Below are positions 1 to 64,000 of a stretch of 64,000 bases of DNA, in pieces. Every line of letters starts with the position of its first letter. Position 1 is the stretch's first letter. This DNA comes from Hypomesus transpacificus (lineage: Eukaryota > Chordata > Actinopteri > Osmeriformes > Osmeridae): the NCBI RefSeq assembly GCF_021917145.1, contig NC_061081.1, positions 7,321,153-7,385,152 of the forward strand, given 5' to 3'. Under the pieces are notes generated by a model. It had not been told where the DNA came from. It did no database searches and worked only from the letters and a program-made list of their open reading frames with translations. A program made the position numbers and the translations under genes.

Positions 1-58
1 TTTTAAGAACTTTAAATATTTGTCTTAGACATGTCCATGCTATCATATCCATACTTAC

Positions 59-843
59 CTGAAGTAAGCAATGTCCACAGCGACGTTGTCTAAGTGATTT
101 TGTAGTCGGTGGAATCATATCATCTTGCTCTTCAGTAATGCCAAGAGTGAACTGACAATAGAATGCAGGACAGGTGCATGTCAGTCATATGAACCTTAAC
201 ACTGGGTGTGTTGACAGTACATTCAATGCAAAACACATCACCTTGACATTAATTACAGACTGAATAATAGCAGAATACATGTCTAACTCACTAGCAAATC
301 GCGGTCATCAGATAGCACAAAGCCGGGGTCCATCAGTGACACTGTAAAATACAGCAACACTGACAAGAGAACCAGAAGGACGAAGAGTACAGGTTGTATT
401 AGGTGCCCTGACTCTTCTTGTTTCCGGAGATCTGCAACATAATGAGCAGCAAAGATTATTACAAATATTACTAGACGACGACCTTTCCCAAAGAGTTGCA
501 TAAATTCAAGTGTTTTACACACAGAATGGACGTTGTTTTGTATGCAGTGACAACTTATAGCAACAGAATTAGCCTAGAGTATCATACACTAGCACAATAA
601 CTATATAGAAAATACTTAATACAGCTACTGTAGTCTAATAATTTGTCTGAAACCTCAAATGTACCCTAACCCTAGACGATTTTCTCATTAATATCTAAGC
701 TTTGTACATGCAAATCCACTTTAAGTAACTGGTTGGCTAACGTTACCTGTATCATGTAGGAAGAGAATTAACGTTATCACCCATGTGAGGATAATGTGCG
801 CAGTCCTTACAAGAAATCCTGACCCAAACACATTTTTGAACAT
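59..843 (-). CDS. zdhhc12: zdhhc12, palmitoyltransferase (5' part only)
   Basis: Three exons are visible on the minus strand: 843-747, 431-292 and 151-59, with canonical splice sites and consistent phases. They give 110 residues and the gene continues off the left edge. The protein starts at ATG 843 ([16 protein letters not shown]), has a first membrane segment, then [10 protein letters not shown] and a second hydrophobic stretch ending in [14 protein letters not shown], as in ZDHHC12. The third exon ends in RCGHCLLQ, the start of the cysteine-rich zinc-binding domain. The catalytic DHHC motif itself lies outside the window. The family are multipass Golgi/ER enzymes that attach palmitate to cysteines of cytosolic or membrane proteins. 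The assignment rests on the match to the ZDHHC12 N-terminus, including the SLMDPGYV-like motif; activity cannot be judged from this part. Confidence 0.88.
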
Positions 844-1987
844 AGCTATCGGCTACATTGACTTAAGCACACGAGTATAGCTAGCTGACACATAGCCTAA
901 CCAGATCAGTCAAATTGCAACACCATGTACAACCTATCTGTTAAGCGAGCTGGAGTGTGCTTCCGTGTGTGTCGTGTACATGCTAGCCTACATGTCGAAC
1001 AAGACGTCTTAAACGGAAAGACAGATTATACAAATACAAATTTCTACTCCTTCAGTTAGTTTAGCTAGCTGCAAACGAGTTATTGTTGATATGGCGACTG
1101 GTAACCAACCACTGGATTGAAACCAATGCTTTGGACTGGTTCAGACAACGAACCAATGTGCATGCAGATATTTCGTCACGTTTCAGTGAAACTTTCACAA
1201 TAAGGCAACAGCGCTACGCTCTCAAACTAAGTGAATTAAAGAAGATGAAACAATAGTTTAAAAATACGCAGCAGCATAAACCTTTCCTGTCTTTTAGTTA
1301 TCACTAGTGCACGTCTGTGATGCAGTCGGTGATTAAGATGTGACACAAACACAGATTTCTGAACTAGATAGGGCAGAGTAAAGATGCAGTAAGATGTGTG
1401 TAACACACAGATATCTGGAATACATAGTTCAGTGCCCGTGATGCAGCAAATGATGAAAGCTCTTCGGTGGTTTGGTACTGACATTTCCCAGATCACAACT
1501 ACAATTCTCAAAATAGGCTACTTGTTCAACCTCCACATCATCTTGTCACTTATGCACATCATAAAAGCAAAATGTCATTCTGGTGAATATTTGCACATTT
1601 ACAAGATCTTATGTGGAAAGTTTCTTAACCTTATGTTGATGTTGTATGTGAAAGTACTGGTTCATACTGGTTTAACTGTTTTTTGCTCCTCAAATACTAT
1701 GACACAGAATCAAGAACTGTATTGATTCGTTTGAACTTGATACTGAACTACAATAAAGACCATGTCTTTATTGCTTCGATACTGTCAGTCATTTTCATGT
1801 TTTATGATAGAAACCATGAAGTCAGAGGGAAGAGACGGAGAGACACTCCCTTGTCGTATAACTCTAAAATCCTTGATAAGGGGTCCAAAGGACAGAACTT
1901 ACCTGGACTAACAAGAGTAGGATTTGAAAAGAGAGACACTTTTACCTCAACAGTAAACTTACGCTTGGGTCTAGCAACGGCAACAAA
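844..1987. promoter_or_regulatory. Head-to-head intergenic region, zdhhc12 / Kunitz gene
   Basis: About 1.1 kb separates the zdhhc12 start codon (minus) from the Kunitz gene start codon (plus). The divergent layout implies it holds both promoters. I see no clear TATA box, CpG-rich core or repeat, and none of the short reading frames in it resembles a known protein. Confidence 0.45.
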
Positions 1988-4306
1988 ATGGCAAAAATCT
2001 ACTTTCAATTGTTATTACTTGGTGTAACACTTTGTATGACTTCAGCTGAAAGTAAGTTTATGAAACTTTTTTTTAAATTGTCTGGAGTACCTCGTGGCTT
2101 TGCTTTCATTGTGTTATTGTAACAGTAAGAATTTGCCACCCTACATTGGCCAAATGTTTAATTTCTTAGAGATTTTGTCATGTTAGAATGTTCACATAGA
2201 CACAAATTATGATCAACTATATATTTGTTTTGTCATATTTAGTATGATGTCTTATTTCAATGTTTGATTACCCAGTTGCTGTTTTGTTTGTGTTTTGCTA
2301 TTTGGGTGAATGTATGGAAGACTGGTGTGTCATACAGGTGCAGAAGGCTACTTTTAGAACAAAGACCACAAAAAATCTTAGAACGTTTACATTTGTATCT
2401 AATAAACCATGCCTGAATGACCTCTGTCACTCCTAAGATGCTGACCAGTAGCCATTTTTCTCTTAGACCCAAACTGCAGTATGCAAATGGACGAAGGGAC
2501 CGGAGAAGAGTCTAAACTGCAGTACTTCTATGACCACAGTACTGGATTCTGCATGCCTTTCTTCTACAAAGGACAGGGAGGGAATGACAACCGATTTCAC
2601 AACGACAAAGACTGCATGGAGTCTTGCTCCTCCAAGTACAATGATCTGTACCCAGCTAAAGGTAGGCAGACACCCAGCCATGCCCGTGGCCATTTTGTGA
2701 GAAGTGAGGTTTAATGAGGAAGAAGGCGGGAAGGAAGTTAACGTACCAAACTTCTTACATTTTAGAGTTTGACCTGTACATTGATTCATGTTTTTTGTTT
2801 GCAGTAAATGATACAGTAAATTGTAAACTAAACTCAATGTTTTACCCAGATTGTTTATACAATTAATATCATACTATTTAACTAAAGTCTTGCCTAAGAA
2901 TTATTTTTTATTTTGCCGCAAAAATGTTTGTTCATTTATCATTTTTTGTATGAGGTTAACTCATAATTTTAAATTAAGGCATTACAGTTGCACTTATTTG
3001 CAGTTCAATTTTCCCACACTGTTTATATATTTTAAGTACTGTACTGTGGTCAATGTCAATTTAATCTACATGTTTCCTGTTCTTCCTTTCTCCCAGATGC
3101 TTTATGTAGCCTCAAAGTAGACCAAGGCAGCTGCTTCGGCGTGCTCCTGAGGTACCACTACAGCCCAGAGGACAAGAACTGTCGTCTATTCATGTACAGA
3201 GGCTGCCAGGGCAATGGAAACCGCTTTGAGACCAGAGAGGAATGCCAGGATATCTGCATGGGTTGGTTATCAATGTTTGTCATATAGTGTGTATATTACT
3301 ATATGACAGTATACTAATATATTAGCAAATATTAAGAATGCACTTAAAAAAATATGTAAATGACTAATAGAGTACTGTGAGGTAAACAAAAGGGTTTTGG
3401 TGTATTTTGAATGTTAAGTAAACAAATATATTGAGGTATTTGCAATGAAAATATTGCAATCTTTCCAATTAAGTTATTCTGCAGAAATCACACATTTCGC
3501 ACAATTCCCTATTGTACCAGGGCTGTCCAACCAGAAACCCACATCATAGCTCTCCAGGAACAGGGTTGGGCAACTGCAATAAAACCACATTATTCAGCTC
3601 CTTCCACCTGGCCATGCAGTTGCTCAGTTGTGCAGTTCCTGTTGTATCCACAAGAAGTCTCACCATGACCACTGATAGCATTTTCCTGTATGTACTAATT
3701 GAAATGAGGTGTGCTCCTTCTCTACAGCACGATCAGGCAGGATTGGGGCTGGGGCAATCCCTAACCCAGATCAGGCCACCACTGATGCAGGTATGAAATG
3801 GTTGAACATAAAAATGTGATTGGGTTCAATTATACAATTGGATACATTTGGTTAATTTAAATTGTTCTCAAGGGTTAGGTTTACATATGAATTTGAACAT
3901 TTAATTATCTTTGAAATCTTAATCCTTGCTTTTGTTTTTGTTTTGTCTCAGGCTTGATTGTGGGAATTCTGGGAGGAGTAGTTTTCACAGTTGCTGTGAT
4001 CGCTTCTATTGTTCTTATTGTCAAACAAAAGTAAGAAAAGTAGATGTTTTAGTAACATTTAAAGGGTTAAAGCATGTGAGAAAGGAAGGGAAGGGAACTC
4101 ACGTTTGCTTTGATACTGTATGCAATCCACAGTACAGGAACAGATACAGATTTTTGTAATCAATTGGTTTAAATGTAATTTAATAGTAACTCTTGACATT
4201 CAGATGACAGAGTAAAACGATAACCAGACAACCTTCTCTCCTTTCTAGGAAGGAGAAAGACAACAGAGGAAAGAGACAGCCAGTGCCGGACATTGAAATG
4301 AACTAG
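1988..4306 (+). CDS. Two-Kunitz type I membrane protein (SPINT2-like layout)
   Basis: Six exons: 1988-2051, 2467-2661, 3097-3261, 3728-3790, 3952-4030, 4249-4306; 207 residues, all phases agree. Order: signal peptide (about residues 1-20), Kunitz domain 1 (25-75), Kunitz domain 2 (90-140), short Gly/Ala/Pro spacer, membrane segment (about 164-186), basic cytoplasmic tail. This is the layout of HAI-2/SPINT2, an inhibitor of cell-surface serine proteases. Domain 2 has all six cysteines (90, 99, 115, 123, 136, 140) and Phe100 at P1, suggesting chymotrypsin-like rather than trypsin-like targets. Domain 1 keeps Cys25, 50, 71 and 75, but the Cys14 and Cys38 positions of BPTI are Gly34 and Gln58, so it lacks the disulfide that braces the inhibitory loop and is probably not a canonical inhibitor. 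I do not know the orthologue name. It could be a diverged spint2 relative or a fish-specific gene. Confidence 0.85.
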
Positions 4307-4669
4307 AGAATATTTTTTACATGCTATCACCAATCTCTTTGGTATTTCTAAACTTTGTCAAGTCAGTTTTTGTTTACTATGAATACAAATATGACATGCC
4401 AGTTTTGAAGGAAATTATTTATACACTGCACTGTTAAGACTATGAGCCAAATTAAGAGCATAGATCTATGTTTAACTTATAAACTAGACATAAAAGATTT
4501 TGTACATGATGTTGTTTTGAAGTTGAAACTGGTGTCTGGAAGCAATGGATTGAAATGTAGCCTAAACATATTGATAACATATGGAAATGACATGATACAA
4601 ATACTTAATTGTCAGTATATCAATGGATGAATTTATTTCTGATCTGGTCTGTACGGTTCAAAGGACAAA

Positions 4670-4675
4670 AATAAA
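4670..4675 (+). promoter_or_regulatory. Poly(A) signal of the Kunitz gene
   Basis: An AATAAA hexamer lies about 365 bases after the Kunitz gene stop codon, in the right orientation to end that transcript. Confidence 0.6.
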
Positions 4676-4909
4676 TATGTTTTTCAAAACTTGACTATAA
4701 TCTTTTTCATATAGGCCTATAAATAGTTCAGGTGTTCCTCGGTCGGTTGTCGGTGTTGAAACGATAGGACAAGAACACTATTCCTATCACTTTAGCAACT
4801 TCGGTTGGTTTCTTGAGGCATGGATATAGCGAGGCGAAAACAAGCATTTAGCCTCCTCGGTCAGTTGTGGGTTGTCTGTAGTTCCAGGAATCAGTGTTTG
4901 TGTCAGTTG

Positions 4910-5227
4910 TGATTTTAGACTCTTTTTAGGGTGCTTAGCACACCTAAATGTAATCTCATCACCCCTAAAAATAATAATGAAACATAAAAAAAAAGCATTA
5001 TTATGAATTATTATCTTAAATCAGTTTGAGTGCTCTACATAAGAGTTTGCAAAAGTGTCTGTTAGTGACAGATGATGATAACAATAACAGGGCTTTCAAC
5101 AGGTTTAATATCCAGTGTTGCCATGCACCTTTCAGAAGAGGAGAGAAGAAGTAGGTAGTTAATTTAATGGTGCAGATTTCGTTGGGGGCTGAGCCCCCCT
5201 AAAGGTCTGATCCTAGAATCGCCCCTG
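4910..5227. repeat. Degenerate interspersed repeat fragment
   Basis: The stretch runs from a 'gggtgcttagcacacc' segment to 'cctagaatcgcccctgg'. Such C-rich ends with GGGGCGATTCTAGG on the other strand recur in fish non-autonomous hAT-like elements, and a related end is seen at 27841. The limits are approximate and I found no clear target duplication. Confidence 0.4.
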
Positions 5228-5450
5228 GTTTGTGTGTCTCACCGCCATTTTCATCACGGACTGCATCACAGGCATTTAGCACTAGTTAGTATGAATCTTT
5301 TGAAATGAAAATGGTAAGGCAGAAATTAATAAGGCAATTAATTAACAAATTGGGAAATATAAAATATTGCTAGAAAGATTACATAAACAAAATAAACAAT
5401 AGCCTATGCATTTTATACAATGGTCCTCCATAATGAAGATCGGCCTACCG

Positions 5451-6557
5451 AGGTTAAGTTAATTTCATATTCGACATTCAACATTCGTCTCACATTCGGA
5501 AAACGCTAGTTTACAGCATCGGGTTAGGGACAGGGTTTGAACTACTATAGTCATAAAAAATGATGGCTATTATAATATTTCTATGAATATAAAACCTCAA
5601 ACGGACACCTGAGTATTCTAATAATGTCTGGTATACTTCCACATCCTTTACTTTTTCAATTAAGTTTGAAATATATATAAAATTGCTAATCTCTGAAAAT
5701 AGCATGAAATCCTTGTTAATCTTAATAACTTTTTCAAGTTTATGTCAAAAAATCTCAAATTGAAACCATATTATTCCAATAAAGTCTGGCCTACCTCCTC
5801 ACCCTTTAACTTTTCAATAAACATTTTTTTTCTATGATAGAAAATCACTAATCTTTGAAAATAGCATGAAATCCTTGCTAAACGTAATAACTTTTTCAAA
5901 TCTGTACTGAAAAGTCTCAAATATAGGCCTACACCAGATTATTCTAGTGATCTCTGGCCTACTTCCACATCCTTTACTTTTTCGATCACGTTTTTAAACA
6001 AACGATAGAAAATCGCTAATCTCTGAAAATAGCATGAACTCCTCGCTAAATTTAAAAGCTTTTTCAAATTTGTGTCAAAAATCTCAAATTGACACCATAT
6101 TATTCTAATAAAGTCTGGCCTTCTTCCATACCCTTTAGCCTACTTTTTCAATTACGTATCTATTTTCAGAGATTAGCGATTTTCTATCATTTTGTTTCAA
6201 ACTTAATTGAAAAAGTAAAGGAAGTGAAAGTAGGTCTGACATTATTAAAATAATCTGGTGTATATTTGATATTTGTAAAATTTTGTTTTTTTAAAACGAT
6301 TTACGTTTTTTATTACGATTTACGAGGATTTCATGCTATTTCAGAGATTAGCAATTGTCCATCCTTTTAAAAAAACGTAATAGAAAAATTAATGGTTGTG
6401 GAAGTGGTAGTTTGATGAAATACTATGTCATCGTTTTACTCAATTGAATAGGTAGTTTAAACCCGGTCCCTAACGCGATGCTGCAAACTAGGGTTAGGGT
6501 TAGAATTTCCCGAATGTGAGACGCATGTTGAATGTCAAAATGAAACTAACTTCACCT
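5451..6557. mobile_element. Palindromic repeat element with terminal inverted repeats
   Basis: The left end (AGGTTAAGTTAATTTCA, then a block around 5480-5540 containing GTCTCACATTCGG and CATCGGGTTAGGGAC) returns in reverse complement at 6440-6557 (GTCCCTAACGCGATG, CCGAATGTGAGAC, and the end TGAAACTAACTTCACCT). The matching arms are about 100 bp with a few mismatches and one small insertion. The interior is AT-rich, contains an array of roughly 165-bp repeats, and also folds back on itself (for example 'cagagattagcgattttctatc' at 6167 against the array units). No reading frame looks like a transposase, so this is a non-autonomous foldback-type DNA element. Flanking target duplications were not clear. 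Confidence 0.65.
5520..6165 (+). repeat. Tandem array, unit about 165 bp, within the palindromic element
   Basis: Three to four diverged copies of one unit. The landmark 'gaaaatagcatgaa' is found near 5694, 5856 and 6025, and 'attattctaataaagtctggcc' variants mark each unit. Part of the unit also appears inverted between about 6165 and 6420. Confidence 0.65.
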
Positions 6558-6995
6558 TGCTGATAGATATAGGCCTACACAATGTTTCACTGAATTGCTT
6601 CATACTATTTGTATAACAGCTTAAATCCATAAAACAAAAAACATCTGACGTATATCAAAACATGTATTTAATCATGAATAAATAAATTTAAGCAGTTAGT
6701 AGGCTTTATTTTGGATTTATTTTGGATTAAAATGTAAACTTTGAAGAAATTGGTTAAAGCGCTCTCAAAGAAAGGGGCGGGAACAAACAACCTTTGCAAT
6801 TTAGCTTTTCAGTTCCGAGGGAGACATAATGTCATTTGAACTGCAGTTCATGCAGCATACAGTTGGTCACTGCGGTTTAAACTTTGCTGCGGTTCCCCAA
6901 GCTGGGGCTTAATGGTCTGCTTATGGTTTCAGTCAAGTTTTGGAACATTGTTGTAGCCTAGCACGTGTGTTTTAAATTCTTCTTAAATTTAAGCA

Positions 6996-9900
6996 ATGGT
7001 GGAGTCGCTCTGTGAAGATTTGGCAGCGTTGTCGGACTTGGATGAGAAGAGTTTGTTGGAGTCCCTGACTCGACGTTTTAATCAAGATCGCATCTATGTG
7101 AGTGAACAAACAGGCTTAAAATTTCACGTGAACTCTGCTGTTTCACCCACATTTGAAAAATGTAATTGTTGCCTAAGTCCTTTAGAAAAACAGACATTTT
7201 CATATTCTGCGACGATAGTTAAATGTTGAGATTTTGTGTTCATAGGATGGGCTACTAAACGTTCTCTTCTTTTTCAAGTGCAGTAGGCTACGTTCCACGT
7301 CAAGGGAAATTATAAACCCTTTGCCCTGTCTTGGTATTTGTTATATAGTGCCATTCATGATGGCTTTGAGAGATGGGTAAAAAGAAAAGCTACTAGATCT
7401 AATTGCACATACTTTTTTACCATACACCGGTTCATTGCAATAGGATTAGCCTGCACGATTGCCACTCTATTGCGTTTAGTTCCCAGTGCTTTTAACACGT
7501 TGCTAAATTCTTCCAAGCAAAGCTTTTATTATCTCCATGTTTTGAGAGGTGGGTTTATCAACCGATATTTAGTGAGGGTTTACTGGAATCTCACCGAGGG
7601 ATTATTTTCTGTTTGTGAAGAATATAAAAGATTTGTATGAAAACACGTCAGCCGTTGCTTGTAAACTAACATTTATTTATTTATTATGTCGCCTTTCTTC
7701 AGACCTACATTGGGGACATCTTGGTGGCCATCAATCCCTTTAAATACCTCCCTCTTTATGAGAAAAAAGTAAGTACTTCCACAAGACAAACAGACTGTTT
7801 AGTTGAGCTGGCAGGTTCTCCTGAAGGCTGGCCTGTTCATGACTCAGTCTGACAAGGCTAATTCTCCCTTTTGTCTACAATCAAAGATTCCTCCCCTGTA
7901 GGAATGCTTTTGTCTGGGATATACATCCACACTTTACAGTATGTTTTGTTGAACAACATTTTCCCAGTTCTCTGTATTGTATAAGGAGACATATGCTAAT
8001 TGTGTAACAAATGAAAAGTGCTAGTTTTATTTCCTTCTCTAACATCTTGCCTGAATCTGGACACAGGTGTCAGAGAGCTACAAGTGCCATGAGAAAAGTT
8101 CACTACCACCTCACATATTCGCTGTGGCAGACAGAGCCTACCAGTCCATGCTTGGACGTCTGGCCACAGAACCACAGAACCAGTGTATTGTTATCAGGTG
8201 GGTGCTACAGTATGATAATGTGAAGAATACTCAAACCAATGCAACTATGTTCTGCCCAGCCCAGGCTTATGCAATCCATTTAATCTCAGTTAAAGCATTA
8301 TAATAACAATGCGACCCTCCCTTCTTTCGCCATAGGGATGGATACAATAAATGATTATAGTAAGAACTTGCAGGTCTGCTGTATGAATATGTTGTCAGTG
8401 GATTAGCACTGCTGCAGTTGGGCTAGCTGGTGTGTTTTTTTTGTGGTCACATAAACACCAGTCTTGTCATGTCAGCATGACCTTTCAACTTGAATTGTGG
8501 ATAAGTTGTTGAGGAAACAGTTTTTCTGGTGTGCCTGGCTAAATTGAGTTTTGTTTGGTTGCACCAGTATTTTTCATATCCAGCAGTTTATTCTTGTTCA
8601 TTTCCACTTCCCCTTGCTGTCTTGTTCTCATTCTCTACCACTCTTCATCCAGCACTTACTAGCAACCTCCATTTCTCATCATTGTTGGCTCACGACATCT
8701 CTACAGAAAAAAAAATCCTTAAAATTATATTTCTTCAGTTTTATGAAACCATAATTACTTTTCCACTGTAGGAGGGAGGCTTGGTTTGGTTTACACGTGA
8801 CTCCAGAATCAAGCAGAGCTTTTCCACTGTAATATGTGAATATCTCCCTAAGGATGGAGCATACACTGAAACACTGCTCTTGCATAAACCTACTGCACAA
8901 CCACTGTAAACATGGCTGAGGAAAGGAAGTTCACCTCAATGGATTTAGCAGCAGTGAAGAGTAAAAGAAGCCTTTCTAAATATATGCTTCTGCCTTTAAA
9001 TGATATCAAACACAAATGTAATTTATTTCTGGCTTCAAAACTGTTGGTGGGGTACTTCATTGTAAATGAGCATGTCATTATAAAAAAAAAGCAGCAGTAA
9101 AAAAACTCTTAAACTCGTAAAATTGCAAATGTCTTTTTGTTCAACATTCCCATAGATTAGCTATGTGTGTGCTGAAGAAAGCATGAGCTGGCCTCAAATC
9201 AGATCAACAACAATTTTGGTGCACTCTTCTACTTGTATTTGTGAAATTTAGCGATGTTTCTAATTTAGTTGCTTACTTTCCCTTTTTATCATAGTTAGGG
9301 GGGGGGGGGAGAAACAAATCTTTAGTGACATGTAGCTATAAATGCAAGATTTCAATGAGTTAGTATCCCAAATTGGCAGTTGTTTTTAACCAGTAACGAA
9401 GTCTACTGAAGTAATTTACAAAGGGTCTTCTCATCCTTTGTGATTTTTTTTGTGGGCAGCCTCCAGTTTCTGTCTGGGCGATACGATAGGTTGACCCTAA
9501 CATTGTATAAACAAAGACACGTTTGTAGTTTTCTCCATCCATACATCTGGGTTATTTAGCCTTTCTCCCATTGTGTGTTAAGCACACTGGCCTCTTGGTT
9601 CCAGCAGTCTTTGAATGGGCCCTGTCACCCTGGGTTACAACAATGTCACTGACCAATGAACCGGTCAGCCACTCAGGGTTTGTAAGGGGCTAAAGCGATA
9701 GTTGCCATTGGTGATAAAAGGATGTAGTGGTGGTAGTAGTAGTGGTTTTATTTCAGCCATTATCAATAATTTTCCAAAGTATATGCATATATCTAGGTTT
9801 TGTTTTTTATATACCTATTCACCTTAGTTGATATTGGCTCTGTCTTACTTCCGACAACCTCTGAACACAGGAAGAAAATTGTGTTGTGCTTTATACCTTA

Positions 9901-12900
9901 TCAGTTAGGGGAAATGACTCCCACACATTAGTGACCATGCCCTTGGAATCAACCCATATCACATTTTACCCCATGCCATGTTTTTCTTATTCCCTAAGAA
10001 GTGTAGAATGCTAAACGTGCTTGTACACACACAAGAAAGCATGTGCACATTTGTGAGCCTCATGCAAAAAACTTTTTAGGGTGAATTAATATCAATTGTT
10101 TATCAGCTTGGTAGGCAAGCATTCATGGCTCTTGTAATTTGGCTGCCAAATTATTTCCAGTCCTGGATCAGAAGCAGTCTCAACTTGTTTGTGAACAAGC
10201 ATGTTCAGGCCTAGCTAGCATGGCATTGTGGATATCATGTTTTTTCTTTTCTTTTCAATGCATTATTTTAAATGTATGTGTTGTTGTTTTGTTTCTTTTT
10301 TACAGTGGAGAAAGTGGAGCTGGAAAGACTGAAAGCACCAAGCTACTGCTCCGACACATCATGGAGTTATGTAGGGCCAACTCCCAACTGGAACAACAGA
10401 TACTACAGGTAGAATATTGTATAAAAATGAAGAATAACCAAGCAGCAATGTAGTCCTCTTACCCTTTATAAGGGTAAGTCATATCAATAGTACTCTAGGG
10501 AGCAGGCTGGGGTGATGTGTGAGATTAAGGTGGGTCAGTTTTTCAAGTCTGTGTATGTTTGTTAACCATGGTTCACTATTACTGCACGCTTCTCAGGCTT
10601 GTAAAGTAAGGCGTTGGCGTTGTCTCTTGAGCTGTGATCAGCTGCTCTACCACTGAGCTGTATTCACGTCATATCCCAAAATGTTGAGTAATTTATGACA
10701 ACCCGGTATGTTTGTACTGCCTTTACTCTCAAGTAGATTTTCTGGTTGGACTTGTAGCACTGCCTTACAGGTTGTAACGTGATCAACGTCATCTAGTCCA
10801 GGAATGCGTTTTTCTACATTACAAGCAGTTTGTTTATTGACTTTAAGCAGCCAACCAAGGAGTCTTTGGTGGAAAGATTATTGGAGGTTCAATATCAAAC
10901 TGTTAATAGCCTCCGATTAGGTTAATGTAAAAACAATTGCATAGTTGCGGTTGTGCTTTTTCTTTCGAACCATTTATGCTGTTGTGAGGGGAAATTGCAT
11001 TATCCTTAGAAGGAAATTGGACGCTATGGAGATATGCAAGATGAGATGTAATCCTAAAACGGAACTGCCCCTGTCTTTTTCTGTCTGGAATTGTAGCTCA
11101 AGGTTCGCTCCAAGGCTATGTAAACAAAGTAGTCTATATGGATTAAGGCTTGTACTATTCTCCTATTTCAAGTCTTTCTGTACATTTCCCATACAATTTT
11201 TTTAATACAAACATCAACATTAACCTTGGATTTTTGATAGATTGGCAACAACCCATTGGGAGGAAAGGGAGATTATTCTAGCCCCTTTGAACCTCAAATG
11301 CAATTCTAACTTATAGATCTCTATATTTGAGCTGTTCCTAACACTCAAACCTATCACTCTTCTGAGTCAACCAGTAGCTCTTTTCCTAACCCCTTTCAAC
11401 CACTTGATACTGACTTGGTATTTCACAACAGAATGTTTTTTGCTTCTGTCTTTACATCCCATAGCTTCCCTGTTTGTGTTTGGTAAATACTCTGATTACT
11501 GATGACTCTCCAGTCTTCATTTTCGCATGACTTTGTGCCAGGAGAAATTCTCAGTAGGAGAGGAGATGATGTGGGACCCCTAAAACTTGAGTGAGTTTGG
11601 AAAATTCCAATGGCTCTTCCTAGAAAATGCATTTAAACTTCAGTTGAAGTGAGTTGTTCCATGGCTGTGAGCTACACTGCTCTGGGGTCAGGAGTGTGTG
11701 TGTGTGTGTGTGTTTACACACACTACATCTACAGCCTATATGTAGATGGTGAGTACATCATTTCATTAATCTGAGGTAGACAGTATGTAGCCAAATACTA
11801 TAATAAACCTAATTGAATGTCTTCCAGCTAATTCAAGGGAACACTAGACATTTCAGACCAGTGCATATACCTTGCGTACTTTAGCACAAAGTCACAGAAG
11901 GAGTGGCTAGCATGACACATTCTTCCAGTATAGTGGAGCTGTTAGGGAGTAGGCCTTTTTGCAATTTCAGGTTTTCCATTTCCACCTACTGTTTTCTGTG
12001 TTCTTTTGATCTGAACCAAGCTCAGTTGCCTGGCCCATATAAACTAGCTTGGATAGGGCCAGTTTAGTGTTTCCCCTAGGTGTACAGCTTTGGGGGGGGG
12101 GGGGGGTAACTTGCTAATGCATGCACATTATGTGTTTGCTGCAACACCCTCAGCACACCTAGTTCCCGCGGCAATGGGTATTCCCTCTCCACTGAAATCC
12201 AAAATTCAGCCAGTGTCTTGGCTGAAAACGCTGCCTTTAACGTTTGGTCGCTTGACAGTTCAACTAATGCGTCCTCCTGGTCGGATGTCAGATGGTTTAC
12301 CGTATTTACAGTGAATGGAAAATCAAAAGGCTGATGGCTTTTTTATTTGCATGCACTAATTTAACTACTAACTTGTTAGATTTTGGGCTAAAATATGCTA
12401 TTTATAATTGTTTTAAAATGTTCCTTGATTTCTGGAAATCATCTCGCGACCCCCCCTCGCTGGTCGCGACCCCCACTTTGGGAACCACTGCTATAGAGAC
12501 AGAAATAACATGCCGTCGTGTAAAAAGATAAATAACATAAGGCCATTTAGTCTGTTTAATAAAAGAGCAAGCTATAGACCTATAGGAAAGGGAACCTTAA
12601 ATGACTTATTTTGTGATCTGGCGCTATATAAAAAAATTAACTTGACCTTACAGGGCCACCCCCCTTCATATAATGGTAGGGGAAACACTGCAGTTGTAAC
12701 ATTTCCACACACATTTTCAGTGAGGAGGAAATCCTGTGTTACCGGTTTAACTTGTGAAAATATGTTCTGCAATATCTTCAGACACATTACTGTTCTATCA
12801 TCTGTCCTTAATAGTACAGTAGTAGTGGAAGGTTACTGAGTGGGGTCAGCGCTTGAGTCCAAAGTTCAGAAGGTGGACAGCTGAGGGAAACCCACTGGAG

Positions 12901-15900
12901 TGATAGCAGAGGGTTCTGTAACACTTTACAGATGGAAGGAGAGTATGGACTAAATGGATACTCCATAGGTTGTACTAAATTGATCAGTTTATATTGAAAT
13001 CAATTTGTGTTTTCAAATCAAGTGTTTCCATAAATTAATTTTGTGCAAATGTTTCCATAAGCGTTTCACTGTGTTTAAAAAAAGATTCCAGCCACGTTAC
13101 TAGGCTCCAGACAGTCATTTCCAGCCATTGTACTAGAATCGGAGTTCCTCTACTTTAATAATGTTGTGTTTTGTCATCCTTAGGTGAATCCTCTTCTAGA
13201 AGCTTTTGGCAATGCCCAGACTGTCATGAATGACAACAGCAGTCGTTTTGGAAAATACATTCAGCTGCGCTTCTACAACTCTTCAGGTGGGTCACATGTT
13301 TGTGTATGGACCTTGTGTTGATCATGTGTGAGCAGCTCTCTGTGTGTGTATGTCTACCAGCTGTGTAAGCTTTCTTCTCTCTTGGAGCTCTCTGTGTGTG
13401 TATGTCTACCAGTTGTGTAAGCTTTCTTCTCTCTTGGTAGTCTTATTGTATTTGTAGTCACTGTCTGTCTCGGTCTCAACAGTAAAAGGTGCCAAGATCA
13501 ACGAGTATCTGTTGGAGAAGTCTCGCGTGGTCCACCAGGATGAAGGAGAGAAGAACTTCCATATCTTCTACTTCATGCTTGCAGGCATCTCACCAGATGA
13601 CAAGGAGATGTATGGCCTTCTGGATCCTACACAGTACAGGTGGGTCACAGCCTAGGGTTGGGCGAAAGGCACACGTTTTCCAAATTCAAAATGTTGTCAA
13701 CGGTCACTGCATCTATCGCCGATAGCTGATGGTAGTTTATGCTGTTGCATGTACCCTTGTGTAAAGTATTAGAAAGGAAGCCTGTGTGAATGCATCAAAG
13801 AAAGTTCTGTAAGACTGGGGTATGCAGGGTTTCCTGCAGTACTTTTCAATTTAAGGCGGCCACCTAAGCAACACAGTTTTGCAAAAAGTTTATTTTTATT
13901 TTTTTAATAGCAATGTCTGCCGTGTTACTCTGTCCTGTTTTCTCCCTTCCATTCCAAAATGCCAATCTCCCTTCTTTGCATTAGTCTATCGCACAAACTA
14001 GCCTCCCGTGCATTAGTCTATTGCATGCCTGTGCAGGTTTGTTTGTATATAATGTGTTGGCTGTCTGGAAGGGATACCTTTTTGTCTATAGAATCTGTAC
14101 AAAAATAAACCAATTAGAATATGTGTTAGGTATCTGGACGGACGCTTCGGTTCTGAAGATATGGGGAGCAGGTGGAACGAGAAGTATCGCGAGGTGTGCA
14201 ACGCCATGGATATGGTGGGCTTCGAGGAACAGGTAAAACCTCAGACAACTGGATATTACAATCCTCACTGTTTTCACAAATGCCGAATTGTACTGTACTA
14301 GGTGCTTTTGTACATGTGCGGTACTATGTTTCCCTTGTTGTGTTTGTTGTTTCCTCATAGGAGCTGCAGTAGGTGAATTGTTCTTGTGAATGAGGACAAT
14401 TAGTTTATTATTTTCTAATCTGCCAAATCTTTGTTAATTATATCATGTATTTTTCTATTGACAGTTTTGTATTTCTTAAAACAGTGAATCAGTCAATTGG
14501 TTTCCTTGAATGATTGATATGCTTGACAAATGAAACATCTGTATTTTGTTGTCTATCCAGGAAAAAGTAGACATGATGACCATTCTGGCAGGAATCCTGT
14601 CTCTGGGCAACACTATGTTTCAACCCACCGACACAGACAGTGTCAAGGTCACAGACAAGTCCATGGGCTGGCTCAAAGCTACTGCTGTAAGTCACGCTCT
14701 ACAATTTTCAGTCAGTCTGGCTTTTTTAGGCTGGTTGGGATATCAAGGTTGTTTAGTTGGATTAAGTTGGTATGTTTTGTGGGTTGGTGGGGGGTAAACT
14801 TGCTGGGATAGTTTAGTTTATTTGGTTGATTAGTTAGTTGGGTGAGTTTAGTTTAATCTAGAGCTGCCTCCATATTCCTCAATTCTCTTTGGATCTGTAT
14901 GGGATGATTTGGTAAGATTATTGGATTGATTAGGAAGGTTAAGTCCTGTGATTGCTACCTATTCTCCCATTACATTTGTCATTCTTTTGTTATCAGACAC
15001 TCCTGTTTTTTATTGGCCTGGTTAGAATAACTAACTTTTTACAGAACATAAATGGTGTTCCCTCTATGTTTTTGCCTTCAGCACTTCCTCTTTCAATTTG
15101 ATACAAATGGTACTGCATTTCATTATACATAACAACACAGTTTACCCGACAGTATATGGTTGGTTGTAAAATGTTTCAAAGGTTGGTGCTAGATAAAGGG
15201 AGGATGGTTTCTGTCTGACTTTTTGACACATTTGTCATCTGCAGCAGTCATGCGGTGAATGAAGGGTGTGTGCTCAAAAGCCAGAGGTGTGTGTTTATGT
15301 AGAGTACACCAACACAAAACGAAAAACTTTACACTGAGTGTACATTGGGTAAAGGTTATTGTTGATTTAATTGTTACAGTCCTCTACCCGCATATTGATC
15401 TATAATCTTTCCATCTGAAATGTATTTGTGCTACCGATGTACATACCCATTTGTCTATTTAGCACATACTTCATAGTGTACCTTTTGCATGTGTTTTTGT
15501 GAATGTGTTCATCAACTATTGTATAGTGCGCTAAAAAAATGAAACCCTATTTAACAGGTAACCATGTGCATGCCTGATCGCAAACCCATTCTACAACCAT
15601 TAATGAATCACTGCCCTTCCCCCTCTACCATCCACACCCTTTTTAAAGCAGAGCTTGAGCCTCATCTGGCTTGGTCTGATAAGACAAAATAGCCATTAAA
15701 GGTCACAAGGCTATGTTGGGAGAGAGGCACTGTGAACAACACTTCTAAGATTAAACTGGATCAGCCAACCCTTGTCCACTCCTTGCATTTCATTGTATGG
15801 AGCAGAGAGAGAGAGTTCAGTAGTACTTTCTTCATGCCTGGGGAAATGGCTGTTCTAGCTGTATTGACAAGCATAATACAAAATATACATGACGATATAA

Positions 15901-17186
15901 AATAAACAATGTTGCAGTAAAATGAGTCGCCAGAATGTTTGAGGGCTCTTTGTTCCTACTTCTCTCTGGTTAAGCTGTTGCACAATGTGTTTTCTAGTCC
16001 TTACTCCTTACAAGTAATGTCTGTCTTGGTACAAGGTAGTAGTTAATTAAGCAATATCACATGAGGGATTGCATTATTGATGAATATCAGCAGATCTGGG
16101 ATCCGCAGGTGACCGCATATTCATGTTGTGAAATAAACATCATCTTCATTATTTTATTGTGGAAAGAGCTCAGGGAGTGTGTTGACAGTCGTGTGTGTGT
16201 TTGGGCCCCCAGGGTCAGTTTGGGGTTCAGGAGGAGGAGCTACTGAGGAGTTTGACCTGTACCCTGACCATGACCCGAGGTGAGGTCATCCGTAGACTTC
16301 ATAACCAGCAGCAAGCTGAAGGTGAGAACCAACACAGAATCTTTTCAATGTCAGCATGTTAAAGGAGTACACTTACAACAGACCCTCAATGATGCAATTG
16401 CCCTAGTCACTGGGGTTGCCTGAGGGCACAGTTCCTTTGTGAAACTGATCCCAGAGGGTAATAGGATGGTATTTGCATAGCTTTTAATGTTTTTCCTTCT
16501 GGATTTGACATAATTTATGTGTTCTGTATGTCTAGATGGATACATGCAATATCTAGGATATAATTGTCTGGGGGCATGTCTCACATAAATAACTTACAAA
16601 CTATGGACAAATTGTCTCCACCATGCCAAAAACATCTGAATTTGCTCGACTAGAGTTGCAAATTGAGATGTCATGTTTTTCTGTCACAAATGCTGCTTTT
16701 AAGTTTTGTTCATGTTTTTGTAAATGCAGATGCTAGGGATTCTATAGCTAAAGTGGCCTATGGGAGAGTGTTTGGTTGGATAGTCAGCAAGATCAACGAA
16801 CTTCTGGCACCAAATGTTGATCTTGAGATGCATGAAATAGGTGAGTTTATAAACCTTCTAAAAGTTTTCCTTTCTTTTGAGTATGTAGATATTTCACTAA
16901 AGTGTATTTCTTCCAGGTATTCTTGACATTTTTGGATTTGAAAATTTTGCTGTAAACCGTTTTGAGCAGCTTTGCATCAATCTGGCGAATGAACAGTTGC
17001 AGTTCTTCTTTAACCATGTAAGTATAAATAGAAGCAGCAGATGGAAGTTGCCCTGTTATTAAGGGACCCAGCCATGCATGCTTTAACTGTCATTTTAGAA
17101 GGACTTGAAAAGATATGTTACAACCCAAACTCTTAAACAAAAGCTAATGACCTAAAAAACTAAAACAAATGTGCGGGTAACACAGG

Positions 17187-17237
<51 letters not shown>

Positions 17238-20200
17238 GATATTGATGCTTTTTAGTTTAGTAGTTTTAAGGTTAGGTACCAGGTGTGTACACATATACAT
17301 AAACATTATAAAAGTATCTTAACCACTGCCATTAATCACCTCCAAAAAATGCTGTGCAAGTACCCGCATTTTCAGTCAGCTCTATAACACTGCACTAATC
17401 CATGTGCTACAGTACAAACAGGCCAGACAACAATAACACCCAGCTGTATCCTTACTCCCTAACCCACCTCTATGTTCTTACTGCATCAGACCTCTGTGAA
17501 TCCTCTGTTTTGGACCAGAACATGTTAATCAGAAAAGGGGATGTTAGTTTAATATCTTTACTTTTGGGTCAAGCATAACCATGTCATGATGGTGTTTTTT
17601 CCTCCTCAGCATATCTTCCTGATGGAACAGAATGAATACAAAGAAGAAGGGATCCAATGGGAAAACATTGCCTTTAAAGACAACAAACCTATACTGGTTA
17701 GGGATGCTCAACACCATCTTTATCTTCACCTCTTATGTTTCCTTTCTCATACACTCATCTGCACCTCATTTCTTTTCTTGTTCTGTTGCAACTTCTGTCA
17801 TTCTACTAATAGCCCACTGTGCGTTTTGTCTCTCTGCTGACAGTATGGTTTAGTTTAGAGCACACACAAACACAGAAGAGGCCATATGCAAACATACCAG
17901 AAGTTTGTGTATGTTAGTTATCTGAATCTAGAGGGGAGACACTTGTTTAATTTGGCAAAAACTATTTTATTTCTCCGTAGCTTAGCTGAAGCCACATGAT
18001 AGACAAATTATTGTTTAATTTGGTTCGCTCAAGTTTGCATGTATTTCATTGGTTGTCAACAAATGTCTGTGACCAGCTGCTGTTGTACCCTAAATGATGT
18101 CCCTTACCCTCCTTGCAGGACCTCTTCCTCACAAAGCCCATCGGCATACTGTCTCTCCTGGACGAGCAGAGTGCCTTCCCTCAGGTAACCTTGCTAAATG
18201 TTCTCCAAACAAAGTGTGGCATGCAAATATGACGGTGTTTTCATTTGAACAGGAGGAGTGATTTACACAGACACTCTAACCACCCTCTTTCTTCTTCTTT
18301 GTTAGGCCTCAGATAAAAACTTTGTGGAGAAGCTGAACAGCAAGTTCAAAAGCAATCCCCACTACGAACTGGTGCGCAGTCACAGCCCACTGTTCACCGT
18401 GGTGCACTATGCCGGGAAGGTGACAACCATTTGCTACTACAACAAATCATTGTATTAATTGGGGTGAACACCCCTGCAAATGAGATATTTCTGTATTTTG
18501 TTATCATAAATTATTTTCTTTGTCGTCAATATACAGTATGGGGTATTGTCTAGGCGGTTTGGAAAAAAATTGTTTTGCAAGGTAAAAATATATTTGTGTA
18601 CAAATAATTTGTTGTGTGGGATTGTTCTTCAGTGATTTGTGTGTCCTTTCCTCAGGTCCAGTATAACGGGAAGGGTTTCCTGGAAAAGAACCGAGACACT
18701 ATTCCAGCCAGTATCAGAGGACTCTTTATCAACAGTGTTACTCCTCTCCTCAGTGTGCTCTTTGCAGGTGAAAAGGAGAAGTTGAAGGGATTACTTTGAT
18801 TCAGAGTTCAATCTCTAAAGGCCATTTATTGAAAATAGTGTTGTACCCCTTAATTTAAAGTGTGTGCGTGGTTAGCTGAGGTACTATGATGCTATCATAC
18901 ACTACTCATTTGTAGTGTATAGCTAAAGTGAACTGTAGGATGCACACACACCCTGCATGTGTTTTTACTGGGTCAATGAGGTAGATGTAGTTTATTGCTC
19001 TTTACTAAAAGTTTAATTATTATCAGTTTGGTGTCTTGAACTTGAATCAAGTGTGATTCACATTCCATGTGTTTTTCAGCCACCATATCCAGAACAGGGA
19101 CTCTGATGCCCCGCAAAGCAAAGGTGGGCACTTTTGTTGGTCTCATTTCACAGAGGAAAGCATCATATGATAGTTTGTGTAGTAGAAAGCAGACTGGCTG
19201 GAAAATAGTAGGTAGACATCAGGGGTTATTGTGAGATGTTCTTAACTACATTTTATTTCCTTTCAGCTCCAACAGAAAGAGGATGACAACTTCAATTCTA
19301 CCAGGAAACATTCTGTAGGGGCTCAGTTTAAGGTATGGTAGGAATTAAAGCAAATCAGTCTGTCACAAATTTCAAAGCCATGTGCAAGTTTGTATTTCCA
19401 TCACATGCCTCCAATTGCAGACAATCATGGATAATGAAACCCTGTGCATCTCTCTAGCATTCCTTGGCTGTGCTGATGGAGAAAATGTTTGCTGCCAATC
19501 CTCACTTTGTTCGCTGTATCAAACCCAATGGCAGTAAGCTGCCAGATCAAGTGGACAGCAAGCTAGTCATGGACCAGGTGAGGAACAAAACACATTACAA
19601 CACCAATCTTCACTACAATACCATTACTATACAACAGTACAATAGGCAGGCTTGTCTAGGGCCATATTTCAAGTTCAAAATTATACTGTAGAGGTGGATT
19701 AAGCAGCAACCAGGGCCATTTTTCAGTGGCATTTTAGCCTCCCTTAACCTGATGGACGGGTGAAGCTTGTTTTTGAGCTGTCTGTCTTGTCCCATTGTAC
19801 TCTAATGACCGACATCAAATGTCTTAATGACTCAATTAAGTACATGTTCTAGCCTTTTGGATACACGTTCTTTCATTCTCAACATAGTAAACCTTTTAAA
19901 ACGACTAAATTTACCTTGTTTCTTCAAATATATTTTATGACCAACCGTGAGGGTGTAGGTCACTCCACCATATAGTTGTGATTCCACTGTGCCCTGTAAG
20001 GAAAGTAATCAGTGGCTGGTAAGCCAGACAGTCAGCTAGCTTGTTAGGTCACAGGGTTTCCAGTTGGCTGGCTGTCTGTTAATGTCAATGGAATTCTGCC
20101 TCGGGAGGTTCATCCTTAACACAGCGAAGAGGGGACATTGTTCTCTAAACATTATAGTGTATAGCCTGGAGGGGTGTTGTCTATTAATGACATACATGGT

Positions 20201-23200
20201 CCTGTAAAGTCATTTGAGCGGTTCAATTAATATCTATTTTGTAGTTTGTCTTATTAAAGTATTATTATTATTATTATTATTACAGTAGTACTTCTTATTA
20301 AAGTATTAGATACTCTTTACATCGTTTTTTCAAGATCTGTAGCGCATGAGAATGCAATAAAAATGTAGTCATGTACCCCTGATTCAGCTCTACAGCTTAA
20401 TACGCGTCAGTCAAAAAGTGTCATGTGTCTTTGTCACTGATTTGAGGCATATTTTTTACTCTTTATTAAGCAGTTGTTAAAATAAGACAACCCCAACTGC
20501 TTTCTGATCTGTTTGAATTGACACTGTGCTATATGGCCCCCTGCAGTTCAGAACTGTTTGAATTGACACTGTGCTATATGGCCCCCTGCAGTTCAGAACT
20601 CGCATTGCACTCATAAATGGGTGCATGGAAATTGAATGCAAAATATGAGCGGTGGTTTCAGTGCTGTGCTTAAGAAATCAGTGCAGATATTTTAGTAAGT
20701 GCCAGTGGCTCTTATGTAATGTTGATTTGAACCACACATCTTCTATTTTGCAGTTGAGATATAATGGCTTAATGGAGACCATTAGGATACGAAGAGATGG
20801 ATTCTGTTGGCGGCCCACCTTCCAAGAATTTGCAAAGAGGTGTGTGTGTGTGTTTGTGCATGAGAGTGAAAGAAGGAGTTATATATCTCTGTGTATATAA
20901 CATGAGTGGTGTAGCACTGACATGCAGGTTTGTTATCACACTGAGTCTCCTTCTCCTCCAGGTACAACATCCTGCTAGTAAAACCTGATTTACCGCTTAC
21001 CAAAGAAAGGTAAGCACTTCATTATTTATTATTTAAGGATAGATGTACTCTTTGTATTTTGTGGAAGTGTGAGGATGCAATGGTAGCCTAAACTAAAACA
21101 TGGAGGCTTACCTTTTCACAGTGCACTTGATGTTTAGTTGAACACAAAATACAGACTGGTCTCAAAGTTACTTGACCCTTTTTTTATTGTTCTTTCCTCA
21201 GCTGCATGTCCATTCTTAATACTACTGAGATCCATGGCTGGAAGTGTGGGTAAGAATGCCCTCCACACCAATTCAATGTTGGGATTTAATTTGGGTATAA
21301 ATGTAATTGTTTTGATTTCAGTTATGTGTCAGCAGCTGACTCTGTCTTACTAAAGTGTTGCTGCACATACAGATTGCTTGTCAGTTTATTATCAAGGTTC
21401 ACAATTTACAATAACCCTTTGATTAGAGGAGTGGAGGTAATCCTCTGCACCAATCCTGTGCACTAAATAAGAAGTCATGCTACTTTTAGTATTTATATTT
21501 ATTTATTCAATCTTCTCTTTTTCCTTCCTCTGTCTCTCTATGCTCCGGCAGTTCGTCTCGTCTGTTCTTTAAGCACTGGCACCAGGACGACTTGGCCAGG
21601 CTGCTGGAGAGACTGGGCAGAGCAGCCCTCATCATCCAGAAATGTGATGAGCCTCCCAAGCACATGATAATGTTGTCAATACTGTAGAACAGGGCTGACC
21701 AACCCTGCCTTGAAGATCTGTTGTCCTATAAGTTTTCATTTTAACTTCAATCCAGTACACCCTATTCTAATGTGCTGGTTGACAACCGTAATCATGTTTG
21801 TCACAACTGGGGTTGGAGTGAAAGGTTTTACAGAAGGGTCTCCAGGATCTCTCCAGGAGCAAAGTTTGTCAGCCCTACCATAGATGCATGCTTTTGCCCT
21901 TTTGCCAATAGACGCAATGCTTTTGACATGAATGCAAATCTGTAGAAATAATCTTGTAATGATTAATATTAATGTACTTTTTAGAAACAAATGTAATACT
22001 GTGTACATGTATGTACTTGCAAAAGTTCATCTTGTACATTCATGGCTTTGTTTATGTTTCGTTAAAAAAGTGCTCAACTGCCAGTCAGAAACCAGTCAGT
22101 GTAGTTTTATTGGTTTGTGACTGTGAACCCTGAAGGTAAATCTCTTTTCTGATGTGTACACTATAGTGAAGACTTGAATTAAACAGCACATGATGGGACA
22201 TGATTGCACAAAGAGACAGTTTTTCAATCTGGGTACACAATGTTACCCTGGCATCTAGGCTTGGCAGACTAAAAGACTATTGATATCTCAATCGAGCATC
22301 ACCACCATTACTCAATGGTGGTACAACCAACAAACAGCAATGTGTACTCATGCACTTGCTAGTAGCACTAAAACTCAAAGATCCTGCAGGGTCCATTTTA
22401 CCATCTGTGATTGTATGGGAGGCACTTCAGATTAGGAGATAACTGTCCACTCAATTTCTTTAAAGCAAAAACAAAATATATAAATTATACAAAAAACTAT
22501 AAATGTGTCTATTTTCTGCAGACTACCGCACTTTTTGCTGCAGGAGGATTTACCTGGCTCTGCTGGTGGAATTGCGCAAACAGAGACAGGCCCAAAGAGA
22601 GGGTGAGGAAAGGGAAGCAAGGGAGGAGGAGGAGGAGAGGAGGAGGACAATATTGCTGGAGGAGGAGATAAAGAAGCGTCTGGAAATGGAACAAGAGAAC
22701 AAGAGTGAGTTTTTTTTTCTTCTGAAAATGTTCCTTTCCTCATGCTGTTTTACTCACACATCCTCTTTTCATGCATTTTGTTTACTTCTGTCTGTGTTTG
22801 TATATTTGTCACTTGTATTCTATCTCTGTATCACACAGGAAATGATCAGGAATATTGGTAGTATCAATATCGATAACAAAAATAGAACTGGTTTGTAGTT
22901 GGGTTGTTTGAATGGTTTGTTGCCTTCCTGTGTGTGTTTCCCAGGACCAGCCTCTCCACCTGTCCCCCTGCCCAGGAGCAAAAAGCCCCAGCCAAAGCCT
23001 CGCTCCATCCTCGTTGGGATCGGGGGACCCAAGGTTGCACCTGTTCCTCGACCCCGCAGTAAAATGTTAGAGGTGAGTTGAGATCATAGATTGTGGTTAA
23101 GGTACAAGATTTAAGATCAAAATACTAGTGTGGTGGTGTAACATATCAACATGTTATTCTCAACCACTGGCTTGCCACTTCCGCCCTTTACAACTCAGGT

Positions 23201-25919
23201 TATCCTAACCTATCACATCAACCTCATGAGTTTCTATTCAAAGTCTTCCTCTTCTGTCTGTTTTGTTTCATATCGGTCATTCTCCCTCACCAAGGCCACT
23301 CCCTTCGACAATGCTTTGGACGGTCCGTTAAACACCCACATTGCAGAGCTGGTGGGAGGGGCAGGGAGCGTAGAGGAGCGGGCGAGGGAGAGGAGCACAA
23401 AGAGGAGGAACACCATTCGCTGGTTTAAGGAAACGCAAGCACGTAAGGTGATGCGCGACGGAGCCTTCCCCGGCTGGTTCCATGGCATGATCACACGCAG
23501 GTGAGAGACAAAGTGGGGGGTGACGAACAAAGGGTTTAGTCTGTCTCTTCATTAACGGAGTGACCGTTGAGTTCTCAGTTTTGTAATCTGCAAATTGGGA
23601 GTGAAAGAGATCTCTGACAATAGATGAACACCAGGCTTTGATCTCAATCATGTCTCACTCTGCACTGAAGGCCAGCGGACAGTGTTCATAGTGAATAGGG
23701 AAAAACAAAGAACATACAGCCTACAGCTGTATGTTATTGTAGGCAGGCGGATACTACATCATGGAACTGTGACTGTCATCAGAACACAGTCGGTTACAGT
23801 AGCAACACATGCATATGAATGGGTAATAAGACAGAGGATTGAACAGATGATAAGGGTAACAGCTGATTTTGATTAAAATAAGCACATAGGAAATCCCATT
23901 TTTTCCACAAGGTTCTTCTGATTCAGTGTGAGAATTCAGTGAACAGACAATTCATGGTTGCTGTTTAGTTTTAACTGTCATTGGTCGGTGTGTCTCTGAT
24001 TTATAGACAATCTGAGGACCTGCTGACAGACAAGCCTGTCGGATGTTTCCTGATCCGAGTGGGACAAAGCCGAAAGGGTTACACACTGTCATACAGGTAA
24101 GGCTAAAGGTAACGCATACACTGTCAAAAACACTCCTAAAAAGCTTTTGGGACCAAACCCTCTTACCCCATGACATGTGACTTCTTCCTGTGTCCAATCA
24201 GAGGGGAGAACCGCTGCAGACACTACATGATTGACATGCAGTCCAATGGGAAGTATGTGATCCTGGGTGAGGACCGTGCCCACTCTTCCCTGCCTGACCT
24301 GGTGGAATACCACAACCACACTGGCATCAAGCCCTTGATGGAACTGCTCACCAGCCCCTGTGGACAGGTGGGGTCTATACTTTTATACTATTCTATACAC
24401 ACGGTTATGGTGTGTGCTGTGTGTTTATATAGTCTATTCTTTTTTGTTCCTTTCAGTAAAAGTTTCTTGAAGGATGGGGGTATAAAAAATAAGAATTCAG
24501 TGTTTCAATTTCCTTTAAGTTTACTACCTTGTTCCCTACTCAAACCCATGGGCAATATAAATAACTTCTTGGGCCTTTTTGCACCAAACCATGACGAATA
24601 ATGACATCAACAACTATTAATTGTTCATGTGTTTTTTCCAGATGTGTGACCAGGAGCCAGACTACGAGGAGCTGAAGGGCATTCACCCCTTCTACCGGTC
24701 CCTCCAGCCTGGGGAGGAGTTGGTGGAAGAATCCCAACCAGACCAGATCCACCAGGAGTTTCAGCGTCTCTTTGTGCCCCCAAGTCAAAATCCTAGTTCT
24801 GACAACCGACCTCCGGTCCTTCGGCGGATCTCTGACCGCAGACATAGGATGGAAGCTCAGGGAGAGAGCTGGGAGGGCAGACTCCAGCAGGGTAGAAGTG
24901 TTGGAGGGTATGATGGTGAGGGTGAGAATAAGAGGACATTTCCCAGGCTGTACCCATCTATAAGGCTGGCTATGCGGGAGATTCAGCATGTGCAACAGGT
25001 GAGATATTGTGATCGATAAGACTTTTTCTACAGGGATCCATAATATATTTATATATCTGAGAAATCCGCCAAAGCGACTGAGAAACTGCAATACAAGCCT
25101 TAGAAAAACATCACCAAGGAGCCTCAATAGAGGGTTATTATATTTAAGCCACTTTGTGTGAGATGCATAAAAACTTGCATCCGACATGTCAGTACAAGTG
25201 CCTTTGCGGAATTTACCAATAAAGTTGCCACTGCAATTTTAGAGCAACATGATGTAGGACTACAGCTCTTGCTGGGACATGTCTTTCAATATTCCAATAC
25301 AATGAGTTCATTTGAATTTGCTGATTTTAAAAACAACAACTTTGAATTGGTTAGGTATCAGTAAACTATTACGTTCTTCTTTTATTTTCAAGCCCATTGG
25401 GGTTGGAAAAGAAATGTGGTTTAGTGGTGTCTAAATCTCTCTTTCCTGCCCTTCGATCTCTCTCCTCCTCAGCACTTCTCAGGTAGTCTGGATCAGTCTT
25501 CTATCCCTCACATTACACCTTCCTGGAAGAGGCCTGGTAGGTCATGGGACAGAATTTTAGTGCGTCTGCATATTTAACTGAGTTGCATTTGTTATGGCTC
25601 GCTATTCAGTATAAAAACCGCCCACCCGCAGCATCTAATTGCTAGCTTTTTGGTGGCAGAGCTGGATAAAGCGTTGTTTGAGAGGTAATCATTGCATGTG
25701 TGAGTCAAGAGGACCTTAGATTGAACCCCAGTGTGGGCAAGAAAGGGAGGAAGCGATACTGACAAGCGATGGAATGACACCAGTTGCACATGTTGTCGAT
25801 ATTCACATCTAATCCTACCTAGTCTTGAATGCGTTGATCTGTTCATGATACTTAAGGCATAATACAGTAAAGAGAAACATTTTTCATGTTGTATTTATTT
25901 GTTTCTTGCAGATTCCTAA
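6996..25919 (+). CDS. Unconventional myosin with C-terminal SH2 domain
   Basis: 30 exons, all in phase, 1098 residues. Exon starts: 6996, 7703, 8067, 10306, 13184, 13483, 14130, 14561, 16213, 16730, 16917, 17610, 18119, 18306, 18656, 19080, 19267, 19458, 20754, 20962, 21202, 21552, 22522, 22945, 23295, 24007, 24202, 24642, 25473, 25912. An in-frame TAA lies two codons before the ATG, fixing the start. The motor (about 5-665) has P-loop GESGAGKT (101-108), switch [10 protein letters not shown] (150-158), switch II DIFGFE (374-379) and an acidic TEDS residue (Glu321), so it should be an active actin-dependent ATPase. One IQ motif (about 692-711) precedes a Glu/Arg-rich helix (to about 758), a proline-rich linker (764-802) and an SH2 domain (863-956, Arg888 in FLIRVGQS). 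There is no N-terminal kinase, unlike class III. I recall an SH2-bearing metazoan myosin class (possibly XXVIII); the exact class is unsure. It likely couples phosphotyrosine signals to actin. Confidence 0.92.
12065..12690. mobile_element. hAT-like non-autonomous element in myosin intron 4
   Basis: The left end TAGTGTTTCCCCTAGG and the right end (reverse complement CAGTGTTTCCCCTACC) form inverted termini typical of hAT elements. A second hAT-type end (reverse complement CAGTGGTTCCCAAAGTGGGG) at about 12470-12489 suggests a nested insertion. No transposase frame is present, and the flanking 8-bp duplication is not clean. Confidence 0.5.
13334..13437 (+). repeat. 52-bp tandem duplication in myosin intron 5
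   Basis: Two nearly identical 52-bp copies (13334-13385 and 13386-13437), each starting AGCTCTCTGTGTGTG and ending in CTTCTCTCTTGG, differ by one base. They sit just before the acceptor of exon 6, and the copied unit contains part of a pyrimidine-rich tract. Confidence 0.85.
17189..17235 (+). repeat. (GT)n microsatellite, myosin intron 11
   Basis: About 23 uninterrupted GT units. A shorter GT tract also occurs near 11697. Confidence 0.95.
20509..20598 (+). repeat. Perfect 45-bp tandem duplication, myosin intron 18
   Basis: The unit starting CTGTTTGAATTGACACTGTG and ending GCAGTTCAGAA occurs twice back to back (20509-20553 and 20554-20598) without mismatch, so the duplication is recent or has been homogenised. 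Confidence 0.9.
21691..21876. mobile_element. Short inverted-terminus element in myosin intron 22
   Basis: The left end AGGGCTGACCAACCCTGCC and the right end (reverse complement AGGGCTGACAAACTTTGCTC) form imperfect inverted repeats about 186 bp apart. A related end ('agggctgtccaacc') is seen at 3521 in the Kunitz gene intron. This is a common type of fish MITE. It begins only 47 bases after the exon 22 donor. Confidence 0.55.
23480..24367 (+). other. SH2-coding exons of the myosin gene
   Basis: The end of exon 25 (to 23500), exon 26 (24007-24096) and exon 27 (24202-24367) code for one complete SH2 domain: [16 protein letters not shown], the phosphate-binding [15 protein letters not shown] in strand D, then [20 protein letters not shown]. 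The RHYMI plus [16 protein letters not shown] pattern is closest to the SH2D2A/SH2D7/HSH2D group of adaptor SH2 domains. The phosphotyrosine arginine (Arg888) is intact. The SH2 exons lie between charged-linker and C-terminal exons in continuous phase, so this is not a run-on of a neighbouring gene. Confidence 0.9.
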
Positions 25920-26159
25920 TCCACAGGAAGGAGTATTTTAACTCATGGCTGCTGTTCATTGATTTAAAAAACAGAATAACCTTGACAATATTCTGTAATG
26001 CCTGAACACTTCTGAACACATTTTATGGAAAAACCTCCTTACAAATAATAGTATTTTAATTGTTCAGTTTTACTGGCTGCTGTTTTAAATTGAAAGGTCA
26101 TTTGTGTTTTAGCTGTTTATTTCTCTATTTAAATGTAAATTAAGTTATTACATGTACTG

Positions 26160-26165
26160 AATAAA
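26160..26165 (+). promoter_or_regulatory. Poly(A) signal of the myosin gene
   Basis: AATAAA about 240 bases after the myosin stop codon in the terminal exon. Confidence 0.7.
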
Positions 26166-26539
26166 CATGTTTTAAATTATCCCTTTTTTCTATGTGTCTG
26201 CCTGAGTTCACATTCATCTGATCACCTCACAGCAAGAGGTCCAAGGTTTGCTTGGGGCGGTGCACAGGTGGGCCATCTTTGAGGTCTGTGTGGAGTTTGT
26301 ATCTTCTCCCCGCTCACATGGGCTCAAATGTTATAGAATTTGCACTGACTGAATCGAAAATTTAATAAAACGTGTTCCTGCATGGACAACATTTGCAATT
26401 TCAAAAGAAAAATAATCAGTTCCTCATTATGGGGTATTTTGTTCAAATCATTAAAAGCCTTAAGCCTTTCAATGAATATAATTTGAAATTAACACTGAAT
26501 ATTTTAGAAAAACTGAACATACAAAACCTATCCAAAGAC

Positions 26540-26900
26540 ATTTCCATTTATGCATTTAGCAGACGCTTTTATCCAAAGCGACTTCCAAGAGAGAGTTTTA
26601 CAAAAGTGCATAGGTCACTGATCATAACAACGAGATAGCCCCAAACATTGCGGGTAGCCAAACATGAAGCATACATTGTGAAGCCAAATAAGTCCCAAAG
26701 GGAAGAACAATAAGAGCATGTAGTTAGACAAGTTACAATTAAACAGCAAGAACCCCAAAAGTGCAAGAGTGTACCTGTGGAAAAAGCAAGCAACAATAAT
26801 GTATTTCACAGCGAGTACAATCATTTTAAGACAGTTACAACGAACCAACAAGAGCAACAAGTCTCTCAATAAGAGTTATCGTGATCCTGGGGAAAACTAA
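26540..26900. repeat. Interspersed repeat with the 'TTAGCAGACGC' core
   Basis: The stretch starts with 'atttagcagacgcttttatccaaagcgac' (26554-26582), a core I recognise as very common in teleost genomes. The same core recurs at 42555, 44800 and, on the opposite strand, 51480. The tail to about 26900 resembles dispersed fish repeat sequence, but its 3' limit is unclear. No gene is seen in 26170-27073. Confidence 0.55.
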
Positions 26901-27073
26901 CATAACAATGTGTTGACCATAATTGAATAAGCCAATGAGGTCTTACCTGTAAAGGGAGTGGTTTTTCGTACACGCAAAGGCTGGAAAGATTAGAAAAAAG
27001 AAACCAGATATTGAGACAAGGCAAAGATAGACGACACATTCTTCTCCAGCTTTTGGACTTTTTCCTTTTATTG

Positions 27074-27834
27074 ATGGATCTCAGGGTTTTTGCTCTAATG
27101 CTTTGTGCTGGTGTTTGGTTTGCTGATGTGCAAGGTAATAACATTTATATGTATTTAAAATTCTGAACTGTGCAATGTGAATGATTACATGGCCAGCAGT
27201 ATCTTACCACTTAGCTCTTCACTTAATCTAATTTAATTGTTATTATTTTGTATTGATGTAACCACCAATGCTTATTTTTAGGAGCCATTCCTAAATGTTG
27301 TGTTGCAACCTCAAAGCACTTTCCTCAGAGTTTACTAATGAGTGTGGAACGTTATGAAATGCAGAACAGCCATGGGCCATGTGACATTGAAGCCCTGATG
27401 TAAGTACACCACCCTAGTGGATTACATTTGACATAATACACTTGCGTGAATGATTGCTGAATGTTATGTTTCATAACTTAATACCGAATCAAATACTTTT
27501 GCATGATTACAAGAACACTTGAAAGCTTTCAAGGACATTCAATTGTTGACATCTCTATGCTAGTGGCCTTTTGTTCTATCTCTACAAATTTTTTATTGTC
27601 AGTACCACATAGAACTATTTTTGCATTTCCACAGACCATCTGTTTACCTTTTACAACATTTGCTCTAACAATCTCACTCTGTCTCCCTCTAGACTATATG
27701 CAAATGGTAAGAAATACTGTTCTGACCTAAGAGTGAGGAGGATCCTGAGAAGACTCAAGCAGATGAGGCATGCTCAGACAGATCTCACCCACGAGAAACT
27801 CATGTTGCAAGCTTCCACTTCAGTTAATTTCTAG
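27074..27834 (+). CDS. CC chemokine, CCL27/CCL28-like
   Basis: Three exons, 27074-27134, 27282-27399 and 27693-27834, in phase; 106 residues. Residues 1 to about 21 form a signal peptide (MDLRVFALMLCAGVWFADVQ). The mature protein begins near GAIPKCC, with the adjacent CC pair, then two further cysteines in GPCDIEAL and KKYCSDL that complete the four-cysteine chemokine fold. It ends in a basic C-terminal helix (RVRRILRRLKQMRHAQ). The three-exon structure with these phases is normal for CC chemokines. GPCDIEALIL resembles the CCL27/CCL28 pattern GDC-L-A-IL, hence the subfamily call; a CCL25-type assignment is the main alternative. Expected role: a secreted attractant for leukocytes acting on CCR10-like receptors. 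Confidence 0.8.
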
Positions 27835-27840
27835 GGGTAC

Positions 27841-28010
27841 AACCATAGGCGATTCTAGGTTTTAAAACTGGGGGTGCAAAGGGTAGTGATTTTATAATAT
27901 TTTGCTTACAAAAAATGACAATTAATTCTAGATCTTAAATTTAAAATTAATCATTAGAGTACAACAAACAAAATGCACCCCCTGCACCTGCGGTAAAATC
28001 GCCAATGGTT
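27841..28010. mobile_element. 170-bp MITE with terminal inverted repeats
   Basis: The ends AACCATAGGCGATT and AATCGCCAATGGTT are inverted repeats with one mismatch. The interior is AT-rich with C-rich and G-rich subterminal tracts. It starts only 7 bases after the chemokine stop codon, so it lies within that gene's 3' UTR. Confidence 0.6.
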
Positions 28011-29807
28011 ACAATTGACTGTATTCTCATGTTCAGACTATTGGCATAATCCATATTCAGTCTTGATTACCACTCCGTTTCTTTTTCATTTGTGATGGTA
28101 CTTGCTGAAAATACTTTTTCATATATCCAAATATACCCAACATTAGACATTTACAATTTCAAATGTTTTTATGTTAGTCATTGACTGTTATTACTACTAT
28201 TATTGTTTTAAGAAGCTATGAATAAATCATACGGCTGGATATACCTATTCTGTAATCTCCCTTAGAGAATATATAATCAGTTTATGCTATGGTGCATGCT
28301 ATCATTAATATTTCAGACTTCTGAGGTGCTTTTACATACTGCGTATAACTTGAAAAAGAAATTGCCTGTGCACCAGCAAAATAAAGTCCACATGTACACA
28401 GTTGAGCATTTCAAGATGTCACAGTGGCACACTGGGGATCAGTCTTAGAGGAAATGAAGAAGTGTATTGACTGCAGCATATATTTGAGGAACACATCATA
28501 CATCTTCATGTTAAATGAGGGAACATTGAAATCAAAGCTCAAGATATTTCATGGCAACAATCCTCCATTTTCACATCCATACTTCTTTTAAAATGTGTTT
28601 CTTCTTTTAAAATGATTCTGCACTTATGCAGTATTGCATAGATGGAAACAATTCAAACTGATACAAAGCAGGAGTTTTTAATTAAAAATCAAATCCTTGT
28701 TGGCACTACAGTCATACATTTCAAACATAATTCACTATATGCATAATGTCTAATTGTTGTAATTCACACTGAACTGTTTGGCATTCCTCATTGAATTAGG
28801 TAATTAATCTTCAGTATGAAAGTAGTCTTCAAGTCTAAAATATTTTTTTCTGTACAATTTTTAGCTAAGTGTAACAACAAAATGTTATTTCTCTCAGATG
28901 ATCAATCATATTGTGTTTCACCATTATCAATGTAACCCAAGAAAACACACATACTTTCTAAAACAAGTAAATTGCAATTATAATCGGAAAAATGCATTGA
29001 AACTTAATTGAATAACCTATCTCTTTTGCACTTATTTGCAAACTATTTTGCAGAATTACTGCAATAGAAACAACCCATAATGGCATTTATAAATTTCTTG
29101 TGCTACACCATTTTATAACATGATACTGCATTTATTATCCAACGTATCATTGATCCTGTTCACAACAAATTCAATTTTCAATGACAGTAAAAGATGCAAC
29201 ATCTTTCAAGTATCTGATTCATTGGGGTTAGGGTTAGTATTGCAATTGACGATTGGTCAATATTGGCACAAAGCTAAACTTGTTTTTACTATTGGGAAGG
29301 GTCCTTACAGGAACCATACAATTGTGGCATTTTGAGTTCCACACAACTGTTCTCAAGAAATTACACATCAGGACAGATGTTCAGGCTGAAGTTAAACATT
29401 GATGCAACAATAACCTACATCAAATCAGCCCACATTTCATAGTATGTCGAAAGCCTTATGTAAAAGGGAGGCATGAGGGCATAACAGAATACATATATCT
29501 GTGTTTTGACAACAGAGAAGTACATTTGGTTCTGAATGGATGGCAGGCCTTTCGGGATGATTTTCTTTAACCCTTGATAAGAAAAAGAGCTTGTCAAGTT
29601 AGACAAAAATTAAGACAGGTTAGACAACATGAAGGGCTAAGCAGATTAAGGGACTATTGGGATGCTTATGTATTCCGGCACCATACACTGGTGCTTTTAC
29701 AACATCCAATTTTTTGTTTTACCATTTTAATACTTCACCATTCATGTGTCTACTGTGAAAAACATTCTAAAAACATTGATCTAATTGTATTGATCTAAAA
29801 GTGTATG
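28011..29807. other. Gene-free AT-rich spacer
   Basis: I found no coding exon, RNA gene or clear repeat ends in this stretch. It probably includes the remaining 3' UTR of the chemokine gene at its left end. Confidence 0.5.
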
Positions 29808-29808
29808 T

Positions 29809-30227
29809 ACACCAATGAGCCAAAATATTATGACTACACATAAGGAAAGTGAGTAACGTCATCATCTTCTAACAATGGCACATGAGGTCAGGGTATATAA
29901 GATGGTAAACAAACAATCAGTTCTTGTTGTCAACATGTTGGATGCAGGAGAAATGGGTAAAAACCTGAAGGACGTTGACAGGGGCCAAATCATGGCCAGA
30001 AAACTGGGTCAGAGCATCTTACAAAAGCCAAAGCTTATGGTGTGCTCCTGGTCAGACATGGTATCCTACAGACAGTGGTCCAAGGAGGGACAAACTACGT
30101 TTAGTTAATACAGCAGAGGAATGTCACAACAGAGTGCATTGGCTCCATGTGTCAGCGTGTCTGTACTGTTTCGGCGGCAAATGAAGGACCAACAGCATTG
30201 GTCATAATTGTGTGGCTCATTGGTGTG
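29809..30227. mobile_element. Internally deleted Tc1/mariner element
   Basis: The left terminus CACCAATGAGCCAAAATATT and the right terminus (reverse complement CACCAATGAGCCACACAATT) are inverted repeats. The left end abuts a TA, as expected for Tc1/mariner. The left-internal part ('gggccaaatcatggccagaaaactgggtcagagcatc', 29982-30018) matches the 5' coding region of a widespread fish/frog Tc1-like transposase. Most of the transposase frame is missing, including its catalytic part, so the copy is dead or non-autonomous. Confidence 0.75.
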
Positions 30228-30977
30228 GGTACATTTGTGTAGATTGAACTGCCAGATTGAGAAATATTGTTGCTTTAATTTACCCCTTCACGTTTCTTCT
30301 TTTTGTAGACAAAGGTGTATGTCATTTGCACTACACATTTGATATGCTTAAGGGCATGGACTTTGTTTCTAAAATAAACTTAAGCAAAGGATACACTTAT
30401 ATAAATGTTGTGTTTCCATTCTCTGTTTTTGTGTATGTTACAGTTTACGGTACCTTTGCTCACTTCCTTCAATATTGGGACAGCAGATGCTGTATGCATT
30501 TGCAGAACAACATTTATGCATATGCATATTTTTGGAGGAAACGAGTAAGCAGTGATCAAGGAAAGAAGACATTTTCCAACTAATGAAACACATACACTGT
30601 TACTGAAGGAACTGTTTCGACAACAAGCCAATACCTTTGAACTGTGTTGATTAGGCTTTAATGTGTTTACACTATTGAAGTCATCATTCAAAAAACCCTC
30701 TGAGATGTTGGAGAATGTGTCATTGCAAAGACCTGCCATAAGCATGCGAAGCAACACCAAACATGGGTGCCTACTGTGATAGGTTCATCAGATGCTTCAT
30801 GCCATCTCACAGTCTCTGCAGAACAATGCCGTGCATGCTTATGGCAAGACTAACAACGCATTGCAGAATTCATGAGGCCTTTTAGGAATGACTACACAAC
30901 ACCACCTTAAATACAGATCACTACTTCACTATTCAGTGATATGTCCAAGTTTCTAAGCACAGGCACAGCTTTAGCGG
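30228..30977. other. Spacer between the Tc1 relic and pdxp
   Basis: AT-rich sequence with only short frames that match nothing I recognise. Confidence 0.4.
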
Positions 30978-30983
30978 TTTATT
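30978..30983 (-). promoter_or_regulatory. Candidate poly(A) signal of pdxp
   Basis: AATAAA on the minus strand, 16 bases after the pdxp stop codon. If used, the 3' UTR would be unusually short. I saw no better-placed signal in the next 200 bases. Confidence 0.45.
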
Positions 30984-30999
30984 TATGTCCATCAAGACT

Positions 31000-32649
31000 T
31001 CAGCCCTCCTTCGCTTCCTCCTCGTATGCTTTGATAAAATCGCCAATGGTTTCCACCACGTAATCTGGCACGAAGTGCATCTTCTCTGGGTCGTCACTGT
31101 CCTTATAGCTCTGGGCCTCTTCCATGGTGGACACCCCTGTCAAAGTAAGCATGGTGTCCAAGCCACACTTAGCCCCAAACAGGATGTCCGTCTCCAGGCG
31201 ATCGCCAACCATAATGGACTGGGCTGGGTCCAGGCCGAACTGGCTTGCCATGCAATCAAACATGAAGCGGCTAGGCTTGCCAATCACTATAGCCGTCCTG
31301 CTGCTGGCCGTTTCCACGGCAGCCGTGAGGCTCCCCGATCCTGAGAGAGAGGAGTGAGAAGACGTTTCTACAGATTACCGATAAAATTTGTTAATTTGGG
31401 GGGGACGACGACTGTGTAGAAAGTGATTCCAGCCACACATATCAAACACCATACATTGTCACAAACAGTTAAGGATTGTGTGTAGCCTGACAAAAAGACA
31501 AACTTGTTTTTCAAACTGCATTCAATCCCGTTCTATAGAAAGCCACATCTATGGCCACAGCTAACAAATGCAACGAGAAATGCTGATGTGGCATTTAGTC
31601 ACCCAGTTGTTGTTCCAACAGATGCTCAACATAATGCTGCACGATTTTAAAGCAGTTTTACTAGGTCTCTGTTGTAGCCAGAAGATAAATGGCTATGGGA
31701 AACTCCATTAATCAAACAAATAACATTGGGTAGTATATGTAGTGATATTAATGCAATGTCCAAAGGCTCTTCCAAACTCCCAAATCTTTGTCTTGATGCG
31801 TTGAATGATTATAATTATGTTGCGTCATGTATAATTATTGTGTTGTGTTTGGCCTTTTTTATGAAAGACCAAAAGAGTTTGGTTAGAAACAGACTGCAGT
31901 TGAATTACTATTCTGAACTATTAAGTATTAAATACTTCTTAAGTAACTAAGAAGTATTTAATTCCCTAGTGACTAAATAAGGCTACAGCCTTCTTTCCCA
32001 TTGTAAATCCCATTCCATGCACTTCAACCCTTGGGGAGACAAACCTACCTGGTGTTATTCTACCACCTCGCAGAGGGTGCCAAGGGTCAGGGTCAGTAGC
32101 TACAAATAGGCAATTGGGGTTTTGTAAATAACAGGTAGCTTTTGCCAGTTTTATGAAGTTGAATTTTTCGTCATATCCAACAAGCACTGCCTTAACGTCC
32201 TGGTCCAATGGATAGTCGTAAATGGTCCCTGTTTGTGCGTCTTCACTCTCCTCCACTATGGGAACTCCGGCCTCCTGTAGCTCCTTCACAACCCCTTGAC
32301 AACCGATGACATACACCTTTCCCTGCACCTTCGCCACGTCGCGCAGGTAAGCTGCAGAGCAGTACGCAGAGCTGAATATATCTTCCTCATCCACATCAGT
32401 GAACCCCAAACGCGCAAACTTTGTCACGTAGTTAGCTCTGGGCCTGGTGCAGTTGTTAGTCACGAAAAATACCTTTTTGCCTTGCTGTTTCAATAGTGTC
32501 ACCACCTCTGGAGCGCCTGTCACCACCGTTTCGCCATTCCAGATGACACCGTCGCAATCGAAAAGGACGTTGTGCTTTGCGTCGAGGAGATCTCGTAATT
32601 GAGAACCTCTGATTTTTAAACACCCTCTGCTTCCCACCGCCCCTGCCAT
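31000..32649 (-). CDS. pdxp: pdxp, pyridoxal phosphate phosphatase / chronophin
   Basis: Two exons on the minus strand, 32649-32049 and 31340-31000, joined in phase; 313 residues. It is a HAD-superfamily C2-capped phosphatase. The nucleophile motif is FDCDGV with Asp31 and Asp33. GKPSRFMFDC and GDRLETDILFGAKCGL carry the catalytic lysine and the Mg-binding aspartates. VATDPDPWHPL and GSLTAAVETAS resemble PDXP (DPWHPL, GSLAAAVETAS) more than the paralogue PGP. The enzyme removes phosphate from pyridoxal 5'-phosphate and acts on phospho-cofilin. The start at 32649 has a good context (A at -3, G at +4); the frame stays open upstream without another ATG. A phosphoglycolate phosphatase (pgp) identity is the main alternative. 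Confidence 0.82.
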
Positions 32650-33365
32650 TCTGCACGGTGAGCCTAGAAAAAGCTCGAGTCCTGTTGTCAACAGAAAGGT
32701 ACAGTTACGTCACTCAAATTAAACGGGTAAGGTCGGTTACTGCACCTCTTTTTCCACCGGAACGTACACAGACGTAGCGTATGGCTATAATGGTACCAAA
32801 ATTAAAAGTCCTCGTTCTGATAGGTGGGAATCTTTCACTCTTTCCATCAGTGCTCACACAAGGGGCGGATACACTCACCCTATTCATTTTATTGGCCCTT
32901 GGATAGGAAGACCCGCCTTTCCCTCCCCTCTGCCCAATGTAATGGCGCACTGACTGAAACCAATACTAATCAATGATTACAACTAGCTACAACAGGGTTA
33001 TGAAATTGGGTGTAATTTGAGCAGATTGTAATTGTATGGACTGTGCTGTGTGCCTGGTTTGCGAGACAATTGCAAGTAGGCCTACTGTTTTGATTGGAAG
33101 ACTTGTCTAGGCCCTAGGATAGCAGGTGTTAAACGTCAATAACAACTCCTCGACATCTTATTCTATTGTGTAACATGAAAGGGAAATGATTGAAATTGAA
33201 TGGAAATAATTGTAGGCCTAATTATTCGGCAAATCAATCCTCTGTCTTTTTTTAACCCAACGTTTAATCATAACGTCGATGACATTTCTCCCGCCCAGAA
33301 GATGGCGATAACACACTAACAGGCAGTTTTATAGTGAGAAAAATGTCAGCCCCCTTGGCCATATT
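32650..33365. promoter_or_regulatory. Bidirectional promoter region, pdxp / setd9
   Basis: The start codons of two divergent genes are about 715 bases apart. The stretch contains CCAAT/ATTGG-type and GC-rich patches (around 32890-32930) near pdxp and AAGATGGCG at 33299-33307 near setd9, a match to the YY1 motif. No exon or repeat was recognised in it. Confidence 0.5.
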
Positions 33366-36300
33366 ATGTTTAGTACTGCACTGAAAATATTTGAAGAGAA
33401 ATGGAAGTCTTACCGACACAGATTTGTCCCGTGGATTGCACTGAATCTCCGCAAAAATGAACGGTAATTTTGCAGTTACCATTATTGTGTTTGTTTAATT
33501 TTGATAAAGATTTTTTCACAATGTATTTGCTAATGGTAGCTACCTTATACCACCAAGAGATCCAGGGTATTTACATTTTAAACCATATTTAAATTAGACC
33601 TACTACCACAATATGTTGAAGACAACATTACGCTTTCTCAGAACTCTTCGTCAAGTCACAAAGCGCTCCCAGGACAAGCTGGTGCCTGATGAGGAGGTGA
33701 CAGAGACTCTCTTGCGACTCTTCAGGGCCCTGTTCAGAAATGACCTGGTCAACCAGGGAGACGTTCTCAGCCAGCTCCCCACCTCAACCCAAACACATTA
33801 CCTCGGACAACAAAACAATGGAAAGGAAACCACAGAAGAGGCTGGTAGAGGTTAAATTTGGTTTTTACTACATACCACCAAATGTATGTGCTTGTTTTTT
33901 TCCCCCCAGTGTTTTCCTTGCAGATGACACAATGCCTGTGCCCTCCATTATTTATGTATTTTAAAGTAGATGGACCCAAAAGAGGATTTGATTTGATGTT
34001 ACACAATGTTGGGTTCTGTCTTGAGCGGCAGCCCAGCACCTTGCCATTCGGTGGAACCGGGGTATTTGTTACCAAAGGATGGGTGCCTAAAGGAGTCACG
34101 GTTGCCATGTATCCAGGTAGAAGTCAGGACAACACATTCAGACACAAACAGTGACTGTAACAACACAGAATACATATGAAATGAAACACATGTGGTTTCT
34201 GTCATGATAAGAACTTGCATTAATGATAAGAACTTACATTTATAATACTGATCTGTAAAGTACTGCTATGTTTGAGGGATTTACTCAATTTTGTGTTCTT
34301 CTTTCAGGCACTGTCTACCAGCCTTATGATCCAATTCTTTTCCAGTCCATCCGGAACCCTTTTGTGTTTCGATGCATCGACTGTGTTTTGATTGATGGCA
34401 ATGATAAAGGCATTTCGAAGATGGTGTACAGGTGAGACAGATGCCTAAGGAACTATATTCTATTACTAAACCATTTAGTAATTTTTTGAGATTTCAAACA
34501 AAGCTATGTTCAACCATACTTCATATTCGGTAGCCTATATGGAATGACTGGTACCACATAAAATGCTGAGCCAGCAGTATTACATTTGTGGAAATATCCA
34601 CAATCCCTCCTTTGGAGGAAAAACAGCTACACATCATCACAGACCCTCCATACTTCACCAACTTCGGTATTAAACCCACCTTGAGTATTTGTTTACCAAA
34701 AAGCTAAATTTTGTTTAATCTTCCATAGAACACCGTTTAGGTCAAAGTTCCATGCATGCCTTGCAAATATTTTTTTATTTGGAAGGCATGCGGCATGAAA
34801 GGCCTCTACTTCAATTGAAGGTTGGATTGTTCAAATGTTTTCCAAAGTGACATTAAGCTAAATTACAAAAAGGTAACTTTATAAAAAGAACACTTTTTAC
34901 TCATCTTTGCCAAGGGATGCCAGTAATTTTGGAGCCCACTGTACATGTATGTAAAGTATATGATATACTGTATAATCCTTGCTATTCTCAAGTATGTCTC
35001 TTTTTGTTGCACAATTAGACATGCATCGTTAGTGAGTGTTGGTTTTGGAATGTGTTTGTGTACGCCAGGTCATGCAGCGGAAGGGACAGACTGGGTCCTT
35101 TAACGCTGAGTGACACCACCTGGTTGACAACCAATCCAGTGAATCCACTTGCAGTGGGTCAGTATGTCAATAACTGCACCAATGGTATGTCAACTTCATC
35201 AAATCATTCTGTTTTCTTGCAGCATTCTCAGTGTTATAGACATAGCAACACAGCTTCTCATTTTTGGGCCTTACTGTTTTCTATTCTATATTGTCAATTG
35301 TGTGGCCCACAGAGTAATAGCATGTTGTTATTTCCCTGTCCTACTCAAGAGTGGGCTGCTAACGTTTGCTATCAGGAGTATGACGTGCCTGATGAATTTC
35401 CTCTGGAGCTTCGCCAGTACCTACCTAACGTGAACTACACACATGACGCCCAGAGGCAAGACTTGAGAAATTACTTTCAGAATCTTTCAGTTGACTTGAC
35501 AACAGTGCAGTGTATACACTGGGGGACAAATGTACATATTTTGCTCCTCAGGGAAGAAATTGGTAAGTTTATTAACCAAAGTGGCATTTAACTAATTACA
35601 AAGTACGGTCAAGACAATACTAATGTAACGCATTTATCACGAGCAGGCTAGACCACTGTAACTCGCTTTTGTTTGGTCTACCAAAAAAAGCCATTAGTCA
35701 GCTACAAACAATGCAGAATGCAGCAGCGCGAGTCTTTACTAAAACAAGACGGAGAGCGCACATCACACAGTATTAAAATCACTGCACTGGTTACCTGCTT
35801 TGGAATAGAGTTCAAGATTCTCTTACTAGTCTATAAATCACTCCATAATCATGCACCTGAATATATTAGACATGCTGTCAAGGTACACACCCAGTAGATC
35901 CCTGAGGTCCTCTGGTACTGAACTTCTAACAGTTCCAGAAGCCAGGACAAAGAGACATGGGGAAGCAGCTTTTAGTTTCTATGCTCCCAGCCTTTGGAAC
36001 ACTGCCAGAATACCTTAGAATGGCTGAAACGGTTGACACTTTTAAACATACACTTGAGACATACCTCTTCGATCTCGCTTATCACTCACTGTAAAATGTA
36101 TTTATTTAACATGTATGGAACATTTATTTATTTTTCTTTTAACCCCCCCTCCCTTTTTTTCCCCTTCCTACTGTGAGGCGCCTTGTGTTACCTCCGTGTA
36201 TTAAATGCTCCGTACAAATACATTTTGATTTGACTACAGTACAGCTGGCTCTAACAAGAATAGCATGAAATGTGGTAGGCCCAGATGTTCAACTATACAA

Positions 36301-36522
36301 GAGGAAAAGTAGATCAGTGTCTCTAGTTAGAAAAATAGATGCCTCATATTGAATTCTACCTGCTCACCATCAGTTTCATGTACAGGACAGCAGTAGACAG
36401 AAGAGTCACACCTTTTGTTATTCCTTTCTTCAAGGCCTTTGCGATGTGTGGTACTCGTCTCACTCCAGAACATCCACCCTGGAGAGGAACTCTTCTCCAA
36501 CTACTACACCATCGTGCATTAA
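33366..36522 (+). CDS. setd9: setd9, SET domain-containing protein 9
   Basis: Seven exons: 33366-33463, 33642-33850, 33910-34116, 34308-34431, 35069-35184, 35350-35455, 36435-36522; about 315 residues (313 if exon 2 ends at the alternative donor after 33844). It matches human SETD9 along its length: [10 protein letters not shown] near the N-terminus, [20 protein letters not shown], the SET core [34 protein letters not shown], and the C-terminal [12 protein letters not shown]. The NNC and YY motifs are the usual SET cofactor-binding and catalytic signatures, so a lysine methyltransferase fold is expected; the substrate is poorly known. Intron 6 uses a GC donor and carries an L2 LINE fragment. 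The exon 2/3 junction is the least certain part of the model. Confidence 0.88.
35616..36235 (+). mobile_element. L2-type LINE 3' fragment in setd9 intron 6
   Basis: Frame-broken coding sequence gives [30 protein letters not shown] and [20 protein letters not shown]-like peptides, the conserved end of the reverse-transcriptase ORF of L2/CR1-group LINEs. It is followed by an A/T-rich tail ending in 'ttaaatgctccgtacaaataca'. Stop codons and frameshifts show it is dead. It lies in the same orientation as setd9. Confidence 0.75.
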
Positions 36523-36559
36523 GTGGTCAACCCTTGAAGACACTGAAATGGGATTGGTT

Positions 36560-39158
36560 CTCTTAAGTCAAATGAAGAAGAGAGATGTCCATATTCATAA
36601 GAACATTTCTATTTATTTCTGCATCTGTACAGCCTGTATTGGACTGAAACATAAAATACAAAAGTCAGAAACAAACAAATGTATATGTACAGTTTTATAA
36701 ACAATACATTTTACTTTGAATAACTGATATTCAATCATGTCTTGATTGTCTATTTTAACCTAAACTGTCTTTAAATCCCCAAATGTTAAAAAACTTTTTC
36801 TATGGAAACATTTTCAAATGTAAAGTAAAATATTACAAAAGACAATCAAGACTTATTTCTAAAAACCAAATTTTTCCTTAACAAAGTGAGGGGATACAAA
36901 GTTTACATGTAGGCCCCTGCATGAAAATGGTAATAACTAGATTTACTATTTTGTTCCAACTTATTTAAAAATACAGCATTAGATATACATTAACATTCCT
37001 GCACCAGTATTTTTATTTTCTAAAGCTCTGGGTAAAAATGTGTTATGTTCCTTTAAGGACATGAGTAATTGCACATATTACTATATTGCCCAATATAGCA
37101 TGATGTTAAGTTTGACTAAACCACTGGTCTCAAACATTCTTCAAGTGTATATATATATATATATATGTGTATAAGGGGGAAAAATTAACTGCAAACAAAT
37201 GGAATATGACTCCATTAGGGCTGGTAAAACACCACTCTTAAGCCATGTCCTGTATAACTCACTCTAATTTTCTTTGCATTGCATATAAACATCACTGGAT
37301 TGCCACCATATGGAATAAAAAAAACTGGAAATATATTTATGCAGGCAGTCCTGCAAGCAAACTGTCTTCCAGTAAGTTTATTCTATATCTAGAAATGCAA
37401 TGGCATTTTCCCTCCAAACACTTTCCCATGAACACTCGTGGACTAAATTCTCAGATACAATTTTAATACTGCATACTGTACATACTTTCTCACTACCAAA
37501 TTGTTTTCACTATTTCAAACAGTGTACTGTCTTGTCCTGAGTCCAGTATTGGGCACTGTACAATGCAAGTACATTATCAATGCTAATCAGATTAATAAAT
37601 AATAAATTATGTTCTCCATGAATGCAAAAACGTAACAAAAATGAACCCCAAAATTTTTCTAAAACCTGTTTTGTCTGGGTTTTTCTGTGGCTCTTGCTTT
37701 AAGACTAGACTTGTGTTCCACTTCCACAAAGAGGAGGGTCAACCTGTATCTCTGTACATATTTACACACATTATTGCCATAAGCAAGGGAGGCAATACAG
37801 TATCATACTTCACTGACAGGGCAAAAATATCCAACATCCTGTTAATTAAGACTTGGGGGTTGGGTGGGTGTGGGATTACGGGTGTAAATGTATGGAAGAA
37901 ATTGCACCTTTATGAGCTTAGAACAATGAAAAACTAACTGTAGTGAGGGTTGGAGGTCAATACGAAAGTTTAAACATTATGATAAAGGCCAGGACAAAAA
38001 ATCTGAAGTCAGGATTTAAGCAACAATAACCATGTTCATGTCCAAACTATTTCACTAAGTTCTCAAACGTTCATCAACATTCTATCAAAAGTTACCTCCA
38101 GTTAAACCTCATTAATTTCCAATGCATAGACAAAAAAAAGTTTACACTGGCCTACAAAATACAAACAGATAAAGAGGGGGCAGAGTAGTGGCATATGCAG
38201 CAGCAATCTAAACCCCAAGCATTTGCATAATTTATTAGCAATGGTTGGTGTTAAAACTCCAACCATTTTTAACTTAACCTTACAGTACAACTTGTGGGAT
38301 ATACATGCGCAACTAAGTATAAATAGCAATCAATACTACCCTGGTGCTTTCTAACACAATTGCTTAAATGTGCCTTTTTCTGCCTGCAAAGCATTTTCAG
38401 AGGTATAAAACAGGAAAAAGTATACAATGTCAGTGACTAAGTTGCAGTCCAATGCCTTTTGTAATAAATACCAACACTTTGCCAAACAAGAACCCCCCCC
38501 CCCATTTGGCTTTTTCATCAGCTAAACACATATGCAAAGATTGTTCATTTTTACTGTCATTTGTTACATTTTGCAATACAGCTCATCTTAACATGGCTGA
38601 ATTCACCACAAACAATGATTATGTTTTAACATGGGGGGGGATCTGAACTGGTTTGACTTTTGCCAATGTCTGAGGTGTAAACTCCTTTCTCACCATAAAA
38701 TAATTTGAAGTGCTTCTTCTGAGTCCCAAATTTACATATTTGCACTTGGTAAGTGCATCTGTTTAAAATATACAAAAACCTAAGACCCTTAAAAAAAATG
38801 CTACATCCAGGGTCAGGTTAGTGAGTGTGACTGTAGGGCCACTGAGGGTTGGGGGGGGGGGGGGGGCATGGTCTATCCCAATGTAGGTTCAGTCCCACCA
38901 TATGAAGACACTACAGATCATGTGTGTGGTGGTTTTTGCAAAACCTTTCACAGAGTTTAGGACTGAAAATAAATGGCTATTCAACTCTTGAGAATTCAAG
39001 ATTTTGTTCCTCTAGTTCCTTTAGTTCTGTACAAGATGACATCACTGATGTCATAGTAAAAAAGGTTGTGTCTGTGCGCACATATACACACACACACATA
39101 TTTAGAACAGCAAATAGATTCTCTAACAAATATGTACAGTCTGTGGGAGGGTCACACT
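36560..39158 (-). other. Probable 3' UTR of mier3
   Basis: About 2.6 kb of AT-rich, repeat-poor DNA follows the mier3 stop codon and no other gene is seen. setd9 ends at 36522 on the other strand, so the two transcripts converge and may overlap. A minus-strand AATAAA (plus TTTATT at about 36611) could end the mier3 transcript. Mammalian MIER3 also has a long 3' UTR. Homopolymer C/G runs lie at 38491-38501, 38632-38640 and 38851-38866. Confidence 0.55.
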
Positions 39159-44468
<5,310 letters not shown>

Positions 44469-44880
44469 ATTGGTACCTTTAAAATACCAGATTAGCTACG
44501 ATGGATACCCGGATGAAGTACACAGCCAATCATGGGCAGTTATTTATTTTCCTTGATTGCCATTTGCTACACAACTTTAAACCCATCGCGGTAAAAATCT
44601 ATTTAATAATCAGATGTTCTGATCATATCTAGTTATTGTCTCCATTCACATACCTAGACACGTCGTGCAGATAAATAGATTTTGTTCATCTGAATGAGTG
44701 ATAGTCTTGTGTCATATTTGAAAATAAATGGGTTATGTATGTGCATATTTAACTGGATCCATGCTCACCTTAGGAAACACCAAATGCAAACATTGTATTC
44801 ATTTAGCAGACGCTTTTATCCAAAGCAACATGACAACCAAATAGTGCAGATAGAAACTAGCAAAACTACAGCCAAGCTTG

Positions 44881-45250
44881 AAGACTAAGCGGAAGCTGCA
44901 TTCTGGATGATCTGCAGAATGCATAATGGTACATGGAATGGAAGTCCAAACGGGAGAGCACTATGGCCTGGACGAGCAGCTGGGTGAAGTATTCTGTCAG
45001 ATACTGATAGGTCTTCTTGATGCCGGTAGGTCTGCATCATGCCAGCAATGTGTTTCTTGAAATACAGGTTTTCATCTTGCTGAGGATCTTTCCGAGCTAG
45101 AGGCTGTCTCAGACATGCCGTAATTAATGACGTACAGTGGAGCTCTGCTGGTGACAGGGAGGATCTGGCAGGGATGAAGAGTAGCTCCGTCTTGTTGTGA
45201 TATAGTTTCAGGTGGAGACATCCATGAGGATGCATCAACCAGACATGCAA
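44881..45250 (-). mobile_element. LINE reverse-transcriptase fragment (antisense)
   Basis: A 121-residue minus-strand frame contains LHLKLYHNKTELLFIPA, the 'LKLNxDKTELLFIPA' motif of L2/Rex-type reverse transcriptases, and ends in LCILQIIQNAASA, matching the 'LQLIQNAAAR' motif further downstream in the same protein. The middle is diverged and shortened. A TTAGCAGACGC repeat core lies just to the left (44799-44828). Confidence 0.65.
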
Positions 45251-45623
45251 AACATTATTTCGATGACTTGGGGGACTGAGGGTGGAAAGGAGAGGAACAG
45301 ATACGTGTTGTCAGTGTAAGTGAAGCCATGTGATTTGATGTTAAGCCAATTCTCCTGGTGCACATGCTGTAAGAATTGTCATATTTCAGAACTAGCCTAT
45401 CCGAAATTAGGATAATAAATACTTTTGAAAATAGGATTTTATAATCGGTTGGAAAGTGCCAAATAAAAATGTTTTCTTATTTTTCCCCCATAGATGATGA
45501 AAGAGGCATGTCGCCCCAAGTTAAGTTCAGGCATACAAACACTGTGATGTGGTCCCTGGTGCCTGTTTGTAGGGATGTTTTCACCCTTTCTTGACCAGCA
45601 CCTTGGCACTGCTGTTGTGGAAA

Positions 45624-45703
45624 TCCTCAACTTGTTGAAACCTCTGACTTGTTGAAACCACTGACTTGTTAAAACCTCTGACTTGTTAAAACATCTGACT
45701 TGT
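45624..45703 (+). repeat. 17-bp minisatellite
   Basis: Four to five copies of a 17-bp unit of the form CCTCTGACTTGTTGAAA, with A/G variation. It lies between mier3 and gpbp1; no gene is seen from 44470 to about 45950. Confidence 0.75.
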
Positions 45704-45959
45704 CACAGTTGTAGATCTTTGGATGTCTCTAAAGATATGTATGCTAATACAGAACAAACCTAATGGCAAAGCAGAATGCATTATTTTAGAATGCCAGTAG
45801 TTGGGCCTTGGTTAGTGAATACCCTTGCAGTGCAGCCTATTTATCTCATAACACCTGCTTTCTAACTTTCCAAAAGTGACCTGACAACAGCCGCTAGGGG
45901 TCGACTTCACTCCAAAGCTCAACGGGGTAGGCTAACGAGATTCTCCTTTTAGCGAAGCA

Positions 45960-46179
45960 TTGCGGTTGCGCCATTTTGGGAAGGAGTTTGTCAAAAGCGG
46001 CAAAATTTTAAAGATAAAGGAGTATTTTGCAAACATTTGAGCAACTTCTGGAAATATTTGTTGTGGATACATATACTGCTAACTACCTGGTTATGTTTTT
46101 GACGTGGAAGTCAGGTCCTAAAAATGAAATGACTAACTGACAACTTTCGAATGGGGACTGAGCTGTGAGATTCGGCAAG
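45960..46179 (+). other. Probable gpbp1 promoter and first (5' UTR) exon
   Basis: GCGCCATTTTGGG at 45969-45981 is a strong YY1-type site (CCCAAAATGGCGC on the other strand). About 200 bases later a good donor, CAAG|GTAAAT, ends at 46179. No long frame is present, fitting a non-coding leader exon. A second leader segment begins at 47692 after the acceptor TTCTCTTTCAG and carries the start codon. Exon use between 46180 and 47691 cannot be settled from sequence. Confidence 0.5.
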
Positions 46180-47751
46180 GTAAATAACGCAAACAACACA
46201 GATAGGTCTAGCCAACCACTTGCATAGCTGGCTACTCTGGCTTGTTTATGAGCTAGCATGAATTGAAGTGTAGCTAGCTAACGCTCATCAAAACGGAGAT
46301 GATTTTGTGTATGTAACGGTAGTTACTATAGTACGATAGGTGGGCTATTGTAAAATGATTGTAAGGCTTGTAACAGTGTAGAGCAAGCTAGCTAACCATC
46401 CGGGTTATAGTTTGCAGCAGAGTTGGGTGCAGGACCGGACTATAGCTTTCTAACACATTTACAATTGTGTTAACGCGCTAGCTAGGCTAACTGTTTTAGC
46501 TTTGGTTGCTAGCAAACTACAAGCTGTCATGTTGTTGCTTGAGCCTTGAGGTAAACGGCATGGCTAGCTCGCTCAGTACTAACAGGCCCGTATGCTTTCA
46601 TAGTGAATTTACCTAGGCTACGCTAACTCGTTAAGTTACAGTAATAGTTGCAAACATAAAACAGCTGTTTTGTTTCTCATTTTAGATCAAGGTGGGCACT
46701 GTAGCTACATGGAACAGCTCACGCGTCTTGATGATTGATTCTCCAGTACCTGAACAGTTATGGATGAGCTGAGAAACTACTGAACCGAACATGTCGAATG
46801 GTTTCTTTGATATTAAGTAGCTAGCTAGCAAGTTTTTCGTGTCTCAGGTTTCAATGGGAGTTGAGTGGACATAAGCAAAGGCATGCATTGAAACGATTTC
46901 TCACCAACTACTTCACAAGTCTTTCATTGATTTGCTAAAATTGTGTCATGCATCAACTGTTAATCATGAACTAAAGTCAATAGTGGCAACATGTGACCCT
47001 TATTTGAGTAGTTCTATGTTACTTATGTATCTGCTGAAAATATGACATGGTGAATGATAGATTGCTTTAATTTCTATACCACATCTCATCACTTTAAAGC
47101 GTTACTATAGAGTAGAAACACCCGAATGTCCCCTTTGTAACATCTCAAGAAAGGGCCACAGGAAAAGTTCTCCTTCCCTTAAAAGGAATCATCATTGACT
47201 GAAATTGCATGACCGATATGGATACCTGATTGTAAACACACCTGGAAACATTTGGAAAAATATCCTATCTGCAAGCCTCATGTGGGGAGCAGATTAACTG
47301 GACATCAATCCATATTGAGAAGAAAACCAACAGTAGAGGACTGAGAACTGTGGGACTACAAAACTGCTACAGCAGACGCCTCTGCTCGGTCGTCCGCAGC
47401 TGGTTTGTATAAGTTCTTATGACATTGTAAAGTTATGCCAGTTCTGTGTGCATGTAGCTACATCCTTTATGTGTGCAGAATAAGGATACTGTAGTGGACG
47501 GGAGGAAATTCGAGTGAACAAATGCAGAGGCCCTCTATGCCCTATACAAGGAAAGCAACAGTGTACAGGAACATTAGCTTCTAGAAATGCCATAAACACA
47601 ATTGGTAGAGAAAGCTTAGTGAGTCTCAGTCCCCTTTCAATGAGTGCATTATGTGCTGGTTTCTCACCTCTCTGTCTCCATTCTCTTTCAGGGGCCAGTG
47701 AGATGATGAGGTGTTGATGTCGTGCCTAACCTATTGGAGACGCAAACCTAA

Positions 47752-50653
47752 ATGGCGCAGCATGACTTCACTCCAGCCTGGCTTAACTTTCCCACAGCAC
47801 CATCACCGGCCAAGGTATGGGAACATGTTGGCATGAATGTGTGTGTGTATTTGGTGTCATCATAGGCTCTTGTGTGTTTGACTTTGTGTGTGTGTGTGTT
47901 AGCCCTCTCACAGCTACGAATCTACCCCTGACCGTCTTGACAACCAAGGCAATGTGAGTCGCAGATGTCACAACTCCTCAGATGGCTCAGAGTCAGTCAA
48001 TGGGCGAATCCCAAGTAAACTGCCCAGTGGTAAGTCTATGAAGTTTGATGCACATTAAACCGATAGCTACCAGGTTGTAAGGGTGTAATAGCATAGAGTG
48101 CTGTTAAATCTTGCTTGTGCATTGTTAGCTTTGGTTAGGGGTTGTGGTTCTCATTAGAGGCTTTTCACTAACCTCCACTTGCCAAAGAAAACACCAGCAG
48201 ATCGTTTTCAAATATATATTTTTGTGTACATCTGTTCACACTGCAGTGTTATTCACTCACACTGTGCATGCTCCATAGGAGGCTACTCCAGGATCGAGAG
48301 GAATGGATGGAAGGTCCTCAATGGCACTAGTGAGGGATCTAGCCCGCGGGCCCCTCTCCAATACAGCAGCTGCGATGTTGGCCCTTCTTGCACCTCTAAG
48401 ATCAAAGGCCTGCAGGAGCATGACAACAGGGAAAATGGGGATAAACGAAAGAAGTTTGCAGCTGAAGATTTTGTAAGTGCTTTGTTAGGGCTGTTGGTGT
48501 ATTTTGTGTCGCAAACTTATGAGCACCAGTAACAGCCAAGACATATGGATGTCATATTACTTGTAAGATTCCAAATGTATGTAATCCCCCCCCCCACACA
48601 CACACACTTATTGTCCCTTCTTGCAGCCTTCTCTGAATCCTGATGCAAAACGAGAAGTCAACCGTAACAAAGCTGCAGGTGTATGGGGTGAGTGACCTAA
48701 AAATCTTTCTATGTGGATGCTGTGTACTCTCCAGAAGGTCATCTGGGCCAACTGTCATTATTTTACAATATGCATTAAGAAGTCACATTCTTGAAATACC
48801 AGTTGAAGTAAGATCTTCAATTTTCTATCTACTGTTATAGAACACCCTCCCAACCCTCAGTCCAGAGGCTCTAAAATGATGGTGATCCGACGCATCTCAC
48901 GGGAAGAATCTTTGCCGACACTGTCTAGCACCAGCCCAGCCCAGCAACAGGGCCCATCTCGCAATGGCACTGGCCCATCTCTTAACAAGGGTCCCATACC
49001 GAAATCAGTCAGTCTTCCAGTCAAGGTGAAACATTCGATCTGGGTCCCAGAAATGAATTATTAGCCTTCTGCATCCTACAATCTCAGTTACTGATCTTTA
49101 GGGTTAGGATAGGTTACTGTGAGTGTGTGTAAACAACTTTTTTGGGTTACTGCCACAAAAGAACTTATGCGTTTCCACATGTAAATTTAGATCCAAATGG
49201 TACTTAAGGTTTGCTTGACATTTTCAGATGAATATATGAATATGGAGTGCTTGGTTATGTTTGTCTCTCCCAGGTGAGTCGCTCCAGCTCGTCCTCCCCT
49301 GTTGAGCAGGGCAGCCAGCCCCGGCTGATGATGCGTCTGACCCGCATGCGCTCCGACAAGAAAAGCCACTTCCTGAAAGCCCTCAAACAGGACATGGTGG
49401 GAGAAGAAAAACTTCACCTACACTGCAAGGTCAATACATCATTTGTGTGTACAAATGTAATTGTGTGTTTGTGTGAGTAGCACATTTTATGGTGCAATTG
49501 CTGACTAATCAAAGTTCCCATGCCCCTTCGATTAATGTGTAAGCCTTCAATCAGTTTGCATCTAAAAGTTTGTGCAGCGTATTTTTATGTGACCATTTCC
49601 CTTTTGATTGTCTACTGACCATCCAGGATGAGGATAGTTTTCATCTACACAATAACAACCTGGGCGGTGGGGACGAGAACCTCAATGGCTATGAGCGTGG
49701 CACTGGAAGTAGCCCACTGGAGAACGGCAACAGCAAGCCTGGCACCATGAGCATGAGGCAGCAGGTGCTGTGCTCCTCCAGCTTCCCCCAGCAGGAGGTG
49801 CTGTCCAGCTCCCTGGAGGCAGAGCACAGGTAGACACAGAACAGACTTGCCGCTGTGCATTCACGTAGGCAAAGGCTCTGTTAGGATGCTCCCACCTTTA
49901 CTCCTTTTGGAAATATCTGGCTTTGATGACTTAAGTGTAGAAGAACTCATGTACCCATCCATTTACAGTCAATCCAAGACTGTATGGAGGAGGTCAGGAA
50001 GGAAAGCTGTAGTTGTTAAGCATTCCAACCAGACCTCAGCTACTGTGCTCTGTTTTGAGACATGTAAAGCAGCTGGATTGTTGTTATTGTGCAAGAGCCA
50101 TGATTAATGAATTGTAATGAAGACGTTGCTGTTAAAGATCAGCTTGCAACAAAGGCAAGGATATGTTGAGGGAGAAAATGGAACAATACCATTGACGTGA
50201 AATGGTCACCACTGGTGGTTCCAGTTGTCTTGTAAATGGCTGATGATGAGGGTGTAATTGCTTAATCTGTTAATATTCATACAAGTGCTATCTATAATGT
50301 GTCAGGTTACTGAAGGAGATGGGCTGGCAGGAGGAGAGTGAGAATGATGAGACGTGTGCTCCTTTAACTGAGGATGAGATGAGGGAGTTTCAGGCCATCA
50401 GCGAACAGGTAAATATTCCGTTCACACATGATGTAATACTGATCCTATAAAATCAGACCCCGACTATATAACCTGAAGGTCTGTTGACCCTCCACAGCTA
50501 CAGAAGAATGGTCTGAGGAAGAATGGCCTCTTGAAGAATAGTCCTCCCTCTGACCCAATGACTGCTTGGAGGACCACCAACTTCAAAATTGTCACAAATA
50601 CCACAGAGGAGACGGAGACCAGCAGCAGCGACACCTCGGATGACGAGGCCTAG
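47752..50653 (+). CDS. gpbp1: gpbp1, vasculin (GC-rich promoter-binding protein 1)
   Basis: Nine coding exons: 47752-47814, 47903-48029, 48279-48472, 48627-48687, 48841-49025, 49274-49429, 49627-49829, 50306-50408, 50498-50653; 415 residues, in phase throughout. It matches vasculin at MAQHDFTPAWLNFP, RRCHNSSDGSESVNGR, FAAEDFPSLNP, AAGVWEHPPNP, RLTRMRSDKKSHFLKALK, SSSLEAEHRLLKEMGWQEES and the acidic Ser-rich end ETSSSDTSDDEA. Vasculin is a nuclear protein that binds GC-rich promoters and activates transcription. This fish protein is shorter than the human one (about 473), mainly in the variable middle. The exon junctions fall inside conserved motifs, so the model is firm. Confidence 0.94.
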
Positions 50654-50943
50654 GACCAACCCTCATCCGAAACCTCGCCCCCAACACACATTTAACTGCA
50701 CCACCACCACAAAAGCAGATGATCGGGCAGTTCTGAGGCCCTCCCACCATTTCACAGACCCCACCTCTCACCCACCAGACAAACGTTCAGAATGGACTTG
50801 AGAAAGAACACTATTATTGTTTCCGTAAAGAAACCCCCCTTTTTTGTTGGGGCAAAGGGGCGGTGGGAGACTTCAATGTTGGACTACATGTTTGTTCCAT
50901 CATTGAAAAAGATTGATAATACGTACCGTATGATGAATGTGAA

Positions 50944-50949
50944 AATAAA
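50944..50949 (+). promoter_or_regulatory. Poly(A) signal of gpbp1
   Basis: AATAAA about 290 bases after the gpbp1 stop codon; another AATAAA lies near 50970. Confidence 0.7.
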
Positions 50950-50974
50950 GTCCGTTCTGGAGGCTATTAAATAA

Positions 50975-53155
50975 AATGATTGCAATTCACAGCTGGTGGC
51001 TCTCTGGTGGATGTCCTTCTGGCTGATTATAGTCTGACTGGGGGTGGGTGTAGCTCAAAGTGCATTTGACTGTAGATCAAGTGGTCGTTGTAAAAAAAAA
51101 ATACAATATAAAGCTGTAATTTCATGTGCTCTTGGGGGCCCTAAGCAGCCACTTAGTTTGCTTATGCCTTGGGCCGGCTCTGGTACGCCACTGTAGGAAG
51201 AGGGTCTGCTAACCCTCTTGATCTGATTCCTCTGTAGTAGCCATAACCCTACCTAGCAACATAACTTACCAATGAGCAGGACATGCTTACCTGTGTAAAG
51301 CCAGCTAGGTAATATAGTAGCTGGGGCAGTGGGTAGTTACCTTCTCCTGAAAGGTTGAAACCAACTAGAGGCCTCTGCAGTGAAAATTCCTTGTCTGACC
51401 ACAAATTTACTAGCAAATCACTCACATCTCAGGCTCACAGACTACATCCTTACCTGTGCTGCAGATGTGAGCTGTGTCTGGATAAGAGCGTCTGCTAAAT
51501 GACTAAATGTTTGGTTGACTCCAATTCTTATTAGAAGTGAAGTTGGTGACTGGCTGTCGATTTCCATGGCATTTTTAGGTTTGGATTTTATTATAAAAAA
51601 TAATAGTTAAATAATGAAGTTGTGTCTATTAAATGCATTATGTCATTCACTTTTGAGCCATGGTAAGATAAAACATTCTGATTATTTTTATATTCACTTA
51701 CTGACATTTTCACAATAACATTTGGCATTTAGATTTACACTCGCTAACTTGTTCAACCTTACACTTCTCTTTCAGATGAGGCCACTCTTAAAATAAAGGT
51801 GACCTTTAACTCTGGTACTCTGGAAGCCATGACCAGATTACCCAATGTGCACTGCTCACAGGTGTGGACTGTAGAGACAGGTGATGGAAATACTTTCACT
51901 GCTAGGGTCTACATACCTAGAAATAAATATTTTTCTAAAAAACGAATAATGATAAAAGCTATATTGCAATCCTGCATCAATACAGTACAATGACTGTAAA
52001 AAAAGTGCATGCAAAAGTGTTTCTTTGTTCTTCACATAATTCTTCCTTCTTATGAACCTTACTGAGGGATGGTGTACTGTCCTATGAATCTGTTTTGACC
52101 AGAGTACTTATTGATGGAAAACAGCTTTTTCTACCACTAGAGGGCGTAAACTTGTTTATTCAATTTAAATAGGTTCCCATTGGTCATCCTACACACAGCA
52201 TAAAACAAAACTTTCCTCTGAATAGTGTGCACTACCACAAATAAATAGTATGTTAGGAAAATATGTATAGGGGCCAAGCATCGAAGCTGTGTAGACAACC
52301 TATTGTGTTTCTACTTTTTCTGGAAACTGCCTATAGCTGTAAACACTGCCAACTTTATTTGATAGAGGCTAACATGCGCTTGTGTGTTTTGACCTTTTGA
52401 CATTGATAACATGATTTCTGTCTTGTCTTAAAGTTGAGCAGTTGTTTACAACTGTAAAACCTTTCAATCTTTTATACTTTTCACGCTATAAAACCAACGG
52501 AAGTGACTGAAAGATACTCTACATATTTTCTCAAATTTCCAACAGTAAGAAAGTATCACAGAAATAAAGATAACGACTGATACATAGCTGTACTTTCCTA
52601 CTGCATGCTAAATATGATTGCAGATATTGCCAACCTTTACAAAATCTTAATATCAAAACGAAATAGTTCAACTGCTTTCAGCAATTACTTTTTCTAGTTC
52701 ATAATGGTAATTATTAAAAACACATGAATGGTGCTAAAATGTGAATCTCGTTCCGAAAGCTTTGCTATTACTTTCTGGAAGGTTCAGTTACACGCCGGTT
52801 TATGAAGAGTGGCGAAAAGTAGCTAGCCAGTCACAAACGTCACCAACATCACGACGTTACACACCTGAGCGCATTTACCTACAGCAGTAGGCTGCAGGTC
52901 TGGTTTAGTTAGAGCTAGTTAGCTTCCAGATCAAAATGCAAAAAGACAGCTGCAGAAATGCCATGCACAGGCACAGCTGGCCAGGGTGACACCATCTTAT
53001 GTAACTAGCTAGCTATATTTTCAGGCCGTAACACCCTGTATGTTTGTCAGTTTCAGCGAAAACTAGCATAGTGCTATCCTATGTCTGAAAAACGGAAGTG
53101 GGCTCCCCTTCGTTCGGCCCAGTTAGTTCTAGCAATCCCACACACCAGTAGTTAG
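50975..53155. other. Repeat-derived intergenic DNA
   Basis: No gene was recognised. The stretch includes a hAT-like end around 51130-51195 ('ccttgggccggctctgg'), the TTAGCAGACGC repeat core on the minus strand near 51478-51510, and a 'ggggccaagcatcgaagctg' segment at 52270 that resembles a dispersed fish repeat. Confidence 0.45.
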
Positions 53156-53163
53156 CTCTAGAA

Positions 53164-54002
53164 CAGGGGTGTCAAACTCATTTCGCATCGTGGGCCACAT
53201 ACGGCCTAGGGAGATGTCAAGTGGGCCGGACCATTAAAATTATACCATACTCTGCTATAAATAACCAAAATATCATGTCTTTCTTCTGTGTTATCTAGTT
53301 TAATTGATATAAAGACCATATCGTATAAAGTCCGTCCAACCGCTTTAACAAGTAATGATCTCTTCGGTGGTGTAGTTGGTTAAAGCGTTGTACGGTTACA
53401 TATTGTTAATGCGAATCTGGGATCCCAAGTTCGCGCCACAGTCCAGTGAATCTCGTACGATATTCTTTAACTTTTACTGTGAGAAAATGACATAATTCTA
53501 AAGGCCTACGGATGTATCACAACATTTTAATGTGTGAGCACTAATATCAGATCAAAATGAACACATGTAGCCTTAATTAAATATTGAATAACGTAGGGTA
53601 GTCTACCGTCGGAGACAACCACTACGCCTCATTCAGCCAGTTTAAACGGCTGCTAGATGACGCTGTTCATTTTCAAAGCGCCGATAGTTCGGCTCTTTGG
53701 GCCGGCACAATCCGGAAGAAACCACCAAAGCTTCACAAGGCATCGTTCGCCCATCCCTAGTAGAGACCAAGGTATTAATTGATACCGTCTGCTGTTTTCA
53801 GTCTGTCTCAGTGATGCGGCTTGTCTTCTACTCTGATGGAAAGAGTGCGCCCCTTAGCGGATAATCCATGAATTACAGCGATTTAAAAATATTAATTCCA
53901 TGTCTTTTATGCATTTTTTCCACTTTCAAATTATCCTGCGGGCCTGATCGAACCTCCTTGGGGGCCGGTTCCGGCCCGCGGGCCGTATGTTTGACACCCC
54001 TG
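53164..54002. mobile_element. 839-bp hAT element with perfect 8-bp target duplication
   Basis: Both ends read CAGGGGTGTCAAAC (right end in reverse complement), and the element is flanked exactly by CTCTAGAA at 53156-53163 and 54003-54010. Fourteen-base termini and an 8-bp duplication define hAT elements. Subterminal regions are also complementary (GGGCCACATACGGCC left, GGCCGTATG right). No transposase frame remains, so it is non-autonomous. The intact duplication points to a rather young insertion. Confidence 0.9.
53362..53445 (+). repeat. tRNA-like segment inside the hAT element
   Basis: GGTGGTGTAGTTGGTTAAAGC resembles a tRNA 5' end with A box, and about 45 bases later AAGTTCGCGCC resembles the B-box/T-arm. 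The spacing fits a tRNA of about 75-80 bases. It is more likely a tRNA pseudogene or tRNA-derived SINE head carried by the element than a functional tRNA, because the acceptor stem does not pair convincingly. Confidence 0.4.
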
Positions 54003-54140
54003 CTCTAGAAGTTACTGACCGTGGGGGTCAGGCCTGAAGCTAGGAGCAAAACAGAGTCCCGACTACCGCCTGCTTCGTCAGGTAAGCAAAATGTTAATCC
54101 TTACAAATGCCTGCTAGCATGTGCATTACTATTCATTTGG

Positions 54141-54294
54141 GTCACATGACGTCACTGTAGCTTTGCTCCGCCATCTTCCCGACCGACTCGGTCTCATATC
54201 ATGGTGTAGGTCAGTCATGCCTGCAAAATGTTGTGCAGTTGGCTGCAACAACAGCCTAAAGAGGAACCTCAGACAAATTCATACAGCCAATTAA
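54141..54294 (+). pseudogene. Promoter-like patch plus THAP-like first-exon remnant
   Basis: TCACATGACGTCAC (54141-54154) holds an E-box and a perfect CRE (TGACGTCA). About 20 bases later CCGCCATCTT gives a YY1-type motif. An ATG at 54217 then opens a 25-residue frame, MPAKCCAVGCNNSLKRNLR, ending at 54294. Short Met-x-x-x-Cys-x-x-x-Cys starts followed by Asn/Ser are typical of THAP zinc-finger domains, but the expected continuation (hydrophobic-H/Y-x-F-P) and the downstream C-x2-H are not found. It may be a decayed THAP gene, a transposon-derived THAP fragment or chance. It starts about 210 bases after the hAT element at 53164. Confidence 0.3.
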
Positions 54295-54299
54295 TCTTT

Positions 54300-57200
54300 T
54301 CGAGTCATGTAATCTTTAAGGCTGTTAGGTTTGAAAAACAATTTTATTTATGGACGTACATATTGTGGAAATTTCATATAGGCTCCTTTTTGTATTTTTG
54401 TTCTTATTGCTTATCAGGGAAAATCACGTCGACTTTGGGTGTGGCCTATAACGCCTCTTGTGGGCGTATGTGGGCCACTTGGAAGGTGGGAGTTAGCTAC
54501 TCATGGCCAGTTGTGCCATTGTGCAAAATGTGGAATTCTAACTTGCTACTTGAAAGCCTCTTTGCTTCAGATGCAATGTCTAATCAGTTGTGGTCAGCTA
54601 GTCCCAAAGCTGAGCTTGGAGAATGCAAAGAGCATGTTAGGAACTTCAGAAGCTTTCTGCTCTCATGTTGGATCTTAAAGCCAATGAGAGAGTGCCATTG
54701 TTAATGTTCACATCCACAAACTGGATTTGTAATGGGTTTCTGTGGGTTTGAAATAATATCTTAAAGACTACTACTACTTAAATTAACTAGGCTGTGTTGG
54801 GTTCTTAGTAGACTTGTGTATCCTCTGACTAATGGCTGAAGACCGACAGACCGAACAACAAAAGGTCTGCTGGGTTGTACTGTCTTCCTGGTCCAAAGTT
54901 AATGAGACTGACAGAATGCCTCTCTATAGTACCCACAATAAAGACGTAACAAATGAGAAACCTCTTTACAGGACAGGCTTTCGGATCAAGATGTGATGTT
55001 TTGTCTTTCTCGGGACACTTTGAAATGCTTTATCATGCTGACAATGTTTGCTGCATAAAAGTGCTCGCGACTCACTCCACGCTGGTTGCTATTTGATTGC
55101 GTAATTAAAAACATAATTGTCTGGTCAACTTTATTCAGTCTTTTCACTTGTTTGGCCAAACACCGAAAGTATATTTTCTTTTTGCTGTTTTTGGTTGCCA
55201 AACATGTATCCCTACAGATGACTGATTAAGATCTCAAGGGTTCTTGATGGTCTCCCTTTCTGCCTGCCATGTGTCATGGGCATTCGAAGCTGTCGGAAGC
55301 TTTCCAGAACCTCACTCCAATTGGCACAGGGGGACTTTATCTTGGAATCTCAGGCATCCAAGGATATTGGGCACACTCTCAAATGGAAATGTACCCACAC
55401 ATATCCTCTTTCTTGTTTCTGTGATATTGATACCCTTACTTAGATAATGAAAATTGATCTAATTTGTGAATGAGGGATCATTGACCTAGAACTACAGGGA
55501 TGTAAATGTGTGTGTGTGTGTATGCTAACATTGCACGTTTCTGGGTGTGGTTTGAGCCTTTCAGTAAATTATTTACTGAACATTATTTTGAGGATTTTTG
55601 TCTTAACTCGTTTTTTGGGGGATGTTAAATTGAGTTCTACTGAATCCTTATTCTATAATTATAACTTAATTGCCATAGCTTTCCAATGCTACTCTCCACT
55701 TATCAGTTGACTTCACTTATATAAGACCATTTCGATCATACATTTTACACCTTTTTTACATTTCTTTTTTACGAGGTAACTGACTAGCCATGAAAGAGTC
55801 AGCCTCTGTTATTTACATCGAGATGACCTAACAAGGGAACACTTTAATTATACTGTAATCACCATTGTCTGAGCAAATCCTATTTCTATTAACAAAAGCT
55901 TTGACCTCAGTATTGACAGCCCTAGCATCACTAAATTGCAGTTTCCCAGCCAAATTGATCCTTTATGTCTGCAAAACCAATTAGGCCAGATGAATCAATT
56001 AGAAACAACATTGAAAATATTAAGTGTCTTTTTTAATTCTTTTTCAATCATTCTTTATCTCTTTCACTTTGAGCATTGCATTTTTACTAAGAGATGAAGC
56101 ATGGTAGTCATGTATTTCTTTCCCAGGGTGCCAGTCTGATGCTTAGCCTTCCAAGATTCGGTTTGCTTTTCCATGGACTAGAGAGCCACCTCTGTAGGTC
56201 ATAGGTCACTGTGTACATTTCATCTTTCCCAGCAACGCTAGCACCAAGCACAACATTAAAGGCACGATAGGTAAGTTTTGTGAACCTAACTATTTTAGCT
56301 TGAGTTTGAAATGATTCAAACCAATATCCCACCCCGTCCCTCAAAATCCACTTCTCCAAAAAATATGAACACTGCCGGAAGTAAGTAGATAAACACATAC
56401 AAGTATCCTGTCCAGTCATTGCTTTCGGTCCGAAGGTCGTCCAATCATTAGTACCAGTCCAACCTTAATAATTGGTCGTGTTTATTATAGTTCTTCGATG
56501 CCCACAGATATCGGATTGATTTCATTTTACTGTCAAACCGTTAAATGTTTTGGTTCAGGATATGACGTTTATTTCTGCAAAAATGTATACTCAACAACAT
56601 TACCTACCCTAAAGTTGCCTTCAATGGTGTAATAGTGTAGTTGGGAAATGAAGTCAGCTACAAATATAAAATGCATTAGTGTTTGAGATTCAAAACAACA
56701 TTTCTAGAACTTTCAGATGCCAGGAAATCACATATGCTGTCTTTTAGAGTACCATGAGGCAATTACATGCCAGCTTAGTTTAGATTTTAACTCAGAACCT
56801 GGGTGGGGGGTGAATTAGAAAACACCTCATTACGGAATTCACAGGAGCAGCAGTAACACAACTAAATGCACAGTCAGAATCCTGGATGGGAAATGAAGGT
56901 GCATGTGCTTTGTCTTGCATTGTGCAAAAAACCTTAAGCTTTTAGAAGCTACATATCTATAGCTAGGCAATTCGAGCCTACTTTTACAATGGTGATGGCA
57001 CCTCTTTGTGGGCTAATAACCTAACCTCCAGCTAAAATCTGCCCGTAAAAAGAAGGAGGCTCCAAACATATGTACATGTATCTGCTTTTCATTAAGAAGA
57101 ATTAAGAGAGAAGCTGCTCAAGGTGTGCAAAGTAAGAAGTATATCAAGAAGACTTGTAATTGCAGCCAAAGGCTCTTCTCCCCTTTTCAACTTTGCACAG

Positions 57201-60200
57201 AGCAAGGGCAGTGTTAGCATACAGGGTGAAAAGCAAACCTAACCTTGCAGCATGCCCAACATGTTTGCACTGCCTATGACAGATTATTTAATTGAGTTTT
57301 ATTAAACTGCTTTTGTATGTTGTCATATCCCAGCAGTTGTCTCCAAAGGCAAATGCAAACCCTGGAATCAAGACTAAATAACTTTGCAAAAAAACGTTTT
57401 TATACCCTGTTAGCCCTTTAAACTCATGGTCATTGTGTAATGTTCAAAGTGCTTACTGTAAAAAGAAACAAATATCAAAGATGTGATTTTTATCCAGCCC
57501 TTCTTCTACCGGACTTATTATCTAGCTGCTCAGCCTCAACCCAGATGCAAAGTCTGATTCTGATTTGGAGACCAATCTCTGGAGAATAACCAGAGAGCAT
57601 GCTAGACCACAACTTGACATCCAGTTAGAACATGCTGAGTAGCTTGCTATTTGCAGTATCTACCAAGAGTGCACTTTTAGTGAGAATTTAGAACAAAACA
57701 ACATCAATGCAGCTAAAAATAGAAAATAGGCTGTGTTGTTTGGGGATTAATGGGTTTTGGTCAAAGGCAGACTCTTTTAATAAATTGCTATTAAAGGACA
57801 GAGCTGGATCAAGTGGTTGACTCTCAAGGCACACAGTGACTTTGAGTTGGCAAAATACCACGATCGGACACTTCGGACATCAAATTATACTCACCAACAT
57901 TAAACAGAATTATTTACGACAAGTAAATAATACTAGCCCTATTTTAAACCAGTCTTGTACATAGGTAAGTGGGTGGGGCTGTTATCCATCAAAGCCTACT
58001 TCCGACCACACTCCTGAGGTCACAGATTACCGTAATGTTTTAACTCTAGGTTACATTCCTGATTTGAACCATAATCCAGCAAAACGTACAATAGTATCAA
58101 TCTTTACCCACCAGCCTTATCTCTGAACATGCAGAAATGGAAGGGGAACGGTGTTCAAAAGACTACATTTAAATACTAGTGCCCAACATGGTGAGCCTTG
58201 AGAACAATGCCAGTGCATATGAAAACACATTTTGTCAAACTTCATTACGCAGAACCATTTTATCTCTGCTACACTACAACTACCCTTAGTAAACAAAAGA
58301 TGGAAACAGCCATCTCTATCTGCATTATCTATCTATCTCTCTTCTTGACAGTAAACCATCGCTGGCCCCTTCTCATTCTAATGTCAGTAATTTGGGCTTT
58401 GACCCTATCTATCGGGCCATCACACAGACTAAATTTAGAAAATCCAAACATGATGTTATCTCAGGAAGGGGTATGCCGCAAACCACAAGTATACAAAGCC
58501 AAAACACATCCCTGCTTTGAAGGGGGTGGAAAGCAAATGGCAGTGTTAAAGCCAAGCTCTTTCTCCATTCTGTCATCTGGCCAAAGGCTGCCATTATCGT
58601 GAGACTGCGCCGTTTCTTAGCTGTAAACAATTTGCTGCAATTTGGTGCTGGGCCTTGATGTGTTGGACCCACCCTCTGCACATGATCTGATTCCTCTCTC
58701 CTGGGGAAGGAAATTAATTTGGGCATCACCAGGGGAAAGAAGAATAAAATGGAGAGACGTTTTCAAAAGACCTGTTGGAACTGATTTCTGGTTTACTCCT
58801 AAAACAACTGAGTGAAACCATTGTAGACCATTATGCGATTTATGTGAAGGTTCTTTAATATACAGTATATTTGTGTTTTCTTGATGACAGAGGAAGAACT
58901 GGTGTTGAGTGGTGCCAGGGCTATGCCTCTGCAAACACGAGGAAACGGAAACAACAGAGTTCTTCCCATTAAAGCACTCTCAGCCTAATAAATAAACAAG
59001 TAAGTTCATAAAATTAAAAACCAGAGGTAAGCAGCCCGTTATTGCTTTCCCGGTCTGCACACATCCATGTATATTCATTCCTCTTTCCATCAGTCACCAT
59101 GTACATGAAAAAGTCACAAATGGACTATTGTCTAATCACTCACTGCAAATAACAATGTCCATCAGTCATGCCTAATAGAGCATATAGGATCTGAAAGATT
59201 ATTGATGTAAAGGCTGTTTTGTGTGCTGGATGTGTTATGCAACAATGAGTTCATGCTAGGAAGGCTGTTTAACAACACGATGACCTCACCCAACACCAGA
59301 TGCCTGTCAAGTAGCCCACCATATAAAATTCATCCACTCATGGCGTTATTACATAAATGCCGGTGAAATATTCATAAATAATGGATGTGTTGACAGAAGG
59401 AGGCAAGCAGGGGGGAGGGGCAGGGGGATGGCAGGAATGAGGCAGGAAAATTTCATAAGATGTCATAGTGGAGACCCTTCAGCAAAACTAGTTCCAGTGT
59501 GAGGATGCTGAATGTTTTTCATTGGACAAGTGGATGAAAATAGAAAATGCAATTTCAGAGGTTGATAACTAGGGGGGGGGGGGGGGGGGCAAATGAAGTC
59601 ATTAATTGACTTCATTCATTCATGACTTCATTCATTTATTCAAGAAGAGGATAAGGAAAATTCATTGTATATATTCGGAACTCTAGGGCACCTTACCTTT
59701 TATTTTAGTAGCTGTCTCTGATTAAATTTTATTGCTGGGATCTATGCGTCTTTGTACTTAAAGTGAAAACATCCACAAATAAACCATTCAGTAAAAGTCA
59801 CCATCACTCAATTGACCTGAGGCTTGCTCTACAGTCTACACCTTCATCAGTATTAAGCCTGATTGCTGATTACTTTGTTTCACTCTCTTTCTCTTTCCCT
59901 GTCTCTCCCTCTCTCCTTCTATCCCTCTTGTACTTACTGGTGTTATCAATTCCAATCTCCCCGTCAAGTGCTCTTAGACAAACAAGTCACTTCCTATCAC
60001 AGGATTTATTTGTTAAGGCTACGGTGACCTACTTGGGTAAACAGGTTGGGCATGGTCAAGTGTGACCTGTAGATTCCAAAGTGGCAGCTTTCACTGTGTT
60101 CCTAGTTCCTACCACCAGACGTGAGCTGTGCAGGTTTTTTGTGGATGGCTGTTTACTATTGTGGTTTTTACAGTAACTTCTCCACCATTGTCTCTCCTAT

Positions 60201-62875
60201 GACTGGTCTGCTCATGCCGTCAGTGGGTTTTGTTTGGTCATCTGAATGCTAACATGCTTTTGAGTACTAGTGGCACGAGCGTGGCCAGTCACTTGTGGAA
60301 TCACTGAGAGTTGAGGGGAAGGGCCTTAGCGTGGTAAGGTAACTAGGACTGGAGGTGCTGTTCTGCTCTGTGGTCCAGAGTCCTGGGGTCAATTCACATC
60401 CAGCTGGAAACATGCCTACGAGTTTCCACCTGGTTTCTCAATAGGATAACCATCTGGATATGAAAAGATTGGTACACACATGTACCCCAAAGACAATGTG
60501 TGTGTGCTTTTATAATGATTTGTGTGTGTGTTGGGGGGGGGGTTATGAGAGAAAGGGATAGAGAGAGTGAGATAGGGAGTCTGAACCTGTGTAGTATGTG
60601 TTCACAAAGGTGATCCTCCACAAAGGATAAAAAGGCTGGGAGACAGTAGTTGGGCGCAATAGAGAATATAGAATACCCTCCACATATTCTCCTTTATTGA
60701 TGAAAGCTTTTCCACTACTGTCAAACATTCTTTCTACATTGCTACAGTTTGTGTTTTGGTATGGTATAGTATCTGGTTTCACAATGCTTACAATACAATA
60801 CTACTACTACTGTGCAGCCTACAGTATCACCATTGTAGGTAACAACAGGCTTTAGCCAGGTTCGCATACAACAGACAAGGTGGTATTACAGTTTTTAGGT
60901 TTTACAATTTGTATCCTTTTAGACAGTTCAAAATGTCTTGAGTCTTTAGAAAGGAAGGTTACTAAAGTTCAGTTTATGTTGCTGTTTGTAGAGATAGGAT
61001 TCCACCCTGCTCTGTTGTTTATAGGTAGAGAAAGGGTATGTGTGTGTCTCTGCATGCCCATGTGTAGGCAGAGGGAGAGATACAGTGTGTGTGTGTGTGT
61101 GTGTGTTTGTTGGTTGGGAGTGTTTTGGAATGTGCTAATAGGTGTGGTATCAGTTCAGAGGAAATTTATGAGGTGCTACATTTGCATGGGCGAGCAAACA
61201 TGAGCGAGCAAGTCAAACAGACAGAGTTATGCAGGGCAGATCAGGTATGATTAATGTACAGTATGACAATCCTCCCAGTCTTTCGAAAAGTATCTAAAGA
61301 CTGTCAAAATGTCAAATGGGTGCACCTTTTCAGAGTTAAAGAAGTATTGAATTCAGTTAATAGTCACTGCCCTCTGTGGTCATAACAGGTGTTCATTTTG
61401 TGGTTAATAATACTGTCCAGACATTTCAAGTATGTCTATGTGAATGGAGTTTTCCTCAAGTTCCATCACACCCAACCTGCCTGCTGCCTTACATATTTTC
61501 ATGACATGGGGGTTTTCCTCTAAGGAATTTGCTTGTTTCAGCCTGAGCCTATCATATCCGGTTTCCTCTCAAACCTGTATGCAGGGTTGGCAAGTCAAGA
61601 TGGTTTACTTTTTGCCATTCCTGTTAGAGCTTTGGAAGAGATTTAGAAGGAAGAAAGCAACAGAAGCTATGTCATGCCTTAAATGTAGATGATTGTTCGC
61701 AGGACACCTTTTCAGGAAATAGGTTTTGAAGGACACCTCGAAGAATACCTTTCTAGGACAGCTTATTGCATTTAAATTTGTAAAAAACTAAACATTCAAT
61801 CAATCTGGCTTTATTAAATACAAAACAAAGTAATTTGTACACACTGGTGATTTCTACACGTTGATGCCAAACAGTAGTAGAACAAAAACGGAGAAAACAC
61901 TACAACTCCTCATGGTCTATCCTCAGAAAAGCTTATTTGCTTAAAAAAAAAACTACATTTGATTGCCACCATAGCAACCTCCATGTCTACCGACATTCTT
62001 CACCTGGCACAGTAGATCGGTATGATTAAACATGGCATTGTGAAGAGGTGGGAAAAATGTCAGCAATGTTCTGATGTAACAGCTAATGCTCTGCTTTACT
62101 CTCGTTGGTGTTATTTTTCATTCGTTAGTGTCCATCTGGTAATGTGTCTACCCACCCGTCTGTTTGTTTGTCCGTCTGTCCTCCAAAGGACATAGGTCAG
62201 ACTCTCATGATGCATGCTGTTATGTGGGGCAGTTGGACACTCACAAAGGATTCCTAGCCATTTCTGGAAGATGGAGTTATGTAAGACAGTGTGATTCACA
62301 GGCCTCAGATGTTGCTTGCCCCTAAGAAATGTATGGCATGCATGTGCCATATCCTCTGGTTGGATCCAAAGTCTTATTTGCTATTCCTGCACATCGTTAC
62401 ATAAATATTTTGTTCTTCCAAATAACTGAAGACAATCTATTATAACATTAATCTTTACTGATGGCTTAGCATAACACCCTTGTACTTCTTAAGTACCAAT
62501 TATATGCCATTTGTGCCTGTTACAAACTGGTTTCAAGCAGATGATTCTACTTTTGAGTCTCACTTGTGGTAAATTGCATGTGCCTGGAATATAAAAATTA
62601 ATCATGTTCAAAAATAGAAAAGGACTCTCCAGTTATGTGTCACTGTATGTACCACACTACAATTAGCATAGAGAAATGACTATAAAACTACGAAATTGTC
62701 TGAGGTCAGACATATACTACAATTTCAAGGCTGTGAGTCCTTCTCCAGAGATCTTGATTTCTGTTCCTGTGTCTACCATACATGAAGTTCAAGGCTAATG
62801 GTGTTAAGGGGGAAACTACTAAATTGACTAAATTGAAGTCTTGTGTGAGTGCCAGCCTCAGTACCAGCTGTCTAA
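54300..62875. other. Gene-poor region downstream of gpbp1
   Basis: About 8.6 kb without a recognisable exon on either strand. Short frames here match nothing known and lack codon-like conservation. It contains a dispersed fish repeat near 56255-56420 ('aaaggcacgataggtaag'), G-runs at 59572-59589 and 60532-60542, GT tracts at 55505 and 61085, and several evenly complex AT-rich stretches with homeodomain-type TAATTA/CAATTAG words that could be conserved enhancers. Confidence 0.5.
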
Positions 62876-63033
62876 CCGTGCGTGTCCACTACAGCGGCGC
62901 GGAGCGGCGGCTTCCAATCCATTTTCAATGAAACTGGGCGTTGACGCTCGTGTACGCTCCCACAATGCCTTACACTTTCATTGAAAATGGATTGGAAGCT
63001 GACGCTCCGCGCCACTGTAGTGGACACGCACGG
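62876..63033. mobile_element. 158-bp foldback MITE, probably PIF/Harbinger type
   Basis: The whole element is close to a palindrome. The ends CCGTGCGTGTCCACTACAG and CTGTAGTGGACACGCACGG match perfectly, and the inner arms (GGCGCGGAGCG ... CTTCCAATCCATTTTCAATG and their complements) continue the pairing. It is flanked by TAA on both sides (62873-62875 and 63034-63036), the 3-bp TWA-type duplication of PIF/Harbinger elements. It has no coding capacity. Confidence 0.8.
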
Positions 63034-63036
63034 TAA

Positions 63037-64000
63037 GTGATGATATGGGAACTGGGTTAACTTCAACATGTTACAAGAGGACCTCTGCACAACATTATCA
63101 ATCATGTAGAAGGTTGTGTGTCTCTTCAGAGGTGGTGGAGAATCAATTATGTTCAAGATGAAATTAGATATTAAGTGTTTTAGAATGCTTTGCATCAACT
63201 GAGGGATGATGGATGGATGCTCCTGACCTTGCTGCACATAAGGTGAAAGGTTACCTCAGGGAGCCTGCAAGCAATTATTCCCTTACAGTTTGTTCCACAA
63301 GGACGCACTGAAAGTATTATGCTGTTTCATGCAAAAAGGAAAGTCAATTGTTTGACCAATTTATTGTGTTATGACATTTTATTTGATTCATTTCAGAAGT
63401 GACCTACATTTGCAATCTAATGATGCCAGCTGTCGGACCATTCTGTTAGATGGCTCAGGTCATCAACCTTTGGTTTCTCTCTAGAATCTTCTTCACCAGA
63501 ACCAAGTGAACAAAGTGCCAATTGGAACAGCTTTTGGAGAGAGCAACATTTGTTCACACAGGAAAAAATAAGTGATTCAAGTGACGTTGACATGTTAACC
63601 AACTGACATAATTTCCCATGGAAATCCACCTTAATATATTTCTAGTTTTATTGCCCTGGTTTACATTCACAATGATGTAACACTCCTCAGTGTTTACGGA
63701 TGGAGTGTGCTGTGGTGTGATGATAGACCTGGGGAATTGGAATTATATTTGTACACTGTAGGCACAGCACAATTTTGCATTTCCACTTTAAATTATAATT
63801 TGTCAGAATTCTTTCTGGATAGGCTCGTCTTTGTCAGATGTATTTTTCCCTGTCTTTCTATATTTCTGTTGGTGCCCCAGCGGACACTTTGCAGTGAATA
63901 CTTGGGTTTATAAACTCCAGGTAGTTTGAAAGATGCTTAGAAAAAGCTTTATAATTTCCTGAGGCTTAATCCCCCAAGAACCAGTTTACTGCAGGGTCCC
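63037..64000. other. Right-edge spacer
   Basis: No exon, RNA gene or repeat ends were recognised up to the window end. Confidence 0.4.

Follow-up and report, generated by a model that had tools for sequence, protein, structure and literature searches.

The window, a 64,000-nucleotide stretch of the Hypomesus transpacificus genome (C22:7321153–7385152), holds an intact and complete myosin gene on its forward strand (6996–25919, +). Exons were re-derived by eye across window positions 6500–28000 and joined by script, which gives 30 exons, 3297 nucleotides of coding sequence and a protein of 1098 residues. The start codon lies at 6996 and the stop codon ends at 25919. All 29 introns are of the GT–AG type, and the joined reading frame has a single stop at its very end, while the two alternative frames contain 39 and 59. 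A continuous, phase-consistent gene of 30 exons had been proposed in a preliminary description of this DNA, and its coordinates proved exact. Chance matching and decay into a pseudogene were also considered, and both are ruled out by the one open frame across 30 exons and by the full-length domains it encodes.

Other genes lie nearby in the window. Upstream is a Kunitz protease inhibitor gene with two Kunitz/BPTI domains (2445–3287, +; 56.9 and 71.5 bits). Downstream on the same strand, about 1.1 kb beyond the myosin stop codon, is a three-exon chemokine-like gene (27074–27834, +; Pfam IL8, 34.1 bits). Farther along, on the other strand, are a HAD phosphatase gene that by eye is of the phosphoglycolate/pyridoxal phosphatase type (31003–32709, −; Hydrolase_6, 106.2 bits, and Hydrolase_like, 70.6 bits) and the C-terminal exons of a MIER-type gene (39162–40328, −; MIER1_3_C, 186.7 and 53.5 bits).

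The motor, the IQ motif, and the linker

Exons 1–22 (6996–21643, +) encode the motor domain and the first part of an IQ motif. The Pfam Myosin_head profile matches residues 7–675 over profile positions 2–679 of 679, with 730.8 bits against a cut-off of 33.3. The three nucleotide-binding motifs were located by pattern: the P-loop GESGAGKT (residues 101–108) in exon 4 (10306–10408, +), where the preceding codon, S100, is split by intron 3; switch I (residues 150–158) in exon 5 (13184–13286, +); and switch II, DIFGFE (residues 374–379), in exon 11 (16917–17017, +). The TEDS position is acidic (E321, 16 residues before DSIAK). Exon 1 leads straight into the motor, with no N-terminal kinase. Up to an E value of 0.001, Pfam finds nothing in the protein beyond Myosin_head and SH2, and there is no kinase among the six plus-strand open reading frames of at least 65 amino acids between 3036 and 6253, one of which is a Kunitz domain.

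The sequence IQKYYRTFCCR at residue 696 is the only strict IQ match in the protein. It is completed by exon 23 (22522–22704, +; motif residues 696–706), which continues into a charged stretch at about residues 715–758. Measured by composition over segments of 42 residues from positions 715 and 722, this stretch is 62–64% charged. Exon 24 (22945–23072, +) encodes a proline-rich linker with three PxxxPR motifs, at residues 765, 774, and 792.

The preliminary description had hinted at class III kinship, and this stands for the motor on a set of alignment columns that favors class III; the best solved-structure matches are of other classes. Those matches are myosin XV (552.9 bits), myosin X (535.2 bits), and myosin VIIa (520.9 bits), and no class III motor is found among the best 60 of 150. 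The same genome has a class III myosin gene, its class assigned by eye (C23:19386001–19397422), and this is the nearest motor found here. It is identical to the window motor at 228 of 411 columns, compared with 190 of the same 411 for myosin XV; the columns are those where all three motors could be aligned and were picked by class III matches, which favors class III and makes the difference an upper estimate. Across the complete motor, the window protein matches myosin XV at 277 of 658 residues. Two other loci, L031 and L032, are class I by eye and a third, L033, is class II, with no nearer motor among them; class IX, class I, and class II motors were compared as exon pieces only, outside the column count. 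Class III myosins are not known to carry an SH2 domain. They are characterized by an N-terminal kinase (PMC3942036), which was not found in the window protein. A motor nearer to class III than to myosin XV is as expected for the III-like group that has been reported to hold SH2-tailed myosins.

A further myosin locus of this genome, on contig C6 (L001; C6:12348042–12350066, −), encodes what by eye is a sarcomeric-type myosin heavy chain with the whole motor in one frame, intronless and retrogene-like. Its open frame runs to 1980 amino acids in the genome search and to 1311 within the locus stretch.

The SH2 tail and its relatives

The tail that follows the linker carries an SH2 domain spread over three exons. 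Exon 25 (23295–23500, +) encodes the motif WFKETQ (residues 845–850) and the start of the domain; the intron that follows it, after ITR, is in phase 2. Exon 26 (24007–24096, +) has the FLIR motif at 885, whose arginine is residue 888, and is followed at SYR|G by another intron in phase 2. Exon 27 (24202–24367, +) encodes the rest of the domain, including His 908 and Tyr 909, and ends in phase 0. Exons 28–30 (24642–25919, +) encode a C-terminal tail with a tyrosine motif, DYEEL (residues 963–967). The Pfam SH2 profile matches residues 863–938 over its full length (1–77 of 77; 62.7 bits, cut-off 21). The preliminary description had called for a Pfam check of a protein with an intact myosin head, one IQ motif, and an SH2 domain with its phosphotyrosine arginine; the full-length matches to both profiles, the motifs, and R888 bear that description out.

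By position in the translation, the residues that contact phosphotyrosine are present (R870, R888, and H908); we take these to be alphaA2, betaB5, and betaD4 of the SH2 nomenclature, and Y909 to be betaD5. In a published table, HSH2D is entered under group IC, with the site type pY-x-N and Tyr or Phe at betaD5 (PMC9783222). The tyrosine of the myosin tail at this position fits group I of that table. When the SH2 domain and its lead-in (132 residues) are compared with solved structures, HSH2D (2cs0) comes first at 102.9 bits. After it, among the best 60 of 234, come SYK, whose two SH2 domains together score 82.6 bits and the better of them 43.3, SHP2 at 56.6 bits, and ZAP-70 at 54.1 bits.

A search of the genome (437,198,280 bases in 376 contigs) gave 26 SH2 matches, of which 4 belong to the window gene, 2 to one gene on contig C4, and 20 to others; it returned no second copy of the myosin tail. 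Next after the window gene came the C4 adaptor, at 43–48% identity; ranked by score, that place goes to an SH2D4-like domain with 41% identity. The C4 gene has its exons within 7434245–7435102 (−), with lengths of 170, 90, and 184 nucleotides, and they read WFQKTQ...FATR|R...SYR|G...TPCDE| with intron phases of 2, 2, and 0. These introns fall at the same residues as those between myosin exons 25/26, 26/27, and 27/28, where the exons measure 206, 90, and 166 nucleotides, so that the middle exon is 90 nucleotides in both genes. The SH2D2 intron pattern used here, represented by this one adaptor gene, is a phase-2 intron at ITR|R, a phase-2 intron at SYR|G, and a phase-0 intron after PCxx. The first SH2 intron of the C4 gene is of the GC–AG type (GCGAGT), exactly where the myosin has GT–AG (L030).

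Reading frames near the C4 gene resemble, by eye, a DAPK kinase and SSR2. In the human genome SSR2 is a neighbor of SH2D2A, and the C4 gene is called SH2D2A-like because of the SSR2-like frame nearby. There is no motor match in 18 kb around it (best E value 0.63). About 5 kb from its SH2 exons is an uninterrupted frame of 372 residues that by eye resembles a Harbinger-type transposase (L029; C4, about 7428383–7429498, −).

In a control set, formed by the 14 of the 20 other SH2 matches that were given as loci, none has the ITR|R intron. Twelve of the 14 read through this point with six residues on each side, and the two SH2D4-like loci also read through, beginning five residues before it. The SYR|G intron is less telling, since 3 of the 14 loci end there and 11 read through. 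The SH2D4-like loci, on contigs C356 and C11 and named by eye, read through both intron positions internal to the SH2 domain. The C11 gene shares a related motif, WFKEEQ, before its SH2 domain, but its intron is placed elsewhere, 4–5 residues upstream of the first SH2 intron of the myosin; at C356, this motif was not found within the stretch examined.

In pairwise comparison, the myosin module aligns with the C4 module at 44.7% identity over 123 residues (117 bits) and with HSH2D at 47.6% over 103 residues (107 bits), compared with 67.0 and 55.8 bits for the SH2D4-like domains and less than 48 bits for all others. The C4 module likewise finds HSH2D first among solved structures, at 79.2 bits, with SYK at 44.2. 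An SH2 tree was built from 13 rows, with a PTPN-like domain (C370) dropped as too short and two SYK rows added. The myosin, C4, HSH2D, and the two SH2D4-like rows group together against the eight others with support of 90/91; SH2D2 and SH2D4 are not separated within it. A clade of the myosin, C4, and HSH2D alone is missing from the best tree and is not rejected (p-AU 0.204).

Set beside the SH2D2 adaptors, SH2D2A (TSAd), HSH2D (ALX), and SH2D7, the myosin tail has in common the WFxxTQ and SH2 module seen in the C4 gene, with an SH2 domain 45–48% identical to those of C4 and HSH2D. Its SH2 domain is closest to HSH2D and SH2D2A by pairwise score, and its introns match those of C4. The differences lie outside the module: SH2D2 proteins are small adaptors without a catalytic domain and the window protein has a motor, no motor lies near the C4 gene, and the tail that follows the SH2 domain looks different by eye. 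Judged on sequence and intron position, the myosin tail and an SH2D2 adaptor share one module together with its introns, and SH2D4 is a further relative. This build suggests a common origin of the myosin tail with small immune-cell adaptors. No kinship of this tail is stated in the open-licence papers found on SH2D2A and myosin, and it may be in print elsewhere. An Atlantic salmon paper, in the part available, concerns SH2D4A-like and myosin-Ib and not the gene in the window (PMC8285899).

Class XXVIII and the integrity of the locus

Class-XXVIII myosins were described by Odronitz and Kollmar in 2007 as having an IQ motif, a short coiled coil, and an SH2 domain, and were found in Nematostella, Xenopus, chicken, and some fishes (PMC2375034). 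The preliminary description stated that a broad myosin census lists SH2-bearing myosins, and this class bears that out. Kollmar and Muehlhausen (2017) report class 28 in Capsaspora and date it to the holozoan ancestor (PMC5583752), and Sebe-Pedros and colleagues (2014) place SH2-bearing choanoflagellate and filasterean myosins in a myosin III-like group (PMC3942036). Thin evidence of expression comes from a rohu kidney study, in which MYO28A, perhaps the counterpart of the window gene, is listed among the myosin genes responding to high salt (PMC9606766). Among the open-licence papers listed, none is a functional study of class-28 myosins. Drosophila Myo28B1 is another myosin, of class VII. 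Class 28 is the only animal myosin class known to have a built-in phosphotyrosine reader, and no human member is known.

The window protein has a complete motor, an IQ motif after it, and a C-terminal SH2 domain, and the gene looks like a class-XXVIII (Myo28) type, placed by this domain layout. Its charged stretch may correspond to the short coiled coil of the class. In this comparison by description, no feature examined sets the window protein apart from the class; its proline-rich linker and WFxxTQ lead-in go unmentioned in the available part of the class descriptions. The choanoflagellate and filasterean proteins, also compared by description, share the III-like motor, and in filastereans the SH2 domain is C-terminal as well; they belong to single-celled lineages and come with many other domain mixes (PMC3942036). 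A categorically new fusion was considered and rejected, since the class was described in 2007 (PMC2375034). The motor class is thus already catalogued, and what is new here is that its tail module, WFKETQ plus SH2, appears to be of the SH2D2 adaptor type.

The fusion could still be specific to this lineage, a class III-like motor having joined an SH2D2 adaptor independently of the class XXVIII of other animals. The SH2 module and introns common to the window gene and the C4 adaptor would be expected from such an event, but myosins of this layout have been described in Nematostella, Xenopus, chicken, and fishes (PMC2375034), the class has been placed in Capsaspora (PMC5583752), and the C4 adaptor sits elsewhere in the genome, in 18 kb that give no match to a motor, all of which make this origin extremely improbable. 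In the motor family search of the genome the window gene itself is not among the matches listed, so that search has no bearing on a second SH2-tailed motor.

The weakest point of the gene model is intron 22 (21644–22521, +). The donor of exon 22, AAT|gtgatg at 21644, scores 3.6 bits on a donor matrix, the lowest of the 29 donors, a score reached by 13% of all GTs on the plus strand of the window. Reading through this donor adds 14 codons before an in-frame stop, and intron 22 contains a single ATTAAA, at 22178. These features would suit two adjoining genes wrongly joined, a short myosin with its end in intron 22 and, downstream of it, an SH2 adaptor gene of its own; C4 does carry an independent adaptor gene with this SH2 module. 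Such a division is nonetheless highly unlikely: intron 22 splits the IQ motif and splicing to exon 23 restores it, the phases agree at junctions 22–23, 23–24, and 24–25 (1, 1, and 0), and the order of motor, IQ motif, helix, and SH2 domain is the published class-XXVIII layout.

The same donor, hexamer, and early stop could instead mean that one gene makes two products, the full motor–SH2 protein and a tailless short motor ending in intron 22. This is unlikely, as a single hexamer in an intron of 878 bases counts for little and the short form would break the IQ motif. The locus is read here as one gene, for which a short, motor-only form is possible.

Adaptor origins and a predicted function

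The shared module raises the question of where the adaptors came from. A tentative and rather doubtful proposal is that the vertebrate SH2D2 adaptors (TSAd/SH2D2A, HSH2D/ALX, and SH2D7), and perhaps SH2D4 as well, are headless myosins. They would have arisen as copies of a class-28 myosin in which the motor disappeared while the WFxxTQ–SH2 tail and its introns remained, and mammals would have lost the full motor. SH2D2 adaptors are not known outside vertebrates. With class 28 dated to the holozoan ancestor (PMC5583752), motor loss would be the favored direction. If this is true, T-cell adaptors would descend from a motor guided by tyrosine phosphate. The tail module offers an evolutionary test of whether TSAd and HSH2D, immune adaptors in humans, are what is left of a vanished motor.

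For the fish gene itself, the reading held with considerable confidence is that of an intact class-XXVIII type myosin whose SH2D2-type domain would dock the motor on tyrosine-phosphorylated partners, so that kinases would set where actin is pulled or tethered. With all of its parts intact, the head would be an ATP-driven actin motor, and the acidic residue at E321 predicts that heavy-chain phosphorylation at the TEDS site is not needed. One light chain would bind, and the short lever would be lengthened by the charged helix. The SH2 domain would then dock the motor onto tyrosine-phosphorylated membrane proteins or scaffolds, with pY-x-N as the predicted site type, given the class of HSH2D and the tyrosine at betaD5. 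The PxxxPR motifs may in addition recruit SH3 proteins. In this way, tyrosine kinases would decide where the motor pulls on, or tethers, actin.

Recruitment of an active motor to tyrosine-phosphorylated sites is the most likely role to be drawn from the sequence, and a link between actin motors and tyrosine-kinase signaling can reasonably be inferred from the intact SH2 domain. An intact fish gene makes possible a direct test of whether a tyrosine kinase steers a motor. The only Y-x-N in the window protein is Y937, and because it sits within the SH2 domain itself, the protein probably does not lock onto itself simply through pY-x-N.
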